Shown here piece by piece: positions 1-64,000 of a stretch of DNA of 64,000 nt. The first letter of the stretch is position 1. Every line of letters starts with the position of its first letter. Origin of the DNA: Serinicoccus profundi (GTDB lineage: Bacteria > Actinomycetota > Actinomycetes > Actinomycetales > Dermatophilaceae). The notes below the pieces were generated by a model, which was not told the DNA's origin, did no database searches, and saw nothing but the letters and a program-made list of their open reading frames with translations. The stretch lies in NCBI RefSeq assembly GCF_008001015.1, contig NZ_CP042862.1, positions 186,001 to 250,000 on the forward strand, read 5' to 3'. Both the position numbers and the translations under genes were made by a program.

Positions 1-1710
1 GATCGACTCCACGCCCTGCTCGCGCAGTTCGGCGGCCTGGGCGTTGGCGGTCTCGACCTCGTCGAGGAACTCGACGCTGGCCACGCCACCGGGGCTGACT
101 AGGGTGGGGGTCTCCTCCAGGGTCATCCCGATGAAGCCCACGTCGACATCGTCGACGGTGCGGACCTCGGTCGCCGGCAGGACGGACTCGCCGGACTCCT
201 TGTCCACGACGTTGGCGGCGAGCCACTGGAAGTCGGCGCCGTCGTAGGGCTCCTCCTCGAAGCAGCCGCGCTCGGGGTGGCAGCCGCCGTTCTGCATCCG
301 CAGCAGCTCCTCGACACCCTCGTCGAACTCGTGGTTGCCGACACCGGAGATGTCCAGCCCCGCGATCTCGAGGGTCTCGACCGACGGCTCGTCCTGGAAG
401 AGGCCGGAGACGAAGGTCGACCCGCCGATGAGGTCACCCGCGGCGACCGTCAGCGACTGCTCGTCGAAGGAGCGGGTGCGCAGCGCATCCAGCGTGGAGC
501 TGAGGTTGACCGCGCCGCCGACGAGGTTCTGGTCGGGGTCCTGCTCCTCGTCGAGCGTGCCGTCCTCCTCCTCGATGTGCCCGTGGTAGTCGTTGAACGA
601 CAGCATCTGGACGACGAGCTCGTCGACCCAGAGCGGCAGCCAGGTGTTGAGCGGGGTGGCGACGCCGAGCTCGCTCAGCGCACCCTCCCCACCGAAGAGG
701 ACGACGCCCTGAGGAGAGAGGCGGTCGAGCGCGGCGACGGTCGGCTCGGGCACGCTGTCCGCGCGGCTGAGCAGCAGCGGACCACCGTGGTATGCCGCGA
801 GGGCGCCGCCGGTGAGCGCGTCCGGGTAGTTCTCGCCGCTGGCGACGTAGGCCACCGAGTCGAACTCGTAGGAGGCGGCGAGGGCGACGGCCGTCTCGTA
901 GCGGTTGGCGCCGAAGACCCGGGTCGTGTCGGGGACCAGGGCGGTGACCGACTCGACGACCTCGTCGGAGACGGCGCCGGAGCCACCGAGGACGACCACG
1001 GACTGCGGCTGCAGCGCCTCGATCGCGTCGGCGGTGCTGGGGCGCAGGGTGTCCGGGTCGGTGAGCAGCATCGGTGCGCCGTCGCGCCCGGCGCGGGCTC
1101 CACCCGTGAGGGCGTCCGGGAAGTCGGTGCCGGTCGCGAGGTAGAGGACGGGCAGGCCGGTCGGGAAGAGGGAGGCGATCTCCGCGGAGGTGTCGTAGCG
1201 GTTCTCCCCGGAGATCCGCACCACCTCGGCGCCGAAGCTCTCAAGCTCGGCCTCGACGTCCGCGGAGATGGCGACGGTGCCACCCACGATGATGATCTGG
1301 CTCGGGGCGAGGTCGGTGAGTGCGGACGCGGTCGCGCCGGGCAGGGCGTCCTGCTTGGTGAGCAGCATGGGCACCGGCAGGCCGGCGCCGTCGGCGTCCG
1401 GACGGGCCATGCCACCGGCGGCACCGGCGGAGGTGGAGGGCATCTGCGCGCTCAGCGCGTCGGGGAAGACCTCGCCGGAGGCGACGACTATGGTGTCGGT
1501 CGCGTCCGCGGGGAAGGCGCGGGCGATCTCGGCGGCGGTCTCGTAGCGGTCGGTGCCCGCGATGCGGTGCACCTGGGTCGGGTCCTCGATCTCGGGGGCT
1601 GTCGGCAGGCTGGGCGCGCTCGTCGCGGCGACCGCTCCGCCACCGACGAGGGCGACCGCTGCGCCGACGGCCACGAGACCACGACGTGCGGAGGGGGTTC
1701 GGGGGGACAT
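1..1710 (-). CDS. CWB2 repeat / 5'-nucleotidase-family metallophosphatase (partial, C-terminus beyond window)
   Basis: Secreted cell-wall-anchored nucleotidase or phosphoesterase; 570 residues are visible and the C-terminus lies outside the window. A signal peptide (about residues 1-30) is followed by three cell-wall-binding repeat 2 modules (about 46-320), each with the RIxGxxRYxTA and FPDAL motifs. A calcineurin-like metallophosphatase domain of the UshA/5'-nucleotidase type begins near residue 350, with the metal-binding motifs NDYHGH, AAGDLIGG and GNHEFDEG. The ATG at 1710 has a good AGGAG site. CWB2 modules bind wall polymers, so the enzyme probably works on the cell surface on nucleotides or related phosphoesters. 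The domain assignment is solid; the substrate is inferred. Confidence 0.9.
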   Translation of the reverse strand, partial: MSPRTPSARRGLVAVGAAVALVGGGAVAATSAPSLPTAPEIEDPTQVHRIAGTDRYETAAEIARAFPADATDTIVVASGEVFPDALSAQMPSTSAGAAGGMARPDADGAGLPVPMLLTKQDALPGATASALTDLAPSQIIIVGGTVAISADVEAELESFGAEVVRISGENRYDTSAEIASLFPTGLPVLYLATGTDFPDALTGGARAGRDGAPMLLTDPDTLRPSTADAIEALQPQSVVVLGGSGAVSDEVVESVTALVPDTTRVFGANRYETAVALAASYEFDSVAYVASGENYPDALTGGALAAYHGGPLLLSRADSVPEPTVAALDRLSPQGVVLFGGEGALSELGVATPLNTWLPLWVDELVVQMLSFNDYHGHIEEEDGTLDEEQDPDQNLVGGAVNLSSTLDALRTRSFDEQSLTVAAGDLIGGSTFVSGLFQDEPSVETLEIAGLDISGVGNHEFDEGVEELLRMQNGGCHPERGCFEEEPYDGADFQWLAANVVDKESGESVLPATEVRTVDDVDVGFIGMTLEETPTLVSPGGVASVEFLDEVETANAQAAELREQGVESI

Positions 1711-2092
1711 GCGTTGAGTTCTCCTCGCGGGGGGATGTGCGTCGCGAACTCGTCACTGAGCCCGCCGGTAGCAACGTAGCCCATGGAGACCGTCCGTCAC
1801 CCGACGAAAAGGTCACGGTCCGGTGAACGCGGGCGGTCGGCCAGCCGCGGCCAGTGGGGCACGTGTAACGTATGTGGTTGTTGGGGTTCGTGGGGAAGTG
1901 CGCAGTCACGAGTTGGCAAAGATTGGCAGACGGGGGTACCGCGCACGAGGGGGCCGACGTAGGCTTCCGACCAGCGTCGAGTCCTACCTGCGGGTGGCGT
2001 TCGGCGCTGCGCGGCGTGGACCACGACGCGACACAGACAAGTAAGAGTCTCGGCGCTCTCGCGCCCACGGATCAGTCAGGGGTTGGCAGGCG
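1711..2092. other. Non-coding region between divergent genes
   Basis: About 380 bases separate the divergent CWB2/nucleotidase gene and the peptidoglycan-binding peptidase gene, so promoters for both should lie here. I saw no convincing -35/-10 pair, no tRNA and no conserved riboswitch core. In particular I did not find the cyclic di-AMP riboswitch that precedes some actinobacterial wall hydrolase genes. Confidence 0.5.
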
Positions 2093-3964
2093 ATGGTAGG
2101 CACTGGGGGACGGCGTCGGGGAGGGGCACGCCTGCTGGTGGCCTCGCTGCTCACGGGGACGTTGGCGTTGTCGACCTCGATGGCCCTGGCGGACGAGGAG
2201 ACCCAGGTCGACCCCGCCGCGTCGGCGGCCGGCGACCAGTCCGGGGCAGCAGGCCAGTCCGGCGCCGCAGGTCAGGCCGACCCGGGCGCCGAGGGTGCCG
2301 ACCCGGGCACCGGGGGTTCCGGGGAGGGCGCGGGTGCCGCCGTGGGCAGCACCCCCGCGCCCACCCCCGGAGGCGCCGGCTACTCCCACAGCGGCTCGCC
2401 GGCCGGGGCGGCGACCTTCGCCCCCTTGCCGCAGGACCCGGCCTACCCCGTCCCCGCGCCCCCCGAGAACGACGGGCTCCCGGTCGAGGTCGACGCCGAC
2501 ACGTCCTACCAGGACCAGCTCTCCTGCGACCCCGAGGACCGGCCGGGCGTCACCGCCTTCGCCCTGCTCCTCACCGACCACTACGGCCGCGAGGCCTGGT
2601 CGGGCGCCCGGCCGTGCATCGACTACATGAGCCAGCACCACGACGGCCGCGCGCTTGACTGGACGCTCAACGCCTTCGACCCGCACGAGCGTCGCATCGG
2701 CGACGCCGCGGTCGCCTGGCTGACTGAGAACGACGGCGAGATGATGCGCCGCTTCGGGATCGAGTACATCATCTGGAACGGCCTCGTCTTCATGAAGGAC
2801 GACAACGAGTGGCGGCACTACGTCGGGCCCAGCCCGCACACCGACCACGTGCACCTCTCCTTCACCTGGGACGGCGCGATGATGCGGACCTCCTGGTGGA
2901 CCGGCGTCGCGGTGACCGAGCCCGACCTCGGGCCGTGCGACACGGTCGCGCTGGAGTATGCCGCGCTGCACACCTTCCCGCGGTTCGAGGAGTGCCTCGA
3001 GCCCGCGCTCGCCGCCCCGCGGACCGACTTCGGCCGGGTGCGCCCGGGTGAGGCGGGAGCGGGAGTCTCGATGCTGCAGTCCGTCCTCGGCATCGAGGCC
3101 ACGGGCGTGCTCGACCAGCAGACCCGGCGGGCGCTCGTCGAGTGGCAGACCGAGCACGACCTCCCGGCGACCGGTGTCGCGGACGCCCTGACCTACGCCG
3201 CCGCGCAGGGCTGGGACCTCGAGGAGGTCCCCGAGTCGGCCCGCGCCATCACGCCGGAGGACTGGCAGGTCTCCCGGTTCACGCCCTACAAGCGGCTGAC
3301 GCTGACCGAGGGCGAGACCGGTGAGGCCGTCGTCGCCCTGCAGGAGGCCCTCGGGGCCGAGCCGGACGGCGACTTCGGGCCCCAGACCGCCGAGGCGCTC
3401 GCCGAGTGGGAGCAGACCATCCCGGTGCTCGCCGAGCAGGCCGAGCGTCGCGGTGACGAGCCGGCGGTCGTCACCCCCTTGACCTGGGTCTACCTCGAGC
3501 GCGCGGTCCACCCGACGATGGCGCTGCGCGACGTCGAACTCGCCGAGGGCAGCCGCGACATCGGCGCCGACCCGGACGGTGAGCTGGCCGCCCGAGCCGT
3601 GATCGAGGGCAGCGAGGACACCCCCTACTCCGGCGGCGCGGTCGCCGTGCTGCAGGAGCTGCTTGGCGTCGAGGTCGACGGCAGCTTCGGCCCGCTCACC
3701 GCCGAGGCGGTCCGGGCCGTGCAGGAGGGCGCGGACCTCGAGCCCACGGGCGAGGTCGACGGGTTCACCTGGGTGGCCGTCGAGGCCGAGGCGATCGAGG
3801 CGGAGCGGGTCTCCGCGGCTCCCGGTCTGGAGGCGCAGCGGATCCGCGAGGAGCAGGAGCGGGAGAAGCGCGCCACGCAGGAGCGCGAGGAGAAGGAGCG
3901 CGAGGCCGAGCTGGCGCGCCAGCAGGAGGAGCACGAGGCGGCGGTCGAGGACGCCGACCGCTGA
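2093..3964 (+). CDS. Secreted M15/ARB_07466-like peptidase domain with three peptidoglycan-binding modules
   Basis: Exported 623-residue wall protein. A signal peptide ends at about residue 33 (ALA before DEE), followed by a Gly/Ala/Pro linker to about 110. Residues about 140-260 form a zinc peptidase-like domain with HDGRALDW (183-190) and HTDHVHLSF (249-257), matching the metal-ligand pattern of LAS/M15-type D-Ala-D-Ala carboxypeptidases and ARB_07466-like C-terminal domains. Three peptidoglycan-binding (PGB_1-like) modules follow (about 312-375, 400-450, 505-555). The last 50 residues are a charged Glu/Arg/Gln coiled coil. Likely role is binding and trimming peptidoglycan; the exact bond cleaved is not shown by the sequence. 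Confidence 0.85.
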   Translation: MVGTGGRRRGGARLLVASLLTGTLALSTSMALADEETQVDPAASAAGDQSGAAGQSGAAGQADPGAEGADPGTGGSGEGAGAAVGSTPAPTPGGAGYSHSGSPAGAATFAPLPQDPAYPVPAPPENDGLPVEVDADTSYQDQLSCDPEDRPGVTAFALLLTDHYGREAWSGARPCIDYMSQHHDGRALDWTLNAFDPHERRIGDAAVAWLTENDGEMMRRFGIEYIIWNGLVFMKDDNEWRHYVGPSPHTDHVHLSFTWDGAMMRTSWWTGVAVTEPDLGPCDTVALEYAALHTFPRFEECLEPALAAPRTDFGRVRPGEAGAGVSMLQSVLGIEATGVLDQQTRRALVEWQTEHDLPATGVADALTYAAAQGWDLEEVPESARAITPEDWQVSRFTPYKRLTLTEGETGEAVVALQEALGAEPDGDFGPQTAEALAEWEQTIPVLAEQAERRGDEPAVVTPLTWVYLERAVHPTMALRDVELAEGSRDIGADPDGELAARAVIEGSEDTPYSGGAVAVLQELLGVEVDGSFGPLTAEAVRAVQEGADLEPTGEVDGFTWVAVEAEAIEAERVSAAPGLEAQRIREEQEREKRATQEREEKEREAELARQQEEHEAAVEDADR

Positions 3965-4085
3965 GGCCCACCCTCCTGGTCCGCGGCGGATCCGCTGCAT
4001 CGTCTCCCGAGCCGCGGGGCAACGTCGGACACCGGCCATCGCGTCATACGGTGGACAGGTCCAGGTCGAGGAGAAGGGGCACGCG

Positions 4086-5602
4086 ATGAGGGCAGCACGC
4101 CGTAGGCGCACACTGACGACCTCCGGGCTGATGGTCGCGGGGCTCGCGCTGGCCGGCCTGACCACGACCTCCACCGCACAGGGCGACGGCACGGACGAGT
4201 CGGACGCCGGACAGCTGCAGGCGGCCACGGCGACCGCGGTGGACTGGTCCGGGCTGGGCCAGGCGCCGTGCCCGGAGGGCATGACCCGCCGGGTGAGCGT
4301 CGGCGCCTACAGCATGGACTCCGCGATCCCGCAGTCCCGCTTCACCAACGGCTGGGGCCTGGTCTCCTCGCGCGACGGCTCGGCCGCCCGGGCCGTGGTC
4401 TCCTCCAGCGATCCCAGCGACCACTTCTTCCTGCCCTACCTCGAGGTCTCGGTCGACCGCCGCACGATGCTCGGCCTCTCGACACGCGGCACCCAGGGCA
4501 ACTCCGCCTACACCCGCGCGCAGGTCAACTCCGTCGACCTGCGGGTCTACGCCGACGACTCCTGGGACGGCCGGGTCTACGACGTGACGGCGGCGACGGA
4601 CGACGAGGGCGGCGACCTCGGCACGTGGTTCGAGCATCGCAGCCAGTCCGGCGCGACCACCCGATGGGACATCGACAACGTGCAGGTCTACACCTGCCGC
4701 AGCGCCCCGGTCTCCCGCATCTCCGGGTCCGACCGGTATGCCTCCGCCGCCCGGATCGCGGCGACCTACCCGGCCGGGGTGCCGGTCGCCTACCTCGCCA
4801 CGGGGGAGAACTTCCCGGATGCCATCGGGGCCTCGGCCCTCGCCGCCCACCGTGGTGCCCCGGTGCTGCTGACCCGCTCGACCAGCCTGCCCGGCGACAC
4901 CGCGGCCCAGCTGGACCGCCTCGCGCCGCAGCGCCTCGTCGTGCTCGGCGGGACGGGGGCGGTGAGCTCGGCGTGGCCCGCGAGGCCGGCGCCTACGCCG
5001 GGTCCACGAGCCGGGTGACCGGCGCGACCCGCTACGACGTCTCGGCGGCCCTCGCCGCGGCATACTCCCCGGGTCGTCCGGTGCTCTACGTCGCGAGCGG
5101 CGCGAACTTCCCCGACGCCCTCGCCATCGGCGCCCGCGCGGGCGACCAGGGCGTCCCCGTCCTGCTCACCCCGCAGTCCGGGCTGCACCCGGCGGTGGAG
5201 GAGCAGATCGCCCGCCTCGACCCGGGGCGGATCGTCGTCGTCGGCGGCCCGGTCGCCGTCTCCGACACCGTCGTCGACCAGTTGCGGCGGCACACCTCCG
5301 GCTCGGTCACGCGCATCACCGGCAGCAACAGGTATGCCGTCGCCTCGGCCATCGCCCGGCAGTTCGACGCCGAGCCCTCGCGGGTCTACGTCGCGACCGG
5401 CACCGCGTTCCCGGACGCCCTCGTGGGCGCGGCCCGGGCGGGCAGCCAGGGGGTGCCGGTCGTCCTCACCCGGCAGGACCAGCTGGTGAGCGACGCGCGG
5501 ACGGCGCTGAGCGCCCTGGACCCGTTGCGCGGCGTGCTGCTCGGCGGGCAGGGCGCGTTGAGCTCCGTCGTCATGGACCAGGTCGGCGCACGGGTCGGCT
5601 GA
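4086..5602 (+). pseudogene. Secreted CWB2 repeat protein, single-base frameshift
   Basis: One cell-wall-binding protein split over two frames. The ATG at 4086 follows GAGGAGAAGGGG. A signal peptide and an all-beta unrecognised domain (to about residue 205) precede three CWB2 repeats. The first repeat ends ...GGTGAVSSA in frame 1, and translation then has to move to another frame to read VAREAGAYAG and the remaining two repeats to 5602. Restoring one G near 4972-4974 (GCGTGG to GCGGTGG) rejoins the protein perfectly, so the sequence lacks one base. As written, translation stops at 5018. Either a real recent mutation or an assembly indel; the intact protein would be about 505 residues. Confidence 0.85.
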
Positions 5603-5615
5603 GGAGAGGGACATC

Positions 5616-6332
5616 ATGGAGACCACCCACCGCCTGCTCTCGGGCGATGCTGTGCGCGTCGACGTGCCGGACGCCACCGCCCTTCCCGGGGGCACCTCGC
5701 TGGCCGTGCTGGCGCTGGACGGCGCCGGTCAGCTGGAGGTCACCTCCGGCGTGGAGGCGGACCTCGCGTTCTACCTCGAGGTGACCGGCACGACCCTGGA
5801 CCGCGAGGTCGGGCTGCGCGAGGGCCGCACGCTGCGCTACGGCCGGTTCGGGGGTGACCCGCAGCAAGGTGTCGGCTGGGCCGTCGCCGTCGAGGGGCAT
5901 CAGGTCTACGGCCACACCGTGCCGACGATGGACGTCGAGACCCTCGCCGGCTACCTCGCCGACATCGACGTGCAGGCCGACCCGCTCGGCCCGGTCCTCA
6001 CCCCGGCGGGCCGGACCAGCTGGTCGCCCTACCGCACGCAGACCCTGGCCCAGGTCGTCGAGCTCGCGCCCGCCCCGGCCGTCGAGGGCACCGGCCCGAT
6101 GGGCTACCTCCTCGACATCCGTCGGGCCCGCACCGGGCAGCTGCAGGCCGGCCGCTCCGCGGGCGCTCAGGTGCGCGGCGGCCTGCTGGCCCGGTCCTCT
6201 GGCGAGGAGCGCCACCCGTATGCCGTGCTGGAGAGCGCCGACTTCGTCACCTACGGCATGCCGGGCAGCGAGGAGATCGTCGACACCGTCATCTCCTCGA
6301 TGGCCCAGGTGAGCGTGGAGCTGGTCCGGTGA
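5616..6332 (+). CDS. Hypothetical protein, first gene of MauE/thioredoxin cassette
   Basis: Unrecognised 238-residue cytosolic protein: no signal peptide, no membrane segment and no cysteine pattern. It starts 13 bases after the CWB2 gene with GGAGAGGGACATC upstream of the ATG, and its stop overlaps the GTG of the MauE-type gene (GTGA), so it is co-transcribed and probably co-translated with the redox cassette. The protein is rich in beta-forming stretches and has a repeated L-x-V-x-A pattern. No function is assigned. Confidence 0.75.
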   Translation: METTHRLLSGDAVRVDVPDATALPGGTSLAVLALDGAGQLEVTSGVEADLAFYLEVTGTTLDREVGLREGRTLRYGRFGGDPQQGVGWAVAVEGHQVYGHTVPTMDVETLAGYLADIDVQADPLGPVLTPAGRTSWSPYRTQTLAQVVELAPAPAVEGTGPMGYLLDIRRARTGQLQAGRSAGAQVRGGLLARSSGEERHPYAVLESADFVTYGMPGSEEIVDTVISSMAQVSVELVR

Positions 6333-6900
6333 GCGTGCTCACCGCCGCGACGGCACTGGCCGTGGGGCTCGTGCTCCTCGCGTCGGGCGCCGAGCACGTG
6401 CGGGCACCCCGGTCGACCCGCGCCGCGCTGCGGGCCCACGGCGTCCTGCCGGTCCCCACCACCGCGCGCTCGCCCTCCTCCTCGGGCCGACGGAGGTCGT
6501 GCTGGCGCTCGCCCTGCTGGCGGGCGGTGTCGGCCTGCTGGCGCCCCTCCCCACCCGGGTGGCCGCCCTCGGTGCCGTGCTCCTGTGCCTCGGCTTCACG
6601 GCATACCTCCTGCTCGCGCTGCGGCGCACCACCGGGGCCGACGTGCCCTGCGGCTGCGGCCTCGGGACGACACCGTTGACCCACTGGAGCGTCGTGCGCG
6701 CGGGCCTGCTCGCCGCGTTCGCCGTCACGGCGCTCGCGCTGCCCTCGGGACCCTGGTCCTCGACCTCCGGGGCGCCGGTCTGGGCCCAGGGCGTCGTGGC
6801 TGCCTGCGCCGGTCTCGCGCTGGCCGTGGCCACCGCCGCGCTGCCCGCCGCCCGCGCCGTCCCCGCGCGGCTGACCACGCTGGCGGGGGTGGCCCGATGA
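6329..6900 (+). pseudogene. MauE/DoxX-like redox-associated membrane protein, frameshifted
   Basis: Four-helix membrane protein of the methylamine-utilisation MauE family, which supplies oxidising or reducing power for disulfide formation in exported proteins. The N-terminal helix is read in one frame from GTG 6329. The rest, including GPTEVVLALALLAGG, the VPCGCG cysteine motif and the TPLTHWSVVRAG signature, is in another frame to 6900. Adding one G in the CCGG at about 6450 joins the halves (VLPGPHHRALALLLGPTE), so one base appears to be missing. The ATGA junction at 6897 couples it to the thioredoxin gene. Family assignment is good; whether the gene is truly broken is uncertain. Confidence 0.8.
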
Positions 6901-7475
6901 CCTTCACCGCCTCGGCCCTCGTGCTCGCCTTCGTCGCCATCGCCCTGCTGGCCCTCGGCCTCGCCGGGCTGCTGCGCCAGGTCAGCCTGCTGACCCAGCA
7001 GCTCGAGGGGGGAGCGGCGGCGGGCTCGGCCCCGGGCGCCACCGGTGCCCGCACCACCCGCGAGCTCGTGGGGTTCCGGGTCCCCGACGACCTGGCCGCG
7101 GACCTCCTCGACCCGGCCGCGCGGCATACCCTCCTCGCCTTCGTCTCACCCGGCTGCAGCTCCTGCGCCCTCACCCTGCGGGCCCTGGCGGCCGACCCCT
7201 CGGTCCGCGACGGTTCCACCGCCCTGGCGCTGGTCTCGGCCGGCTCCTGCGAGCCCGGCCTGCTCGACGCGCAGGGTGCCGACCGGCTCACCTGCGTCCC
7301 GCAGGGCCGCGCCGTCATGGACCGGCTGGCCGTGCCGGCGACGCCCTACCTCGCGCTCGTCGACGCGCGCGGCACCCTCCGGGCGGCCCTGCTGCCCGAG
7401 GAGGACACCGACCTCTCCGGCTGGCTCCGCCAGTCCCGCACGCCACTGTCGATCAGGGAGGACAGCCCGTCATGA
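6897..7475 (+). CDS. Membrane-anchored thioredoxin-like (MauD-type) protein
   Basis: 192-residue thiol-disulfide oxidoreductase candidate. An N-terminal hydrophobic helix (about residues 5-28) anchors a periplasmic-side thioredoxin fold. The redox motif is CSSC within FVSPGCSSCALT, and a cis-Pro region (VPATPYLAL) lies near the C-terminus, as in MauD and TlpA-like proteins. Two additional cysteines sit downstream (GSCEPG, LTCVPQ). It overlaps the MauE-type gene upstream (ATGA) and the Tat substrate downstream (ATGA at 7472), so the three are translated together. Inferred role: forming or isomerising disulfides in the ten-cysteine protein encoded next. Confidence 0.85.
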   Translation: MTFTASALVLAFVAIALLALGLAGLLRQVSLLTQQLEGGAAAGSAPGATGARTTRELVGFRVPDDLAADLLDPAARHTLLAFVSPGCSSCALTLRALAADPSVRDGSTALALVSAGSCEPGLLDAQGADRLTCVPQGRAVMDRLAVPATPYLALVDARGTLRAALLPEEDTDLSGWLRQSRTPLSIREDSPS

Positions 7476-7984
7476 TGCGCTTCGAGGATCTTCCGGAGGC
7501 CGACACGGGGCGCCTGCGCGACCGGCTGCGCGAGCGCCCGAGCCGACGCGGCTTCCTCACCCGGGTGCTCGGCGCGGGCACCGCCGTCGGGGTCGGGTCC
7601 CTGGCGCTGATCAACAAGGGCAGCGGCCGCGCCAAGGCGCAGGCCGCCTACTTCCTCGACTACACCGACACCTCGACCGGGCCGTGCGCGACCTACGCGC
7701 GCGACCACACCGAGAACGGCATACCGTGCGGTCCCTCGCCGATGTGCACCGACCGGGCCTGCTGCTGGAAGTACCGCTCGGGCGCCGGCAACGTCGTGGC
7801 GTGGCACAAGAACGGCCCGGGGGCCGACCGCTACTACACCCACCGCCCGGACGACTGCTGGAACGGCGTCTACGACTCCTGGAACTGGAAGTTCAGCGAC
7901 GGCCGCACCTACCGGTGCTCCGACGGCTGGACCTGCTCGGGCTCCGGCTCCTGCCTGGCCACGATCTGCCCATGGGCGATCTAG
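7472..7984 (+). CDS. Tat-exported cysteine-rich protein of unknown function
   Basis: 170-residue exported protein with a twin-arginine signal (PSRRGFLTRVLG, about residues 28-39) and a short hydrophobic core ending in an AQA site. The mature part has ten cysteines, including a CC pair, and many Trp and Tyr (CCWKYR, NWKF, GWTC, CPW). The neighbours are MauE- and MauD-like proteins, and in methylamine dehydrogenase the light chain MauA is a small exported protein with many disulfides whose maturation needs MauD and MauE. The cysteine spacing does not let me call this MauA, so a quinone cofactor is speculation. Its 3' end overlaps the next gene by 13 bases. Confidence 0.8.
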   Translation: MMRFEDLPEADTGRLRDRLRERPSRRGFLTRVLGAGTAVGVGSLALINKGSGRAKAQAAYFLDYTDTSTGPCATYARDHTENGIPCGPSPMCTDRACCWKYRSGAGNVVAWHKNGPGADRYYTHRPDDCWNGVYDSWNWKFSDGRTYRCSDGWTCSGSGSCLATICPWAI

Positions 7985-8196
7985 AGGATCCCGACCTCCC
8001 GGTCGTCTCCGACGCCGCGACCGGGATCTCGACCCGTCGCCGGTGGGCGGCGGACCCGCTCCCGCTGCTGCTGCTCCTCGGCGGGGTCGGCGTGCTGCTC
8101 AGCGCGGCGCTGCTGCCGGCCGGAGGCCCGGTCTGGGTCGTCCCCGCCCTCTTCGCGGTGACCGTCGCCGGGCTGGCGCTCTCCGGCTCCACCTGA
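7972..8196 (+). CDS. Small two-helix membrane protein
   Basis: 74-residue protein starting at the ATG inside the 3' end of the cysteine-rich gene. An acidic and then basic N-terminus is followed by two hydrophobic helices (about residues 27-46 and 51-69). It matches no family I recognise. The overlap indicates translation coupling, so it belongs to the same redox cassette, perhaps as a membrane partner. Confidence 0.6.
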   Translation: MGDLEDPDLPVVSDAATGISTRRRWAADPLPLLLLLGGVGVLLSAALLPAGGPVWVVPALFAVTVAGLALSGST

Positions 8197-8220
8197 GGCG
8201 TCAACAGCGCGTGGGCGCTG

Positions 8221-8781
8221 GTGGCCTCGGTCCGGGGCCGACATCTCCAACTCCCCCTGTGGGGGGCCTTCGCTGTCGGGACGACGCTCGGCGGTGCCAC
8301 GACCGGGCTGGCGCTCGGCGTGCTGTCGGGCCTGATCAGCCCGGTCCCGGAGACGGTGCGCCTGGCGCTGCTCGTCGTGGTGGTCCTCGCGCTCGTCGTG
8401 CTCGACCTCGCCTCGCCCGCGCTGCCGCTGCCGCAGCGGGCCACGCTCATCCCGCAGGAGGTCTTCGGCCGGGGTATGGCGCGCGGCGGCTTCCGCTTCG
8501 GGCTGGAGTACGGCTGCGGCTGGCGGACCCTCGTGCCCTCGGCCGCGTCCTACCTCGCGGCGGCCTTCGTGCTGCTCGTCGTGCCCCCGTGGTGGTCGGC
8601 GGTCCTCCTGGGCGCGGCCTTCGGCTTCTCCCGGTCGTGGGCGGTGCTGGTGTGGATCCTGCTGGGTGCGCCGGGGTGGCAGACCTTCCTCGCCCGCCAC
8701 TCGCGGCTGCTCGAGCGCTCCGGCAGCGTGCTCGCCGGGGTGCTGCTGCTCGCAGCGGCCTGGTCGCGCCTCGGCGGCTAG
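8221..8781 (+). CDS. Polytopic membrane protein in redox cassette
   Basis: About 186 residues with five to six hydrophobic helices. The segment EYGCGWRTLVPS has a charged and cysteine-containing turn between helices, reminiscent of CcdA/MauF-type membrane oxidoreductases, but only one cysteine is present, so that link is weak. It is the last gene of the MauE-thioredoxin run. No clear ribosome site precedes the GTG at 8221, so the true start may differ slightly. Confidence 0.6.
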   Translation: MASVRGRHLQLPLWGAFAVGTTLGGATTGLALGVLSGLISPVPETVRLALLVVVVLALVVLDLASPALPLPQRATLIPQEVFGRGMARGGFRFGLEYGCGWRTLVPSAASYLAAAFVLLVVPPWWSAVLLGAAFGFSRSWAVLVWILLGAPGWQTFLARHSRLLERSGSVLAGVLLLAAAWSRLGG

Positions 8782-8784
8782 GGT

Positions 8785-9849
8785 GTGCGCATGGCGCGTC
8801 CCCACATCGCCGCCCTGCTCGAAGACTCCGTCCGACGACGGCTGGACTCCCGCCTGCGTCGGCGCGGCTGGCACGAGCGGCTGTTCGGTTACACCGGCTA
8901 CGGCACTCCCACGCGGGCCCGGATCTTCGCCCGGGTGCTGCTGTCCCGGCACGAGCCGGAGGAGTCCCGCACCGCGCTGACCCATGCGCAGGAGTCGCTG
9001 CTCGACATCGCGCAGCGGGGCTGGCGGCTCTTCCTCACCGCCCCGGCGGTCGATGTCGGGGTGCACGTCCGGCTGGGGGAGGCCGAGGTGACCGCGCGCA
9101 CCGACCGGGGCGGCTACGTCGACGTCGAGATCGAGGGTCACGGCCTGGAGCCAGGGTGGCAGGAGGCGCACCTCGACCTCGGCAACGGGGACTCCCTCAC
9201 CGTCTCGGTGCTCGTCGTCGACCCGGCCGTCGGCGTCGGCCTGGTGAGCGACATCGACGACACGGTGATGGTCACCCACCTGCCGCGTATCTTCATCGCC
9301 GGGTGGAACACCTTCGTGCGCTCCGAGCAGGTTCGCCAGGCCGTGCCGGGGATGAGCGCGATGTACCGCGCCCTGCTGTCCGAGGCGCACGGCATGCCGG
9401 TCTTCTACCTCTCGACCGGCGCCTGGAACACCGCTCCGGCCCTCACCCGCTTCCTGCGCCGCCACGACTACCCCGTGGGGCCGATGCTGCTCACCGACTG
9501 GGGGCCGACCAACACCGGCTGGTTCCGGTCCGGTCAGGAGCACAAGGAGGCCGAGCTGAGGCGGCTGCGGGAGGACTTCCCGGGGATGCGCTGGATCCTC
9601 GTCGGCGACGACGGGCAGCACGACCCGGTGATCTACGGCGAGTTCGCCCAGGAGCACCCCGAGTCCGTCGAGGCCATCTGCCTGCGTGAGCTGACCCCGG
9701 CCGAGCAGGTCCTCTCCAGCGGTCTCCCGGTGGCCACCGATGAGCTGCTCGGCAAACGGGTGCAGGTGCCGATGCTCAAGGCGTCCAACGGTTTCGGGCT
9801 CCACCAGCTGCTCGTGGGGGCCCGCACCCGGTCGGGGGAGGAGGGCTGA
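8785..9849 (+). CDS. App1-family (DUF2183) phosphatase
   Basis: 354-residue HAD-like phosphatase related to yeast App1 phosphatidate phosphatase. Residues about 150-340 hold the hallmark motifs: VSDIDDTVM (DxDxT nucleophile loop), YLSTGAWNT, an LTDWGP segment and GDDGQHDP (acidic loop). The N-terminal 100 residues form an alpha-rich domain common in actinobacterial members. The start could be the GTG at 8785 or the ATG at 8791; the latter is better spaced from AGGGTG. It overlaps the next gene by one base. The bacterial substrate is unknown; lipid or phosphoprotein dephosphorylation is inferred from the family. Confidence 0.85.
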   Translation: MRMARPHIAALLEDSVRRRLDSRLRRRGWHERLFGYTGYGTPTRARIFARVLLSRHEPEESRTALTHAQESLLDIAQRGWRLFLTAPAVDVGVHVRLGEAEVTARTDRGGYVDVEIEGHGLEPGWQEAHLDLGNGDSLTVSVLVVDPAVGVGLVSDIDDTVMVTHLPRIFIAGWNTFVRSEQVRQAVPGMSAMYRALLSEAHGMPVFYLSTGAWNTAPALTRFLRRHDYPVGPMLLTDWGPTNTGWFRSGQEHKEAELRRLREDFPGMRWILVGDDGQHDPVIYGEFAQEHPESVEAICLRELTPAEQVLSSGLPVATDELLGKRVQVPMLKASNGFGLHQLLVGARTRSGEEG

Positions 9850-10709
9850 TGCCCGAGCTGCCCGAGGTGCAGGCCCTCACCGACTTCCTGTCCGAGCGGG
9901 TGACGGGGCGGGTCGTCACCGATGTCGAGCTGGGCTCCATCGCCGTCCTCAAGACCTTCGACCCGCCGCCGAGCGCCCTGGTCGGCGCCCCGGTCGACGG
10001 GGTGTCGAGGCACGGCAAGTTCGTCGATGTCGACGTCGACGGCACGCATCTGGTCTTCCACCTCGCCCGGGCCGGCTGGCTGCGCTGGTATGACGAGGTG
10101 CCCGGCACGATGATCCGGCCCGGCAAGAGCCCGATCGCCTTGCGGGTGCGCCTCGACGACGGCGCCGGCTTCGACCTCACGGAGGCGGGGACCAAGAAGG
10201 GTCTGGCGGCCTATGTCGTCCGCGACTCCGCCGACGTGGCGGGGGTGGCCTCGCTCGGCCCCGACCCGCTCGCCGACGACTTCGACGAGGCCGCCTTCGC
10301 GGCGCTGCTCGCCGGGCGGCGCACCCAGATCAAGGGGGTGCTGCGCGACCAGTCGGTCATCGCCGGGGTGGGCAACGCCTACTCCGACGAGATCCTCCAC
10401 GCGGCGCGGCTCTCGCCCTTCGCCCTCGCGGCGGGGCTGAGCGAGGAGCAGGTGGCCGTGCTCTACCAGGCGCTGCGCACGACGCTGGAGGCGGCGGTGA
10501 TGGCGGCCGAGGGCAAGCCTGCGGCGCAGCTCAAGGACGCCAAGCGGGCGGGGATGAATGTCCACGGCCGCACCGGCGAGGCGTGCCCGGTGTGCGGTGA
10601 CACCGTGCACGAGGTCGCCTTCGCCGACTCCTCGCTGCAGTACTGCCCCACCTGTCAGACCGGCGGCAAGCCGCTGGCCGACCGCCGCATGTCCCGCCTG
10701 CTGCGCTGA
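9849..10709 (+). CDS. Fpg/Nei-family DNA glycosylase (base-excision repair)
   Basis: 286-residue glycosylase/AP lyase that removes oxidised bases. It begins MPELPEVQ, giving the catalytic Pro after Met removal and the Glu; SRHGKF supplies the conserved Lys. The H2TH region is present (IKGVLRDQSVIAGVGNAYSDEILH), and the C-terminal zinc finger has CPVC and CPTC pairs with the following QTGGK. Length and layout match actinobacterial Fpg/Nei proteins rather than canonical MutM (PEVQ instead of PEVE), so no symbol is given. Coupled to the App1-like gene by a TGATG junction. Confidence 0.92.
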   Translation: MPELPEVQALTDFLSERVTGRVVTDVELGSIAVLKTFDPPPSALVGAPVDGVSRHGKFVDVDVDGTHLVFHLARAGWLRWYDEVPGTMIRPGKSPIALRVRLDDGAGFDLTEAGTKKGLAAYVVRDSADVAGVASLGPDPLADDFDEAAFAALLAGRRTQIKGVLRDQSVIAGVGNAYSDEILHAARLSPFALAAGLSEEQVAVLYQALRTTLEAAVMAAEGKPAAQLKDAKRAGMNVHGRTGEACPVCGDTVHEVAFADSSLQYCPTCQTGGKPLADRRMSRLLR

Positions 10710-10745
10710 GCCCCTGGGTCGCCGGCACCGTGGGTTGCCGACAGC

Positions 10746-10897
10746 GGGGAGGATCGGTACACGGGCAGGCATCCTCGCCGCTGTGGCCGGCTCTCCTGGG
10801 GAGGATCGGTGCACGGGCAGGCATCCTCGCCGCTGTGGGCGGCTTTCCTGGGGAGGATCGGTGCACGGGCAGGCATCCTCACCGTCGTGACGCCGTC
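10746..10897. repeat. Three tandem 52-bp hairpin-forming repeats
   Basis: Three direct copies start at 10746, 10798 and 10850 with a 52-base period; the third is partial. Each carries GAGGAT ... ATCCTC arms around an inner TGC/GCA pair, so each can fold into a small hairpin. The array lies between the Fpg/Nei-like gene and a convergent gene and may stop or stabilise transcripts. A 13-base direct repeat (CCCCTGGGTCGCC at 10711 and 10945) brackets it, possibly by chance. Confidence 0.8.
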
Positions 10898-10971
10898 GGC
10901 GCCCTCGCCGCGGCCCGGTATGCCGGAGCAGGGCCGCGAGGTGGCCCCTGGGTCGCCCTGCGGCCTACACC

Positions 10972-11796
10972 TCACCTCGGTGGGGCGAACACCTGCGCCT
11001 GCCAGCCGAACTCCCGCGCCGCATCGACGTTGCCGACGCGGTCGTCGGTGAAGTGCACCTCCGCCCGACCGACCGGCCGCCCGAGGCGCCGCTCGATCTC
11101 GGCGTGCGCCACGGCATACGCCTCGGGTGCCGGCTTGGCGAAGCCCAGCACGTGGGAGTTGAGCAGCATCGGCACGAGGTGCCCCAGGCCGATCTGCTCC
11201 AGCTCGTGCGGCACGCGGTCGGTGCCGTTGGTGAAGACGAACGTCGGGGTGCCGCGGCCCGCGATCTCTTCGAGCAGCTCGACGGTCGACGCGATGGGGG
11301 TTCCCCGGTCGCGCTCCCAGCGCTCCATCGCCCTCGTCACCAGTGGCTCGGCGTGACCGAGCTCGAGCAGTCGCGCCCGCAGGTCTGCGACCCACCCGGC
11401 ATACGTGCCGTCGCCGATGACCATGGCCCGTGCTGACGGAAGGTCGAACGCCACGTCGAGGAAACCCAGGTGGTCCAGCCCCAGCTCGCGTTCGCTGCGG
11501 GAGCGTGCGCCCTCGGCGTCGAAGGCCCGCAGCACCCCGTCCAGGTCCAGCACGGCCACCCCGGCCCGCCGCAGGAAGGCGGCCAGTCGCCACGGGGGCG
11601 GAGGCACCTCCTTGGCCACGACGACGTCCGCCCGCGCGATCGACACGTCACCCTGGCGGCTCCGGACGACGACGTCGACGTCGGTGGAGCAGACGAGCTC
11701 GCCCACCGTGTCGGTCGCCCGCTCGCCGCCCTCGATGAGGTGCCGCACGACGACCCGGGTGCCGATGCAAAGGGGTGCGGGACGGGGCGTCGACAT
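10972..11796 (-). CDS. SH3-like domain fused to HAD-family hydrolase
   Basis: 274 residues. Residues about 9-70 (IGTRVVVRHL ... RADVVVAKEVPPPPWR) look like the small beta-barrel found at the N-terminus of Rv0428c-type GNAT acetyltransferases. Residues about 78-270 are a haloacid-dehalogenase hydrolase: VLDLDGVLR in place of the DxDxT nucleophile motif, VFTNGT (motif II), AKPAPEAY (Lys motif III) and TDDRVGN (motif IV). It may dephosphorylate a small metabolite. The ATG is at 11796. The pairing of this barrel with a HAD domain instead of a GNAT domain is unusual; the barrel assignment is from memory. Confidence 0.8.
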   Translation of the reverse strand: MSTPRPAPLCIGTRVVVRHLIEGGERATDTVGELVCSTDVDVVVRSRQGDVSIARADVVVAKEVPPPPWRLAAFLRRAGVAVLDLDGVLRAFDAEGARSRSERELGLDHLGFLDVAFDLPSARAMVIGDGTYAGWVADLRARLLELGHAEPLVTRAMERWERDRGTPIASTVELLEEIAGRGTPTFVFTNGTDRVPHELEQIGLGHLVPMLLNSHVLGFAKPAPEAYAVAHAEIERRLGRPVGRAEVHFTDDRVGNVDAAREFGWQAQVFAPPR

Positions 11797-11876
11797 GGTC
11801 GCGACCCTAGCTCGCGAGGGTTTTCTGGACCAATCTCGCGAAGAAACTAGAAAACGCTAGATCCTGCCAGAAGGTG

Positions 11877-12209
11877 TCAGAGGACCGAGGGGTCCTGCCC
11901 GTCGGCCCCGCCGACGAGCGGCTTGCCCGCGCGGTCCCACGCCTGCATCCCACCGTCCACGTTGACCACGTCGAAGCCCTGCTGGACGAGCCACTCCACG
12001 GCGCGGCCGGAGCGCCCACCGCTGCGGCAGACCACGGCGAGCGACGCGGGGGTCTCGGGCAGCTCGTCGATGCGCGCGGGCAGGTCGCCGAGGGGGAGGT
12101 GCACGGCGCCCGGCGCGTGGCCGGCCGCCCACTCCTCTGGCTCCCGGACGTCCACGACCGTGGCGTCGTCGGCGAGATCGGTGACGGCGATGCTGGGAAT
12201 GTCGCTCAT
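11877..12209 (-). CDS. Rhodanese-like sulfurtransferase
   Basis: 110-residue single-domain rhodanese. The active-site loop is CRSGGRSGRA with the persulfide-forming Cys, preceded by the VVDVREPEEWAAGHAPGAVHLPL signature region. The start chosen is the ATG at 12209; an upstream in-frame start would add 33 residues unlike the family. It probably moves sulfane sulfur in the cytosol. Monocistronic, divergent from the pilus operon, with only 146 bases between them. Confidence 0.9.
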   Translation of the reverse strand: MSDIPSIAVTDLADDATVVDVREPEEWAAGHAPGAVHLPLGDLPARIDELPETPASLAVVCRSGGRSGRAVEWLVQQGFDVVNVDGGMQAWDRAGKPLVGGADGQDPSVL

Positions 12210-12355
12210 GGCTTCACTATGACACCGATTCCGAGCCTGAGTCGCTAGGGATAACCCGTGGTCAGGGTTAGAGTGGACGTCGGCTGAGCACCCCACGGTG
12301 ATCGCCACTCCATCGAGACGACGCTCCGGTCTGTGCCGGAAGGGGACGACACCGT

Positions 12356-13033
12356 ATGACCACCGCCACCTCAGGTGCGACGCCCTCGCGCCTGCCCGCG
12401 CGCACCCGCGACAAGCGGCCGGCCCTCGCGCTGCTCGCGCTCCTCCTCGTCCTGGTCGGGGCGCTCGGCAGCGCGCTCCTGGTCTACCGCACGGGCAACC
12501 GGGTGCAGGTCCTCGTCGCCAACGACACGATCCGCCAGGGCCAGCAGGTCACCGAGGACGACTTCGGGGTCGCCGAGATCGCCTTCGAGGACGGTGCCCA
12601 GGTGGTGAGCGCCGACTCCCTCCAGCGCTTCGTCGGCTCCCAGGCGGTGAGCACTATCCCCGCGGGCAGCCTGGTGTCCGGGCAGATGTTCACCCCCTCC
12701 GAGCTCGCGCCCGCCGGCGCCCAGCAGGTCGGTGTGGTCATCGCCTCCCCGGGTCGGCCCTCGGATGCCGTCGAGGCGGGCGACATCGTGCGCGTCTTCG
12801 CCACGGCGCAGGAGTCGGCCGTCGCCGCCGCCGAGGACGCGACCGAGCTGGTCGGTGCGGCCAAGGTGGTCGCGGTCGGCGCGCAGGTCGACACCAGCGA
12901 CACCATCCACGTGACCCTGCTGCTGCCCGAGGACGTCGTCGCCTCCGTGGTGACGGCCAGCGTGACCGGCACCGCGGCCCTGGCGGTGCTCCCGGCCGAC
13001 ACCGCACCGGTGGTCGACTGGCGCACGGAGTGA
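12356..13033 (+). CDS. CpaB/RcpC-like SAF-domain pilus assembly protein
   Basis: 225-residue first gene of the Tad pilus operon. A single N-terminal membrane helix (about residues 22-44) is followed by a SAF domain (VLVANDTIRQGQQVTEDD) and a beta-rich region, as in CpaB/RcpC, which stabilise the pilus channel at the envelope. AAGGGGACG precedes the ATG. It is seven bases from the next gene. In Gram-positive bacteria there is no secretin, so it is likely a membrane-to-wall adaptor. Confidence 0.85.
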   Translation: MTTATSGATPSRLPARTRDKRPALALLALLLVLVGALGSALLVYRTGNRVQVLVANDTIRQGQQVTEDDFGVAEIAFEDGAQVVSADSLQRFVGSQAVSTIPAGSLVSGQMFTPSELAPAGAQQVGVVIASPGRPSDAVEAGDIVRVFATAQESAVAAAEDATELVGAAKVVAVGAQVDTSDTIHVTLLLPEDVVASVVTASVTGTAALAVLPADTAPVVDWRTE

Positions 13034-13040
13034 GCGCGGC

Positions 13041-14018
13041 ATGGCACTGATCTCCTTCTTCAGCGCCAAGGGCGCCCCCGGGGTGACGAGCACCGCCATG
13101 CTCGTGGCCGCCCTCTGGCCCCGCCCGACGCTGCTCGTCGACGCGGACGGCAACGGCGGAGACCTGCTCATGCGGCTGCCCTCGGAGTCCGGGATGGCGC
13201 TGACCCAGCACCCGGGCCTGCTCACCCTGCTGCCGCTCGCCCGGCACGGCCTGTCCTCCGGCGTCGTCATGGACCACTCCCAGGTCGCCCTCGGTGGCCA
13301 GCGGGTGCTCGTCGGGCTGGAGACCTCCGAGCAGGCCGAGGCCTCCGCCGCGCTGTGGCCGACCCTGGCGCGCGCCTTCCGCGAGCTGCCCGGCACCGAT
13401 GTCGTCGTCGACGCGGGCCAGCTCGCCGCGCGGTCGGGGCAGCTGTCCCTCGTGCAGCGCAGCGACCTCGTGGTCGGCGTGGTGCGGGCCGAGCCGGCCA
13501 GCGTCATGCACATGCGGGAGCGGCTGACCGTCATCACCCAGACCTTCGCCGCGCTCGGCGCCGACGCCCCGCGGATCGGGCTGATCGCCCTGTCCGGGGT
13601 GCAGCAGCAGGACGAGGCGTCCTCGGCGATCGCCACGGTGCGCGCCGAGTTCCCCGAGGTGCTCGACCTGGGCCAGGTGGCCCTCGACGCGCGCCCGGAG
13701 CGGATGTTCCACGGCGACCCCGTGTCCCGGCCCGAGCGCACGATGCTCGTGCGCTCCGGCCGCTCGCTCGTCCAGCGCCTCGTGGCTGCCGTCGGGCCGA
13801 GCATCGCCGCGGCCCCCGCACCCGAGGCCGCCACCGGCCCCGACACCACCGCGCAGGGGGAGGACCAGGAGGAGTCGGCCGACGGCATACCGGAGGAGGG
13901 CGTGAGCGGGACCACGGAGGGTGACGCCGACGCCGAGGCGGCCGGCGACGGTGAGGCCGCGGAGGAGACCCGGTCGAGCCGGTCACGCCCACGCAAGAAG
14001 AGATGGAGCCTGCGATGA
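13041..14018 (+). CDS. CpaE/MinD-like P-loop ATPase
   Basis: 325-residue ParA/MinD-superfamily protein, the CpaE-type localisation factor of Tad pili. It has a deviant Walker A (FSAKGAPGVTST), the partner LLVDADGNGGDL, and VVDAGQ. The C-terminal 75 residues are acidic and low-complexity, ending in a basic patch (RSRPRKKRWSLR). No N-terminal receiver domain is present, unlike the Caulobacter CpaE. Overlaps the secretion ATPase by four bases (ATGA). Confidence 0.85.
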   Translation: MALISFFSAKGAPGVTSTAMLVAALWPRPTLLVDADGNGGDLLMRLPSESGMALTQHPGLLTLLPLARHGLSSGVVMDHSQVALGGQRVLVGLETSEQAEASAALWPTLARAFRELPGTDVVVDAGQLAARSGQLSLVQRSDLVVGVVRAEPASVMHMRERLTVITQTFAALGADAPRIGLIALSGVQQQDEASSAIATVRAEFPEVLDLGQVALDARPERMFHGDPVSRPERTMLVRSGRSLVQRLVAAVGPSIAAAPAPEAATGPDTTAQGEDQEESADGIPEEGVSGTTEGDADAEAAGDGEAAEETRSSRSRPRKKRWSLR

Positions 14019-15370
14019 GCACCTCGTCCCCCCTGCTCGCCGGCGCGACCCCCGAGCAGCAGCAGGAGATGAACCAGCTGGTCCGCACCCTGCGCTCGCA
14101 GGTCGCCGACCGGCTCAACCAGCAGCGCCGCCGCGACGAGGTCGCCGGCCGCTCGCCGATGAGCAGCGAGGACGAGCGTCACTTCGCCCGCTCGCTCATC
14201 GTGCAGGTCCTCGAGGACCACGCCACCCTCATGATCACCGAGGGACGGGTGCCCCCGACGGCGGAGGAGGAGGAGCGGGTCGCGGCCGCGATCCACGCTG
14301 CGCTCTTCGGTGTCGGTCGGCTCCAGCCGCTCCTGGAGGACCGTGAGGTCGAGAACATCGACATCAACGGCTGCGACCGCGTCTTCGTGGGGTATGCCGA
14401 CGGTCACGAGGAGACGGCCCCACCGGTCGCGGACAGCGACGAGGAGCTCATCGAGCTCATCCAGATCCTCGCGGCCAACGTCGGCCTGACCTCGCGCCCC
14501 TTCGACTCGGCCAACCCCCAGCTCGACCTGCGGCTGCCGGACGGCTCGCGCCTGTCGGCGGTCATGGGCGTCTGCCAGCGACCCTCCCTGTCGATCCGCC
14601 GCGCGCGGCTGGGCCAGGTGAGCCTGGAGGACCTCCTCGCGACCAACACGTTCAACGAGGACGTCATGCGCTTCCTCAAGGCGGCGGTCGCGGCCCGCAA
14701 GAACATCATGATCGCCGGGTCGACCAACTCGGGCAAGACGACGATGCTGCGCGCGATGGCGGCGGAGATCCCGTCCGAGGAGCGGCTCATCACCGTGGAG
14801 CGGGCGCTGGAGCTGGGGCTCGACAAGTTCGAGGACCAGCACCCCAACGTCGTCGCCTTCGAGGAGCGGCTGCCCAACTCCGAGGGCGTCGGCATGGTGA
14901 CGATGGCCGAGCTGGTTCGTCGCAGCCTGCGCATGAACCCCTCGCGGGTCATCGTCGGTGAGGTCCTGGGTGATGAGATCGTCACGATGCTCAACGCCAT
15001 GAGCCAGGGCAACGACGGGTCGCTGTCGACGATCCACGCCAACTCCTCGATGGAGGTCTTCAACCGCATCGCGACGTATGCGTTGCAGGCCGAGGAGAAC
15101 CTTCCCGTCGAGGCCACGCACATGCTCATCGCCGGGTCGGTCAACTTCGTCGTCTTCCTGCGCAAGAAGAACGAGCACGCCACGGGTGGCGGCCTCCGCC
15201 GCGGGGTGCAGTCGATCCGCGAGGTCACCGGCGTCGACGGCCGGGTGCTCTCCTCCGAGGTCTTCGCGGCCGGTCCCGACGGGGTCGCGCGGGCCAAGGC
15301 CCCGATCGAGTGCATCGATGACCTGGTGCCCTTCGGCTACACGCCGACGCCGGTCACCCGGTGGGACTGA
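14015..15370 (+). CDS. TadA/CpaF-type pilus assembly ATPase
   Basis: 451-residue type II/IV secretion ATPase that powers Flp pilus assembly. N-terminal alpha-helical region, then the CpaF core: Walker A GSTNSGKTTM, Asp box (LITVERALEL), Walker B (SRVIVGEVLGDE) and His box (SLSTIHANSS). The ATG at 14015 gives an ATGA overlap with the CpaE-like stop and has GGAG upstream, so it is preferred over the ATG at 14003. Cytosolic, docks on the TadB/TadC platform encoded next. Confidence 0.93.
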   Translation: MSTSSPLLAGATPEQQQEMNQLVRTLRSQVADRLNQQRRRDEVAGRSPMSSEDERHFARSLIVQVLEDHATLMITEGRVPPTAEEEERVAAAIHAALFGVGRLQPLLEDREVENIDINGCDRVFVGYADGHEETAPPVADSDEELIELIQILAANVGLTSRPFDSANPQLDLRLPDGSRLSAVMGVCQRPSLSIRRARLGQVSLEDLLATNTFNEDVMRFLKAAVAARKNIMIAGSTNSGKTTMLRAMAAEIPSEERLITVERALELGLDKFEDQHPNVVAFEERLPNSEGVGMVTMAELVRRSLRMNPSRVIVGEVLGDEIVTMLNAMSQGNDGSLSTIHANSSMEVFNRIATYALQAEENLPVEATHMLIAGSVNFVVFLRKKNEHATGGGLRRGVQSIREVTGVDGRVLSSEVFAAGPDGVARAKAPIECIDDLVPFGYTPTPVTRWD

Positions 15371-16320
15371 TGGGCCAGCTCTACACCCTGCTGCTGCCGA
15401 TGGCGACCGGCGCGGTCGTCGGTCTCGGGCTGTATGTCGCGGTCCTGGCCGTGGTCGGGCTGCCCGAGCGGGACCCCTCGACGCCCCGGCAGTTCTCGGG
15501 GGTCACCCTCGGCGGGATCAGCCGGCGCCTGGTCGTCGGGATCACCGTGGGCCTGCTCGTGCTGCTGCTCACCCGGTGGGTCGTCGCGGCGATCGGGGTC
15601 GGTCTGCTGGCCGGCCTGTGGGACCAGCTGACCGGTGACGCCCGGGCCGAGACCGCCGGCATCAACAAGCTGGAGTCGCTCGCGACCTGGACCGAGTCGC
15701 TGCGCGACACCATCGCCGGTGCCGTCGGTCTGGAGCAGGCCATCCCCGCGACCGCGGTGAACGCCGGTCCCTCGATCCGGTCCTCGCTCAACCTGCTCGT
15801 CGACCGGCTGCGCATCCGCGAGCCGCTCTCCGAGGCGCTCATCCACTTCGCCGAGGACCTCGACGACCCCTCGGCCGACGTCATCTGCTCGGCGCTCGTG
15901 CTCAACGCCCGCCTGCGCGGCCCGGGCCTGCGCGACGTCCTCGGCGCGCTGGCCGTCTCCACCCGCGAGGAGCTGGACATGCGCCGGCGGATCTCCGCGG
16001 GGCGCCGCTCCATCCGTCGTTCGGTCAAGATCATCGTCATCATCGTGCTCTCGGTCATGGGCGGCCTGGCCTTCTTCAACCGGGTCTACGTCGAGCCCTA
16101 CGGCACCCTCGCCGGCCAGGGCGTGCTCCTCGTGGTCGCCGCCCTCTTCGCCGGTGGTCTGCTTTGGATGCGCCGGCTCTCCGAGCCGCAGAAGCTCAGC
16201 CGCTTCCTCGTCGTCAACCGTGAGGCCCGAGCCCGCGACATGGAGCAGCTGCTCGACGACGTCCGCGAGGGCGCGCAGACCGGTCGGGCCGGCCGGGGTG
16301 GTCGAGGTGGTCGAGGATGA
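15370..16320 (+). CDS. TadB-like pilus assembly membrane platform protein
   Basis: 316-residue type II secretion F-domain protein. Two N-terminal membrane helices are followed by the cytosolic four-helix F domain (IPATAVNAGPSIR ... RLRGPGLRDVLGALA) and two C-terminal membrane helices, then a Gly/Arg tail. The ATG at 15370 overlaps the upstream stop as TGATG. Forms the inner-membrane platform with TadC. Confidence 0.85.
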   Translation: MGQLYTLLLPMATGAVVGLGLYVAVLAVVGLPERDPSTPRQFSGVTLGGISRRLVVGITVGLLVLLLTRWVVAAIGVGLLAGLWDQLTGDARAETAGINKLESLATWTESLRDTIAGAVGLEQAIPATAVNAGPSIRSSLNLLVDRLRIREPLSEALIHFAEDLDDPSADVICSALVLNARLRGPGLRDVLGALAVSTREELDMRRRISAGRRSIRRSVKIIVIIVLSVMGGLAFFNRVYVEPYGTLAGQGVLLVVAALFAGGLLWMRRLSEPQKLSRFLVVNREARARDMEQLLDDVREGAQTGRAGRGGRGGRG

Positions 16321-17261
16321 GCGCGATGATCTGGCCGATGCTCGCCGGGGGGCTGGTCGGGCTGGGCCTCTACCTCTTCATCCGCATCCTGCTGCGCCCG
16401 CGCCCGGGTGTCGCGACGCTGGTGGCCCGCATCGACGCCGGCTCCCGCTCGATGCAGACCCACACGCTGTCCGACTACGACTCCTCGTTCTCGGAGATGA
16501 GCAGCCGTGGCCGCTCGGTCATGACGGCCCTGGCCGACCGCTTCGAGGTCCTCGCCGCGCAGCGCGGGTGGCAGATGAACCGCCACCGCGCCGATCTCAC
16601 GATCCTCAACCGCAGTGTCGGCGCCATGCTCGCCCTCAAGGTCGTGAGCGGCACGATCATGCTGCTCGTCGGTCCGCTGGTCTGGGGTGCGCTGCGCCTG
16701 GGCGGCCTGGACGTCGGACCGACGATGCCGCTGGGCCTCGGGCTCCTGCTCGGGCTGCTCGGCTTCTTCCTGCCCGACTTCTCGCTGCGCGCCGAGGCCG
16801 AGCAGCGTCGGCGCGAGTTCCGCCGCACGGTCGGTATCTTCCTCGACCTCGTCTCGATGAACCTCGCCGGTGGGCGTGGCCTGCCCGAGGCGCTGCTCGC
16901 GGCGTCCTCGGTGAGCGATCACTGGTCGGTCGTGCGGATCCGTCAGACGCTGGCCAACGCCCGGCTCTTCGGCACCACCCCCTGGGAGGCCCTCGGCCGG
17001 CTGGGCAAGGACATCGGCCTGGAGGAGCTGGAGAGCCTCTCCGGGGCCCTGGTGCTCGCGGCCGACGACGGCGCCAAGATCCGGCAGTCGCTGTCGGCGC
17101 GGGCCACGACGATGCGGCGCAAGGCGCTCTCCGAGGCCGAGGGTGATGAGGGTGAGCGCTCGCAGTCGATGCTCATCGCCCAGATGCTGCTCGTCATCGC
17201 CTTCCTCGTCTACCTCGCCTACCCCGCTCTCGTGGCGCTCATGTCAGAACGGGCGATCTGA
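16317..17261 (+). CDS. TadC-like pilus assembly membrane platform protein
   Basis: 314-residue second platform protein. One N-terminal helix, two central helices (about residues 100-160) and the F domain with DLVSMNLAGGRGLPEALL, a typical TadC region, then a C-terminal helix. Overlaps TadB by four bases. Partners with TadB and the TadA ATPase. Confidence 0.87.
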   Translation: MSAMIWPMLAGGLVGLGLYLFIRILLRPRPGVATLVARIDAGSRSMQTHTLSDYDSSFSEMSSRGRSVMTALADRFEVLAAQRGWQMNRHRADLTILNRSVGAMLALKVVSGTIMLLVGPLVWGALRLGGLDVGPTMPLGLGLLLGLLGFFLPDFSLRAEAEQRRREFRRTVGIFLDLVSMNLAGGRGLPEALLAASSVSDHWSVVRIRQTLANARLFGTTPWEALGRLGKDIGLEELESLSGALVLAADDGAKIRQSLSARATTMRRKALSEAEGDEGERSQSMLIAQMLLVIAFLVYLAYPALVALMSERAI

Positions 17262-17320
17262 GGGAACCGATGACCGACTGGCATCGTCTGTCTAGTTGTG
17301 CAACGATCGTGAGTTGCGAC

Positions 17321-17336
17321 CCTGGTAGTGACCAGG
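17321..17336. promoter_or_regulatory. Small perfect hairpin upstream of Flp pilin
   Basis: CCTGGT and ACCAGG flank an AGTG tetraloop 27 bases before the pilin start, within a 101-base gap after TadC. It could mark an mRNA processing or stabilising site that raises pilin output relative to assembly genes; no convincing separate promoter was seen. Confidence 0.4.
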
Positions 17337-17362
17337 CGATTCACCATGACTAAGGGGATTTC

Positions 17363-17572
17363 ATGAAGCCGATGAGAGCCTACGCACTGCGCGTCCGCCA
17401 CGACCTGCTCGCCCGCAAGGACCGCGGGGCCTCTGCGCTGGAGTGGGCCCTGATCGCCGCTGTCGTCGTCGTCGCCGCCGCCCTCATCGGGGCGGCCGTC
17501 TTCAACGTCATCCAGTCGCGGGCCGCCGAGGTCCAGCGCTGCGGCAACCTGGCTCCCGGCGCCACCTGCTGA
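17363..17572 (+). CDS. Flp/Fap-type pilin
   Basis: 69-residue major pilin candidate. A basic leader (to RKDRG) is followed by the class III processing site G/ASALEWALI, with the mature Glu at position 5, then a 20-residue hydrophobic helix and a short hydrophilic tail with two cysteines (RCGN, ATC) that could form a disulfide. AAGGGGATTTC precedes the ATG. The prepilin peptidase needed for processing (TadV/CpaA) is not in this window. Confidence 0.9.
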   Translation: MKPMRAYALRVRHDLLARKDRGASALEWALIAAVVVVAAALIGAAVFNVIQSRAAEVQRCGNLAPGATC

Positions 17573-18036
17573 TGCTCGCACGCCGCCGCCCGCTGACGCG
17601 GGTGCGGCGGGAGCGCCGGGACGTCGCGGACCGTGGCACCTCGGCGCTCGAGCTGGCGATCATCGCCCCCGTCCTGCTCTCGCTGATCTTCTTCAGCCTG
17701 CAGGCCGCCTTCTTCTTCTACGGTCGGGCCGCCGCCACGCACGCCGCCCGCGAAGGAGTCTCCATGCTGCGTCTTGCTGAGGACCAGGCCGACTACGCCG
17801 CCCTGCAGCCGGACGCCTTGGCCCGGACGGAGCGCTTCGCGGCCAACGTCGGCGGCCCGGGGCTGGTGGCGCCCGAGGTGAGCAGCACCTACCTCGAGGA
17901 GGCCGACGGCACCGCCCGGGTGACGGTCACGGTGACCGGGCGGGTCATCACCCTCGTGCCCGGCCTGCGGCTCAACGCCACGGCGGACGCCTCCGGCACC
18001 GTGGAGCGCTTCCTCGAGCCCGAGCGCATCCCCTAG
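17572..18036 (+). CDS. TadE-like pseudopilin
   Basis: 154-residue TadE-family protein: basic leader, processing-like site (DRG/TSALELAIIAP), one membrane helix ending YGRAAATHAAREG, and a beta-rich exported domain. Starts at the ATG overlapping the pilin stop (TGATG). A minor pilin or adaptor on the cell surface. Confidence 0.85.
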   Translation: MLARRRPLTRVRRERRDVADRGTSALELAIIAPVLLSLIFFSLQAAFFFYGRAAATHAAREGVSMLRLAEDQADYAALQPDALARTERFAANVGGPGLVAPEVSSTYLEEADGTARVTVTVTGRVITLVPGLRLNATADASGTVERFLEPERIP

Positions 18037-18073
18037 ACCACCACAGATCCAGCACGAGCGAGACGAGGACGAC

Positions 18074-18496
18074 ATGGGACGGCATACCGCCACCCGCGAG
18101 CGCGGATCCATCGCGCTCGAGTTCGCCTTCGCCGCGCCCATCATCCTGCTGATGCTCGCGCTCGCCTGGACTTTCGGACGGGTCGCGTGGGCCAACGGTC
18201 ACCTCGAGGCCGGCACCCGTGACGCCGCGCGGGTCGCCACCCAGGCCCGCTCGATGCAGGAGGCCCGCTCCAGCGCGATGGCGGTGCTCCGGGAGAACAC
18301 CCAGGCGATCGACGGGTGCCCACGCAGCCTCACGATGCAGATCTCCGGCGACTTCGAGCCCGGGTCGACCCTCACCGTTGAGGCGAGCTGCACCTACTCC
18401 CTCTCCGACATCGGTATGCCGGGTGCCCCGGGGCGGGTCTCGCCCTCCTCCTCCTTCGCCTCGGTCGTGGACCGGTACCGCGGGGTGGCCCCGTGA
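18074..18496 (+). CDS. TadE-like pseudopilin, second copy
   Basis: 140 residues with leader RERG/SIALEFAFAAP, one helix and the AGTRDAARVAT motif typical of TadE/TadF. Two cysteines (GCPR, SCTY) may pair in the exported domain. The gap from the first TadE is 37 bases, with a CGAGACGAGGACGAC Shine-Dalgarno-like stretch. Ends in a GTGA overlap with the next gene. Confidence 0.85.
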   Translation: MGRHTATRERGSIALEFAFAAPIILLMLALAWTFGRVAWANGHLEAGTRDAARVATQARSMQEARSSAMAVLRENTQAIDGCPRSLTMQISGDFEPGSTLTVEASCTYSLSDIGMPGAPGRVSPSSSFASVVDRYRGVAP

Positions 18497-19080
18497 ACCG
18501 GCTCGTGACGTCCCTGCGGGCCGATGCCGAGCGCGGCTCGATCCTCCCGCTCATCCCCATCATGGCGTTGGCCCTGCTCATGATCGCCGGGCTCGTCATC
18601 GACGCCTCCCGGCAGCTCAACGCCCGCAGCCAGGCCGTGGCGTATGCCGAGGAGGCCGCTCGGGCGGGGGCCCAGGCGATCGAGCCGGAGCCGCCGGCCA
18701 CGCTGGACCCGCAGGAGGCCCGCCGCAACGTGCGCGACTACTGCGCCCAGGTCCTGCAGCGCCAGGCCGTGACCAGCTGCGGCGTCACCGACATCCAGCC
18801 GGCCGACGACAGCCCGCGGCCCTACACCATGGTGGTCCGGGTCCAGACGCAGATCCCGACGACCCTCCTGGGCATGGTCGGCGTCCGCAGCCTGAGCGCC
18901 TCGGGGGAGGGCCGCGCCGAGCCGGTCGCCGGGGAGCTCCTCGAGCCCGCGCCCGAGCCGGACCCCGATCCCGATCCGCTCCCCGGCCCGGGTGACCCCG
19001 AGCCGGACCCCGACCCCGGTCCGGCCCCCGGACCTGACCCTGAACCCGACCCCGAGCCAGGACCCCTCCCAGAACCATGA
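18493..19080 (+). CDS. TadG-like pilus protein with repetitive Pro/Asp/Glu tail
   Basis: 195 residues: short leader, a helix (ILPLIPIMALALLMIAGL) and the ASRQLNARSQAVAYAEEAARAGAQ stretch typical of putative Flp pilus assembly TadG N-termini. It lacks a von Willebrand A domain, so it is a short form. The last 45 residues are a P-E-P-D-P-D type low-complexity tail, likely an extended spacer through the wall. GTG start overlaps the upstream stop. Confidence 0.8.
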   Translation: MNRLVTSLRADAERGSILPLIPIMALALLMIAGLVIDASRQLNARSQAVAYAEEAARAGAQAIEPEPPATLDPQEARRNVRDYCAQVLQRQAVTSCGVTDIQPADDSPRPYTMVVRVQTQIPTTLLGMVGVRSLSASGEGRAEPVAGELLEPAPEPDPDPDPLPGPGDPEPDPDPGPAPGPDPEPDPEPGPLPEP

Positions 19081-19829
19081 TGACGATGACGACCCCCCTT
19101 CCCCGACGACGGTGGCGGCTGCTGACCGCCGGCGTCGTGCTGCCCCTCGTGCTCGGCGCGTGCGGCACCTCGAGCGACGTCCCGGAGAGCTCGCCGACCG
19201 CGCTCGCCTCGGACGACGCGGCGCCGACCAGCGCCGAGCCCACGGGCGAGGAGTCCGAGCCGACGACGCAGGACGCGACCGAGGAGGAGGACGCCGAGCA
19301 GGAGTCCCCGGCCGACGACGAGGGTGTCGCCGCCGAGGACGATCAGCCGGAGACCTGGGCGACCTTCACCGCCGAGCCGCCGCCGGTGTCGGTCGAGGCT
19401 GGCGAGCTCGAGGAGGACCCTCGCGTCCAGGCAGTGGTCCGCTTCAACGAGGCCTTCGCCCGGGCGGCGACGGCAGACGACCCCCGCGACGAGGAGTGGC
19501 TGGCCACCCTCGACGAGAGCGGGCACGACGCCCTGGTCGAGGTCTTCGAGGAGGAGTTCGGCCGGGCCTACCCGGGGCCTCTTCCCTATGCCCCGCTGCA
19601 GGTCACCGAGCTCGAGGACGGGACATGGTCGGTCCAGGGTTGTATGGTGACGGACGGGTTCTCGGCAGATCCCTCTCGATCCGACGACGGCATGCAGGGC
19701 CTCGAGGTGTCGTCGATCGAGTACTCCCTCGTCACGGATCCGGATGACGAGGAGGAGTATCTCGTCGAGGCGTTGTACTCCGGAGCACTCAACTGTTCGA
19801 CCACCGAGGTGGAGACACGATCATGGTAA
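19077..19829 (+). CDS. Acidic lipoprotein of unknown function
   Basis: 250-residue lipoprotein: basic N-terminus, hydrophobic core and lipobox LVLGACG (Cys at about 28). A long Asp/Glu/Ser/Thr-rich linker (about 30-95) leads to a small globular domain with alternating acidic and aromatic residues. Translationally coupled to TadG (ATGA) and overlapping the next gene by seven bases, so it is probably a pilus accessory protein. Family not recognised. Confidence 0.75.
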   Translation: MMTMTTPLPRRRWRLLTAGVVLPLVLGACGTSSDVPESSPTALASDDAAPTSAEPTGEESEPTTQDATEEEDAEQESPADDEGVAAEDDQPETWATFTAEPPPVSVEAGELEEDPRVQAVVRFNEAFARAATADDPRDEEWLATLDESGHDALVEVFEEEFGRAYPGPLPYAPLQVTELEDGTWSVQGCMVTDGFSADPSRSDDGMQGLEVSSIEYSLVTDPDDEEEYLVEALYSGALNCSTTEVETRSW

Positions 19830-20788
19830 GTCAGCTCACGCCCCGCGCCCGCGGAGTCCTCGCTGCGACCCTGTCCGCCGGGCTCCTGCTCGCCGCTGTG
19901 CCGCTGGCCGCCCAGGCCGGCGTCAACACCGAGCCACGCAAGGGCCAGCCCGTGGTGTGGCCCTCGGAGAACCGCACCCGCATCAAGACCTACCAGACCG
20001 GCGGGGGAGCCTGCTCGCTCATCGCCTCCCCCAACTCCGTCGGTGGGGTCTGCGTCTCGGCGCGTGCCTCGGACGGACCGACCATCCGGGAGGTCCTCAA
20101 GGGTGACGACCTGCCGGACTGCTGGCACGAGCGGCTGACGCCGGAGGAGCTGCGGGACACCGAGCTCCCGGCGGCGCCGGAGGGCACCGAGTACTTCTGG
20201 CACCGGTGCCTGCGAGGCATCGACCGCAAGACCTTCGACATCGAGCCCGGCGGCCTCTTCTTCGCGGTGGGCATCTGGATCTACGAGCCCGACGACCCCG
20301 AGCTCACCGAGCTGACGCCCAACCAGCAGGCCTTCATCGACCGGTTCGTGCGGCGCGGCAACGTGCCCGACCCGATCATGCTGTCCTCACCGGCCTCGGT
20401 GCCCTGGGTCAACGACGACGTGGCCTTCTACAACGCCAGCGACGACGAGCTGCTCGTCGACCTGTCCATCCCGGGCGTCCAGATGCGCGGGCGGATCACC
20501 GAGCTGCTCGTCTACCCCGAGGGGCGCGGTGGCCCTGTCGTGCGTTGCCCGGGCGCCGGGCTCCAGGTCGAGGCGGACGACACCCCCAAGACCGTCCCGA
20601 ACGCCTGCTGGCACGCCTACGAGCAGGCCAGTCAGACCCAGCCCGACGACGCCTACCGGGGCGAGATCCACGCCCAGTGGCAGATCGACGCCCGGATCAT
20701 GGGCGAGTGGCAGCCGTTCCACTCCTTCGTCAAGAGCGGCGAGGGACTCATGCAGGTCAACGAGGTGCAGGCCCTGGTCCGCCCGTGA
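19823..20788 (+). CDS. Secreted protein of unknown function, pilus operon
   Basis: 321 residues with a clear Sec signal peptide (cleavage near AAQA/GVN, about residue 32). The mature part has about eight cysteines scattered in beta-rich sequence (GGACSLI, GGVCVS, PDCWHE, HRCLRG, VRCPGA, NACWHA). Repeated WH motifs follow two of them. No known domain is recognised. Linked to the pilus genes by overlap. Confidence 0.75.
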   Translation: MVSQLTPRARGVLAATLSAGLLLAAVPLAAQAGVNTEPRKGQPVVWPSENRTRIKTYQTGGGACSLIASPNSVGGVCVSARASDGPTIREVLKGDDLPDCWHERLTPEELRDTELPAAPEGTEYFWHRCLRGIDRKTFDIEPGGLFFAVGIWIYEPDDPELTELTPNQQAFIDRFVRRGNVPDPIMLSSPASVPWVNDDVAFYNASDDELLVDLSIPGVQMRGRITELLVYPEGRGGPVVRCPGAGLQVEADDTPKTVPNACWHAYEQASQTQPDDAYRGEIHAQWQIDARIMGEWQPFHSFVKSGEGLMQVNEVQALVRP

Positions 20789-20821
20789 CCTGAGCCGGCA
20801 GAGATCTGGGGAGGATCACCG

Positions 20822-23731
20822 ATGAGCACCACCACACCGAAGCGTCCCGCGAGCGAGCGCCGCAAGACCTCGGGCTTCCAGCCGCGCACCGCGGCCGACC
20901 ACCTGCCTCGGGCGGAAGCGTCCGAGCGGCACGTCGGCAAGGGCCTCGCGGCCCTCCTGGGGATGCTGGTCCTCGTCGTCGGCGTGCCCGTCGGCCTGGT
21001 CCTCCTCGTGGGCAACCCGCTGCCCACGTCTGCGCCGAGCCTGGACTGGTTGACCGCCCCGGTCACCGCCGAGGCCCTCATCAACATCGTGGCCGTCCTC
21101 GTCTGGTTGGTGTGGGCCCACTTCGTGGTCTGCCTGGTCGCCGAGTGGCGCGCCGTGCGGGCCGGGCGGCTGCCCGGCATGGTGCCCGCCGGTGGTGGGT
21201 CCCAGCTCGTGGCGCGCCGGCTCATCGCCGGGGTCCTGCTCCTGGCCGGCACGGCCACCATGACGGGTCAGGCACCGGGCCAGACCGGCGCCCCGGCGGC
21301 CTCCGTGGTCAGCACCGCCGAGGCCGGTGCCTCGGCCGAGCAGGGCGCCCGTGGCGGGCTCACGGTCGGTGAGGTGGGGACGATCGAGCAGGCCTCGGCG
21401 GGCGCCACCGAGGACGACGCCGCCCGGGAGTCGGCGAGGTCCAGCGTCACCGTGACCAAGTTCTACGAGGTCAAGCCGCCCGCTGGTCGCCACCACGACA
21501 CCCTGTGGGACATCGCGGACCGCACCATGGGCGACCCCTACCGCTACAAGGAGCTCTACCAGCTCAACAAGGACCGCGTGCAGCCCGACGGCCGCAAGCT
21601 CCAGGACGCCGACCTCATCCAGCCGGGGTGGCAGCTCGTCATGCCCTCCGACGCGACCGGTCCGGACATCACCTCGGTGCGTACCCAGGCCCCGGCGGCC
21701 ACTCCCGCCGCGCCTGCCACGACCCCCGACACCTCGCGGGCCGTGCTCGACGAGGTCGGCGGCCGCACGGCGCAGGTCGCGGCGGATGCCGCGGGTGGCG
21801 CCGGCTCCGAGGCGGTCGACCGGGCGGGCGACCTCGACGTCTCTTCGTCCTCGTCCGACTCCGGGGCCGGGCCGGTGGCGGTGCCGGACGGCCAGGAGGT
21901 CCCGCTCGGTGACCTCGCCCTCGGGGGAGGCATGGTCCTGGCGGGGCTGGCCCTCGCCCTGTCCACCCGCCGGGGCCCCTACGGCGACCCGGGCGCGGCA
22001 GAGCAGGCACTACGGCTCGCGGCGGACGGCGGTCGCGCCGAGCTGCTCGACCGCGGTCTGCGGGTCCTGGCGGCCGAACGCGTCGAGCAGGGCCTGGCCC
22101 TTCCTGACGCCGCAGCGGTCTACGTCGGCGACGACCAGGTCATCGTGCACCTCGCGGGCGGCGGCGAGCACGCCGCGCCCCCCGCCCCCTGGCAGCAGAC
22201 CGAGGAGGGCGGCGTCTGGGTCCTGCGCGCCGCCGACCTCGCCGGTTACCCCGTCGACGGTCCGGCGCCCTGGCCCGGACTGGTCAACGTCGCACGCTCG
22301 CACGGCTTCGACCTGCTCATCGACCTGGAGTACGCCCCGGGCCTGGTCAGCATCGGGGGCGACCAGCAGGTGGCCCGCGAGGTCGCCCTGTCTACGGTCG
22401 TCGACCTCGTCACCCACCCCTGGTCGGACGGCACCCGGGTCACGCTGGTCGGCTTCGCCGGCAGCAGCGCCGACACGCTCGCCGAGCTCGCGCCGGGCCG
22501 CATCGACCAGGTGCGCTCGATCGAGGAGGCCCTGCAGGTCGGCCGCCGCGACACCGACGCACGCCGCACCCTGCTGCGCCGCCTGGGCGTCGACGGCGTC
22601 CTGGCCGGCCGCTCCGCCGGCGCCGGGGGCGACCTCCGGCCGCACGTCATCGTGCTGTCGGGCAGCCCCGGTCCGCAGGAGGCCCAGCAGCTCACCGAGC
22701 TGCTCGCGGCCGGGCGCACCGGGGTGTCCGTGGTGTGCGTGGGTCAGACCCTCGCCGCCCGGTGGAGGTTCGCCGTGGATGCGTCCGGCCACCTCGACCT
22801 CGGCGTGCTCGGCCTCACCGGCACCGCCCGTCGGCTCCGTCACGGTGACCTGGAGACGGTGGCCGGCTGGGTCAGGGACACCGCGGAGGACGGCCGCGAA
22901 GCCTCCGCCCGGGCCGCGGCGCTGGGACCCGCGGATGCCGTGGCCACCCTGCCGGAGTCCGGGCGCGCCCACGTCGACGCCGCGGCCTCGATGCAGGACC
23001 GCCAGGAGGCCCGCGCCCACGTCGGGCTCCTGGGGCCGGTGGTCGTCCACGCGCAGGGGCAGGTCAACCCGGCCCGTGAGGAGCTGCTCACCGAGCTCGT
23101 CACGCTCGTGGCCCTGCACCCCGAGGGCGTCCACGACGCGGTGCTGCGCATCTCGCTGTGGCCGCGAGGCGTCGACGACGACGTGGTCGAGGCGACCCTG
23201 GCGTCGGCGACCCAGTGGCTGGGCACCCGCGAGGACGGCAGCCCCCTGCTGGACCGCGACGACTCCGGCCGGTGGCGCCTGGGCCGCGAGGTGCACGTCG
23301 ACTGGCTGGAGCTCGCCGCCCTGGCCGGGCGGCGCGGCGTCGAGCCGCAGCGCTTGGCCGAGGTCCTGGGCCAGGCCCGCGGTGAGACCTTCTCCGGCAC
23401 GCCCGGCACCCGCTACAGCTGGCTGGCCTTCCACCAGGCCGCCCGCGACGCGCGCGTCGTCGTCACCGCGGTGGCCCGGCACGCCGCCTCCGGCCTCGCC
23501 TCCTTGGGTGACACGGGTGGCGCCGAGCGGGTGCTGCGTGACGGGCTGACCCTCGTCCCGCGGGCCCAGGCCCTGTGGCGTGACCTGCTGCGGCTGCTCG
23601 GGGGCTCCGACCCCGACAGCGCGGCGCGGGTGGTGCGGGAGATGACCCTGGCCCTGGGTGACACCGCGCTCGAGCCGGAGACCGTCTCGCTGGCCCAGCA
23701 CCTCACCCCGGATCTGCGCGAGCTGGGGTGA
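20822..23731 (+). CDS. Membrane LysM protein with C-terminal BTAD-like domain
   Basis: 969 residues. Three hydrophobic segments in the first 150 residues are followed by a LysM-like region (about 215-285: HDTLWDIADRTMGDPYRY, then PGWQLVMP), another helix (about 365-382) and a large cytosolic part. The final 230 residues resemble the bacterial transcriptional activation domain seen in LysM/BTAD proteins that occur beside actinobacterial Flp pilus loci. It has no obvious DNA-binding helix-turn-helix, so direct transcription control is uncertain. GGGGAGGATCACC precedes the ATG. The next gene, the secretion ATPase, begins four bases after its stop. Confidence 0.75.
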   Translation: MSTTTPKRPASERRKTSGFQPRTAADHLPRAEASERHVGKGLAALLGMLVLVVGVPVGLVLLVGNPLPTSAPSLDWLTAPVTAEALINIVAVLVWLVWAHFVVCLVAEWRAVRAGRLPGMVPAGGGSQLVARRLIAGVLLLAGTATMTGQAPGQTGAPAASVVSTAEAGASAEQGARGGLTVGEVGTIEQASAGATEDDAARESARSSVTVTKFYEVKPPAGRHHDTLWDIADRTMGDPYRYKELYQLNKDRVQPDGRKLQDADLIQPGWQLVMPSDATGPDITSVRTQAPAATPAAPATTPDTSRAVLDEVGGRTAQVAADAAGGAGSEAVDRAGDLDVSSSSSDSGAGPVAVPDGQEVPLGDLALGGGMVLAGLALALSTRRGPYGDPGAAEQALRLAADGGRAELLDRGLRVLAAERVEQGLALPDAAAVYVGDDQVIVHLAGGGEHAAPPAPWQQTEEGGVWVLRAADLAGYPVDGPAPWPGLVNVARSHGFDLLIDLEYAPGLVSIGGDQQVAREVALSTVVDLVTHPWSDGTRVTLVGFAGSSADTLAELAPGRIDQVRSIEEALQVGRRDTDARRTLLRRLGVDGVLAGRSAGAGGDLRPHVIVLSGSPGPQEAQQLTELLAAGRTGVSVVCVGQTLAARWRFAVDASGHLDLGVLGLTGTARRLRHGDLETVAGWVRDTAEDGREASARAAALGPADAVATLPESGRAHVDAAASMQDRQEARAHVGLLGPVVVHAQGQVNPAREELLTELVTLVALHPEGVHDAVLRISLWPRGVDDDVVEATLASATQWLGTREDGSPLLDRDDSGRWRLGREVHVDWLELAALAGRRGVEPQRLAEVLGQARGETFSGTPGTRYSWLAFHQAARDARVVVTAVARHAASGLASLGDTGGAERVLRDGLTLVPRAQALWRDLLRLLGGSDPDSAARVVREMTLALGDTALEPETVSLAQHLTPDLRELG

Positions 23732-23735
23732 GCCA

Positions 23736-26700
23736 GTGCGGCTGTTGATCACGGCGATCGCGGCCGGTGAGGCCGCGGGGGGCGCACCTGCCTCGCCGCT
23801 GGATCTCGTCGTCGACACCGAGGACGACGCCACCGTCGGTGACCTCGCGCTGGCGCTCGCGCGCCGGACGGCGGCGCAGACGCAAGGTCGGGGCATCCGC
23901 CCGGGCCTGGGTGTGGGCGGCGGCCACGAGGGGCAGGTCCCGCAGCTGCGCGTGGTCCGCGAGGACGGCCTCGACCCCGCCCCGCGCGCGGGGGGGGCGA
24001 GCGGGCCGTGGCGGTCGCGGAGCGCGAGCACCCGCCGGAGCTCTACGTCGGGGACCGACGTCTCGACCCGGGTATGCCGCTCACGGCCAGCCCGGTCCGG
24101 CACGGGTCGCTCGTCGGGGTCGGTGGTCCCGTCGGTGACCTGCTCGCGGAGCCTCGGGGCACCGTCGAGATCCGTATCTCCTCCGGGCCGGGGTCGGGCA
24201 CGGTCGCGCGGGTCAGCACCGGCGAGCACGTGGTCGGCACGTCGGTGCACGCCTCGGTGCCGCTGCCGCCCGTGGGCCTGCCCGAGGTCTGTCTCACCGT
24301 TCAGGTCCGGCCGGACGCCACCGTCGTGCTGGACCCCGACCCCGAGCTCCTGGGGGTGCTCCAGCAGCCGGTGTGGCGCACGCGCCCCCTGCCCGGACCC
24401 ATCGTGCTGGACGCGGAGGCCGAGATCCAGCAGCGCAGGGCCGGGGAGAGCACCTACAGCGAGCTGCCGCCGGGCACCAGGGTCATCAGCGCCGACGCTC
24501 CGGTCCCGCTGCTCCACCTCGACCGCGAGGAGGTCGCTCCCGGCCAGGTGTGGGAGCCCGGGCAGGCACTCGTCGTCGGGCCCTGCCTCCTGGAGCTCAC
24601 GGTGCCGACCGCGCCCGACGCCTCGCTCTCCCTCAGCCCCCAGGGCGCGACGCTCGACTACAACCGCCCGCCCCGGCTGCTGCCCGCGGCGCGCCAGACC
24701 GAGTTCGCCCTGCCCAACGAGCCGCGTCGCCCCCTCGGCCAGCAGATCCCGTGGGCCTTCATCTTTCTCCCGGCCATCGCGGGCCTGGCGATGTACCTCA
24801 TCACCGGTCGTCTCTACACCCTGATCTTCATCGCGCTCACCCCGCTCATGGCGCTGTCCAACTGGGTGTCCGGCCGGAGCCAGGAGCGCAAGCGCTACCG
24901 CAACGACTTCGCCGAGTACACCATCCGGATGAAGAAGGTCCAGCAGAGCGCTCTCGACGGGCTCGCCGACGAGCGGGCGGCCCGGCGGCGCGACTTCGCC
25001 GACCCCGGCGAGGTGCTCATGACCGCGATCGGGCCTCGGCGCCGGCTCTGGGAGCGGCGCCGCAGCGACCCGGACTGGCTGCTCGCCCGCTTCGGCAGCG
25101 CCGACCAGGTCTCCTCGGTCACGGTGAAGTCCAACGCCCGCGAGGAGCACGAGGGCGACCTGGCCTGGACCGCGCCGGACGTCCCCGTCACCGTGAGCCT
25201 GCTGGAGGCGGGGGTCACCGGCCTGGCGGGCCCGGTGCGCCGGGCGGTGGGCCGGTGGGTGCTGGCCCAGCTCGCGGTGCTGCACTCGCCGGTGGACCTC
25301 GACGTCATCCTGCTCACCTCCCCGGACGGCGAGGCCGACTGGCACTGGGCCCGCTGGCTGCCCCACCTGCGCTCCGACGACGGCGACCCCGAGCTGGCGC
25401 AGGTCGGCGTCGACGACGAGACCACCGCGCGGCGGATCGCCGAGCTGGTGGGCGAGCTGGAGCGGCGCCTGGAGATCGCCGACTCGGGGTCCTTCTCGAG
25501 CAAGGGAGCGGTCTTCCCGCCGAAGCTCGTGGTCCTCGACGGCTCCCGCCGGCTCCGGCTGCTGCCCGGCATGGTCCCGCTCCTCCAGCGCGGACCGTCG
25601 GTGGGCATCACCTTCCTGTGCCTCGACGAGGACGAGCGCCTCCTCCCCGAGGAGTGCCGTGCTGTCGTCCAGGCGGACGAGCCGCTCATGCGGGTCACGG
25701 TCAGCGAGAAGTGGGTCATCGAGGGCGTCCGCCCCGACCTGGTGAGCTCGTCCTGGGCCGAGCGGGTCGCGCGCGCCATCGCGCCGGTGCGCGACGTCTC
25801 GGCCGAGGACGCCGCCGCGACGATCCCCGGCTCGAGCCGGCTGCTCGACGTGCTGCGGCTCGACCCCCCGACCGGGGCGGCGGTGCAGGAGCGCTGGGTG
25901 TCCGTGGGGCGGACCACCCAGGCGGTCATCGGGGAGGGCACCGAGGGAGCCTTCGCGATCGACATGGTCAAGGACGGGCCGCACGGCCTGGTCGCCGGCA
26001 CCACCGGCTCGGGCAAGTCGGAGCTGCTGCAGACCGTCATCGCCTCGCTCGCCGTGCACAACCGCCCCGACGAGATGACCTTCGTGCTCGTCGACTACAA
26101 GGGCGGCGCGGCCTTCAAGGACTGCAACCGGCTGCCGCACACGGTGGGCATGGTCACCGACCTCGACGGCCACCTCACCGGGCGCGCCCTGGAGTCCCTC
26201 GGCGCCGAGCTGCGCAGGCGCGAGCACCAGCTGGCGGATGCCGACGCCAAGGACATCGAGGACTACCTCGCGACCAAGGGCCCGGACGACGCCCCGATGC
26301 CCCGGCTCCTCATCGTCATCGACGAGTTCGCCGCGCTCGTCGCCGAGCTGCCGGACTTCGTCACCGGGCTCGTCGACATCGCCCGGCGCGGCCGGTCCCT
26401 CGGGGTGCACCTCATCCTGGCGACCCAGCGCCCCGCCGGTGTCGTCAGCGCTGAGATCAAGTCCAACACCAACCTGCGCATCGCCCTGCGGGTCACCGAC
26501 GCCAACGACTCCCAGGACGTCATCGAGTCGCGCGAGGCCGCCCAGATCGCGAAGTCGACCCCTGGTCGCGCCTACGCCCGGCTCGGCCACTCCAGCCTCA
26601 TCCCCTTCCAGTCCTCGCGGGTCGGGGGCCGCCCCCGCGGCGAGGGCCGGGCCGCCGACATCGAGCTGCGGGGTATGCCGTTCGCCGAGCTCGGGGTCGC

Positions 26701-28435
26701 CCCGCCACGAGCGGCCGCGGCGGAGGAGGACGTGTCCATCCCCACCGATCTCGCGGCCCTCGTCGAGGCCTGCCAGCAGGCCAGCGAGGAGTCGGGGGTG
26801 CGGGCTCCCGCCAGCCCGTGGCTCCCGGCGCTGGACGACGTCATCACCCTGGAGCAGGTCCTGGAGCAGTTCCCGCGCGCCGCAGCGGACGCCGACCGGA
26901 TGCGGCTGCCGGTCGGCATCGTCGACCTCCCGGCCGAGCAGCGACGGGACGTCGCGACATACACCCTGTCCACCGGGTCCCACCTCGCGATCGTCGGCGC
27001 CGCACGGTCCGGGCGCTCGACGGCGCTGCGCGCGATCGCCGGGGCGGTCGCGCGCGACCTGTCCCCGGAGGACGTCCATGTCTACGGCGTGGACTGCGGC
27101 AACAACGCCCTGCTGCCGCTGCAGGCGATGCCGCACGTCGGGGCTGTCGTCTCGCGCGACCAGACCGACCGCATGGACCGCCTCGTGAGCCGGTTGCGGA
27201 CCCTCATCAGCGAGCGGCAGCAGCTGCTCGCCCAGGCCGGCTTCGCCGATGTCGCCGAGCAGCGGGCCTCGGTGCCGCAGGAGGACCGGCTGCCCTACGT
27301 GCTCATCCTCTTCGACCGCTGGGAGGGCTTCTTCCAGGCTTACGACGCTCTCGACGGCGGCAAGCTGGTGACCGCCTTCCAGCAGATCCTGCAGGAGGGT
27401 GCCGCGGTCGGGGTGCGCGTCGTCATGACGGGGGACCGGTCGGTCATCATCGGGCGGATGGGGACGCTCCTGGACGACAAGATCATGCTGCGGATGACCG
27501 ACCCGAGCGACTTCTCCAACATCGGGATGTCGGCCAAGAAGGTCCCGGACTCCATGGTCGAGGGGCGGGGGTTCCGGGCCGAGGGCCTGCGCGAGACGCA
27601 GTTCGCGCTGCTCGCCGACGACCCGGCGGGCACCGCCCAGGTGCGGGCCCTGCAGGAGCTCGGCAAGGCCGCGACCGAGAGGTATGCCGAGCTGCCGCGC
27701 TCGCGACGCCCCTTCCACGTCGACCTGCTGCCGGTGCGCGTCACCGCGCAGGAGGCACAGCGCCTGCGCGAGGAGGAGCGGGCGCAGGGCCTCACCGTGC
27801 CCGACACCTCGCTGGCGGTCGCGGTGGGTGGAGACACCCTCGGGCTGCGGCACCTCGACGCCATCGACCACGGGCCCGCCGTCCTGGTCACCGGCCCGCG
27901 GCGCAGCGGTCGGTCCTCGGTGCTCTCCCAGCTGGCCGGGGAGGCGCTGTCGGCGGGATGGCAGGTGGCCCTGGTCACGCCGCGCAAGAGCCCGTTGCGC
28001 GACCTGGCCGGGTCGGCCGACGTCCACGGGCCGTGGGACCTCCAGAGCGACCAGACCGAGGTGACCGAGCAGCTCACCGCCCTCGTCCAGGGCGAGGAGC
28101 CGCTGGTCGTGCTCGTCGACGACACCGAACTCGTCGGGTCCGACGGGTGGCTCGCCGACGCCCTGGTCAAGGTCATCGAGCAGATGCGTGACTCGGGCAA
28201 GATGCTCGTCGGCGCCGGCACCGCCTCCGACATGCAGAGCCACTACCGCGGCCCATCGGCCCTGCTCAAGAAGTCGGGCAACGGCGTCCTGCTCAACCCG
28301 CAGTCCAGCGCCGACGCCGACCTCTTCGGTGCCCGGCTCAACCGGTCGGCCTTCGGGCAGTCGCTGCCCCCGGGTGGGGGCTACCTCGTCGTCGCCGGTC
28401 AGGCCGAGCGGGTGCAGGTGATCTGGCCAGGCTGA
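23736..28435 (+). pseudogene. FHA-FtsK/SpoIIIE secretion ATPase (EccC/EssC type), frameshifted in a G8 run
   Basis: Motor of a type VII-like system. The GTG at 23736 opens a frame (VRLLITAIAAGEAAGG) that continues to a run of eight G at 23990-23997; adding one G lets it run into the main frame (GERAVAVAERE), so one base is missing. The full protein is about 1566 residues. It has FHA-like beta domains in the first 280 residues, two membrane helices (coding about 24750-24860), then three FtsK/SpoIIIE domains. Domain 1 has an intact Walker A (GTTGSGKSELL, near 26000) and Walker B (LLIVIDEFA). Domains 2 and 3 have Arg instead of Lys in the P-loop (GAARSGRST, GPRRSGRSS). Likely drives WXG100 export. 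Without the extra base, translation could begin only downstream, near 24008. Confidence 0.85.
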
Positions 28436-28551
28436 CCTGACGTCACGGCATACCGGCGCTCGGGGTCTGCCCACCTCCTCGGCGGCGACGACCCCACTCA
28501 GGCAGGTAGGTGCCAATCAGCCCGTTTGGCCCGAAGCGGACGCCTGAGCGG

Positions 28552-28581
28552 TGGACACCGATGCACGCGTCTGCCTAGGGT
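28552..28581 (+). promoter_or_regulatory. Predicted housekeeping-type promoter for WXG100 gene
   Basis: TGGACA (28552-28557) and TAGGGT (28576-28581) are separated by 18 bases, matching the actinobacterial sigma-70 pattern TTGACN-18-TANNNT. It lies about 80 bases before the WXG100 start. No transcription data are available. Confidence 0.5.
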
Positions 28582-28588
28582 GGCGAGA

Positions 28589-28625
28589 GATCGCACCGCC
28601 GAGGGTGTTTGAGGGGGGTGCGATC
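28589..28625 (+). promoter_or_regulatory. 5' leader hairpin of WXG100 mRNA
   Basis: GATCGCACC (28589-28597) and GGTGCGATC (28617-28625) are perfect 9-base arms around a 19-base loop, just after the predicted promoter. It would sit near the 5' end of the transcript and may stabilise it. Confidence 0.45.
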
Positions 28626-28663
28626 ACGACCATTTCCACAACCCTCGGAAGGGGACATACATC

Positions 28664-28939
28664 ATGGCCGTTGGTGGTGAACTCGCAACCCTGCGAGACC
28701 TGCACAAGACGCTCGACACCTCGGCGCTGGACATCCAGCGCGTGTCGGACGACATCGACAAGTCGCTCAACAGCACCGTCTGGACCGGCTCCAACTCGGA
28801 GAAGTTCAAGGATGCCTGGCAGACCTTCAAGCCGACGCTGACCCCGAAGTTGGTCGACGCGCTCAACGAGGCCAAGGAAGACATCAAGACGCAGCACAAC
28901 AACCTGGCCGCCGCCACCGGCGAGTCGGACCGCATCTGA
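28664..28939 (+). CDS. WXG100 family protein (EsxA/ESAT-6-like)
   Basis: 91-residue helical-hairpin secretion substrate with the WXG motif as Trp40-Thr-Gly42 (TVWTGSNSEKF) between two amphipathic helices. No C-terminal YxxxD/E signal is visible (it ends AATGESDRI), so it may be exported through a partner or as a homodimer. GGAAGGGGACAT precedes the ATG. It follows the EccC-type ATPase and has its own promoter-like sequence and a terminator-like hairpin, suggesting high, separate expression. Confidence 0.93.
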   Translation: MAVGGELATLRDLHKTLDTSALDIQRVSDDIDKSLNSTVWTGSNSEKFKDAWQTFKPTLTPKLVDALNEAKEDIKTQHNNLAAATGESDRI

Positions 28940-28950
28940 CGTCAGTCCAC

Positions 28951-28989
28951 GCAGGGGTCGGGGAGCGCGCTGCGCACCTCGACCCCTGC
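28951..28989 (+). terminator. Hairpin terminator after WXG100 gene
   Basis: GCAGGGGTCG (28951-28960) and CGACCCCTGC (28980-28989) form a 10-base perfect stem, 11 bases after the stop. There is no T tract, as is usual in GC-rich actinobacteria. It would limit read-through into the downstream effector-like gene. Confidence 0.6.
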
Positions 28990-29033
28990 TGCATGCCCGT
29001 CCCGCCCGAGGGCCCGAGACCGAGACGGAGCGT

Positions 29034-30113
29034 ATGAGCGTTCGCATCGACCCCGACGGCGTCCTGGCCATGTCTGCGGCCACGCTGGCCGCGGCGCAGA
29101 CCGCGGGCGAGGTCGCCGAGGACGTCCAGCGTGCCGTGGAGCGGGTGGACCACCTCGTCGGTCGGACGCCCCACGTGCGATCCGCGGTGCGGTCGGTCGG
29201 GGAGACCCTCACCGCGGCGGCGGGGCTGGCCTACGACCACGCCACCCACTACGTCGACGACGTGCGACCGCTGCGCGAGCTGGCGGAGGCGGGCTACTGG
29301 CTGCCCGACCTCAGCGCGCTGGGGTGGCAGGGCGAGGAGTCGGTCCTCGGCAACGTCGAGCGCATCTCCCGGTCGGACGAGTTCGGTGCCTTCGTGCTCG
29401 GCACCGGGGAGTCGCTGCTGGAGCGCTACCGCACCTGGCGTCTGCACGTGCCGCGCCGGGGTCCGTCGGCAGGACGGGCCCTGGGGGAGATCTCCGAGCT
29501 GATCACCTTCGCCGACGACGTGGAGGTGCGTCCGGGGCGCGTCGTCGTGCAGGGGCGACCGTGGACGACCTCGCCCAGCGGGCTGCTGGTGCCCGAGCCG
29601 GTCGAGCGTGGACGGCTGAGCCAGGGGCGGATCCAGGGGTCGGCGGCCCGCAGGGGCACGCTCATCGACGACGCGACGTATGCCCCCTGGCGACGCCTCG
29701 TGCCCGACCCCACGATCGGTCGGCCGCCGGCGTGGGCGAGGCATGGCGGACGCGGCCTGATCGTCGTGGGCTCGGCGCTCTCGCTCTACGACGCGGGCGC
29801 CTCGCAGTGGGAGCACGACCAGCGCCACCACCCCGAGTACTCCGACGCCCAGCGCGTGGCCTCCACGGGCTGGAGCGTCGCGACCGAGGGTGGCGGCGCC
29901 GTGGCCGGCGGGATCGCCGGCGGCAAGGTCGGGGCCGGGATCGGGGCAGCCGTCGGGTCGGTCGTGCCGGGCCTGGGCACGGGGGTCGGTGCCGTGGTCG
30001 GTGGTGTTGTCGGGGGCGCGGTCGGCGCCTTCGTGGGGTCGAAGGCGGGCAAGGCGTTGGGCACCGGCCTCCGGGAGGGTGCCGAGGCGGTCTGGGACTC
30101 GGTCTTCGGATGA
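29034..30113 (+). CDS. Candidate type VII substrate with glycine-zipper C-terminus
   Basis: 359 residues. The N-terminal 110 residues are alpha-helical and resemble a long WXG100/LXG-like secretion domain (MSVRIDPDGVLAMSAATLAAAQ). A middle domain (about 160-240) is unrecognised. The C-terminal 80 residues are a run of GxxxG glycine zippers (AGGIAGGKVGAGIGAAVGS and onward), a pattern found in membrane-inserting effectors and in phage or colicin-like pore domains. It sits directly after the WXG100 gene. Inferred role: exported membrane-active protein; it could instead be a structural or chaperone-type component. Confidence 0.7.
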   Translation: MSVRIDPDGVLAMSAATLAAAQTAGEVAEDVQRAVERVDHLVGRTPHVRSAVRSVGETLTAAAGLAYDHATHYVDDVRPLRELAEAGYWLPDLSALGWQGEESVLGNVERISRSDEFGAFVLGTGESLLERYRTWRLHVPRRGPSAGRALGEISELITFADDVEVRPGRVVVQGRPWTTSPSGLLVPEPVERGRLSQGRIQGSAARRGTLIDDATYAPWRRLVPDPTIGRPPAWARHGGRGLIVVGSALSLYDAGASQWEHDQRHHPEYSDAQRVASTGWSVATEGGGAVAGGIAGGKVGAGIGAAVGSVVPGLGTGVGAVVGGVVGGAVGAFVGSKAGKALGTGLREGAEAVWDSVFG

Positions 30114-30119
30114 GGCCGG

Positions 30120-31496
30120 ATGACAGACTCGGCCCTGATGCCTGACATGACGACCCTGCCCGACCTCGGCGTCACCCTGACGCCTCCCGCCGGATGGGCG
30201 GTCGGGACCGTGCGGACCACGCTCGGGGAGCCGGTCGTCCTCGTGCCCGAGCCGTGGGGTCCCGACCTCGGCTTCCGGCCCAGCCTGAGCGTGGTGGCCG
30301 TGCCGTCCGCGGGCGCGACCGTCTCGCCGCACCGCGCGGCGACCGAGGCAATGGCCGTCGCGCTCGCCGAGCAGGACGCCCACCTCGTGTCGGACGACCG
30401 GTGGCCGGGCGGTCGACGCCTGCGGTGGCTGGCCTGGGTGGCGGGGGAGGAGCTCGTCCTGCAGCAGTGGGTCATGGCCATGACCGACCGCGTGCTGACC
30501 TTCACGGCGACGGTCGACGTGGAGCGGTGGACCGTGGTGGGCCCGCTGCTCGAGGACGTGGTCGCGGGGGCACGGATCGAGGGGGAGCAGGCGCCGGAGC
30601 AGCCCTACAACCGGCGGTGGCAGCGGGCCAGGAGCACCGGCACCGACCCCGAGCCGGCCCGTGACGTCGACCTGCTTGACCTCGGCGAGAACCTCGAGGA
30701 CCTGTCGCGGGTGCGGGACGCGCAGCGCTTCCGGCCCTCCGGGGTGACGGTGGACCGCGAGAGCCTGCTGGGCTGGGTGCGTGACGGCACCACGAGCGCA
30801 CCCGAGCTGGCCGACGTCGGGCTCGTGGACCACGACGGTGCGCCGACGGAGACGGGGGCGCGGCTGCGGACCGTCGTGGGCGGGGCGGACCGCGTCGTCC
30901 AGATCGGGGCGACCATCGGTCTGCTGCCGCTGACCTTCTCGCTCTACCGTCGCGGCGGCGACACCATCGTCCTCGCCACCGACGGCATCTCGCAGTGGCG
31001 GAGCGCCGATCCCCACCGGCGGGCTCTGGGCGAGGTGCCCTCCCGGATCCATGTGATGGACCTGTCCACCGTGGGCGCCGTCGGTGTCCTGTGCTCGTGG
31101 CTGGGCGTCGCGCCGGCCTGGTCGCTGGCCCTCGACCCACGCGAGGTCACCCGTGACCGGCTCCTGTCGCGCCTGCAGGACCGCACGACCCCGCCGCCGC
31201 ACACGCAGGAGCGGTGGCGTCAGATATGGCGTCGGCTGGCGGCACTGTGGACGCTGCGGGTGGAGGATGCCGACGGCCCGCTGGCGGGACTGGTCGCGGT
31301 GGACGCCGGGGACCGGGGTGCCTATCTGCTGACCGAGCCTGCCGAGGTCGACAGGGAGGGTGACGGGGAGGTGGCCGCAGGGACAACCGGCGCCGGACCC
31401 GCAGGCGCCGAGCGGGTCGGCCTCACCCCGCTGCCGTCGGCGGCGCTCTTCGACGAGCTCGTGGCCCTCGTCATCGACCCGGTACGCGTGCCGTGA
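30120..31496 (+). CDS. Hypothetical type VII locus protein
   Basis: 458-residue soluble protein in two parts. Residues about 10-160 (LGVTLTPPAGWAVG ... VVAGARIEGE) look like a Mog1/PsbP or LpqN-like alpha/beta fold. Residues about 200-440 (GVTVDRESLLGWV ... LPSAALFDELVALV) are reminiscent of EspG-type ESX chaperones, but I cannot confirm this. It begins seven bases after the glycine-zipper gene and overlaps the next gene by GTGA, so the three form one unit. A chaperone or immunity role is possible. Confidence 0.65.
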   Translation: MTDSALMPDMTTLPDLGVTLTPPAGWAVGTVRTTLGEPVVLVPEPWGPDLGFRPSLSVVAVPSAGATVSPHRAATEAMAVALAEQDAHLVSDDRWPGGRRLRWLAWVAGEELVLQQWVMAMTDRVLTFTATVDVERWTVVGPLLEDVVAGARIEGEQAPEQPYNRRWQRARSTGTDPEPARDVDLLDLGENLEDLSRVRDAQRFRPSGVTVDRESLLGWVRDGTTSAPELADVGLVDHDGAPTETGARLRTVVGGADRVVQIGATIGLLPLTFSLYRRGGDTIVLATDGISQWRSADPHRRALGEVPSRIHVMDLSTVGAVGVLCSWLGVAPAWSLALDPREVTRDRLLSRLQDRTTPPPHTQERWRQIWRRLAALWTLRVEDADGPLAGLVAVDAGDRGAYLLTEPAEVDREGDGEVAAGTTGAGPAGAERVGLTPLPSAALFDELVALVIDPVRVP

Positions 31497-31843
31497 CCGA
31501 CGGCGAGGTGCTCCCCACCCTGGCCTGGGGCGTCGCCTGCCTGGCCTTCGTCGGGTGGGGGGTCGCGGCATACCTCGGCCGCTGGTCGTTCCTGCGGGAG
31601 CGGATGCTCGCCGACCCGGAGGGGCAACGGCATGCCGGTGCCCTGTGGCTCGGGCTGCTCGGGGTGCCCGTGCTGGCGCTGGTGGCGCTGCCGGGGGAGG
31701 GCTTCGGTGCGGGTCGGGTGCTGGCGCTGGTGGTCCTGGGACTGCTGCTGGGTGCCCTGTGCGTGCTGGTGCTCGGTCGGCCGCGAGGCGCGGCAGGGCG
31801 GCTCACGCCCGGCTGGCTCCGTCGGGCGCGGGGGTGTCGCTGA
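31493..31843 (+). CDS. Three-helix membrane protein
   Basis: 116 residues with three membrane helices (about 7-27, 50-67, 74-95) and a basic C-terminus. It is translationally coupled to the upstream gene. Its position after a glycine-zipper protein fits a membrane immunity protein or a small secretion accessory protein; both are inferences from context. Confidence 0.65.
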   Translation: MTDGEVLPTLAWGVACLAFVGWGVAAYLGRWSFLRERMLADPEGQRHAGALWLGLLGVPVLALVALPGEGFGAGRVLALVVLGLLLGALCVLVLGRPRGAAGRLTPGWLRRARGCR

Positions 31844-31846
31844 GGC

Positions 31847-32179
31847 CTACTGCCCGGCCTGCTCGAGCTCGAGCCGGTCGGCCTCGTCGTCGAGCTCCTC
31901 GGCGCGGGTCTCGCATCGTCCGGCGTAGTCGACGACGTCCTCGGCCGCGGTGCGGAGCCGGCCGCGGGCTTGCGTGACCTGGTCGTAGAACTCGGTGGCG
32001 GCGCTGCCCCACCACACCCCGTCACGCGCGTGGGGGTAGTGGGTGAGCACGCCGGACGTGTCGTCGTCGAGCAGCGGTGCCTTGGTCCGCATCGTCCGGG
32101 CGACGTCCCGCAGGGTCTCTGCGCGGTCGCGGAGCTCGGACGGCGTAGGCATACGATCCAGTCTCGCACGACCGACCAT
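31847..32179 (-). CDS. WXG100-like helical protein
   Basis: 110 residues, almost wholly helical, with a central WWG turn (VWWGSAATEFYDQ) that fits the WXG pattern and heptad-rich Glu/Arg/Leu flanks. The second Met (ATG at 32152, MPTPSELRD) is an alternative start. It converges on the membrane-protein gene with three bases between the stops. Probably a second, divergent WXG100 superfamily member of the same locus. Confidence 0.65.
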   Translation of the reverse strand: MVGRARLDRMPTPSELRDRAETLRDVARTMRTKAPLLDDDTSGVLTHYPHARDGVWWGSAATEFYDQVTQARGRLRTAAEDVVDYAGRCETRAEELDDEADRLELEQAGQ

Positions 32180-32234
32180 CGCTCTTTCTGCGTGCCTCTG
32201 ACAGATTCGCTAGAGAACCGCATACAGTGCCATC

Positions 32235-33444
32235 GTGGATCCGATCCGTAACCCCTATGCCCCCGGCGCCGGTCAGCGCCCACCTGAGCTCGCCGGTCGC
32301 GACGAGCAGCTGGACCGCTTCCGCGTCGTGCTGGAGCGCATCCAGCGCGGCCGCCCCGAGCGCTCGATGGTGCTCACCGGGCTGCGCGGCGTCGGCAAGA
32401 CGGTGCTGCTCAACGCGCTGCGAGGTGCGGCGGTGCGCTCGCGGTGGGGGACCGGCAAGTATGAGGCGCGTCCGGAGCAGGGGATGCGTCGCCCGATGGC
32501 GGCGGCGCTGCACGTGGCGGTGCGCGAGCTGGGGCACCCGCAGGGCGATGAGGTCGACCACGTGCTGGGCGTCATCAAGGCGTTCGCGCAGAAGGACCAG
32601 CCTGGTGCCAAGCTGCGCGACCGGTGGAACCCCGGGATCGACGCGCCGGCGGTGACCGGCCGTGCCGACTCCGGCGACATCGAGATCGACCTGGTCGAGC
32701 TCCTCTCCGACGTCGGAGGGCTCGCGGCGGACGTCGGCAAGGGCGTCGCCGTCTTCATCGACGAGATGCAGGACCTGCAGGCCGACGACGTGTCGGCGAT
32801 CTGCGCGGCCTGCCACGAGCTGAGCCCAGTCGGCCCTGCCGGTGATCGTCGTCGGGGCCGGGCTCCCGCACCTGCCGGCGGTGCTGTCGGCGAGCAAGTC
32901 CTACTCCGAGCGGCTCTTCCGCTACAACCGGATCGACCGCCTCTCACGCGAGGAGGCGGAGCGGGCCCTGCAGCTGCCCGCGGAGGACGAGGACGCGGCC
33001 TGGTCACCCGAGGCGCTGGCGGCGATGTATGCCGCGACCGGCGGCTACCCCTACTTCATCCAGGCCTACGGCAAGGAGGTGTGGGACCTCGCGCCGGAGT
33101 CGCCGATCACCGACGAGGACGTGCGGGTCGCCGGGCCGGCGGCGGAGGCCGAGCTGGCGGTCGGCTTCTTCGGCAGCCGCTACGAGCGGGCGACGCCGGG
33201 GGAGCGGGAGTACCTCCGGGCCATGGCCGACCTCGCGGCCGAGCGGGTCGAGGCCGGCGAGGAGATCGACGAGACCGAGTCGGTGCCGACCGCGGAGATC
33301 GCCACCCACCTGGACCGCAAGCCGCAGTCGCTGTCCCCGGCGCGCGACGCGCTGCTCAAGAAGGGCCTCATCTACTCCGGCGAGCGGGGCCGGATCGCCT
33401 TCACGGTCCCGCACTTCGGGAGGTATCTCCGCCAGCACACGTGA
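32235..33444 (+). pseudogene. AAA/ORC-like ATPase, single-base frameshift
   Basis: P-loop ATPase of the AAA_16/ORC-like type, about 402 residues if repaired. The first frame from GTG 32235 has Walker A GLRGVGKTVLL and Walker B VAVFIDEMQDL. After CHELS the frame is lost; removing one C from CCC at 32824-32826 restores QSALPVIVVGAGLPHL, and the rest reads to 33444 (sensor region, LFRYNRIDRLS, and a C-terminal winged helix, DALLKKGLIYSGERGRIAF). The sequence therefore has one extra base. Substrate and role are unknown. Confidence 0.8.
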
Positions 33445-33578
33445 GGCGAGGGCTGACGCCCCTGCACGGGCACGGAGGTCCGCTGGACAGCAGGGCGCCG
33501 TGCAGTGGAGAGGGTGCTTTCTCGGCTGGTGGAACGAGCGGGTCCACGATCGCGTCCGAGGGATCGAGGAGGGTCGTC

Positions 33579-34265
33579 ATGTGGAGCTGTAGCAGAGGAC
33601 TGCGTGTTGGCCTCGCGGCGAGTCTTGGCCCCCTCGTGATCACCATCTCCGCTCCGGGGGCCGCGGCCACGTCGTGCGCGCCGCATCCGGATGGATCGCC
33701 GGAGGCCATCGCCGCCGAGCAGGAGGTGCTCGCCGTTGAACAGCCGTTCCGCGAGCGATATGACGGGGCGGTCCTGGGCACCGTCGTGCGGACACGCACC
33801 CAAGATGACTCGAACCGTCCGGACTACGGGCGCACCATAGTGGTGATGGACGTCCTGGGCGCTCTCGGTCCGCGCCTGCCGGAGCAGGTAGACATCATCG
33901 AGCCAGATCCCGGGTGGATGAACGGTTTCGGCTTGCAAGCCGGCCAGCACTATTTCGTGCCCTATGTCATCGACGGGGGCGACCTCAAGTCCTTCGTGTG
34001 TGACCCCATCAGCGTCGTGGATCCGAGCACGGTCACAGATCTCGTCGCAGTAGCTGACGAGCATCCTTGGCCGGACGACCAGCTCAAGACCATCCCACCC
34101 GAAGCGGTTTCCCACGGAGACGACGCATCGGCCACGGTGCAGGACGCCGCGCAGGGATCACGGTGGCCCGTCCCGGCGGTGGCTGTCGCGGGCCTTGTGA
34201 CGCTGGCGGTCGGTGTAGGCCTGGCGAGGATCGCTCTCAGGAGGTCCGCCTCGTCTCAGCACTGA
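33579..34265 (+). CDS. Exported membrane-anchored protein, NTR/TIMP-like fold possible
   Basis: 228 residues: signal peptide (about 1-31, GAAA/TSC), extracellular part to about 195, and a C-terminal helix with an RRSASSQH tail. The exported part has VLGTVVRT, LGPRLPEQVDII and LQAGQHYFVPYVI between two cysteines, a layout that recalls bacterial NTR/TIMP-like OB folds (inference). GAGGAGGGTCGTC precedes the ATG. GC content and codon choice begin to drop here relative to upstream genes. Confidence 0.7.
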   Translation: MWSCSRGLRVGLAASLGPLVITISAPGAAATSCAPHPDGSPEAIAAEQEVLAVEQPFRERYDGAVLGTVVRTRTQDDSNRPDYGRTIVVMDVLGALGPRLPEQVDIIEPDPGWMNGFGLQAGQHYFVPYVIDGGDLKSFVCDPISVVDPSTVTDLVAVADEHPWPDDQLKTIPPEAVSHGDDASATVQDAAQGSRWPVPAVAVAGLVTLAVGVGLARIALRRSASSQH

Positions 34266-34320
34266 GGCGCGGCAGCGGCCGCCGTCGTCGCGGGGGCTCA
34301 CGCAGAGCGGCATCAGAAGC

Positions 34321-34701
34321 ATGTGCACAGTCGCCCTGAGTCATGATGTCGCGATGGACGTCAACGAACTGGTGGGCACCTTCGTCGTCGAGGTGGGTGT
34401 CCGGCAGGCGTGGCCTTTCGTCGGCTTCTGCGATCACCGCGTGACGTCGAGCAGGGAGACGCGCCTCTATCTGGACGCCACCTGGTCGATCGGTGGCGAG
34501 CCGGAAAGAGGCGTGGACGAGACACAGCAGTGGTTGACCGCGGCCGATGATCTCGACGGACTCACCGTTTCGGATGCCACGGTAGTGAGCGGGGGCGCAC
34601 TGCGCCTGGAGTTTGTCGGCGGCGTCGTGCTGAGCGTCTCCACCACCTCGACGTTGAAGTTCTCGGAGGCGCGGTGGTGGTTCTCACCCTGGCATCACTA
34701 G
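34321..34701 (+). CDS. Small hypothetical protein, DUF6188-like
   Basis: 126 residues (or 115 from the ATG at 34354, MDVNELVG). The beta-rich sequence VRLYLDATW... LRLEFVGGVVLSV resembles DUF6188-type small proteins, many of which appear in toxin-immunity neighbourhoods. No signal peptide. Family call is tentative. Confidence 0.55.
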   Translation: MCTVALSHDVAMDVNELVGTFVVEVGVRQAWPFVGFCDHRVTSSRETRLYLDATWSIGGEPERGVDETQQWLTAADDLDGLTVSDATVVSGGALRLEFVGGVVLSVSTTSTLKFSEARWWFSPWHH

Positions 34702-34783
34702 GTCGGGGGTGGCCAGGACCGTCGCTCTGACACTGAGCTCCTGTCGCACGGCAGCTCGGTGAGTTCTGAGTCAGGATGGCGGT

Positions 34784-35338
34784 ATGGGCACCCGCATCGA
34801 GAAGTTCCTCTCCCACCTGGATGGGCTGAGCGGCGGCGTCGAGCCGCAGTTCTGGCCCGTCGAGGCCACATCACCTGGCCATCATGGTGTGACCGCCATC
34901 GGATACCAGGACCTGCCAGACGAAGGTCTGCTCCTCGGTGTCACGTACGGACTCTCGCTGGCCCGTCAGGAGGCGTGGCGTCTGGGTCGGCCGGAGCTGA
35001 GCATCAGCGTGAGATCTGACGATCCGGCTTGGGCTCTCGCCATTGCGCACCTCGCTGAGCAGCTGCGCCATGACTGCCCGTTCAGCTACGGCAACACCAT
35101 CAACTTCGGCGAGCCGATCGCGGCTGGGTCATCGCTCGACGGCTTCGTCGTGTTCGCCCCGCTGGTCTTCGGTCCGGGCGCCGCCCGGGTGGACGTTGGC
35201 GACGACCTGCCGGTCACCATCGTCGGGATGTACCCCACCTACGCGGCTGAGAGGCAGTTCATCGCCGAGAAGGGCCTCGAGGCGTTCTGGGCGCTGGACT
35301 GGGATCCCTACGATGTGACACGCCCGCCAGTGGTCTAG
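34784..35338 (+). CDS. Suppressor-of-fused (SUFU) domain protein
   Basis: 184-residue SUFU-fold protein. The conserved core is LPDEGLLLGVTYGLSLA, ELSISVRSDDPAW, the NTINFGEPIA segment and FVVFAPLVFGP. Bacterial SUFU domains are frequent immunity proteins in polymorphic-toxin loci; here no cognate toxin is visible nearby. It stands alone in the accessory region, with a weak start context. Confidence 0.8.
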   Translation: MGTRIEKFLSHLDGLSGGVEPQFWPVEATSPGHHGVTAIGYQDLPDEGLLLGVTYGLSLARQEAWRLGRPELSISVRSDDPAWALAIAHLAEQLRHDCPFSYGNTINFGEPIAAGSSLDGFVVFAPLVFGPGAARVDVGDDLPVTIVGMYPTYAAERQFIAEKGLEAFWALDWDPYDVTRPPVV

Positions 35339-35490
35339 TGCGCCGCAGTGACGGCTGGGTCAGGGCCGTGAGCCGCTCGCTTCGCGAATGCAGCGACCAA
35401 TCCTCCTTGAGGCGGGGTCCCCAGTAGCGCCAGTCGGCAGATGCGGGTGATGAGCGGCGAACCTTCGAGGTCGACGAGCAGATCGCTCAC

Positions 35491-35733
35491 GTGTTCAAGC
35501 ATCCGCACCTGGGGATGGACGACGTGATGGACGCGTGGAGCAGCGACCCGCTGTTCTACGTGGCAAAGCCGCCCGCTCATTGGGTGATGTTCGCGGAAGT
35601 CAGTGGGCGAGTACTCATCGTGCCGCTGGCTCCATCTCGATCGGGCGATCCGAGCAAGTGCCGACCGATCGGCTGCTACGAGGCGTCTTCGGGCCTCGCC
35701 GCTACGTACCGAAGGGACCGTGATGAGCACTGA
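35491..35733 (+). CDS. BrnT-like toxin
   Basis: 80 residues from GTG 35491. The sequence shows the small-toxin pattern: FKHPHLGMDDVMDAW near the N-terminus, a beta core VMFAEVSGRVLIVPLAP and the terminal RPIGCYEASSGLAATYRR, which resembles BrnT-type RNase toxins. The open frame extends upstream (FEVDEQIAHV) but without a start codon, so the N-terminus may be incomplete. It overlaps the ribbon-helix-helix gene by 11 bases, the classic toxin-first order of brnTA. Confidence 0.6.
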   Translation: MFKHPHLGMDDVMDAWSSDPLFYVAKPPAHWVMFAEVSGRVLIVPLAPSRSGDPSKCRPIGCYEASSGLAATYRRDRDEH

Positions 35734-35965
35734 CGACAGCCGGCCGATGACGCCGGAGCAGGAGTACGACTTCTACGCCGACCCGCGCAACCAGGAGCCC
35801 CAGGGGCCTGCGCGTCGACGCAAGCGTCCACTGAGCGCACCCGTACCGGTGCGCTTCCCGGCCGAGCTGCTCGAGGAAGTCAAGCGCGCGGCGGAAGCTG
35901 ACGATCGTTCAGTCTCGGCCTGGATCCGCCGAGCCGTCGAGCACGAGCTGTCCCGCCCCGCCTGA
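35723..35965 (+). CDS. Ribbon-helix-helix antitoxin
   Basis: 80 residues. A disordered acidic N-terminus (MSTDDSRPMTPEQEYDFYAD) and a basic linker lead to a C-terminal RHH/CopG-like fold: VPVRFPAELLEEVKRAAEADDRS followed by SAWIRRAVEHEL. GAAGGGACC lies before the ATG. It most likely represses its own operon and neutralises the overlapping BrnT-like toxin. Confidence 0.75.
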   Translation: MSTDDSRPMTPEQEYDFYADPRNQEPQGPARRRKRPLSAPVPVRFPAELLEEVKRAAEADDRSVSAWIRRAVEHELSRPA

Positions 35966-36067
35966 CCCAATAAGCCCAGCACGCGGCCAGCGGCATGACA
36001 GTAAGCATCTCGCTCACCTTCGGGATGTTGGCAATGGGCACGGAGCTCCGCGACGCAGTCGGCTGAC

Positions 36068-36850
36068 ATGGAGGCCTCGGCGGCGCTACGGTCACTTATG
36101 CGAGAACGGCGCTGGCCATGGGTCGGGACATCGGTCCTGCTCCTAGCGGCCGCCGTCGCCGCCGGCTGGTCGACCTACCTGCACTGGCAACCCTGTCGTG
36201 GCGCTCTTCTCTCCGGCAGCGTGGTCCGCGCCTACAAGTACGCTCCGGACTTCTCCGATGCGTGCCTGCGCCGGATGGACGGCAGCCTCCCTTTCCCGTT
36301 CCTACCCGAGGCCGCGCAGCGGACGCCGTGGGCCTCGGAGCTCGGAGTCGTGGCCATGAGCCTGGCCGCGGCGGCGTGGCTCCTTTTGGTGGTGGGGACG
36401 AGCTGGTCGCTGAGGACCAAGTTGGTGGCAGCCCTGCCAGGACTGACAACCCTGGCCCTGGCCGCCGCCTTGGCGCTCGCCACCGTCGACCCCGGCCTCA
36501 GCGCCGACGACGACGTTTCGATGTGGATACTGCTGACGCCTGAGGTGGCTGCGTTGGCGGCGATAGCCGCGATCCTGGCTTGGCAACCGGAGCTCGATGA
36601 ACGCACCCTTGCGCGCGTGCTGGTCGTGGCCTGGGGAACCACGGCCTTCGGTGCGGTTCACCTGGTCGTCGAATATGCGTTCATGCTCGCTTTCAGCGAC
36701 GCCAACTGGGACACGCCACCGCTCACCGGGTCCGTCACCGTTGCAACGCTCGTCGTCGCAGCCGTCCTGACGCTGAGGATGGCCCTCCACCCCTCGCCCG
36801 TGCCGGGCAGCACGAATCACCCATCTCCGGCTGTCCACCCGTACTCCTGA
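36068..36850 (+). CDS. Polytopic membrane protein, hypothetical
   Basis: 260 residues with about six membrane helices (the first at about 18-36, others between 90 and 245) and an extracytosolic loop containing two cysteines (QPCRGALL, DACLRRMDG). The ATG at 36098 (MRERRWPW) is an alternative start. No family recognised. Pro-rich C-terminus. Confidence 0.65.
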   Translation: MEASAALRSLMRERRWPWVGTSVLLLAAAVAAGWSTYLHWQPCRGALLSGSVVRAYKYAPDFSDACLRRMDGSLPFPFLPEAAQRTPWASELGVVAMSLAAAAWLLLVVGTSWSLRTKLVAALPGLTTLALAAALALATVDPGLSADDDVSMWILLTPEVAALAAIAAILAWQPELDERTLARVLVVAWGTTAFGAVHLVVEYAFMLAFSDANWDTPPLTGSVTVATLVVAAVLTLRMALHPSPVPGSTNHPSPAVHPYS

Positions 36851-37070
36851 GCCTGGTCGCAACGCTCCTCAGGTCCCACCTGCGGCGCAGTCCGACGAGC
36901 GTAGCCGTCCTCCACGCGGCAGGAGGGACGCTGCACGACCGAGTAACCCTCACAGATTGTGCAGGCGGCGTCGATTCGATCGAGGCAGCTGGCGCAGAAT
37001 CGGGCCGCTACGACAGTGCAACTAATGGAACGCCCCCGGGGGGACTCCGAGGGTGATTCCGACTGCCTGG

Positions 37071-37343
37071 TCAGCCCGCTTGGGAGGGCCGTCTGAGGCG
37101 CTCTACCCGCTCTACCCGCTCGCGGGCGACGTCGTATGCCTCGTCGAGGCCGTGACGGAGCAGGGCGATGAGGTCGGGCACCTCGTCGGCTGCGAGCCGG
37201 AAGGTGCTGACGCAGACGTTGTCGCGCCAGAGTGAGAGGACGACGACCTGCCGCTCCTGGTGCCAGGTCGCGCGAAGCAGGCGGCCATCCCCCCGGAGGT
37301 CGGGGAAGACCGTCCCGGCGCTAGGCGTGCGCTGCAGAGCCAT
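37071..37343 (-). CDS. Small hypothetical protein
   Basis: 90 residues of a compact alpha/beta kind: beta strands (RATWHQERQVVVLSLW, VCVSTFRLA), then a helix (VPDLIALLRHGLDEAYDVARERV). Soluble and without a signal peptide. The pattern recurs as single-domain hypotheticals in high-GC actinobacteria. No function is assigned. Confidence 0.6.
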   Translation of the reverse strand: MALQRTPSAGTVFPDLRGDGRLLRATWHQERQVVVLSLWRDNVCVSTFRLAADEVPDLIALLRHGLDEAYDVARERVERVERLRRPSQAG

Positions 37344-37674
37344 GTGTCACTATGACCCCGCCCAGGAGAATCCACAAGGGCCGTTCCTGCCCTGCCTCGG
37401 CTCGCAGGACGGCTCGAGCTGCCCGACCTGCCCGAGGGCATCCAGCGATGATGGTCACTGACACGCCTGCTCGCTCGGCGGCAGTTGCGGACGTGGCGCT
37501 TCTCGTCACCTGGCGCAGGCGGTGCCACACTTGGGCATGCGCACGCAGAGGCTCCACGGACGGATGCGCTGAGCATCGGGGGCTGGCCAATTTGGATCCG
37601 AGCCAGCTGACGGACAACGGTGCTAACGCGGGGCCAAGGTGCCGCATACTGGTCGGCCGCTTCACGGCCTCGAC
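37344..37674. other. Non-coding stretch before defence island
   Basis: 331 bases between the small hypothetical gene and the end of the NTPase gene. No frame shows coding character. Only a short GGCCG/CGGCC stem near 37660 was seen, possibly a weak terminator for the island. No att site or tRNA end was recognised. Confidence 0.4.
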
Positions 37675-40650
37675 TCAGCCAAGCAAGCTCAGAGCACGTT
37701 GCTCCAGTGCCTTGTGGAGGCTGGTAGCCTGCACACCGTATTGCCGCTCGAGGTCACGCACCATCCGGGGGTTACCAAGTGCCTGGGCTGCAACCGCTTC
37801 CCCGAGTTCGCCCAGTGCAACAAACCCCTCGTGGCCAATATCTCGCGCGCTCTCCGTGACGGCCCGAAACGTCTCCCGGGCCTCGTGAGCGTGATCCAGA
37901 GCAAGTTCAGCAACCCCTCGGCGGCAAAGACCCTCCAGGATCAGGTTCAGGTCTCCCGTGTTGAACCCCATCGAGGCAAGACGGTCGAAGCCACTATGGA
38001 GGAGGGACCCAAGCTCCGTTCGCAGGGGGTCGGCCACTCCCTCCGTAGAAGAGATGGCCGCGTTCAAGCCGGCCAGCGCGATCCAGGACATATTGCCTGT
38101 TCTGAAGGCTAGATCCGCAGCCTGCTTGAAGTATTTGTGGCCCCAGAAGAAGGCACCTCGACGAATGCTCATGGCCCCCATCCCCGTAAGGGCGAGATAC
38201 ACTTTATCGGAGCGCTCACGGAGTCCCTCTGTAAGCAGCAGGTCCCACTCACTGGGTTCAAGCGATATCGTGCCCCTTACACCAAGGCGACCCCGCACGT
38301 GCAGGACTTCGTCGCGTACCACCCTGTCCTCAACGACGCAGTGACTCAAGTCTGGGAGCCGAGCAGCTGCTCGCTCGACCTCGCCGATGTCGATATAGGC
38401 CTTAGCCAGTGCAGACAAATCTGCGGGTTTCGTCTGCACGGGGCCAACCGTCGAGTCTAGTAGGTCCACAGCGCTCTGTGAGGTACGGTCGGCAAGCAAG
38501 GCGAGAGCCTGCCGGTAGCCCGACCCGAGAGCGGACTGCAGCGCCCGCAACCCGCCAGGCCTAAGTGCGATGTTGTGCAGCATGGAAACGTCCGGCTTGT
38601 CGGCCTCCTGCCAGGCCTCTCGTACGGCCCTGCCGGTGAGGATCCGGTCTGGGTGGCTAAACCATCTGAGAACGGCAGCGCGAGTCTCGGCCTGGAGTCC
38701 ACCCACACGAAGTAGTGACCGCGCGTCGTGACGGTATGCCGTCCTCAGTTGGAGATGGCCCTGAATCTCGACGATGAGGCTCGCCAAGCGCCACCGCAGT
38801 AGTTCAAGAGATGCCTGGTCAAAGGCAGGGATGAGTTGCCGGACAATACCAAGGACTTCTGCTTCCGTATAACCGGTCTCAGACCCGCTTAAAAGAGTCA
38901 GGACAGCAGTTGCATCGGCCGCAGCTTCTGGCCTGACATCGGACGTGACTCGGGCGAGAACGTCACCCAGGAGTTGCGCGGTCGAAGTCGCTCGCAGCAA
39001 GGTGCTGAGCCGGTGGGCCAATCGTGTGTGGGAGCCAACTTTATGCAGCTCGTCCAGCAAGAGTCCGAGGAAGGCTGGGTCCTTGGTCTGCGGGTGATTG
39101 ACTATGGCCTCTACCTCCTTGGCCAGCAGCGTCCGGCCCGCGCTCGCCAGGCTGGACTCCACGAGGGTGCGGCGGTCCTCCGTGCCGAGCGGCGGCACCC
39201 GAACGGTCGCTGTGTCGTACGCGTAGGTAGTTGGCTGGTCGGCCGCAGTCACCACCATGGGAATGTACTTGATCGTCGTCGCAGGGCTCTGTTGCGGGAG
39301 CCACCCCAGTCCCATCATCATGAGGCGTTCCAGCTCGCTAGGCGCAAAGATTCGCTCAATGCCGTCTATCCCCAGGACGACCCGCTGTTGTCGCTGGATC
39401 TCTCGCGTCCGGAAGGCCGCTAGCACAGCCAGCTCGCCATCAGCCTGTGGGAGATCGATCGACTGTCCCGTTCGCAGCGAAAGTTCAGCCATGATGCTTC
39501 GAAGCAAGCCGGCCCAGGTCTGAGACTCTTCCGTCAAGCCCACGAACCGCAGGATGACGATGTCATCAGGATGGGTCTCCCGCCAACGGCTACCCCACCT
39601 CGCCATCAGCGTTGAGCGACCGCTTCCGGGTGGTCCAAGAAGGGCGACGACTTTCTCAACGTCGTGCCAATGCTGGGTCTCAAGCAGAACTTCTTCGTTT
39701 AAAAGAGGACGGCTAATGAGCAACTGCTCTTGGACCACATGCGCAGAAATCTCACGCAGGAGCCTGTGGTCGGTGCCTGCTGGCACCTCTCTATCGAGTC
39801 GGTCGAGCAGGTGTTCGTGGACTAGAGCAGCCAAACTCTCTGCCGATTCGACTTCGGTGACTACGTCAGCCGATTGCTCGAGTTCTCGCCGCAAACTCGA
39901 CAAACTCGCGGCATCCCCGTCACTGGCTGGGTCACGGTCTAGGGAGAATACTTTGACCACCTGGCCCTTTAGGCCTATAGCATGTCGCAATTCGAGATGT
40001 GTAATCGAAAGATCCCGGCCTTCACCTACCCACTCAGGAAGCCGCCCTGAGTTTTTCCCGTCAAGAGCCAATACGGTGCCATAACGACCTCCAAGGATGC
40101 CAATCGTGTTGGGGTGGCACCGCTCGACAGCGGTCAGACAGATGTCGACCACCTCGCCGGCATTTTGTTGCAACTCCGTGATGCCCCAGCGAAGGTCGAT
40201 GGGAGCCCACAGGGCACCCCGACGCTCGCACTCAACTGCGAGTCGAGGGAACACTTCCTGAGCAAGGATGTCGCGTTCCTTGAGCATATCGTTGAAGGTG
40301 GAGGAAATGAACACGCGGAATGGCTTGACCCGCCCGGCAAGCGCCAACGAGCGCTGCTCCGCCTCTGGGCCGAGGTCAATACCCACTCCATACCCTGCCT
40401 TCAGCGACGTGACGTAGGACGCAAGAAGGGCTCGAGTGCGGTAGTACCGCATGGCCTCTACTGGGTAGGCCAGGAATGGAGCAGCTAGGTAGACGAGAAC
40501 GAAGCCAGCCATGGCTATCACAAGTCCTGCGACGGTCTCGAAAAGCCAAACGCCGACCGTTATTGCGATGGTGAGCGCGGCATACCTCAGGACCTCTAGC
40601 CTGGTCCAGCGGCGTGTTGCCGACTCGTTTTCAGATGGCTGCTGGAACAC
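37675..40650 (-). CDS. Membrane-anchored DUF4062 STAND NTPase
   Basis: 991-residue NLR-like protein. Residues about 20-62 form two adjoining membrane helices. About 108-200 is DUF4062 (FRVFISSTFNDMLKERDIL, then DLRWGITE and GILGGRYG), a SLOG/TIR-related module found in conflict proteins. The NTPase P-loop at about 338-349 reads GPPGSGRST, with Arg replacing the usual Lys, followed by VVLGIDGIERIF as Walker B. The C-terminal 350 residues are helical TPR-like repeats, probably the sensor. GTG start at 40650 with GCGGAG seven bases before. It lies 174 bases after the SLOG gene and may have its own weak promoter. Lower GC than flanks. Confidence 0.8.
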   Translation of the reverse strand: MFQQPSENESATRRWTRLEVLRYAALTIAITVGVWLFETVAGLVIAMAGFVLVYLAAPFLAYPVEAMRYYRTRALLASYVTSLKAGYGVGIDLGPEAEQRSLALAGRVKPFRVFISSTFNDMLKERDILAQEVFPRLAVECERRGALWAPIDLRWGITELQQNAGEVVDICLTAVERCHPNTIGILGGRYGTVLALDGKNSGRLPEWVGEGRDLSITHLELRHAIGLKGQVVKVFSLDRDPASDGDAASLSSLRRELEQSADVVTEVESAESLAALVHEHLLDRLDREVPAGTDHRLLREISAHVVQEQLLISRPLLNEEVLLETQHWHDVEKVVALLGPPGSGRSTLMARWGSRWRETHPDDIVILRFVGLTEESQTWAGLLRSIMAELSLRTGQSIDLPQADGELAVLAAFRTREIQRQQRVVLGIDGIERIFAPSELERLMMMGLGWLPQQSPATTIKYIPMVVTAADQPTTYAYDTATVRVPPLGTEDRRTLVESSLASAGRTLLAKEVEAIVNHPQTKDPAFLGLLLDELHKVGSHTRLAHRLSTLLRATSTAQLLGDVLARVTSDVRPEAAADATAVLTLLSGSETGYTEAEVLGIVRQLIPAFDQASLELLRWRLASLIVEIQGHLQLRTAYRHDARSLLRVGGLQAETRAAVLRWFSHPDRILTGRAVREAWQEADKPDVSMLHNIALRPGGLRALQSALGSGYRQALALLADRTSQSAVDLLDSTVGPVQTKPADLSALAKAYIDIGEVERAAARLPDLSHCVVEDRVVRDEVLHVRGRLGVRGTISLEPSEWDLLLTEGLRERSDKVYLALTGMGAMSIRRGAFFWGHKYFKQAADLAFRTGNMSWIALAGLNAAISSTEGVADPLRTELGSLLHSGFDRLASMGFNTGDLNLILEGLCRRGVAELALDHAHEARETFRAVTESARDIGHEGFVALGELGEAVAAQALGNPRMVRDLERQYGVQATSLHKALEQRALSLLG

Positions 40651-40824
40651 GACTACTCCGCTTCACCGGATATACTCATCTTTGCTTGTGGGTGCGTGTG
40701 TGAGGACTGTCGGGTGAGGCAGATACAGCCAGGGCGGATTTGCGTAACTTGAGAATGCGCTTGGTGTGGCACGGCCCCCCATCCAAGGCTCACCACCACC
40801 TCCGAAGCTTCGGCAGTTGTAATG

Positions 40825-41295
40825 TCAACGGGTCAATCCTGCTGGCCAAACCACCTCGACCGGCTTGCCCACCTCACGTGCGTACTCCACCACGTCGGCC
40901 GTACCGCCTTTGCCTTGCGCGGGGAGACCGTCCCATACTGCGACCAACACGTCGCACAGGTCCACCACGCGCCTCCCCGCCGCCAGATACGCATCCTCGC
41001 TCGGCTGGCGATAGTTGAGTTGTTCGACTTTGGTCGCGGCCGCGAGCAATTGTTGGAAGCGATGTCTGTCCTCATCAGTCTGCATGGATGACTCGTAGTT
41101 CATGCTGGGTAGGACCACATGCAACTCTCCACCTAGGCTGAGCACGGCTTGGGCAAAGCGCTGGTCCGCCCCAACGGCAAGACTTGAAACGCCCGTGACG
41201 GATTGGCCGCTAAGCAGATCACCAAGGCGTATGGATAGAAGCGTCCAGGTCTCAGCGGGCGCCTTTTGATGTCCCGTGATCCCGTAAACGATCAA
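40825..41295 (-). CDS. SLOG-domain protein
   Basis: 156-residue nucleotide-binding Rossmann-like protein of the SLOG superfamily (MIVYGITGHQ, GVSSLAVGADQRFAQ, GGELHVVLPS, YLAAGRRVVDLCDVLVAVWDG, GKGGTADVV). The TTG at 41295 is preferred: it overlaps the caspase stop as TTTTGA and has GAAGGGGGT upstream; an ATG at 41352 would intrude 61 bases into the protease gene. In Thoeris ThsA the SLOG domain binds the TIR-made cyclic ADP-ribose signal, so this protein is a candidate signal receptor, sponge or processing enzyme. Confidence 0.8.
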   Translation of the reverse strand: MIVYGITGHQKAPAETWTLLSIRLGDLLSGQSVTGVSSLAVGADQRFAQAVLSLGGELHVVLPSMNYESSMQTDEDRHRFQQLLAAATKVEQLNYRQPSEDAYLAAGRRVVDLCDVLVAVWDGLPAQGKGGTADVVEYAREVGKPVEVVWPAGLTR

Positions 41296-42272
41296 AAGCG
41301 ACCCCCTTCGGCTAAATGGCGGTAGTGCCGACCCAGTGGCGTCAGGCGACACCCTTCGCTCTGCATAGCCGCGAAGTACATGTGCTCAGCCCCTACAGGT
41401 TCGACCAATTTCGACGAGGCACACCTTTGCAGTTGTTTGAAGACCGTTTCATTGTCCAGGTGCGGAGGCAGTCCGGACTGACTCTTGTCTGGCTCGTAAC
41501 TCGGGTCCAGTGGAAAGATGTCTTCAGGACCAGGAAACCACTCTGACAGTTTTCGTAGCGTAGCTAATGGGACAGATGGATCGCACCGCCGGATGTCCTG
41601 AAGCCGGTCTACGTTGGCTTTGAACATGGGTCGTTGGTCCCATGCCCCAAACGCCTCTGAAAGGTACGCGTAGAGGCCGGCAACAGTTACGTGACCCAAC
41701 ACGTCGGCCGCTCCGCCCTCCAAGGCTCCCTCGAGGTAGGCGGAGAACTGTCCCCGCCCATCCAGTGTCTCCGCTGAGGTTTGGTCTGCCCGGCTGGCGG
41801 TCAGGAGGGAGACGCCCTGGCGCAGAACAGCAGCAGGACTCATTGCAGCAGGAAGGCTGCCCGCGGCACCTGCGAAGCAGCAGTCCAGGACCACAGTGAC
41901 TTCTTGAGCGCAGCCGTTAACCAGTTCCAAGACTTCACTGAAGCGAACACCCGGCGTGCCGTTCGTTCCGTCAGAAGTGACCAGGGTCACATCCCCATTG
42001 TCGCGGATTGGCGCTCCATGGCCTGCGAAGTACAGAAGCGACATGTCTACGCCTGGGCCAAACAACGTGTCGAGCGCATCGAGAAGCGCGTCTCGGCCCA
42101 CGAGCTCCGCGCCACCAACGGATGCGGTTAGAGTCCGTACGTCAAAGTTTGGAGAGTCGTCCTCGTTTCGGGCCAGCAACGGTGTTAGGGCATGGGCATC
42201 GTTGACGCACCCGCCAAGGTTCTTGAATCTCAAGTAGTTATCTATACCAACAACGAGGGCGCGGCGCAGCAC
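41292..42272 (-). CDS. Caspase-like (peptidase C14) protease, Thoeris-associated
   Basis: 326 residues from GTG 42272, one base after the TIR stop. Caspase/metacaspase fold in residues 1-220: RALVVGIDNY at the N-terminus, catalytic His85 in LLYFAGHGAP and Cys132 in VVLDCCFAGAAG. The C-terminal 100 residues are an unrecognised alpha-rich region that may bind a ligand. An upstream ATG (42383) would overlap the TIR gene by 110 bases and is less likely. Placed directly after a ThsB-like TIR, it matches the reported TIR-caspase type of Thoeris, where a TIR-derived nucleotide activates the protease to shut down infected cells. Confidence 0.88.
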   Translation of the reverse strand: MLRRALVVGIDNYLRFKNLGGCVNDAHALTPLLARNEDDSPNFDVRTLTASVGGAELVGRDALLDALDTLFGPGVDMSLLYFAGHGAPIRDNGDVTLVTSDGTNGTPGVRFSEVLELVNGCAQEVTVVLDCCFAGAAGSLPAAMSPAAVLRQGVSLLTASRADQTSAETLDGRGQFSAYLEGALEGGAADVLGHVTVAGLYAYLSEAFGAWDQRPMFKANVDRLQDIRRCDPSVPLATLRKLSEWFPGPEDIFPLDPSYEPDKSQSGLPPHLDNETVFKQLQRCASSKLVEPVGAEHMYFAAMQSEGCRLTPLGRHYRHLAEGGRF

Positions 42273-42273
42273 G

Positions 42274-42651
42274 TCACAGTCCGTCGATGAAATTGCCGAC
42301 GTTCTCCCAAGTCCATTCTTTACAGGGGGCTGAACCCATCGCAGTAGGCTTGGTCCTGTAGCCCTTCTCGATCCAGATGCCAAGCAGTGGCTTGCCCTCC
42401 TCGCGGGCGCACTCGATTTCCCACAGCTCCCCGGTTGCCTGCGGCGTGCTGCTGCTAATGAGTGCGATCACGCCATTGGAGCGGCGGATGCGAGTGCGAA
42501 CGCGCTCCTTCCACTCCTCATCGTAGGGCTTCTTGACGCTCATGTCGGTCCAGTCATAGGGCGTTGTGCCCAACTTTCGCTGCCCAACGAACAGGTCTCG
42601 AGTCCTCTCGTCCTCCTTAGCGAAGGCGATAAAGACAATCTTGTCAGCCAT
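42274..42651 (-). CDS. ThsB-like TIR-domain protein (Thoeris)
   Basis: 125 residues, a single TIR-like domain of the ThsB type: KIVFIAFAKEDERTRDLF, then TPYDWTDMSVKKPYDEEWKE and the helix RVRTRIRRSNGVIALIS. The WEIECA motif supplies candidate catalytic glutamates (78 and 80). AGGAGGGAACGACC precedes the ATG, a strong site. It would sense infection and make a cyclic ADP-ribose-type signal. First gene of the coupled TIR-caspase-SLOG set; no separate Sir2- or Macro-type effector is present. Confidence 0.88.
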   Translation of the reverse strand: MADKIVFIAFAKEDERTRDLFVGQRKLGTTPYDWTDMSVKKPYDEEWKERVRTRIRRSNGVIALISSSTPQATGELWEIECAREEGKPLLGIWIEKGYRTKPTAMGSAPCKEWTWENVGNFIDGL

Positions 42652-43033
42652 GGTCGTTCCCTCCTGCAGGTGATGATGACCCCTTGTATACCACTCCGTG
42701 CCGACGGGGTGGTCGATCTCATGAGAGGTTCGTCGAGCAAGCTGGTTCGGCCCGAGGGATCACCACGCCTCCGGACCTCGCCGTCAGCCTTCCGGCGACG
42801 AGAAACGAACGTTGCTTCGTCAGAGACCAACTTGCGGGTTCTGACCGGATGCTCAGGTGGCTCCAGAACCCCTAGAAACGTCTTCCACGGCGTGATGTGA
42901 GACGTCGGCCTACAACCCATATTTGGCGTGTCCGGCGGTCCGTCGCCGCGCCAGAGCAAGCATCCGGACATCGGCATGAGGGCGATGTCACGACCACGAC
43001 CGAAATGTAGTTGCCTGCTGGCAGGTGAGGACC
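42652..43033. other. Non-coding edge of defence island
   Basis: About 380 bases upstream of the TIR gene and before the phosphotransferase gene. It must contain the TIR promoter; a TATACAA element lies about 45 bases upstream of its start but no matching -35 box was seen. No coding frame, repeat or integrase-type signature was recognised. Confidence 0.4.
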
Positions 43034-43975
43034 ATGATGGGGATGGTGGATCCAGCCTTCCCTGCACCGCGCCCGGCGGCGCCTGACGCCGGCCTGGTCA
43101 CCCGCCTGCTGCGGGAGCAGGTCGCCGGGCTGGCACACCTCCCCGTGGCCGCGAGTGACACCTCCGGGAGCAGCAACTGGGTCTTCCGCCTGGGGGACAC
43201 GATGGCTGTGCGGATGCCGCGCACGGACGGGTATGCCGCGGACCTGCGCAACGAGCTGCGGTGGCTGCCGCATGTGGCATGCGGGTTGCCGGTCCCGGTG
43301 CCGACCGTCGTGGCGGTCGGGCAGCCCACGCCATTCTTTCCTCGCCCTTGGAGCGTCGTCTCGTGGGTGGAGGGGGATCTCCCGCTCGAGCTCGACGAGG
43401 CGCAGCAGCGACAGCTCGCCCTGACCCTCGGAGCGGCTCTCCAGAGCCTCCACGCGATCGAGACCGACGGAGCCCCGGCCGGTGCGGAGCACTGGGGCTA
43501 TCGCTGCGGCGAGCCGGTCACCGGGACGATCGACGGGTGGGCCGACCAGGCTGCGGCCGCGCTGGCAGACCTCTTCGATCCCGGAGCGGTGCGCGAGGCG
43601 TGGCGGCGCCTGCGGGAGGTCCCTGCCGCGACGCGACCACCCGGCCTGGTGCATACCGACGTCTCGTCGGAGAACGTCCTGACCAGCCCCGACGGTCGCC
43701 TGGCAGGGCTCATCGACTTCGGTGGCGCCGGAGTGGGCGACCCGTCCGTGGACCTCCTCTATGCCTGGAGCATGTTCGACCCCCCGGCGCGGGACCTCTT
43801 CCGCGCGTCCGCGGGGGCGGACGACGCGACCTGGTGTCGAGCGCGCGCCTGGGCCTTCGTCGGCCCGGGCCTGCTCACGCTGCACCACTACCGCACCTCC
43901 ATGCCCACCCGGACCGAGCGCCTCACCCGCATGGTCGAGGCTGTCGCCGGCGAGGTCGGGGTGCGGCTCCGGTGA
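43034..43975 (+). CDS. Aminoglycoside phosphotransferase-family kinase
   Basis: About 313 residues of the APH/protein-kinase-like fold. N-lobe SGSSNWVFRLGDTMAVRMPR supplies the nucleotide-binding loop and the Lys-equivalent. The C-lobe has the catalytic loop LVHTDVSSENVL and the metal-binding LAGLIDFGGAGVGDP. It phosphorylates a small hydroxyl-bearing molecule; the aminoglycoside name is only the family label. The GTG at 43025 is an alternative start. Confidence 0.85.
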   Translation: MMGMVDPAFPAPRPAAPDAGLVTRLLREQVAGLAHLPVAASDTSGSSNWVFRLGDTMAVRMPRTDGYAADLRNELRWLPHVACGLPVPVPTVVAVGQPTPFFPRPWSVVSWVEGDLPLELDEAQQRQLALTLGAALQSLHAIETDGAPAGAEHWGYRCGEPVTGTIDGWADQAAAALADLFDPGAVREAWRRLREVPAATRPPGLVHTDVSSENVLTSPDGRLAGLIDFGGAGVGDPSVDLLYAWSMFDPPARDLFRASAGADDATWCRARAWAFVGPGLLTLHHYRTSMPTRTERLTRMVEAVAGEVGVRLR

Positions 43976-44061
43976 GCCAGGGCTCGAGGTCGAGGCGCAC
44001 CCGGGAGTCCGCAGATGGCCGGGCATACCCCGACCCGTGTCGGGGCACCACACTGGTCGCC

Positions 44062-44680
44062 ATGACCAGGACCTCTGCTCGTCTCGAACGACGTGTGCGC
44101 CGGGACTTCGGCGCCGCCGCCGACGACCTCGTGCGTCTCCTTCAGGACGCGCCGTATGCGGAGCGGGTGCAGGCCGCCTCCGTGATCGGGGCGGGCGGTG
44201 ACGCCGAGCGGGTCCGGCAGGCGCTCCGCCTCGCCGACCTCGACTGGCGCGACGTCCTCATGAACACGCAGGCGACCGCCGTCGACCTCGCCACCTCGGG
44301 CTGGGAGGCGAGGCTGGACCTCGCCCTGGGTGAGGGTGCGCCGGTCCAGCTGTGGCGGCCGGTCGGGCCCGAGGAGCTGGGCCTCGTCGAGGAGAGCGGG
44401 TGGCGCGAGTGGCCGCCGCGCCCCCGCAGACCAGCCGAGGCTCATCACCGTGCTCCGGCGCGAGGATGCGCACGCCCTCGGGCAGCAGGGGAGCGGCCCG
44501 GACCCCGGCACGGGCTGGGTGACCCGGTGTGAGGTCGAGGCCGGGTTCATGAGCCGGTATGCCGTCACGCAGGTCGGCGGGCGGAGGATCCGTGGGTACC
44601 GGATCCCCGCCGTGGATCTGGCCGAGCTCAACGCCAACCTCGTCGGCCGGATCCAGCGCGTCGAGGCGGTGCGCGGGTGA
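44062..44680 (+). pseudogene. Hypothetical protein, single-base frameshift
   Basis: Two frames of one gene. Frame 1 runs from ATG 44062 (MTRTSARLERRVRRDFG) to WREWPPR. Deleting one C from the five-C run at 44421-44425 rejoins it to PADQPRLITVLRREDAHALG, which reads to 44680. The repaired protein is about 205 residues, with a helical N-terminus and a mixed C-terminus, and no known domain. The sequence appears to hold one extra base. Confidence 0.65.
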
Positions 44681-44766
44681 GGCGGGCCTGTCGGTCGCCT
44701 CTGGCACACTCGCCGGTGTCGCGCGGGCGTCATCGTCGAGAGGGCACGACCGAGGAAGGGAGGGGT

Positions 44767-45456
44767 ATGAAGATCCTGCTCACGTCGGGTGGTGTCACCA
44801 ACCCCAGCATCGAGAGGGCCCTCGTGGATCTCCTCGGCAAGCCCGTCGCCGAGTGCACCGCGCTGGCGATCCCCACCGCCGCCTACGGTCACCCGATGTG
44901 CGGCCCGGAGTCGGCCTGGCGCTTCGTCACCGGCGCATCCTCGGCGCCGATGTGCGGCCTCGGGTGGCGATCCGTCGGTCTGCTGGAGCTCACGGCGCTC
45001 CCCAGCGTGCCCCGTGAGCGCTGGGTGCCCTGGGTCGAGCAGGCCGACGTGCTCCTCGTGGACGGCGGGGACGCCACCTACCTCGCCCACTGGATGCGTG
45101 AGTCCGGCCTCGCCGACCTCCTGCCGGAGCTGTCAGACACGGTCTGGGTGGGGCTGAGCGCCGGCAGCATGGTGCTCACCCCGCGCATCGGCGAGCCCTT
45201 CGTCACCTGGCGGCCGGAGGGCTGGAGCGACGAGACGCTCGGCCTCGTCGACTTCTCGATCTATCCGCACGTCGGCATGAACCCCATGGAGGGCGCCGAC
45301 CGGTGGGCCGCGCCGCTGGGCGTGCCCGCCTACGCCCTGGACGACCAGACCGCGCTCCAGGTCGTCGACGGCGAGGTGACAGTGGTCTCCGAGGGTGTCT
45401 GGCGCCACCTGCCGGTCGTCGGCGTGGACGACCCCGGACCCGGGGCCGGGCCCTGA
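44767..45456 (+). CDS. Peptidase E (S51)-like protein
   Basis: 229 residues of the class-I glutamine-amidotransferase-like S51 fold. Nucleophile elbow GLSAGSM at about residue 135 with the catalytic Ser; DVLLVDGGDATYLAHWM is the preceding glycine-rich loop; SIYPHVGMN supplies the His. Dipeptidase E cleaves Asp-X dipeptides, but many actinobacterial homologues have unknown substrates. GAAGGGAGGGGT lies before the ATG. Followed closely by a kinase-like gene. Confidence 0.85.
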   Translation: MKILLTSGGVTNPSIERALVDLLGKPVAECTALAIPTAAYGHPMCGPESAWRFVTGASSAPMCGLGWRSVGLLELTALPSVPRERWVPWVEQADVLLVDGGDATYLAHWMRESGLADLLPELSDTVWVGLSAGSMVLTPRIGEPFVTWRPEGWSDETLGLVDFSIYPHVGMNPMEGADRWAAPLGVPAYALDDQTALQVVDGEVTVVSEGVWRHLPVVGVDDPGPGAGP

Positions 45457-45470
45457 GCGCGGACGAGGAG

Positions 45471-46205
45471 GTGCTGCACGGCGGCAACGCCTCCGGTGCG
45501 GTCGTGCGGGTCGGCGACACCGTGCGCAAGCCCTGGCAACCCTCCACCGCACGGGTGGTGGAGTTCATGGACGCCCTGCGCGAGGCCGGCATCGACGTGC
45601 CCCGCACCTACGGCGCCGACGAGCAAGGGCGCCTCGTCCTCGAGTTCGTCCCCGGGACGATGGCCATCGACCTCGCCCCGTTGCCGCTCGACACCCTGAC
45701 CCGGGTGGGTGCCCTCGTCCGGCGCATCCACGACGCCAGCGCCCGGCTCCCGGTGCCCGAGGATTGGCAGGCGGTGGTCTTCCCCGCCCCCTACACCGAG
45801 CTCCTGTGCCACCACGACCTCGCCACGTGGAACCTCGTCGTCGACGGCGACCGCCTCGTCTTCATCGACTGGGACGCCGCCGGCCCGAGCAGCCGCTCCT
45901 GGGACCTCGCCTACTCGGCCCTCACCTTCGCCCACCTCGTCCCGGGAGCGGAGGCGGAGGCCTGCGTCCGGAGGCTCACCGCCTTCGTCGACGGTTACGG
46001 CGCCGACCCGGACCTTCGCACCGCCCTCCCCGACCTCATGGTGCAGCGCGCGCAGGCGATGTGGGAGCTGCTGCACAGCTCGCACCTGGAGGGACGCGAA
46101 CCCTGGGGCACGATGTATGCCGACGGCCACGGCGACTACTGGAGCGCCACAACGGACTTCATCGCGCAGCATCGCCGGGCCTGGGTGGACGCGCTCACCC
46201 CCTGA
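45471..46205 (+). CDS. Phosphotransferase-family (APH/choline kinase-like) protein
   Basis: About 244 residues with kinase-fold motifs: GGNASGAVVRVGDTVRKPW (nucleotide loop and Lys-equivalent), LCHHDLATWNLVVDG (catalytic loop, HxDxxxxN) and LVFIDWDAAGPSS (metal-binding). The GTG at 45471 has no spaced Shine-Dalgarno, so an upstream start such as CTG 45453 that overlaps the peptidase stop is possible. Likely co-transcribed with the S51-like gene. Confidence 0.75.
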   Translation: MLHGGNASGAVVRVGDTVRKPWQPSTARVVEFMDALREAGIDVPRTYGADEQGRLVLEFVPGTMAIDLAPLPLDTLTRVGALVRRIHDASARLPVPEDWQAVVFPAPYTELLCHHDLATWNLVVDGDRLVFIDWDAAGPSSRSWDLAYSALTFAHLVPGAEAEACVRRLTAFVDGYGADPDLRTALPDLMVQRAQAMWELLHSSHLEGREPWGTMYADGHGDYWSATTDFIAQHRRAWVDALTP

Positions 46206-46308
46206 GACGGGCCAGGACGGCGGTGTGAGCAGACTCACCCCGGCGCGGATCGCCGCTGGTCAGCGAGGTGCGTGCGGGTTCCCTGAACGGAGTCTGACCG
46301 CAACGTGA

Positions 46309-47241
<933 letters not shown>

Positions 47242-47274
47242 TCAGACCCTCACCGTCCCCGACCAGGGGACGCA

Positions 47275-47335
47275 CCGGTGGCCCGGTCCCACGGTCGATG
47301 CGCTCACGCGCTTCGGCCCGGGGCCGGGCCACCGG
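47275..47335. terminator. Bidirectional hairpin terminator
   Basis: CCGGTGGCCCGGTCCC (47275-47290) pairs with 47320-47335 in a 16-base stem with one G-T wobble and a 29-base loop. It lies between the convergent Rpf-like and lipoprotein genes and has no T tract. Confidence 0.7.
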
Positions 47336-47355
47336 CATACCTCAGGGGTGCGGGG

Positions 47356-47847
47356 TCAGGCGGCGCAGGCCTGCTCGAGCTCGCCCTGGGCGGCCTCGGC
47401 GTCGGCCACGTCGACCTCGGGGATCGCGATGACGTCCTCGGTCCGGGTGCCCTCCTCGACGACCGCGTCGTTGACCTCCTGGAACGGCGCGTTGATGCGC
47501 TCCAGCAGGGCGGTCTGCTCCTCGTCGGCCTCCTCGGCGAGCGCCGTGAGGCGCCCGGAGAGCAGGGTCACCTCCGAGAGCGAGACCGGGTCGAGGTCGT
47601 CGCCGGCGCTGACGACCTCGCGCTGGGTGACCGCGCGCTCGCTGAGCGGGGTCCCCTGGCCGACGAAGAAGCCCTGGCAGACGGGGTCGTCCGTCACGGC
47701 CATGCCCTCCTCGCCGGAGGCGGCGGCGCTCTCGCCGGACTCCTCCTGCGCGGCGGTGTCGTTGCTCGCTCCCTCGTCCTCGGCCGAGCACGCGGCGGTG
47801 AGGACCGCCAGGCTCATCACGGTGGCCATGGTCAGGGCACGTCGCAT
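47356..47847 (-). CDS. Acidic lipoprotein
   Basis: 163 residues. Lipobox LTAACS with Cys at about 20, then an acidic Ser/Ala/Glu linker (to about 55) and a helical domain with two cysteines (DPVCQGFF, EQACAA). ATG at 47847 with AGGAGTG before it. Unrecognised family; anchored on the outer face of the membrane. Confidence 0.78.
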   Translation of the reverse strand: MRRALTMATVMSLAVLTAACSAEDEGASNDTAAQEESGESAAASGEEGMAVTDDPVCQGFFVGQGTPLSERAVTQREVVSAGDDLDPVSLSEVTLLSGRLTALAEEADEEQTALLERINAPFQEVNDAVVEEGTRTEDVIAIPEVDVADAEAAQGELEQACAA

Positions 47848-47998
47848 CAAGAATCACTCCTCATGGGTGGGTGTATGCCGTCCACCATGGACGGCGTGGT
47901 CCGCCCGGAGCCGAACCCTCCCCCAGGGCCGGCCCGTTCGGGCGACCCTCATCTTCTCCCACCCGTCGAGGCGCCGTGCAAGCGGGGTGACCTGCGGG

Positions 47999-48502
47999 TT
48001 ACCAGCCGTGCGTGCCCTCGGCGCCCTTGAACGGCCCGCTGACCCGGGAGGTGATCCAGCCGCCGTAGAAGTCGCCCTCCTGGGCCACGACCCGCTCGCC
48101 GTCGACGTAGCACCCGTCCTCGGGGTCGGTCGCCCCGTCGATGACGCTGGGCATGACCGCGGCGTAGTCGGCGATCGCCTGGAAGTCCGCGGTCGGGTCG
48201 GGGTAGGTCCACGCCGCCCGGCTCAGCCTCGTGCCCCCGACGACGAGGTCGAAATAGGTCGCCGACCCCTTGAACTCGCACGTCGTGCGTCGGTTGTCGC
48301 GGGCAGGCTGCAGCGCGCCGGTGACGAAGGACCCCAGGGGCAGGTAGTAGGTCGGCGGGTGCGAGGTCTCCAGCACGCGGATCGCCGCGACCGTCTCGGC
48401 CACCGTCTGCCCCGCCACGCGGACGACGACGTGCTCGCCCCCGCTGGTGTCGACCGCTGGGGGACGGGGATAGTCCCAGACGGACTCGGTCTGTGCAGAC
48501 AT
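47999..48502 (-). CDS. DUF427 family protein
   Basis: 167 residues with the DUF427 core: VVVRVAGQTVAET, ETSHPPTYYLP, TTCEFKGSATYFDL and SRAAWTYPDP, then AVMPSVIDG. A beta-barrel protein of unknown biochemical role, found singly or in tandem in many actinobacteria. Here the second half adds DGERVVAQEGDFYGGWIT. Confidence 0.9.
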   Translation of the reverse strand: MSAQTESVWDYPRPPAVDTSGGEHVVVRVAGQTVAETVAAIRVLETSHPPTYYLPLGSFVTGALQPARDNRRTTCEFKGSATYFDLVVGGTRLSRAAWTYPDPTADFQAIADYAAVMPSVIDGATDPEDGCYVDGERVVAQEGDFYGGWITSRVSGPFKGAEGTHGW

Positions 48503-48550
48503 ACCCTGACCATAGGGGCGGGTGGGCCGTCGTGACCAACTGATCGGCCC

Positions 48551-50557
48551 TCAGCGGCGGTCGGGGAGCACCTCCGCGAGCGCCTTACCGAGCGGCCCGG
48601 CGAGCTCGCGCGAGCGGGTCCGGCTCAGGTGGTTGTCGTCGGTCCACACCAGGGTGCTGCCCTGCACGGCGGGGCACCAGCCTTGTGGGCACAGCTCGTC
48701 GACGAGGTCGACCAGCTCGACCTGAGGCGCCTGGTCGAGGGCCATCCGCACCGGCGGCGCGGTGGGCGCGAGGGCCGAGGTCAGTGCCTGCCCGCAGGCG
48801 CCGAGATCCTCGAGGTGCTCCGCGACGCAGGTCGGCGGGTCGTCCTCGAACCGCGGCGTCGGGCCGATCGTCGCGACCGGGACCCCCGCAGCCCGCAACC
48901 CGTCCCACGCGCGGGCCAGGCCCTGCGCCATGAGCTCGTGGCCGTCCGCGGAGCGGACCACCTCGCCCTCGACCCAGAGCCGGGGGATCGGCACCTGCGC
49001 CGTGACGACGGCCGCCGGCGGGTCCTGCGTCACCGCCTCGGTCACCTCCGCCAGCCACGGCGAGCAGTCCTCCTTGGGGTCATCGCCGAGCATCGGTATG
49101 ACGTCGGCCACCGGGCACGACGGCCTGGCCATGAGCTCCACGCGCCACCCGCGTCGCTCGCCGGCGGCGGCGAGGGCGGGCATCCACATCACGGCGTGCG
49201 AGTCCCCCAGCAGCACCACGCGGGTGTCGCTGGTGGTGTCGCCGCCGACGCACACCGTCGCGAGCCGGGCGCCGGGCAGCGGGTCGCACCCGTCGTAGAA
49301 CGGGGTGTAGACGTCCTGGCGGGCGACCTCCGGGGCGGGCCGGATCTGCTGCGCCTGGGGCGGCGCGGTCGACAGCAGCCCGCCCGGCGCCAGCGTCGCC
49401 AGCGCCACGAGGACCGCACCGACGCCCGCGACGCAGGCGAGGGCATACCCCAGCACCCAGCGCGCCAGGCGTCGCGCGCTCTCCCGCAGGGGCGCGGGGG
49501 AGAGGCGACCGCGGAAGGGCATCTCGACGTAGCGGTAGGACAGCCAGGCGACCGGGAGGGTGAGCGCCAGCACGAGCGCGCCGGTGCCCCACGGCAGCGG
49601 ATCGCTCCCGACGACCGCGGCCGCGGCGACGAGCAGCGGCCAGTGCCAGAGGTAGAGCGAGTAGGAGATGTCGCCGAGCCACTGCACCGGGCGCAGCGCC
49701 AGCGCCCCGTGGACGACGCCCGCCGGTCGCACGAAGGGGCCGCCGAGCAGCACGGCGACGGCACCGAGCGTGGGGGTCAGGGCCGCGGTCCCCGGGAAGG
49801 CGGTTGCGGTGTCCAGGACCACCGCAGAGAGCAGGATCGCCGCCAGGCCGGTGAGCACGAGCGCGGTGGCGAGCCGCGGACCGGGGCGAGCGGCGGCCCA
49901 GCGCGGCCAGAGCGCCCCGAGGGCTGCCCCCAGCGCCAGCTCCCAGACGCGGGTGGTCGTGACGAAGTAGGCACGCCCTGGGTCGACCTGCGACAACCAC
50001 GCCGACCAGGCGAGTGACAGTGCACCGACGACCAGGGCGAGCGCGGCGGCGCGGCCCGCGGCCGACCCGCGCCCGCGTCGCACCGCGGTCATCACCGCCA
50101 GGCCGAGCAGGACCGGCCAGAGGAGGTAGAACTGCTCCTCGACCGCCAACGACCAGAAGTGCTGCATCGGGGAGGGCGGCGCATCGGCGGCGAGGTAGTC
50201 CACCGAGCGCTCGGCGAGGCGCCAGTTGACGACGTAGACCGCGCTGGCCGCGATGTCGCCCGCGACCTCCCGCCACCGGGTGATCGGCAGCAGGGTGAGG
50301 GTGAGGAGGGCGACCCCGAGCACGGTCGCACCGGCGGCCGGCAGCAGACGGCGCGCCCGGCGCAGGTAGAAGCGCGGCAGGTCCAGCCGCCCCTGCTCGG
50401 CGATCTCCGCGAGCAGGATCTGGGTCATGAGGAACCCCGAGACGACGAGGAAGACGTCGACCCCGACATACCCACCGGACAGGCCCGCGAACCCCGCGTG
50501 CCACAGCAGCACCAGCAGGACGGCGAGCGCCCGGAGGGCCTGGATATCTGCGCGCAT
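48551..50557 (-). CDS. OafA/YrhL-type acyltransferase with SGNH domain
   Basis: 668 residues. Residues about 1-370 are acyltransferase-3: MRADIQALRALAVLLVLLWH and GGYVGVDVFLVVSGFL at the N-terminus, ten or so membrane helices and the catalytic His in LWHAGF. Residues about 420-665 are an SGNH hydrolase-like domain: GDSHAVMWMP (Ser block) and WTDDNHLS (Asp-His block). Transfers acyl groups to surface polysaccharide or lipid. The ATG at 50557 gives the classic start; further upstream sequence lies outside the family. Confidence 0.92.
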   Translation of the reverse strand: MRADIQALRALAVLLVLLWHAGFAGLSGGYVGVDVFLVVSGFLMTQILLAEIAEQGRLDLPRFYLRRARRLLPAAGATVLGVALLTLTLLPITRWREVAGDIAASAVYVVNWRLAERSVDYLAADAPPSPMQHFWSLAVEEQFYLLWPVLLGLAVMTAVRRGRGSAAGRAAALALVVGALSLAWSAWLSQVDPGRAYFVTTTRVWELALGAALGALWPRWAAARPGPRLATALVLTGLAAILLSAVVLDTATAFPGTAALTPTLGAVAVLLGGPFVRPAGVVHGALALRPVQWLGDISYSLYLWHWPLLVAAAAVVGSDPLPWGTGALVLALTLPVAWLSYRYVEMPFRGRLSPAPLRESARRLARWVLGYALACVAGVGAVLVALATLAPGGLLSTAPPQAQQIRPAPEVARQDVYTPFYDGCDPLPGARLATVCVGGDTTSDTRVVLLGDSHAVMWMPALAAAGERRGWRVELMARPSCPVADVIPMLGDDPKEDCSPWLAEVTEAVTQDPPAAVVTAQVPIPRLWVEGEVVRSADGHELMAQGLARAWDGLRAAGVPVATIGPTPRFEDDPPTCVAEHLEDLGACGQALTSALAPTAPPVRMALDQAPQVELVDLVDELCPQGWCPAVQGSTLVWTDDNHLSRTRSRELAGPLGKALAEVLPDRR

Positions 50558-50623
50558 CGCGTCGGTGCCTCTGCCTGTCGTTGGTCCGGCGCGCATCGTA
50601 TCGCCGCGCGCTACCCTGCCAGG

Positions 50624-51151
50624 ATGAGTGATCGTGGAGGCCGTGTCGGAGTCGGGCTGGGCAAGGTCCGCAACCTCCTGGGTCGATCTCGGTCGGCCGA
50701 CGACGAGCCGCGGGTGCGGGCGCTGCCCGACCCCGGCGAGAGCAGCGTCGAGGACCTCCCGCTCACACCGGAGTCGCGCAAGATCGGCGACGAGGAGCGC
50801 GCGCGCATCGAGGCGGGCATCGCCGCGGTCCAGCAGGACGGTGTCGACCTCGACGACCTGGCCTCGATCAGCGCCGGACTCGACCGGGCGCTGGCCGGGT
50901 GGCTGGCCGACCGCACCGGCGACCACGACGCGATCGTGCAGCGGTATGCCGTCGCCGTGGGCGAGCACCTGCACCGCCACACCGACCTCGCCTGGGAGGT
51001 CGTGACCGACGTCTTCGGCACCGACCTCGCGGTGAGCGCCGGAGACTTCGTCGTCGTCCCCTCCAACCTCGTCGCCGTCCGCTGGATGCGCCGCGAGCAG
51101 GGCTGGGTCCCCAAGGTCGTCGGCCACATCGTCGAGGTCCGCAGCCGCTGA
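50624..51151 (+). CDS. DUF3806 protein
   Basis: 175 residues. A charged N-terminal tail (to about 50) leads to a DUF3806 domain: LDRALAGWLADRTGDHDAI, YAVAVGEHLHRHTDLAWEVV and VFGTDLAVSAGDFVVVPSNLVAVRW. Cytosolic with no known function. Located divergently from the acyltransferase and convergently with the channel gene. Confidence 0.8.
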   Translation: MSDRGGRVGVGLGKVRNLLGRSRSADDEPRVRALPDPGESSVEDLPLTPESRKIGDEERARIEAGIAAVQQDGVDLDDLASISAGLDRALAGWLADRTGDHDAIVQRYAVAVGEHLHRHTDLAWEVVTDVFGTDLAVSAGDFVVVPSNLVAVRWMRREQGWVPKVVGHIVEVRSR

Positions 51152-51164
51152 CGACTCGGCGCGA

Positions 51165-52958
51165 CTACTCGGCGCCCGGCTCCTCGGCGTCGGGCGGCGG
51201 GATCGGTCCGCGCGAGGCCGGGTCCTTGGGGCGCCCCGTGACCCGTTGCAGCCAGCGGAAGAACCACGCGGTGGCGACCTCCCGGCCGGTCGCGACATAC
51301 TCCACCGCCGAGTCGTGGAAGACGGTCGAGCGCACCACCCCGAGGTCGAGCTCGCGCCCCAGCAGCAGCAGCGTGTCGCCCTCCCGCAGCGTCTCCTCCA
51401 TGCTCGGGGTGAAGATGCGTCGACCCGCCCGGACGAGCACGGCCGGGTAGACCGCGAGGCGCACGTCCCGCTCGTCGGGGTCGCGCACCAGGTCCCCGAG
51501 GGTCAGCTCGTGCTCGCTCAGCCAGCGGACCACCGCGGGGGCGCTGGTGAAGTCGAGGTCCAACCGGGTGGAGATGGGCGTCTCGTCGCCCACCACGGCG
51601 ACGATCTCGTCCATGACCCGCCGGTCCCACTCGTCGTCCTCGTGCAGGACGTGGTCGATGAAGCTCCAGTAGTTGGGGGAGGTGATCCGCGCCACCGCCT
51701 CGCGGGCCAGCAGCTCGGTCGGGATGAAGACCGAGTCGGCGTCGAAGGCCTGCAGCGGCGCGGCGTTGACCGCGGAGTTCTGCCGCACGGCGATGAAGAG
51801 CTGGTCGTTCTCGATCCGCGCGTGCGCGGCGTTGGCCATGTTGACGATGTCGGACTCGGCGCCCGCGATGAAGCCGACGGCCTCGGAGACGTCGGGTCGG
51901 CCGTCCGCGGGGTCCACGAGGATGACGTCCAGACCGGCGCTCTCGAGGTCGCGCGTCACCTCGAACCCGAAGGTGCCGTCCGCGCAGACGACCCACTGGC
52001 CGTCGGTGAGGTGGGAGAGCCGGTGCGGCAGCACCGACCCGCGCTTGCTCATGAGCCACGAGGCCAGCCGGAAGCCCGCGGGGCGCCGCAGCGCCATGAC
52101 GAGGTAGGCGCCATACCGGTCGAAGGGGTTGATGATGACGTCGGCGGCGAAGTCGTGCATCTGCTGCGCGTGCTCGCGGTCGCTGCAGCGCGCGATGACC
52201 ATGAGCTCGGGGCGCAGGAGGTTGACCGTCATGACGACCGACAGGTTGGTCTCGTCGCTGTCGGTGAGCGCGAGGACCGCCTCGCAGTGGTCGTGCGCCA
52301 GCCCCGCGAGGCCGAGCATGCGGGGGTCCCTGCCGCTCGCGGCGAAGCCGGGATGGTCGCTGGAGAAGCCGTCGAGGGCGAGCTGCTGGATGCGTTCCGG
52401 ATTCTCGTCGAGCACGACGAAGTCGCGACCCTGGTCCTCCAGCGCGCGGCAGACGGCCTCCCCGGCCTGGCCGTAGCCGACGACGAGGACGAAGGGGGTC
52501 TGGATGCCGCGCACCTTGCGACCGAAGCGCTGCAGCCGGATCGCCTGCCGGAAGGTCTGCTCCTGGGTGAGCGAGAGCAGGGCGCCGATGCTGTAGGACC
52601 AGGCGATGACCGAGACGTAGATCGTCAGCGTCACCCACATGCGCTGGGCGTAGCTGAAGGGGTGCGGCACCTCGCCGTAGCCGATGGTCAGGCCGGTGTA
52701 GCTGATGACGTAGAAGCTGTCGAAGACCGTGAGGTGCTCGGGGTTCTCCTCCGTGCCGGGCATCATGCTCAGCCCGAACGTCATGACCGCGAAGACGCTG
52801 ACGATGACCACCAGCGGGGTGCGCATGCGACGCAGCACCATGAAGACCGCGTCGGTCGTCGGCAGCTCGGCGGGCACGTCGACGCGGTAGCGCCGGAGCG
52901 AGTCGGGGCGCGGGCGGGCGGGCTTGCCGCGTGCCAGGAGCTGGAGGAGGTTGGCCAT
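51165..52958 (-). CDS. Potassium channel with RCK/TrkA-type regulatory domains
   Basis: 597 residues. Two membrane helices frame a pore loop with the selectivity filter TIGYGE at about residue 92. A Rossmann RCK domain follows (FVLVVGYGQAGEAVCRAL, VLDENPERI, DVIINPFDRYG), then a second RCK-like half and a TrkA-C-like region (LREGDTLLLLGREL). It probably conducts K+ under ligand control. It lies 18 bases downstream of the DUF6394 gene in the same direction. Confidence 0.88.
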   Translation of the reverse strand: MANLLQLLARGKPARPRPDSLRRYRVDVPAELPTTDAVFMVLRRMRTPLVVIVSVFAVMTFGLSMMPGTEENPEHLTVFDSFYVISYTGLTIGYGEVPHPFSYAQRMWVTLTIYVSVIAWSYSIGALLSLTQEQTFRQAIRLQRFGRKVRGIQTPFVLVVGYGQAGEAVCRALEDQGRDFVVLDENPERIQQLALDGFSSDHPGFAASGRDPRMLGLAGLAHDHCEAVLALTDSDETNLSVVMTVNLLRPELMVIARCSDREHAQQMHDFAADVIINPFDRYGAYLVMALRRPAGFRLASWLMSKRGSVLPHRLSHLTDGQWVVCADGTFGFEVTRDLESAGLDVILVDPADGRPDVSEAVGFIAGAESDIVNMANAAHARIENDQLFIAVRQNSAVNAAPLQAFDADSVFIPTELLAREAVARITSPNYWSFIDHVLHEDDEWDRRVMDEIVAVVGDETPISTRLDLDFTSAPAVVRWLSEHELTLGDLVRDPDERDVRLAVYPAVLVRAGRRIFTPSMEETLREGDTLLLLGRELDLGVVRSTVFHDSAVEYVATGREVATAWFFRWLQRVTGRPKDPASRGPIPPPDAEEPGAE

Positions 52959-52976
52959 CGGCGGCGTCGCGACCGC

Positions 52977-53369
52977 TCAGCGGCGGCGGTAGGAGACCGT
53001 CTCGACCACGAGCAGGACGATGGAGACGATGTTGGCCAGCAGCGCGCCTGCGGCGATGGAGACGACACTGCTCATGTGCTGACCCGTGAGGCCGCCCGGG
53101 TCGACGTGCCGGGCCCAGATCCACACCATCGCGGCCACGATGAGCTGGATGCTCGCCACCAGCGAGGTGGCCAGGTGGACGGCGCCGATCTGCGTGCGGT
53201 CACCGAACTTGAGGATCGTCGCGATGATGTTGACGACGACCGCGGCATACAGCTCATAGACGTTGTGCAGCTTGGGGTTGTCGATGTCGCCGAGGACGTA
53301 GCCGAAGTTCAGGGTCGCCGCCAGCAGGACGAAGAAGCCGAAGACGACTTTCTCTAGGTTCACACCCAC
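52977..53369 (-). CDS. DUF6394 membrane protein
   Basis: 130 residues with four hydrophobic helices and the DUF6394-like start NLEKVVFGFFVLLAATLNFGY. It is probably co-transcribed with the K+ channel, for which it could be an auxiliary subunit; that role is inferred from position only. Confidence 0.75.
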   Translation of the reverse strand: MGVNLEKVVFGFFVLLAATLNFGYVLGDIDNPKLHNVYELYAAVVVNIIATILKFGDRTQIGAVHLATSLVASIQLIVAAMVWIWARHVDPGGLTGQHMSSVVSIAAGALLANIVSIVLLVVETVSYRRR

Positions 53370-53417
53370 GACGATAACGCCGCAGGTCTGTCAGCGCCGC
53401 TTTCTACACTGCGGCGT

Positions 53418-53939
53418 ATGGATCTGATCGACGCAGGGGGGCTGGCCCGGGGGCTGATGGACCAGCACGGACTGCCCGGGTGGGGCTTCGCCTTCGACCG
53501 GGCCAAGGTGCGCGCGGGGGCGTGCCACTACACCGATCGCACGATCACGCTCAGCCGGGCGATCACGGCCGTGCACGACGAGGCGCAGGTGCGCGAGACG
53601 GTGCTGCACGAGATCGCGCACGCACTGGTGGGGCACGGTCACGGCCACGACGCGGTATGGCGTGCCCGCGCCAGGTCGATCGGCGCGACGGGCGAGCGGT
53701 GCTACACCGTGGGTGCGGACGGCCCGGTCGTGCCCGGGCGGTGGCAGGGCCGGTGCCCTGCCGGGCACGTGGTGCACCGTCACCGGCGGCCGACAGGGGT
53801 GCTCGTCTGCCTGCGCTGCCGTGGTCTGCCGACGCTGCAGCGGGTCATCAGCTGGCGCCTCGACGGGCGGCCGGTCGATCACGCCGAGCTCGGCCCGCGG
53901 GTGAGGGAGACACTGCGACAGCTCCAGGCGTTGACGTAG
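53418..53939 (+). CDS. SprT-like zinc metalloprotease-domain protein
   Basis: 173 residues of the SprT/Spartan-like type: zinc site HEIAHALVGHGHGHD with the HExxH motif and a third His, then a C-terminal zinc-ribbon-like CPAGH...CLRC. Substrate unknown; eukaryotic relatives degrade DNA-protein crosslinks. Short 5' spacing after a divergent promoter region. Confidence 0.88.
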   Translation: MDLIDAGGLARGLMDQHGLPGWGFAFDRAKVRAGACHYTDRTITLSRAITAVHDEAQVRETVLHEIAHALVGHGHGHDAVWRARARSIGATGERCYTVGADGPVVPGRWQGRCPAGHVVHRHRRPTGVLVCLRCRGLPTLQRVISWRLDGRPVDHAELGPRVRETLRQLQALT

Positions 53940-54112
53940 CGGCAGGTATGGGCGGCCCTGCGTGGTTGTCTTGGGGTGGCCGTGACCAAAGTGTGACCTG
54001 GCTGGGGGGTCCGAACGGGCCCGACCTGCGCTAGGTTCCGGAGAGTTGCCCATGCGATGCACCCCCACTTCCGTGAGGTGGTGGCCATGGGAACGGATGG
54101 AGAAGGGAGCCA

Positions 54113-55498
54113 ATGGTGGCGACTACGAGGTGGCGACGTGCCACGGCACCGGCGCTGACGGCAGCCGTCGCGCTGACCCTGGCCGGGTGTCTGCAGAATC
54201 CTGACGAAGGGGCCGGGACCGGGGGTTTCGACGCGGGCGCCGAGCCCGAGGAAGGTGACGGGGTCGTCACCATCATGGGTGCCTTCGGAGGTGGCGAGGA
54301 GGAGCTCTTCAACGCCTCGCTGGCGCCCTTCGAGGAGGAGTCCGGCATCGACGTCCAGTACGTCTCCGACCAGGACTTCACGACCAACATCCTCATCCGG
54401 GTGGACTCGGGCGACCCGCCCGACGTCGGCCTCTTCCCCCAGCCCGGTGGCGTGATGCAGATGGCCGCGGACGGCAAGGTCGTCCCCATCGACAGCTACC
54501 TCGACTACGACGCCCTCCAGTCCTCGCTGGTCACCGGCTTCCTCGACTCCGCCCGCTACGAGGGCCGGGTCTACGCCGCCCCCATGCGGATGGCCGTCAA
54601 GTCGATCGTCTGGTACCCCAAGAAGGCCTACGAGGAGGGCGGCTGGAGCACCGAGCCCGCCAACCTCGGTGAGCTGAGCGAGGTGGCCGACCAGATCGCC
54701 TCCGACACCGGCGCGGCCCCGTGGTGCATCGGCTGGGAGAGCGCCCAGGCGACCGGCTGGGTCGGCACCGACTGGGTGGAGGAGTACATGCTCCGCCTGC
54801 ACGGCCCGGATGTCTACGACGACTGGATCTTCCACCGCATCCCCTTCAACGACGAGCGCGTCGTGGCGGCCATCGAGGCCTACGGCGAGCTGGCCAACAA
54901 GGAGGGCAACGTCCTCGGCGGGTCGACCGGGATCCTCTCGACCCCGTTCGCCGAGGCGATGCTGCCGGCCTTCGAGGACGACCCCGGCTGCTACCTCATG
55001 CGACAGGGCAACTTCGCCACCGGCTTCTTCCCCGAGGACGTCCAGGCCAACCTCGACGAGGAGATCGGCATCTACGTCTTCCCGCCGGCCGAGGGCGGTT
55101 TCGACGGCCAGCCCATCCTGGGCGGCGGTGACCTCGCGGCGGCCTTCTCCTACGACACCGACACCATCGCGCTCATGGAGTTCATGACCTCCGACGAGTT
55201 CGGTGGTCCCTGGGCCGAGGGCGGTGGCTGGCTGAGCCCGCACACCACCTTCGACACCTCGCTCTACCCGGACGAGACGACCCGTCAGATCGCCGAGTTC
55301 GGCTACGACGCCGACGTCTTCCGCTATGACGGGTCCGACGTCATGCCCAAGGAGGTCGGCTCGGACTCGTTCTGGAAGGGCATGGTCGAGTTCCAGGACG
55401 GCAGCAAGTCCGCCCAGGAGGTCGCCGACGACATCGAGCAGGGCTGGCCGGAGTCCGCCGACGACGCCATGTCCGAGGACACCGAGAGCGACGGCTGA
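54113..55498 (+). CDS. Sugar ABC transporter substrate-binding lipoprotein
   Basis: 461-residue cluster-B binding protein for sugars, with a lipobox LTLAGCLQ (Cys at about 27). It shows the two-lobe fold pattern VTIMGAFGGGEEELFNASL and SDQDFTTNILIRVDSGDPPDVGLF. Similarity is to alpha-glucoside (AglE-type) binding proteins, consistent with the amylosucrase gene downstream; the sugar is inferred. AAGGGAG precedes the ATG. TGATG overlap with the first permease. Confidence 0.88.
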   Translation: MVATTRWRRATAPALTAAVALTLAGCLQNPDEGAGTGGFDAGAEPEEGDGVVTIMGAFGGGEEELFNASLAPFEEESGIDVQYVSDQDFTTNILIRVDSGDPPDVGLFPQPGGVMQMAADGKVVPIDSYLDYDALQSSLVTGFLDSARYEGRVYAAPMRMAVKSIVWYPKKAYEEGGWSTEPANLGELSEVADQIASDTGAAPWCIGWESAQATGWVGTDWVEEYMLRLHGPDVYDDWIFHRIPFNDERVVAAIEAYGELANKEGNVLGGSTGILSTPFAEAMLPAFEDDPGCYLMRQGNFATGFFPEDVQANLDEEIGIYVFPPAEGGFDGQPILGGGDLAAAFSYDTDTIALMEFMTSDEFGGPWAEGGGWLSPHTTFDTSLYPDETTRQIAEFGYDADVFRYDGSDVMPKEVGSDSFWKGMVEFQDGSKSAQEVADDIEQGWPESADDAMSEDTESDG

Positions 55499-56700
55499 TG
55501 AGCTCGCACTCCACCCCGCCGGTCGGCGACGACACCACCGTCGTCGCGGCCGACCCGCGGGCCGACGACGCTCCACCGCAGGCGACCGTCCCGAGCGATC
55601 AGGGTCTGCAGGCGGGCAAGCTGCTCTTCGGCGTCCTCGGGGTCGCCGTGACGCTGTGGCTGATGCTCAACCTCTTCCTCGCCTTCGCCTACTACCCCAA
55701 CTGGTTCTTCGACAGCAAGATCCTCATGGGTGTGCTCGGTCTGATCGCGGGAGTGGGTGGCGCCGCCACCCTCTTCTGGTTCATCAATGTCACCGTCGAG
55801 GCGCTGCCGCGGCGGCTGGAGCACGGGCTGATCCCCTACGCCTTCCTGCTGCCGGGCTACAGCCTCATCGGGTTGATGCTCCTCTACCCCACCCTCCAGA
55901 CCATCCACTACAGCTTCGCCAACCGCGACAGCACGGCCTATGCCGAGCCGCCGTGGGACAACTACACGCGGCTGTTCGGTGACGGTGCCTTCTGGTCCGC
56001 CGTCCTCAACAACGTCCTGTGGATCGCCGTCGTCCCCGCGGTCACCGTCGCCCTCGGCGTTGTGGTCGCGGTGCTGGCCGACAAGCTGTCCGCCCAGAGC
56101 GAGAAGTGGGCCAAGAGCTTCATCTTCCTGCCCATGGCGATCAGCTTCGTGGCAGCCTCGGCGATCTGGCGGACCCAGGTCTACGCCTACCAGGCGCCGG
56201 GCCGTCCGCAGACCGGCATGCTCAACGCCATCGTCCAGCAGTTCGGTGGCGAGCCCAAGGACTGGCTGTCCATCGAGACGGGCCGGCTCAACAGCCTGCT
56301 CCTCATGGTCATCCTCGTCTGGCTGCAGACCGGCTTCGCGATGGTCCTGCTGAGCTCGGCCATCAAGGGCGTCCCGGAGGACACCATCGAGGCCGCACGC
56401 ATCGACGGCGCCTCGGAGTGGCAGATCTTCTGGCAGGTCGTCATCCCGCAGATCAAGGCGACGATCATCACGGTCTTCATCACCGTGCTAATCCTGGTGA
56501 TGAAGGTCTTCGACATCGTCTACGTCCTCACCAACGGGCGCAACGAGACCGACGTCGTGGCCAACATGTTCTTCAACCAGCTGTTCGCCCGCGGTCAGGC
56601 GGGTCTGGCCAGCGCGATCGTGGTGATCCTGCTCATGGCAGTCATCCCGATCCTCATCTACCAGGTCCGGCAGTTCCGCGAGCAGGAGGCCATGCGATGA
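55498..56700 (+). CDS. Sugar ABC transporter permease, MalF-like
   Basis: 400 residues. Two N-terminal extra helices, then the permease core with six helices and the EAA loop (DTIEAARIDGASEWQIFWQVVIPQ). Longer N-terminal region than a minimal permease, as in AglF-like proteins. Overlaps the MalG-like gene by ATGA. No ATP-binding subunit lies in the operon, so a shared MsiK-type ATPase is likely (inference). Confidence 0.88.
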   Translation: MSSHSTPPVGDDTTVVAADPRADDAPPQATVPSDQGLQAGKLLFGVLGVAVTLWLMLNLFLAFAYYPNWFFDSKILMGVLGLIAGVGGAATLFWFINVTVEALPRRLEHGLIPYAFLLPGYSLIGLMLLYPTLQTIHYSFANRDSTAYAEPPWDNYTRLFGDGAFWSAVLNNVLWIAVVPAVTVALGVVVAVLADKLSAQSEKWAKSFIFLPMAISFVAASAIWRTQVYAYQAPGRPQTGMLNAIVQQFGGEPKDWLSIETGRLNSLLLMVILVWLQTGFAMVLLSSAIKGVPEDTIEAARIDGASEWQIFWQVVIPQIKATIITVFITVLILVMKVFDIVYVLTNGRNETDVVANMFFNQLFARGQAGLASAIVVILLMAVIPILIYQVRQFREQEAMR

Positions 56701-57605
56701 GCGCCACGACAGTGAGCGAGCGCGACACCCACGCCGCGCCCCGGAAGGTCCGTGGGACCGGCCGGATGAAGGACGGGCGGCAGCGCAGCCCCTTCTCGAT
56801 GGTGGTCATGCTGCTGCTGGTGATCCTGTGGACGGTGCCCACCCTGGGCCTGCTCATCACCAGCCTGCGCCAGCGCGAGGTGGCCGCTACCTCCGGCTGG
56901 TGGGAGGCTCTCTGGGTCGGTGGCTGGACCACCGAGAACTACCAGCGGGTCATCGCCCAGCTCGACCTCGGCAGTGCCTTCCTCAACGGAATCCTCGTGG
57001 CGGTGCCGGCGACGGTCATCCCGATCATGTTCGCGGCCTTCGCGGCCTATGCGTTCACGTTCATGGACTTCAAGGGCAAGGACATCCTGTTCATCAGCAT
57101 CGTCGCGGTGATGGTCATCCCGATCCAGGTGGCCTTCGCGCCGCTGCTGGACGTGCTGGGTCCGCGGGGTATCGGCATCTCCGGTCAGTACCTCGCGGTG
57201 TGGCTGCTGCACACCGGTTTCGGTATGCCGCTGGCGATCTACACCCTGCGCAACTACATGGCCTCGCTGCCGTTCAGCGTGGTCGAGTCGGCGCGCATCG
57301 ACGGGTGCTCCAACTTCCAGATCTTCTGGAAGCTCATCGCTCCGATGGCGAGCCCCGCCATCGCGGCCTTTGCCACCCTGCAGTTCCTCTGGGTCTGGAA
57401 CGACCTGCTCATCGCCAAGCTGTTCCTGACCAACGACAACACGACCGTCATCGTCAAGCTCCAGCAGCTGCTGGGCACGCAGGGTCAGGGCGCCGAGCTC
57501 CTGACCGCGGGTGCCTTCATCTCCATGGTGCTGCCGATGATCGTCTTCTTCACGCTCCAGAACTTCCTGGTGCGTGGCATGACGAGCGGTGCGGTCAAGG
57601 GCTGA
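56697..57605 (+). CDS. Sugar ABC transporter permease, MalG-like
   Basis: 302 residues with six membrane helices and the EAA motif (VVESARIDGCSNFQIFWKLIAP). Starts at the ATG overlapping the MalF-like stop. The C-terminus GAVKG precedes a strong hairpin terminator seven bases later. Confidence 0.9.
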   Translation: MSATTVSERDTHAAPRKVRGTGRMKDGRQRSPFSMVVMLLLVILWTVPTLGLLITSLRQREVAATSGWWEALWVGGWTTENYQRVIAQLDLGSAFLNGILVAVPATVIPIMFAAFAAYAFTFMDFKGKDILFISIVAVMVIPIQVAFAPLLDVLGPRGIGISGQYLAVWLLHTGFGMPLAIYTLRNYMASLPFSVVESARIDGCSNFQIFWKLIAPMASPAIAAFATLQFLWVWNDLLIAKLFLTNDNTTVIVKLQQLLGTQGQGAELLTAGAFISMVLPMIVFFTLQNFLVRGMTSGAVKG

Positions 57606-57611
57606 CGCACA

Positions 57612-57646
57612 GACGGCGACGCTGCGCCCTGCGCAGCGTCGCCGTC
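57612..57646 (+). terminator. Strong hairpin terminator of ABC operon
   Basis: GACGGCGACGCTGCGC (57612-57627) and its perfect complement 57631-57646 form a 16-base stem with a 3-base CCT loop, immediately after the permease stop. No T tract follows. Confidence 0.85.
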
Positions 57647-57666
57647 GGCGTCCCCGCGCCCATTCC

Positions 57667-57726
57667 TCCCGACCCGCCCTCCCCGACCCGTCCTCCCCGA
57701 CCCGTCCTCCCCGACCCTTCTTCCCC
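57667..57726. repeat. 14-bp tandem repeats
   Basis: Four slightly variable tandem copies of TCCCCGACCCGTCC (period 14) lie just after the operon terminator and abut the 32-bp array. They probably vary in copy number by slippage. Confidence 0.75.
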
Positions 57727-57948
57727 ACCGAGCGTCGTAGATGGTCGCCCTTACCCTCACCGAGCGTCGCAGATGGTTGCTCTCACCCTCACCGGGCGTC
57801 GCAGATGGTTGCTCTCACCCCCACCGGGCGTCGCAGATGGTCGCTCTCACCCTCACCGAGCGTCGCAGATGGTCGCTCTCACCCTCACCGAGCGCCGTGA
57901 ATGGTCACCTCCGGCCCCACCGAGCGTCGTGTGTGGTTGGCTGACACC
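57727..57948. repeat. 32-bp tandem repeats abutting amylosucrase gene
   Basis: Six units start at 57727, 57759, 57791, 57823, 57855 and 57887, with a decayed seventh at 57919. The consensus begins ACCGAGCGTCGCAGATGG and ends GCTCTCACCCTC. There are no unique spacers. The array reaches the candidate start codons of the next gene, so copy number could shift its leader length. Confidence 0.85.
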
Positions 57949-59940
57949 GTGACCCTCGCCCTCCCCTGGCCCGCGGCACTCCCCGCGGACGCCCGTGCCC
58001 GTGTCGAAGCCGTCCTCGCCCCGCTGGCCGAGCACCGCCGCAGGACCTTCGCCCTGCGCGTCGCGCGCTGGTGGGACGACCTCGTCGCCGGGCTCACTCC
58101 CTATCCCGACCCCCCTGCCCTGGCCGCGCGCGTCCTCGAGCTGGCGGCGGCGGCATACCGTGACCGCGGCGAGGACCTGCACCTGCTCGACGAGCGCCGC
58201 TCGCTGGAGCCGGACTGGTTCCAGCGCCCGGACGTCGTCGGCTACGCCGGGTATGCCGAGCGGCTCACCGAGGAGGGCACCCTCGCGGCCGTCGCCGGGC
58301 TGGGCGACCACCTGAGTGACCTCGGCGTGCGCTACCTCCACCTCATGCCGCTGCTGCAGCCCCGGCCCGCGCCCAACGACGGGGGGTATGCCGTCGCGGA
58401 CTACCGCTCGGTGCGCTCCGACCTCGGGACGATGGAGGATCTGCGCGGCCTCACGACGACCCTGCGGGAGCGGGGGATCAGCGTCTGCCTCGACCTCGTG
58501 CTCAACCACGTCGCCCGCGAGCACGCGTGGGCCCGCGCCGCCCGCGAGGGTGACGAGCACTACCGCCGCTACTTCCACGTCTACCCCGACCGGGAGCTGC
58601 CGGACGCCTACGAGCGGACCCTGCTCGAGGTCTTCCCCGACTTCGCCCCCGGCAACTTCACCTGGGACGAGCAGCTCCAGGGCTGGGTCTGGACGACCTT
58701 CAACGACTACCAGTGGGACCTCGCGTGGGACAACCCCGACGTCTTCGCCGAGCTCGCCGACATCATCCTCTTCCTCGCCAACCAGGGCGTGGAGATCCTG
58801 CGGCTGGACGCCATCGCCTTCCTCTGGAAGCGGATGGGCACGCAGTGCCAGAACGAGCCCGAGGTGCACCAGCTGACCCAGGCGCTGCGCGCTCTGGCCC
58901 GGATCACCGCCCCGGCCCTCGTCTTCAAGGCCGAGGCGATCGTCGGGCCCAACGAGGTGGTGCACTACCTCGGGCAGGGCCAGCACCACGGCAAGGTCTC
59001 CGACCTCGCCTACCACAACAGCCTCATGGTGCAGATCTGGTCGATGCTCGCCAGCGCCGACGCGCGGTTGGCCACGCACGCGCTCGGTCGCTTCCCCGTC
59101 GTGCCGGCCACGACCGCGTGGATCACCTATCTGCGCTGCCACGACGACATCGGCTGGGCCATTGACGACGACGACGCGCGCTCGGTCATGGTCGACGGCC
59201 ACGGGCACCGCACCTTCCTCTCCGACTACTACTCCGGGGAGTTCCCGGGCTCCTGGGCCACCGGTCTGGTCTTCCAGCACAACCCGGCGACCGGCGACAA
59301 GCGGATCTCCGGGTCGGCGGCCAGCCTGGCCGGCCTGGAGCGCGCGCTGGAGCTCACCGAGCGCGCCATCGACGAGCAGGGCGCGCAGGAGGCGGCGAGC
59401 GCCGTCGACGAGGCCGTCGCCCGGCTGCTGCTCGGCTATGCCGTCGTCTACGGCTTCGGCGGCATCCCGGTGATCTGGTCGGGCGACGAGGTCGCGAGCC
59501 TGGGTGACGACGCGTGGGCGCAGGCGCCGGAGACCGCCGCGGACAACCGGTGGGTGCACCGCCCACGCCTCGACGCCCAGGCGGTCGCCGAGGCGGCGGC
59601 CGCCCCGGGCTCCGCGCCAGGACGCGTGCTCAGGGGTATGCAGCAGCTCGCCCGGGCACGCTCCGGCCTGCCGCACCTGCACGCGAGCGTCGCGGCCGAG
59701 GTCGTCGCCGCCCCTGACCCTGCGGTCTTCGTCGTCGTGCGCCGCCACCCGGTCGGCCCGATGGTCCAGCTCTACAACCTCACCGCGACGCCGCGCACGG
59801 TGCCGGGGTGGTGGGTCCGGGAGCTCGGCCTGCCGGTGGACCAGACGATCGACGCGCTCAACGGCTACCCGCCCAGCCTGTCGGCGGACGGCTCGGTCTA
59901 CCTGTCGACCTACCAGCCCGTGTGGCTCGTGCGCCCTTGA
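57949..59940 (+). CDS. Amylosucrase-like GH13 glucansucrase/hydrolase
   Basis: About 663 residues from GTG 57949 (679 from ATG 57901, which lies inside the tandem repeat). Amylosucrase signature order: GYAGYAERL, LGVRYLHLMPLLQPR with NDGGYAVADYRSV, CLDLVLNHVA, nucleophile Asp in ILRLDAIAF, acid/base Glu in VFKAEAIVG and the stabilising Asp in LRCHDDIGW. Converts sucrose to alpha-glucan plus fructose, or hydrolyses it. Adjacent to a sugar ABC importer, so sucrose or alpha-glucoside use is likely. Confidence 0.88.
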   Translation: MTLALPWPAALPADARARVEAVLAPLAEHRRRTFALRVARWWDDLVAGLTPYPDPPALAARVLELAAAAYRDRGEDLHLLDERRSLEPDWFQRPDVVGYAGYAERLTEEGTLAAVAGLGDHLSDLGVRYLHLMPLLQPRPAPNDGGYAVADYRSVRSDLGTMEDLRGLTTTLRERGISVCLDLVLNHVAREHAWARAAREGDEHYRRYFHVYPDRELPDAYERTLLEVFPDFAPGNFTWDEQLQGWVWTTFNDYQWDLAWDNPDVFAELADIILFLANQGVEILRLDAIAFLWKRMGTQCQNEPEVHQLTQALRALARITAPALVFKAEAIVGPNEVVHYLGQGQHHGKVSDLAYHNSLMVQIWSMLASADARLATHALGRFPVVPATTAWITYLRCHDDIGWAIDDDDARSVMVDGHGHRTFLSDYYSGEFPGSWATGLVFQHNPATGDKRISGSAASLAGLERALELTERAIDEQGAQEAASAVDEAVARLLLGYAVVYGFGGIPVIWSGDEVASLGDDAWAQAPETAADNRWVHRPRLDAQAVAEAAAAPGSAPGRVLRGMQQLARARSGLPHLHASVAAEVVAAPDPAVFVVVRRHPVGPMVQLYNLTATPRTVPGWWVRELGLPVDQTIDALNGYPPSLSADGSVYLSTYQPVWLVRP

Positions 59941-59943
59941 CGG

Positions 59944-59959
59944 ATACCCAGGGGGGTAT
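59944..59959. promoter_or_regulatory. CsoR/CstR-type operator
   Basis: ATACCC-AGGG-GGGTAT: perfect 6-base inverted arms with a 4-base G-rich spacer, as in operators of CsoR-family metal or persulfide sensors (typical form ATACCC-N4-GGGTAT). Lies 55 bases upstream of the 55-residue Cys-rich gene. The regulator itself is not in the window. Confidence 0.6.
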
Positions 59960-60013
59960 CGTAGAATTCCACGGACGCCACCTGGCGTCGGAAGGATCGA
60001 GGAGGGTTCTCAC

Positions 60014-60181
60014 ATGTGCCGAGCCATCACCTGCAGCACCTGCGGCAAGACCACCTGGGCCGGCTGCGGACAGCACGTCGACCAGGTCAGGCGCGGGGTC
60101 CCGGCCGGGCAGTGGTGTGGTGGGCACGAGAGCGCGGCGAGGCCCGGCGGGGGTTTCTTCGCCAAGCTGATGGGTCGCTGA
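60014..60181 (+). CDS. Small cysteine-rich protein
   Basis: 55 residues with a zinc-ribbon-like arrangement: CRAITCSTCGKTTWAGCGQHV and a later WCGG. Short conserved proteins of this kind recur in actinobacteria; a metal- or sulfur-related role is suggested by the operator upstream. GAGGAGGGTTCTCAC precedes the ATG, a strong ribosome site. Confidence 0.8.
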   Translation: MCRAITCSTCGKTTWAGCGQHVDQVRRGVPAGQWCGGHESAARPGGGFFAKLMGR

Positions 60182-60209
60182 ACGACCGCGTCCCCAGCGC
60201 GGTAACGGC

Positions 60210-60251
60210 GTCGGCCGCCTTCGCACGACCCCTGTTGCGGAGGCGGCCGAC
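60210..60251 (+). terminator. Hairpin terminator
   Basis: GTCGGCCGCCTTCGCA (60210-60225) pairs with 60236-60251 across a 10-base loop, 16 base pairs including one G-T. It closes the small Cys-rich gene and separates it from the Mur ligase gene. Confidence 0.75.
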
Positions 60252-60317
60252 GTGTTCGCGCACCCCGCCACGCTGCCGGTGGCGCCCCCTCCCGTGCGCC
60301 GGACATAGGGTGTCGCC

Positions 60318-61820
60318 ATGCAGTTGAGCGACCTCGCCGCGACCCTCGGAGCCAGCCTCGACGCGGGCCCCGACGCCGCCGGCATACCCGTCTCCGGCGT
60401 GAGCCACCAGGCCGACTGGATCCGCCCGGGCGACGCCTTCGTCGCCATCCGCGGTGCCCGCTTCGACGGGCATACCTTCATCGACGACGCGGTCGGCCGC
60501 GGTGCCGTCGCGGTCATCGGCGAGGGCCTGCCCGAGGGCGCCCCCTGCCCCGTGCCCTACCTCCGCGTGGACGCCGTGCGCCCCGCGCTCGCCGACGCCG
60601 CCACGGCGATCGCGGGCCGACCCAGCGACGACCTGCGCGTGATCGGCGTCACCGGGACCGACGGCAAGACCACCACCTCCTGCCTGGCGCTGCACCTGCT
60701 GAGGGAGTGCGGCCGGGCCACCGGGCTGCTGTCGACGATCGGCTACCAGCTGCCCGACGGCGTGCTGCGCCAACCCCCCTCGCACTTCACCACCCCCGAG
60801 GCGCCCCAGGTGCAGCAGATCCTGTGTGACCTCCTCGACGCCGGCGCGACCGACGCGGTGGTGGAGAGCTCCAGCCACGCGCTCGCGCTGGACCGGGTGC
60901 GCGGCGTCGACTACGACGTGGCCGTCTGGACCAACCTCACCGGTGAGCACCTCGACTTCCACGGGACGATGGAGCAGTACTTCGCCGACAAGGCCCGGCT
61001 CGTGCAGCGCGCCCGGCACAGCGTCCTCAACGTCGACGACACCCCGTGGGCGGAGCGACTGCTCCCGATGGCGACCGCCGACGGGCACGCCGTCACCACC
61101 TACTCGGCCGAGGGCAGCGAGGCCGACTGGCGGGCCACCGACGTCGTCGAGGGGGCCGACGCGATCACCTTCACCGTGCACGCGCCGGAGGGCACGGCGC
61201 CGGCGCGCCTGCCGATGATCGGGCGGTTCAACGTCGCCAACGCGCTCGCGGCGATGGCCGGGGTCGCCGCGACAGGGGTGCCGCTCGCCGAGCTCGTCCC
61301 GGCCCTCGCGACCTTCGGCGGCGTCGCCGGGCGCATGGAGATGGTGGAGCGCGGCGAGGGTGACCCGCGCGTCATCGTCGACTTCGCGCATACCCCGCCG
61401 AGCCTGGAGAAGGCGCTGCAGACCGTGCGCGTCACCACCGAGGGGGCGCTCTGGGTCGTCCTCGGGTCGGCCGGCGGGCCGCGCGACCCCTCCAAGCGGG
61501 CGCCGCTGGGGCGGGTCGCGACGGAGTTCGCCGACCACGTCGTCCTCACCGAGGAGGACCACCGCACCACTCCGCTGCAGGAGATCCTCGAGGAGATGGA
61601 GCGCGGTGCCCGCGAGGCCGGGCGCGACAACTTCGTCTCGATCGGCGACCGCACCGAGGCGATCCGGTATGCCGTCCACGAGGCCGGTCCGCGCGACACC
61701 GTCGTGCTCGCCGGCAAGGGGCCGGAGGAGACGATGGAGCGCGGCACCGAGCTCGTGCCGTGGGCCGAGATCGAGGAGGCTCGGCGCGCCCTCGCCGCCC
61801 GCCGCGGGGGCGTCAGCTAG
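60318..61820 (+). CDS. MurE-like Mur ligase
   Basis: 500-residue ATP-dependent Mur ligase. P-loop VTGTDGKTTTS, substrate domain SHFTTPEAP, and the Mur signature TNLTGEHLDFHGT; FGGVAGRMEMV and VDFAHTPPSLEKAL mark the C-terminal domain. Where canonical MurE has DNPR (meso-DAP) or DDPN (Lys), this protein has EEDHRTTPL, so the amino acid added is uncertain. It stands alone rather than in a division/cell-wall cluster, so it may be a paralogue. Its stop shares a CTAG with the lgt stop. Confidence 0.85.
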   Translation: MQLSDLAATLGASLDAGPDAAGIPVSGVSHQADWIRPGDAFVAIRGARFDGHTFIDDAVGRGAVAVIGEGLPEGAPCPVPYLRVDAVRPALADAATAIAGRPSDDLRVIGVTGTDGKTTTSCLALHLLRECGRATGLLSTIGYQLPDGVLRQPPSHFTTPEAPQVQQILCDLLDAGATDAVVESSSHALALDRVRGVDYDVAVWTNLTGEHLDFHGTMEQYFADKARLVQRARHSVLNVDDTPWAERLLPMATADGHAVTTYSAEGSEADWRATDVVEGADAITFTVHAPEGTAPARLPMIGRFNVANALAAMAGVAATGVPLAELVPALATFGGVAGRMEMVERGEGDPRVIVDFAHTPPSLEKALQTVRVTTEGALWVVLGSAGGPRDPSKRAPLGRVATEFADHVVLTEEDHRTTPLQEILEEMERGAREAGRDNFVSIGDRTEAIRYAVHEAGPRDTVVLAGKGPEETMERGTELVPWAEIEEARRALAARRGGVS

Positions 61821-62809
61821 CGGGGAGTGCTCGTCCCGTCGGTGTCGGCGTCCCTGCCGGTCGGCTCCGCGGGCGTCCCGGCGGCCGGGTCCTCCTCGAC
61901 CGGCTCGCCCGACTCGGCCACCTCGACCGGCTCGGCCACCTCGACCGGCTCGGCCACCTCGACCTCGGGCCGCCGCAGCGCCCGTACGACGAGCACGACC
62001 CCGGCCAGCACCAGCGGGATGGTCAGCCACTGACCCATGTTGAGGCCGGTCGCCTCGGCGAAGTCCGACAGCTGGGCGTCCGGCTCCCGGAAGAACTCGA
62101 CGATGAACCGCGCCAGCCCGATGCCGATCGCGAACACGCCGGCGAGCAGGCCGGGACGCCAGCGCGCCCGGGTGCGCCAGAAGAGCCAGAAGAGGACGAT
62201 GACGAGCAACGCGCCCTCGAGCGCTGCTTCATACAGCTGGCTGGGGTGACGCGCCTGCTCGCCGGCGCCGGGGAAGACCATGGCCCACGGGACGTCGCTG
62301 GGGCGGCCCCACAGCTCGCCGTTGATGAAGTTGGCGATCCGGCCGAGCATCATGCCGATCGGCACGTTGACGGCGATGTAGTCGGTGACGCGCAGGGGGT
62401 CCAGCTTGTGCCGCCAGCTGAACCACGCCATGGCCACGAGCACGCCGATGAGGCCTCCGTGGAAGCTCATCCCGCCGTTCCAGGGCTGCAGGACCTCCCA
62501 CGACGTCCAGAGCGAGGGGTTGTAGAAGGTGGCGTAGCCGAGCCGGCCGCCGATGATGATGCCGAAGGTCAGGCCGATGATGAGGTCGTCCACCTGGGTG
62601 GGCGTGATGGGGCTGCCGGGGGCCTTGGCCATGCGGTTGAAGTGCCAGTAGCCGAGCAGGATCCCGAGGACGTAGGCCAGCGCGTAGTAGCGCAGCGTGA
62701 AGAAGCCCAGGTCGATCCCCGGCGAGAGCCCGAGGTCCTCCCAGCGCAGCGGCGAGTCGTCGCCAGCGGCACTCGCGGCGAGCAGGGCCAGGTCGGTCAG
62801 GAGCGGCAC
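61817..62809 (-). CDS. lgt: Phosphatidylglycerol-prolipoprotein diacylglyceryl transferase
   Basis: 330 residues. Lgt attaches diacylglycerol to the lipobox Cys of prolipoproteins, the first step in lipoprotein maturation. Seven membrane helices with the signature GRIANFINGELWG, catalytic-region SFHGGLIG and YEAALEG. The GTG at 62809 fits the N-terminus; there is no good ATG. A 60-residue acidic C-terminal tail carries a V-E-V-A-E-P repeat encoded by three 18-base copies (61913-61964). Convergent with MurE-like gene; the stops overlap at CTAG. Confidence 0.93.
   Translation of the reverse strand: MPLLTDLALLAASAAGDDSPLRWEDLGLSPGIDLGFFTLRYYALAYVLGILLGYWHFNRMAKAPGSPITPTQVDDLIIGLTFGIIIGGRLGYATFYNPSLWTSWEVLQPWNGGMSFHGGLIGVLVAMAWFSWRHKLDPLRVTDYIAVNVPIGMMLGRIANFINGELWGRPSDVPWAMVFPGAGEQARHPSQLYEAALEGALLVIVLFWLFWRTRARWRPGLLAGVFAIGIGLARFIVEFFREPDAQLSDFAEATGLNMGQWLTIPLVLAGVVLVVRALRRPEVEVAEPVEVAEPVEVAESGEPVEEDPAAGTPAEPTGRDADTDGTSTPR
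61913..61964. repeat. Three 18-bp repeats inside lgt
   Basis: Tandem CTCGGCCACCTCGACCGG units (61913, 61931, 61949) code for the VEVAEP repeats in the Lgt tail. In-frame slippage would change tail length only. Confidence 0.8.
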
Positions 62810-62853
62810 GCCCGTGACGATAGTCGGTGCTCCTGGGTATGCCGCCGCTCCGG

Positions 62854-63915
62854 TCAGGTGCCGAAGGCCGCGAGCACCGCGGCCCGGGGGACGTCGGCCA
62901 CCGACGCGTGCTGCCAGCGGGGCTGGCGGTCCTTGTCGACGAGCTGGGCGCGGACGCCCTCGGCGAAGTCGGGGTGGGCCGCGAAGACGGGGCCCAGCCG
63001 CAGGTCCTGGGCGAGCACCTCGGGGATGCTCATCCTCGCCGCGCGGCGCAGTGCCTCGAGGGCCACCGCCACCGAGTGGGGTGAGCGGGCGCTGATGAGC
63101 TCGGCCGCCTGGTGCGCCTGGGGCGCAGTGTGCTCGCGCAGCCGGCGCAGGATCTCGGCAGGATCGTCGCCGCGGTAACACTCATCGATCCACGGCCGCT
63201 GATGCTCCAGCCAGGAGGTCTCAGCCTCCTCCCCGCCCACCCGGGCGGCCAGTGACCGGGCGTCCTGCGTCGGGTCCTCGCGCAGGGCGGCGAGGACCTG
63301 CTCCTTGACCGTCGACGGCACGAGGGCGTCGGCCATGCCCACGAGCAGGGCGTCCGCGCCCCCGACCGGGGCGCCGGTGAGCGCGACGTGGGTGCCGGTC
63401 TCGCCGGGGGCCCGGGAGAGCGGGTGCAGCCCCGCCACGTCGGGGAAGAAGCCGATGATGACCTCAGGCATCGCGAGCTGGGTCCGCTCGGTCACGAGGC
63501 GCACCGACCCGTGGGCCGAGACGCCGACACCCCCGCCCATGACGATGCCGTCCATCCAGGCGACGTAGGGCTTGGGGTAGTCCGCGACGAGCGCGTCGAC
63601 GGCATACTCCGCCTCCCAGTAGTCCACCGCCTCCTGCGACCGGCCGGCGAGGATCGCCTCGCGCAGCGCCCGGACGTCACCGCCGGCGCAGAGCCCGCGC
63701 TCACCGGCGCCGTCGAGCACGACCGCCGCGATCCGGTCGTCGTCGGCCCAGCGCCGCAGCTGGTGCAGGAGGGAGTCCACGCTGGCCCGGTCGAGGGCGT
63801 TGATGGCGCGGGGGCGGTTGAGCCGCACCCGCCCGAGGGGCCCGTCGACGGCATACACCACCTCCTCGCCGTGGCCCTCAGCCGGATGCCAGGTCAGGGA
63901 GGCGTCGTCGCGCAT
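62854..63915 (-). CDS. Enoyl-CoA hydratase/isomerase, 3-hydroxyisobutyryl-CoA hydrolase-like
   Basis: 353 residues of the crotonase superfamily. The longer length and motifs RPRAINALDRASVDSLL, CAGGDVRAL, GIVMGGGVGVSAHG and MPEVIIGFFPDVAG match 3-hydroxyisobutyryl-CoA hydrolases, which act in valine breakdown, and the conserved C-terminal FAEGVRAQLVDKDRQPRW supports this. ATG at 63915. The substrate is inferred from the family. Confidence 0.87.
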   Translation of the reverse strand: MRDDASLTWHPAEGHGEEVVYAVDGPLGRVRLNRPRAINALDRASVDSLLHQLRRWADDDRIAAVVLDGAGERGLCAGGDVRALREAILAGRSQEAVDYWEAEYAVDALVADYPKPYVAWMDGIVMGGGVGVSAHGSVRLVTERTQLAMPEVIIGFFPDVAGLHPLSRAPGETGTHVALTGAPVGGADALLVGMADALVPSTVKEQVLAALREDPTQDARSLAARVGGEEAETSWLEHQRPWIDECYRGDDPAEILRRLREHTAPQAHQAAELISARSPHSVAVALEALRRAARMSIPEVLAQDLRLGPVFAAHPDFAEGVRAQLVDKDRQPRWQHASVADVPRAAVLAAFGT

Positions 63916-63953
63916 GCGTCGAGGCTCTCACGACGCACGTAGACTCGCCCGCT

Positions 63954-64000
63954 ATGGGTAAGGCATCACGCAAGAAGCGGCAGTCCGGCGCCAAGGACGC
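63954..64000 (+). CDS. Start of an unidentified gene (partial)
   Basis: An ATG at 63954 opens MGKASRKKRQSGAKDA to the window end. A basic N-terminus like this is found on several small actinobacterial proteins and SEC-C-type proteins, but too little is visible to name it. No Shine-Dalgarno was obvious. Confidence 0.4.
   Translation, partial: MGKASRKKRQSGAKD

Follow-up and report, generated by a model that had tools for sequence, protein, structure and literature searches.

A SLOG-domain gene as a putative regulatory partner of the caspase in a TIR–caspase cassette of Serinicoccus profundi resembling type IV Thoeris

A cassette of three genes in Serinicoccus profundi, encoding a TIR protein, a caspase-like protease and a SLOG-domain protein, raises the question of what a SLOG protein contributes to an arrangement whose other two members already resemble a known defence system. 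The genes lie head to tail, all on the minus strand, in the window (the whole stretch of 64,000 nucleotides that was analysed). An initial annotation had placed a one-base gap between the first two genes and a TTGA overlap between the second and third; these joints and the three open reading frames were confirmed from the sequence. The features are as follows.

40838–42705, no strand: span over which blastn gives DNA similarity to the nearest relative (L055), marking the cassette as a discrete unit
42659–42664, minus: Shine-Dalgarno-like GGAGGG, 7 nt before the TIR ATG, identified by eye
42274–42651, minus: TIR (ThsB-type) gene, 125 aa, ATG start, likely catalytic Glu78
42273, minus: one-base gap between the TIR stop and the caspase GTG, read from the sequence
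41292–42272, minus: caspase-like protease gene, 326 aa, GTG start, dyad His85/Cys132
from about residue 255 of the caspase (minus-strand gene): conserved C-terminal part, defined by invariant columns of the alignments
41302–41306, minus: Shine-Dalgarno-like GGGGG, 6 nt before the SLOG TTG and within the caspase gene, identified by eye
41292–41295, minus: TTGA overlap of caspase stop and SLOG start, the caspase TGA lying inside TTGA
40825–41295, minus: YpsA-like SLOG gene, 156 aa, TTG start, motifs GHQ, GADQ, WDG and GxGGTxD

The original domain calls—a ThsB-like TIR, a caspase-like protease and a SLOG protein—proved right, as judged from Pfam matches and predicted folds. The TIR protein scores 32.5 bits against Pfam ThsB_TIR (cut-off 21.2), and its profile matches solved TIR and ThsB chains. 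Glu78 and Glu80 had been put forward as its catalytic pair; Glu78 stands, being invariant in 15 of 15 aligned TIRs, while Glu80 is not conserved among the same 15 and falls away. The caspase scores 44.3 bits against Pfam Peptidase_C14 (cut-off 21.4) and has a PADLOC caspase match at 1.7e-17. Its AlphaFold2 model (pLDDT 94.2) adopts a caspase fold, the lack of which had been named as a possible refutation, and its top PDB matches are MALT1 and caspases; the predicted dyad, His85 and Cys132, is invariant in 54 aligned caspases. When the caspase profile was run against the PDB, metacaspases and MALT1 were found, and no entry named type IV Thoeris. Against NF047832, the family of EACC1-associated caspases, the protein scores 82.8 bits, under the NCBIfam cut-off of 140 bits, and it is therefore not counted as a member.

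Type IV Thoeris reportedly goes back to Rousset et al., in Science in 2025. Passages of PMC12847820 describe it as a TIR protein with a caspase-like protease, using N7-cADPR as the signal. The cassette shares with it a TIR and a caspase-like protease in one operon, an invariant TIR glutamate and a His/Cys dyad, but differs in that a separate gene, overlapping that of the caspase, encodes a SLOG protein. The suspected resemblance holds at the level of architecture (ThsB_TIR, caspase dyad, one-base gap), and a type IV Thoeris architecture is supported, the comparison being with descriptions of that system. Type I Thoeris, in which ThsB acts with a SIR2–SLOG protein, ThsA (excerpts of PMC11204291), likewise has a ThsB-type TIR and a SLOG in one pathway; here, however, the SLOG is separate and YpsA-like, the effector is a protease, and a search for the fused SIR2 of ThsA gave no SIR2 match, the SLOG standing alone at 156 aa. 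Caspases, TIR and SLOG domains are also treated in other conflict systems in parts of PMC7159879. Among these, EACC1-type caspases and CATRA-EAD1 have a related caspase domain, and a caspase–SLOG pair in Frankia (L072) has a CATRA-EAD1 gene, Pfam-checked, immediately upstream; the window caspase, in contrast, lies under the NF047832 cut-off and is accompanied by a TIR gene instead. A TIR–caspase–SLOG operon was not found described in the portions of the literature searched, which lay apart from the founding type IV Thoeris paper; this agrees with the earlier suggestion that the three-gene arrangement is undescribed, without proving it. One further source, PMC13373217, mentions type IV Thoeris, and the word SLOG is absent from its text.

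The SLOG protein itself matches no Pfam family above cut-off. Its AlphaFold2 model (pLDDT 95.3) recovers YpsA, ShosA, DprA, LOG and the SLOG domain of BcThsA from the PDB, and the predicted fold together with a GGT motif places it in the SLOG superfamily. The best fold match is YpsA (2nx2, TM 0.76); at 17% identity, below the Pfam cut-offs and in an operon with a caspase, the protein nevertheless stands apart from YpsA/DUF1273 proteins. The second-best is ShosA (8zva), with 23% identity in the fold alignment. ShosA is the DprA-like SLOG antitoxin of ShosTA and thus another SLOG fold that counteracts a toxic partner, although the toxin is a different one and ShosA is reported to bind DNA (passages of PMC12593503). 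The BcThsA SLOG domain with 3'cADPR is a weak match (rank 29, TM 0.48), and some of the LOG enzymes matched have AMP bound.

Two residues mark the SLOG proteins found at TIR/caspase loci: Gln10 is present in all 31 and Glu100 in 29 of them, and neither occurs in 27 stand-alone relatives, the positions having been chosen after the alignment was inspected and L074, L146 and duplicates being left out of the comparison. Gly107 is found in all 31 associated SLOGs, yet also in 15 of the 27 stand-alone ones. Elsewhere in the Pseudomonadota, the SLOG profile matches proteins of 575–665 aa, 12 in number apart from the search centre; of the 11 scanned, six carry DUF4231/SLATT (two above cut-off), two carry TPR-S with guanylate cyclase, and three gave no match. 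A Novosphingobium locus (L044) has a TIR, 8xMP (a membrane protein family) and a SLOG, with no caspase. These long proteins, together with the neighbours at L044 and at the Frankia locus, suggest that relatives of the SLOG tend to occur alongside effectors or signalling enzymes. An activating sensor would account equally well for SLOG domains fused to predicted 2TM domains.

The cassette occupies a stretch of unusual composition. G+C is 0.585–0.628 at 37.5–43.0 kb, 0.66–0.70 at 33.0–37.5 kb, and 0.72–0.76 right of 43 kb and at 30–33 kb; because of its low G+C, the island at 37.5–43.0 kb that holds the cassette was probably acquired. In the nearest relative, Ornithinimicrobium murale (L055), compared by blastn with positions 34001–46000 as query, DNA similarity is found only over 40838–42705 (77% in 1875 columns). 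Relative to O. murale, dN/dS is 0.057 for the TIR, 0.059 for the caspase and 0.096 for the SLOG gene, at dS values of 1.1–1.65 that are near saturation, and purifying selection seems to act on each of the three genes. A DUF4062 gene (37675–40650, 174 bp from the cassette) was considered as a fourth member and rejected: it has no tblastn match at 1e-5 in L031–L162 and no DNA match in O. murale, where similarity ends with the cassette. It belongs to the same low-GC island and not to the cassette, which is not classed as Swarozyc on its account; DUF4062 NADases are described in parts of PMC13174449. Flanking DNA searched in 24 relatives for the island borders gave no clean empty site. A sigma-70 promoter scan of 40500–43100 returned none, terminal repeats sought in 36500–43500 were none of them convincing, and Rfam and tRNA scans of the window gave no match.

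How regularly a SLOG gene accompanies this kind of caspase was assessed by scanning genome contigs with a caspase alignment (A2) and keeping the best 80 of at least 578 confirmed relatives; ranked by likeness to the window, these loci lean towards its kin and are not an even sample. Removal of two with a disrupted caspase (L068 and L096) left 78 intact caspases. Within this selection from the best 80 of at least 578, a TIR adjoins 66 of the 78 caspases; 26 have it on the 3' side, and 20 of these carry a further TIR on the 5' side. A SLOG gene lies within 700 bp of 25 of the 78, in eight phyla when plasmid loci are counted, and none lies within that distance of the remaining 53; an RyR gene lies within 200 bp in three, once on the opposite strand. 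Listing the loci with the same gene order, as had been proposed, showed the arrangement to be widespread and not peculiar to this genome. The order is not rigid: the SLOG gene can stand upstream of the TIR gene (L035, L126), convergent (L082, L144) or divergent (L063).

Even samples give a lineage-dependent picture. Among 394 Actinomycetes genomes the caspase profile matches 17 at 1e-20, 11 of them at full length, and SLOG adjoins the full caspase in 9 of these 11 (8 of 10 without the window's own). One of the nine, G292, has a SLOG that runs off the contig end and was seen in a matching record, L074. The two genomes without an adjoining SLOG are G138, which carries TIR–caspase–RyR, and G360 (L234), whose full caspase has no SLOG, RyR or TIR profile match in the 6 kb covered. 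Among 398 genomes of Pseudomonadota, six match at 1e-60, and with the search centre left out a SLOG is present in 0 of 5 and a TIR in 5 of 5; in the Bacteroidota, 5 of 335 genomes match, and with the centre likewise left out the figures are 1 of 4 and 4 of 4. Viral contigs returned 47 caspase loci, 20 of which were taken as family (E of 2e-48 or better); all 20 have an adjacent TIR (once in two pieces), and one has a SLOG within 700 bp.

Where the two genes occur together they are joined in a characteristic way. At 22 of 25 same-strand caspase–SLOG joints, counted without duplicate loci, the caspase stop and a possible SLOG start overlap as NTGA. Going by record titles, joints of this kind are found in Actinomycetota, Chloroflexota, Planctomycetota, Armatimonadota, Cyanobacteriota, Bacteroidota, Bacillota (plasmid pBS72) and Pseudomonadota (an Agrobacterium plasmid). 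The SLOG profile begins within 3 nt of the NTGA codon in 17 of the 22 and 21–45 nt later in the other five, at which the overlap start is therefore only possible. In other lineages NTGA-type joints account for 0 of 4 caspase–RyR and 2 of 24 caspase–TIR junctions, in what is an unmatched comparison.

The SLOG and the caspase also appear to have diverged together. Over the same 20 loci, with duplicates left out, the correlation of protein distances is 0.68 between SLOG and caspase, 0.36 between TIR and caspase, and 0.33 between SLOG and TIR; values as high arose in 0, 3 and 1 of 2000 permutations, respectively, although these take no account of shared ancestry and the loci are not independent of one another. 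Without two odd rows the three correlations become 0.74, 0.33 and 0.30, and over all 30 SLOG loci the SLOG–caspase value is 0.66. In a quick tree of 109 caspase rows (without L154, L160, L161 and the duplicates L045 and L047–L051), the SLOG label requires 7 changes, of which starred branches force at least 4; shuffled labels need 27.9 on average. Of the 32 SLOG rows, 30 fall in a single fork of 38 rows (SH-aLRT 91), and the remaining two are identical Methylorubrum caspases. Furthermore, 10 of the 25 SLOG-bearing loci among the best 80 of at least 578 relatives have no TIR adjacent to the caspase, as at L059, where a convergent TIR lies 547 bp away. The reverse case, a SLOG without a caspase, was seen once, at the Novosphingobium locus, and points to the signal rather than to the caspase. 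Taken on sequence comparisons, the SLOG gene is well supported as a real part of the cassette and a partner of the caspase; its description as an added piece is upheld by its recurrence with the caspase, the overlap joint, the clustering on the caspase tree, the co-divergence and the two marker residues Gln10 and Glu100.

As to function, there is about an even chance that the cassette is a type IV Thoeris-like anti-phage module in which the SLOG binds a ligand and regulates the caspase as its partner, more probably as a restraint than as a required receptor. By analogy with type IV Thoeris, the TIR would sense phage and produce an ADP-ribose-derived signal from NAD+; this would activate the caspase, for which the conserved C-terminal part is the likely receptor, and the activated protease would, on the same analogy, cut cell proteins so that infection aborts. 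The SLOG would be translated in step with the caspase and act on or with it. Its predicted fold suggests that it may bind the signal or a related ADPR nucleotide. It would set the threshold of the protease, either by holding the caspase or by taking up signal. Conservation within the caspase bears on this point: of 18 columns in the C-terminal part that are at least 90% conserved in caspases without a SLOG, 16 show that residue in 80% or more of each of the two SLOG-bearing groups, columns 298 and 320 not being kept in SLOG-bearing caspases. The SLOG thus does not seem to replace the receptor, and if it adds to a receptor that already works, it is likelier to be a tuner than a switch. For restraint, ShosA offers a precedent as a SLOG-fold antitoxin (parts of PMC12593503).

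At other loci the gene after the caspase encodes an RyR domain. This is so in L039 (Paenarthrobacter), L040, L041, the first set of L057, L060, L103 and G138, and SLOG is absent from all of these sets. The Pfam RyR matches of three sets are below cut-off; an HxxW motif was seen by eye in 7 of 7 RyR profile matches. In L057 the RyR set is about 2 kb away from a SLOG set, so that mutual exclusion applies to single sets and not to whole loci; the same Rhodococcus record set contains another SLOG locus, L078. According to parts of a preprint (PMC13232231), RyR proteins of phages break down or sequester 2'/3'cADPR, and the analogy suggests that the place after the caspase can hold a signal-handling gene. 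RyDEP, the phage RyR glycosidase or sponge of that preprint, has residues H75/W78, and HxxW is shared by post-caspase RyR genes of some loci; those RyR genes are, however, bacterial, below the Pfam cut-off and in a putative defence operon, and the SLOG of the window has another fold. A wider and distinctly tentative proposal is that caspases serving as effectors in TIR-signalling immunity may carry dedicated regulators—a SLOG produced in step with the protease and holding it back until signal arrives or, in other lineages, an RyR protein that destroys or soaks up the signal—as a built-in antidote similar to toxin–antitoxin systems.

The RyR genes of SLOG-less sets, with an HxxW like H75/W78 of RyDEP (passages of PMC13232231), also lend themselves to a different reading, in which the SLOG would be a free sink for the signal or an enzyme that degrades it, ending or thresholding the TIR signal without touching the caspase, as a host counterpart of phage sponges and RyR glycosidases. 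YpsA-like SLOGs are indeed predicted to sense or process ADPR derivatives (excerpts of PMC9503650). Such a sink is nonetheless rather unlikely: the joint and the co-divergence tie the SLOG to the caspase rather than to the TIR, SLOG genes are present where no adjacent TIR was found, and the two sets 2 kb apart in L057 show no mutual exclusion within a locus.

It is likewise improbable that the SLOG is an activating receptor, which would bind the signal and switch the caspase on in trans, as the SLOG of ThsA does in cis for SIR2. The BcThsA SLOG with 3'cADPR is among the PDB matches, and related SLOGs share one protein with predicted 2TM domains; against this, 53 of the 78 caspases from the best 80 of at least 578 relatives have no SLOG nearby, and in those that do, most of the C-terminal residues conserved among the others are retained. 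A role as a second effector, namely a nucleosidase that would eliminate a nucleotide pool, is very unlikely, even though LOG enzymes, some with AMP, are among the fold matches. The PGGxGTxxE motif of LOG phosphoribohydrolases was not seen by eye in the SLOG alignment (A4), which has GxGGTxD instead, and the association with the caspase would have to be explained in some other way. That the SLOG is a passenger gene which happens to lie in the island is hardly credible, for its lineage dependence (0 of 5 Pseudomonadota and 1 of 4 Bacteroidota in the even samples, centres left out) is outweighed by recurrence in eight phyla, a shared joint, purifying selection and its place beside the full caspase of actinomycete genomes (9 of 11, or 8 of 10 once the window's own is excluded).

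If the SLOG does act as a regulatory partner that restrains the caspase, the cassette would show how a self-destructive protease pathway stays quiet in cells without infection. The Bacillus subtilis plasmid pBS72 carries an operon with a SLOG gene (L031), which makes such regulation testable in a laboratory host. If, moreover, SLOG and RyR proteins answer one need, regulation in the host would use a protein family that phages use for evasion.

The low-GC island that holds the TIR-caspase-SLOG cassette also contains a gene for a 991-residue protein with a DUF4062 domain and an AAA_22/NACHT-like domain, and the window has the following features outside the cassette:

28664–35332: genes for a WXG100 protein, an AAA ATPase and a SUFU-domain protein, along with large ORFs
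35462–35999: a stretch of ~534 bp with 92–94% identity to sites in three further genomes from this genus
about 36876–36932: a short repeat with many copies across the genus
37675–40650, minus strand: the DUF4062 gene
43025–43972, plus strand: an APH-family phosphotransferase gene (Pfam APH), directly adjoining the low-GC stretch

The DUF4062 gene is probably a second defence gene, separate from the cassette. In the Swarozyc defence system DUF4062 is described as a TIR-like NADase (PMC13174449). The genes at 28664–35332 possibly make up a type VII secretion toxin/immunity region.

Among related loci elsewhere, SLOG genes occur in several variant gene sets. An additional TIR gene and SLOG stand beside TIR and caspase in four loci (L033, 3620–5989; L076; L090; L126). 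A Novosphingobium plasmid carries a TIR–8xMP membrane protein–SLOG row without caspase (L044, 2993–4465). In Frankia a CATRA-N/C-EAD1 gene accompanies caspase and SLOG without an adjacent TIR (L072, 4206–7902). In Janibacter hoylei the caspase ORF, flanked by TIR and SLOG, is fragmented (L068, 6004–6977), reflecting either decay or a draft error. SLOG domains are also found within larger Pseudomonadota proteins of 575–665 aa (L201–L211), with matches to DUF4231/SLATT or to TPR-S and guanylate cyclase.

TIR–caspase pairs are present on two contigs titled as archaeal bins (L124 and L127; Methanoperedens, Methanomicrobiaceae), and a Mycobacterium sp. locus has an 8xMP–caspase–RyR row without an adjacent TIR (L060, 5349–7300). 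RyR-domain genes lie immediately 3′ of a TIR-caspase gene pair or of a caspase gene in the following loci:

L039, 5987–6268: RyR-domain gene
L040, 6005–6283: RyR-domain gene
L041, 5975–6262: RyR-domain gene
L057, 3285–3842: RyR-domain gene
L060, 7010–7300: RyR-domain gene
L103, 6857–7243: RyR-domain gene
L233, 3301–3792: RyR-domain gene

It is possible that these RyR-domain genes are signal-handling counterparts of SLOG.
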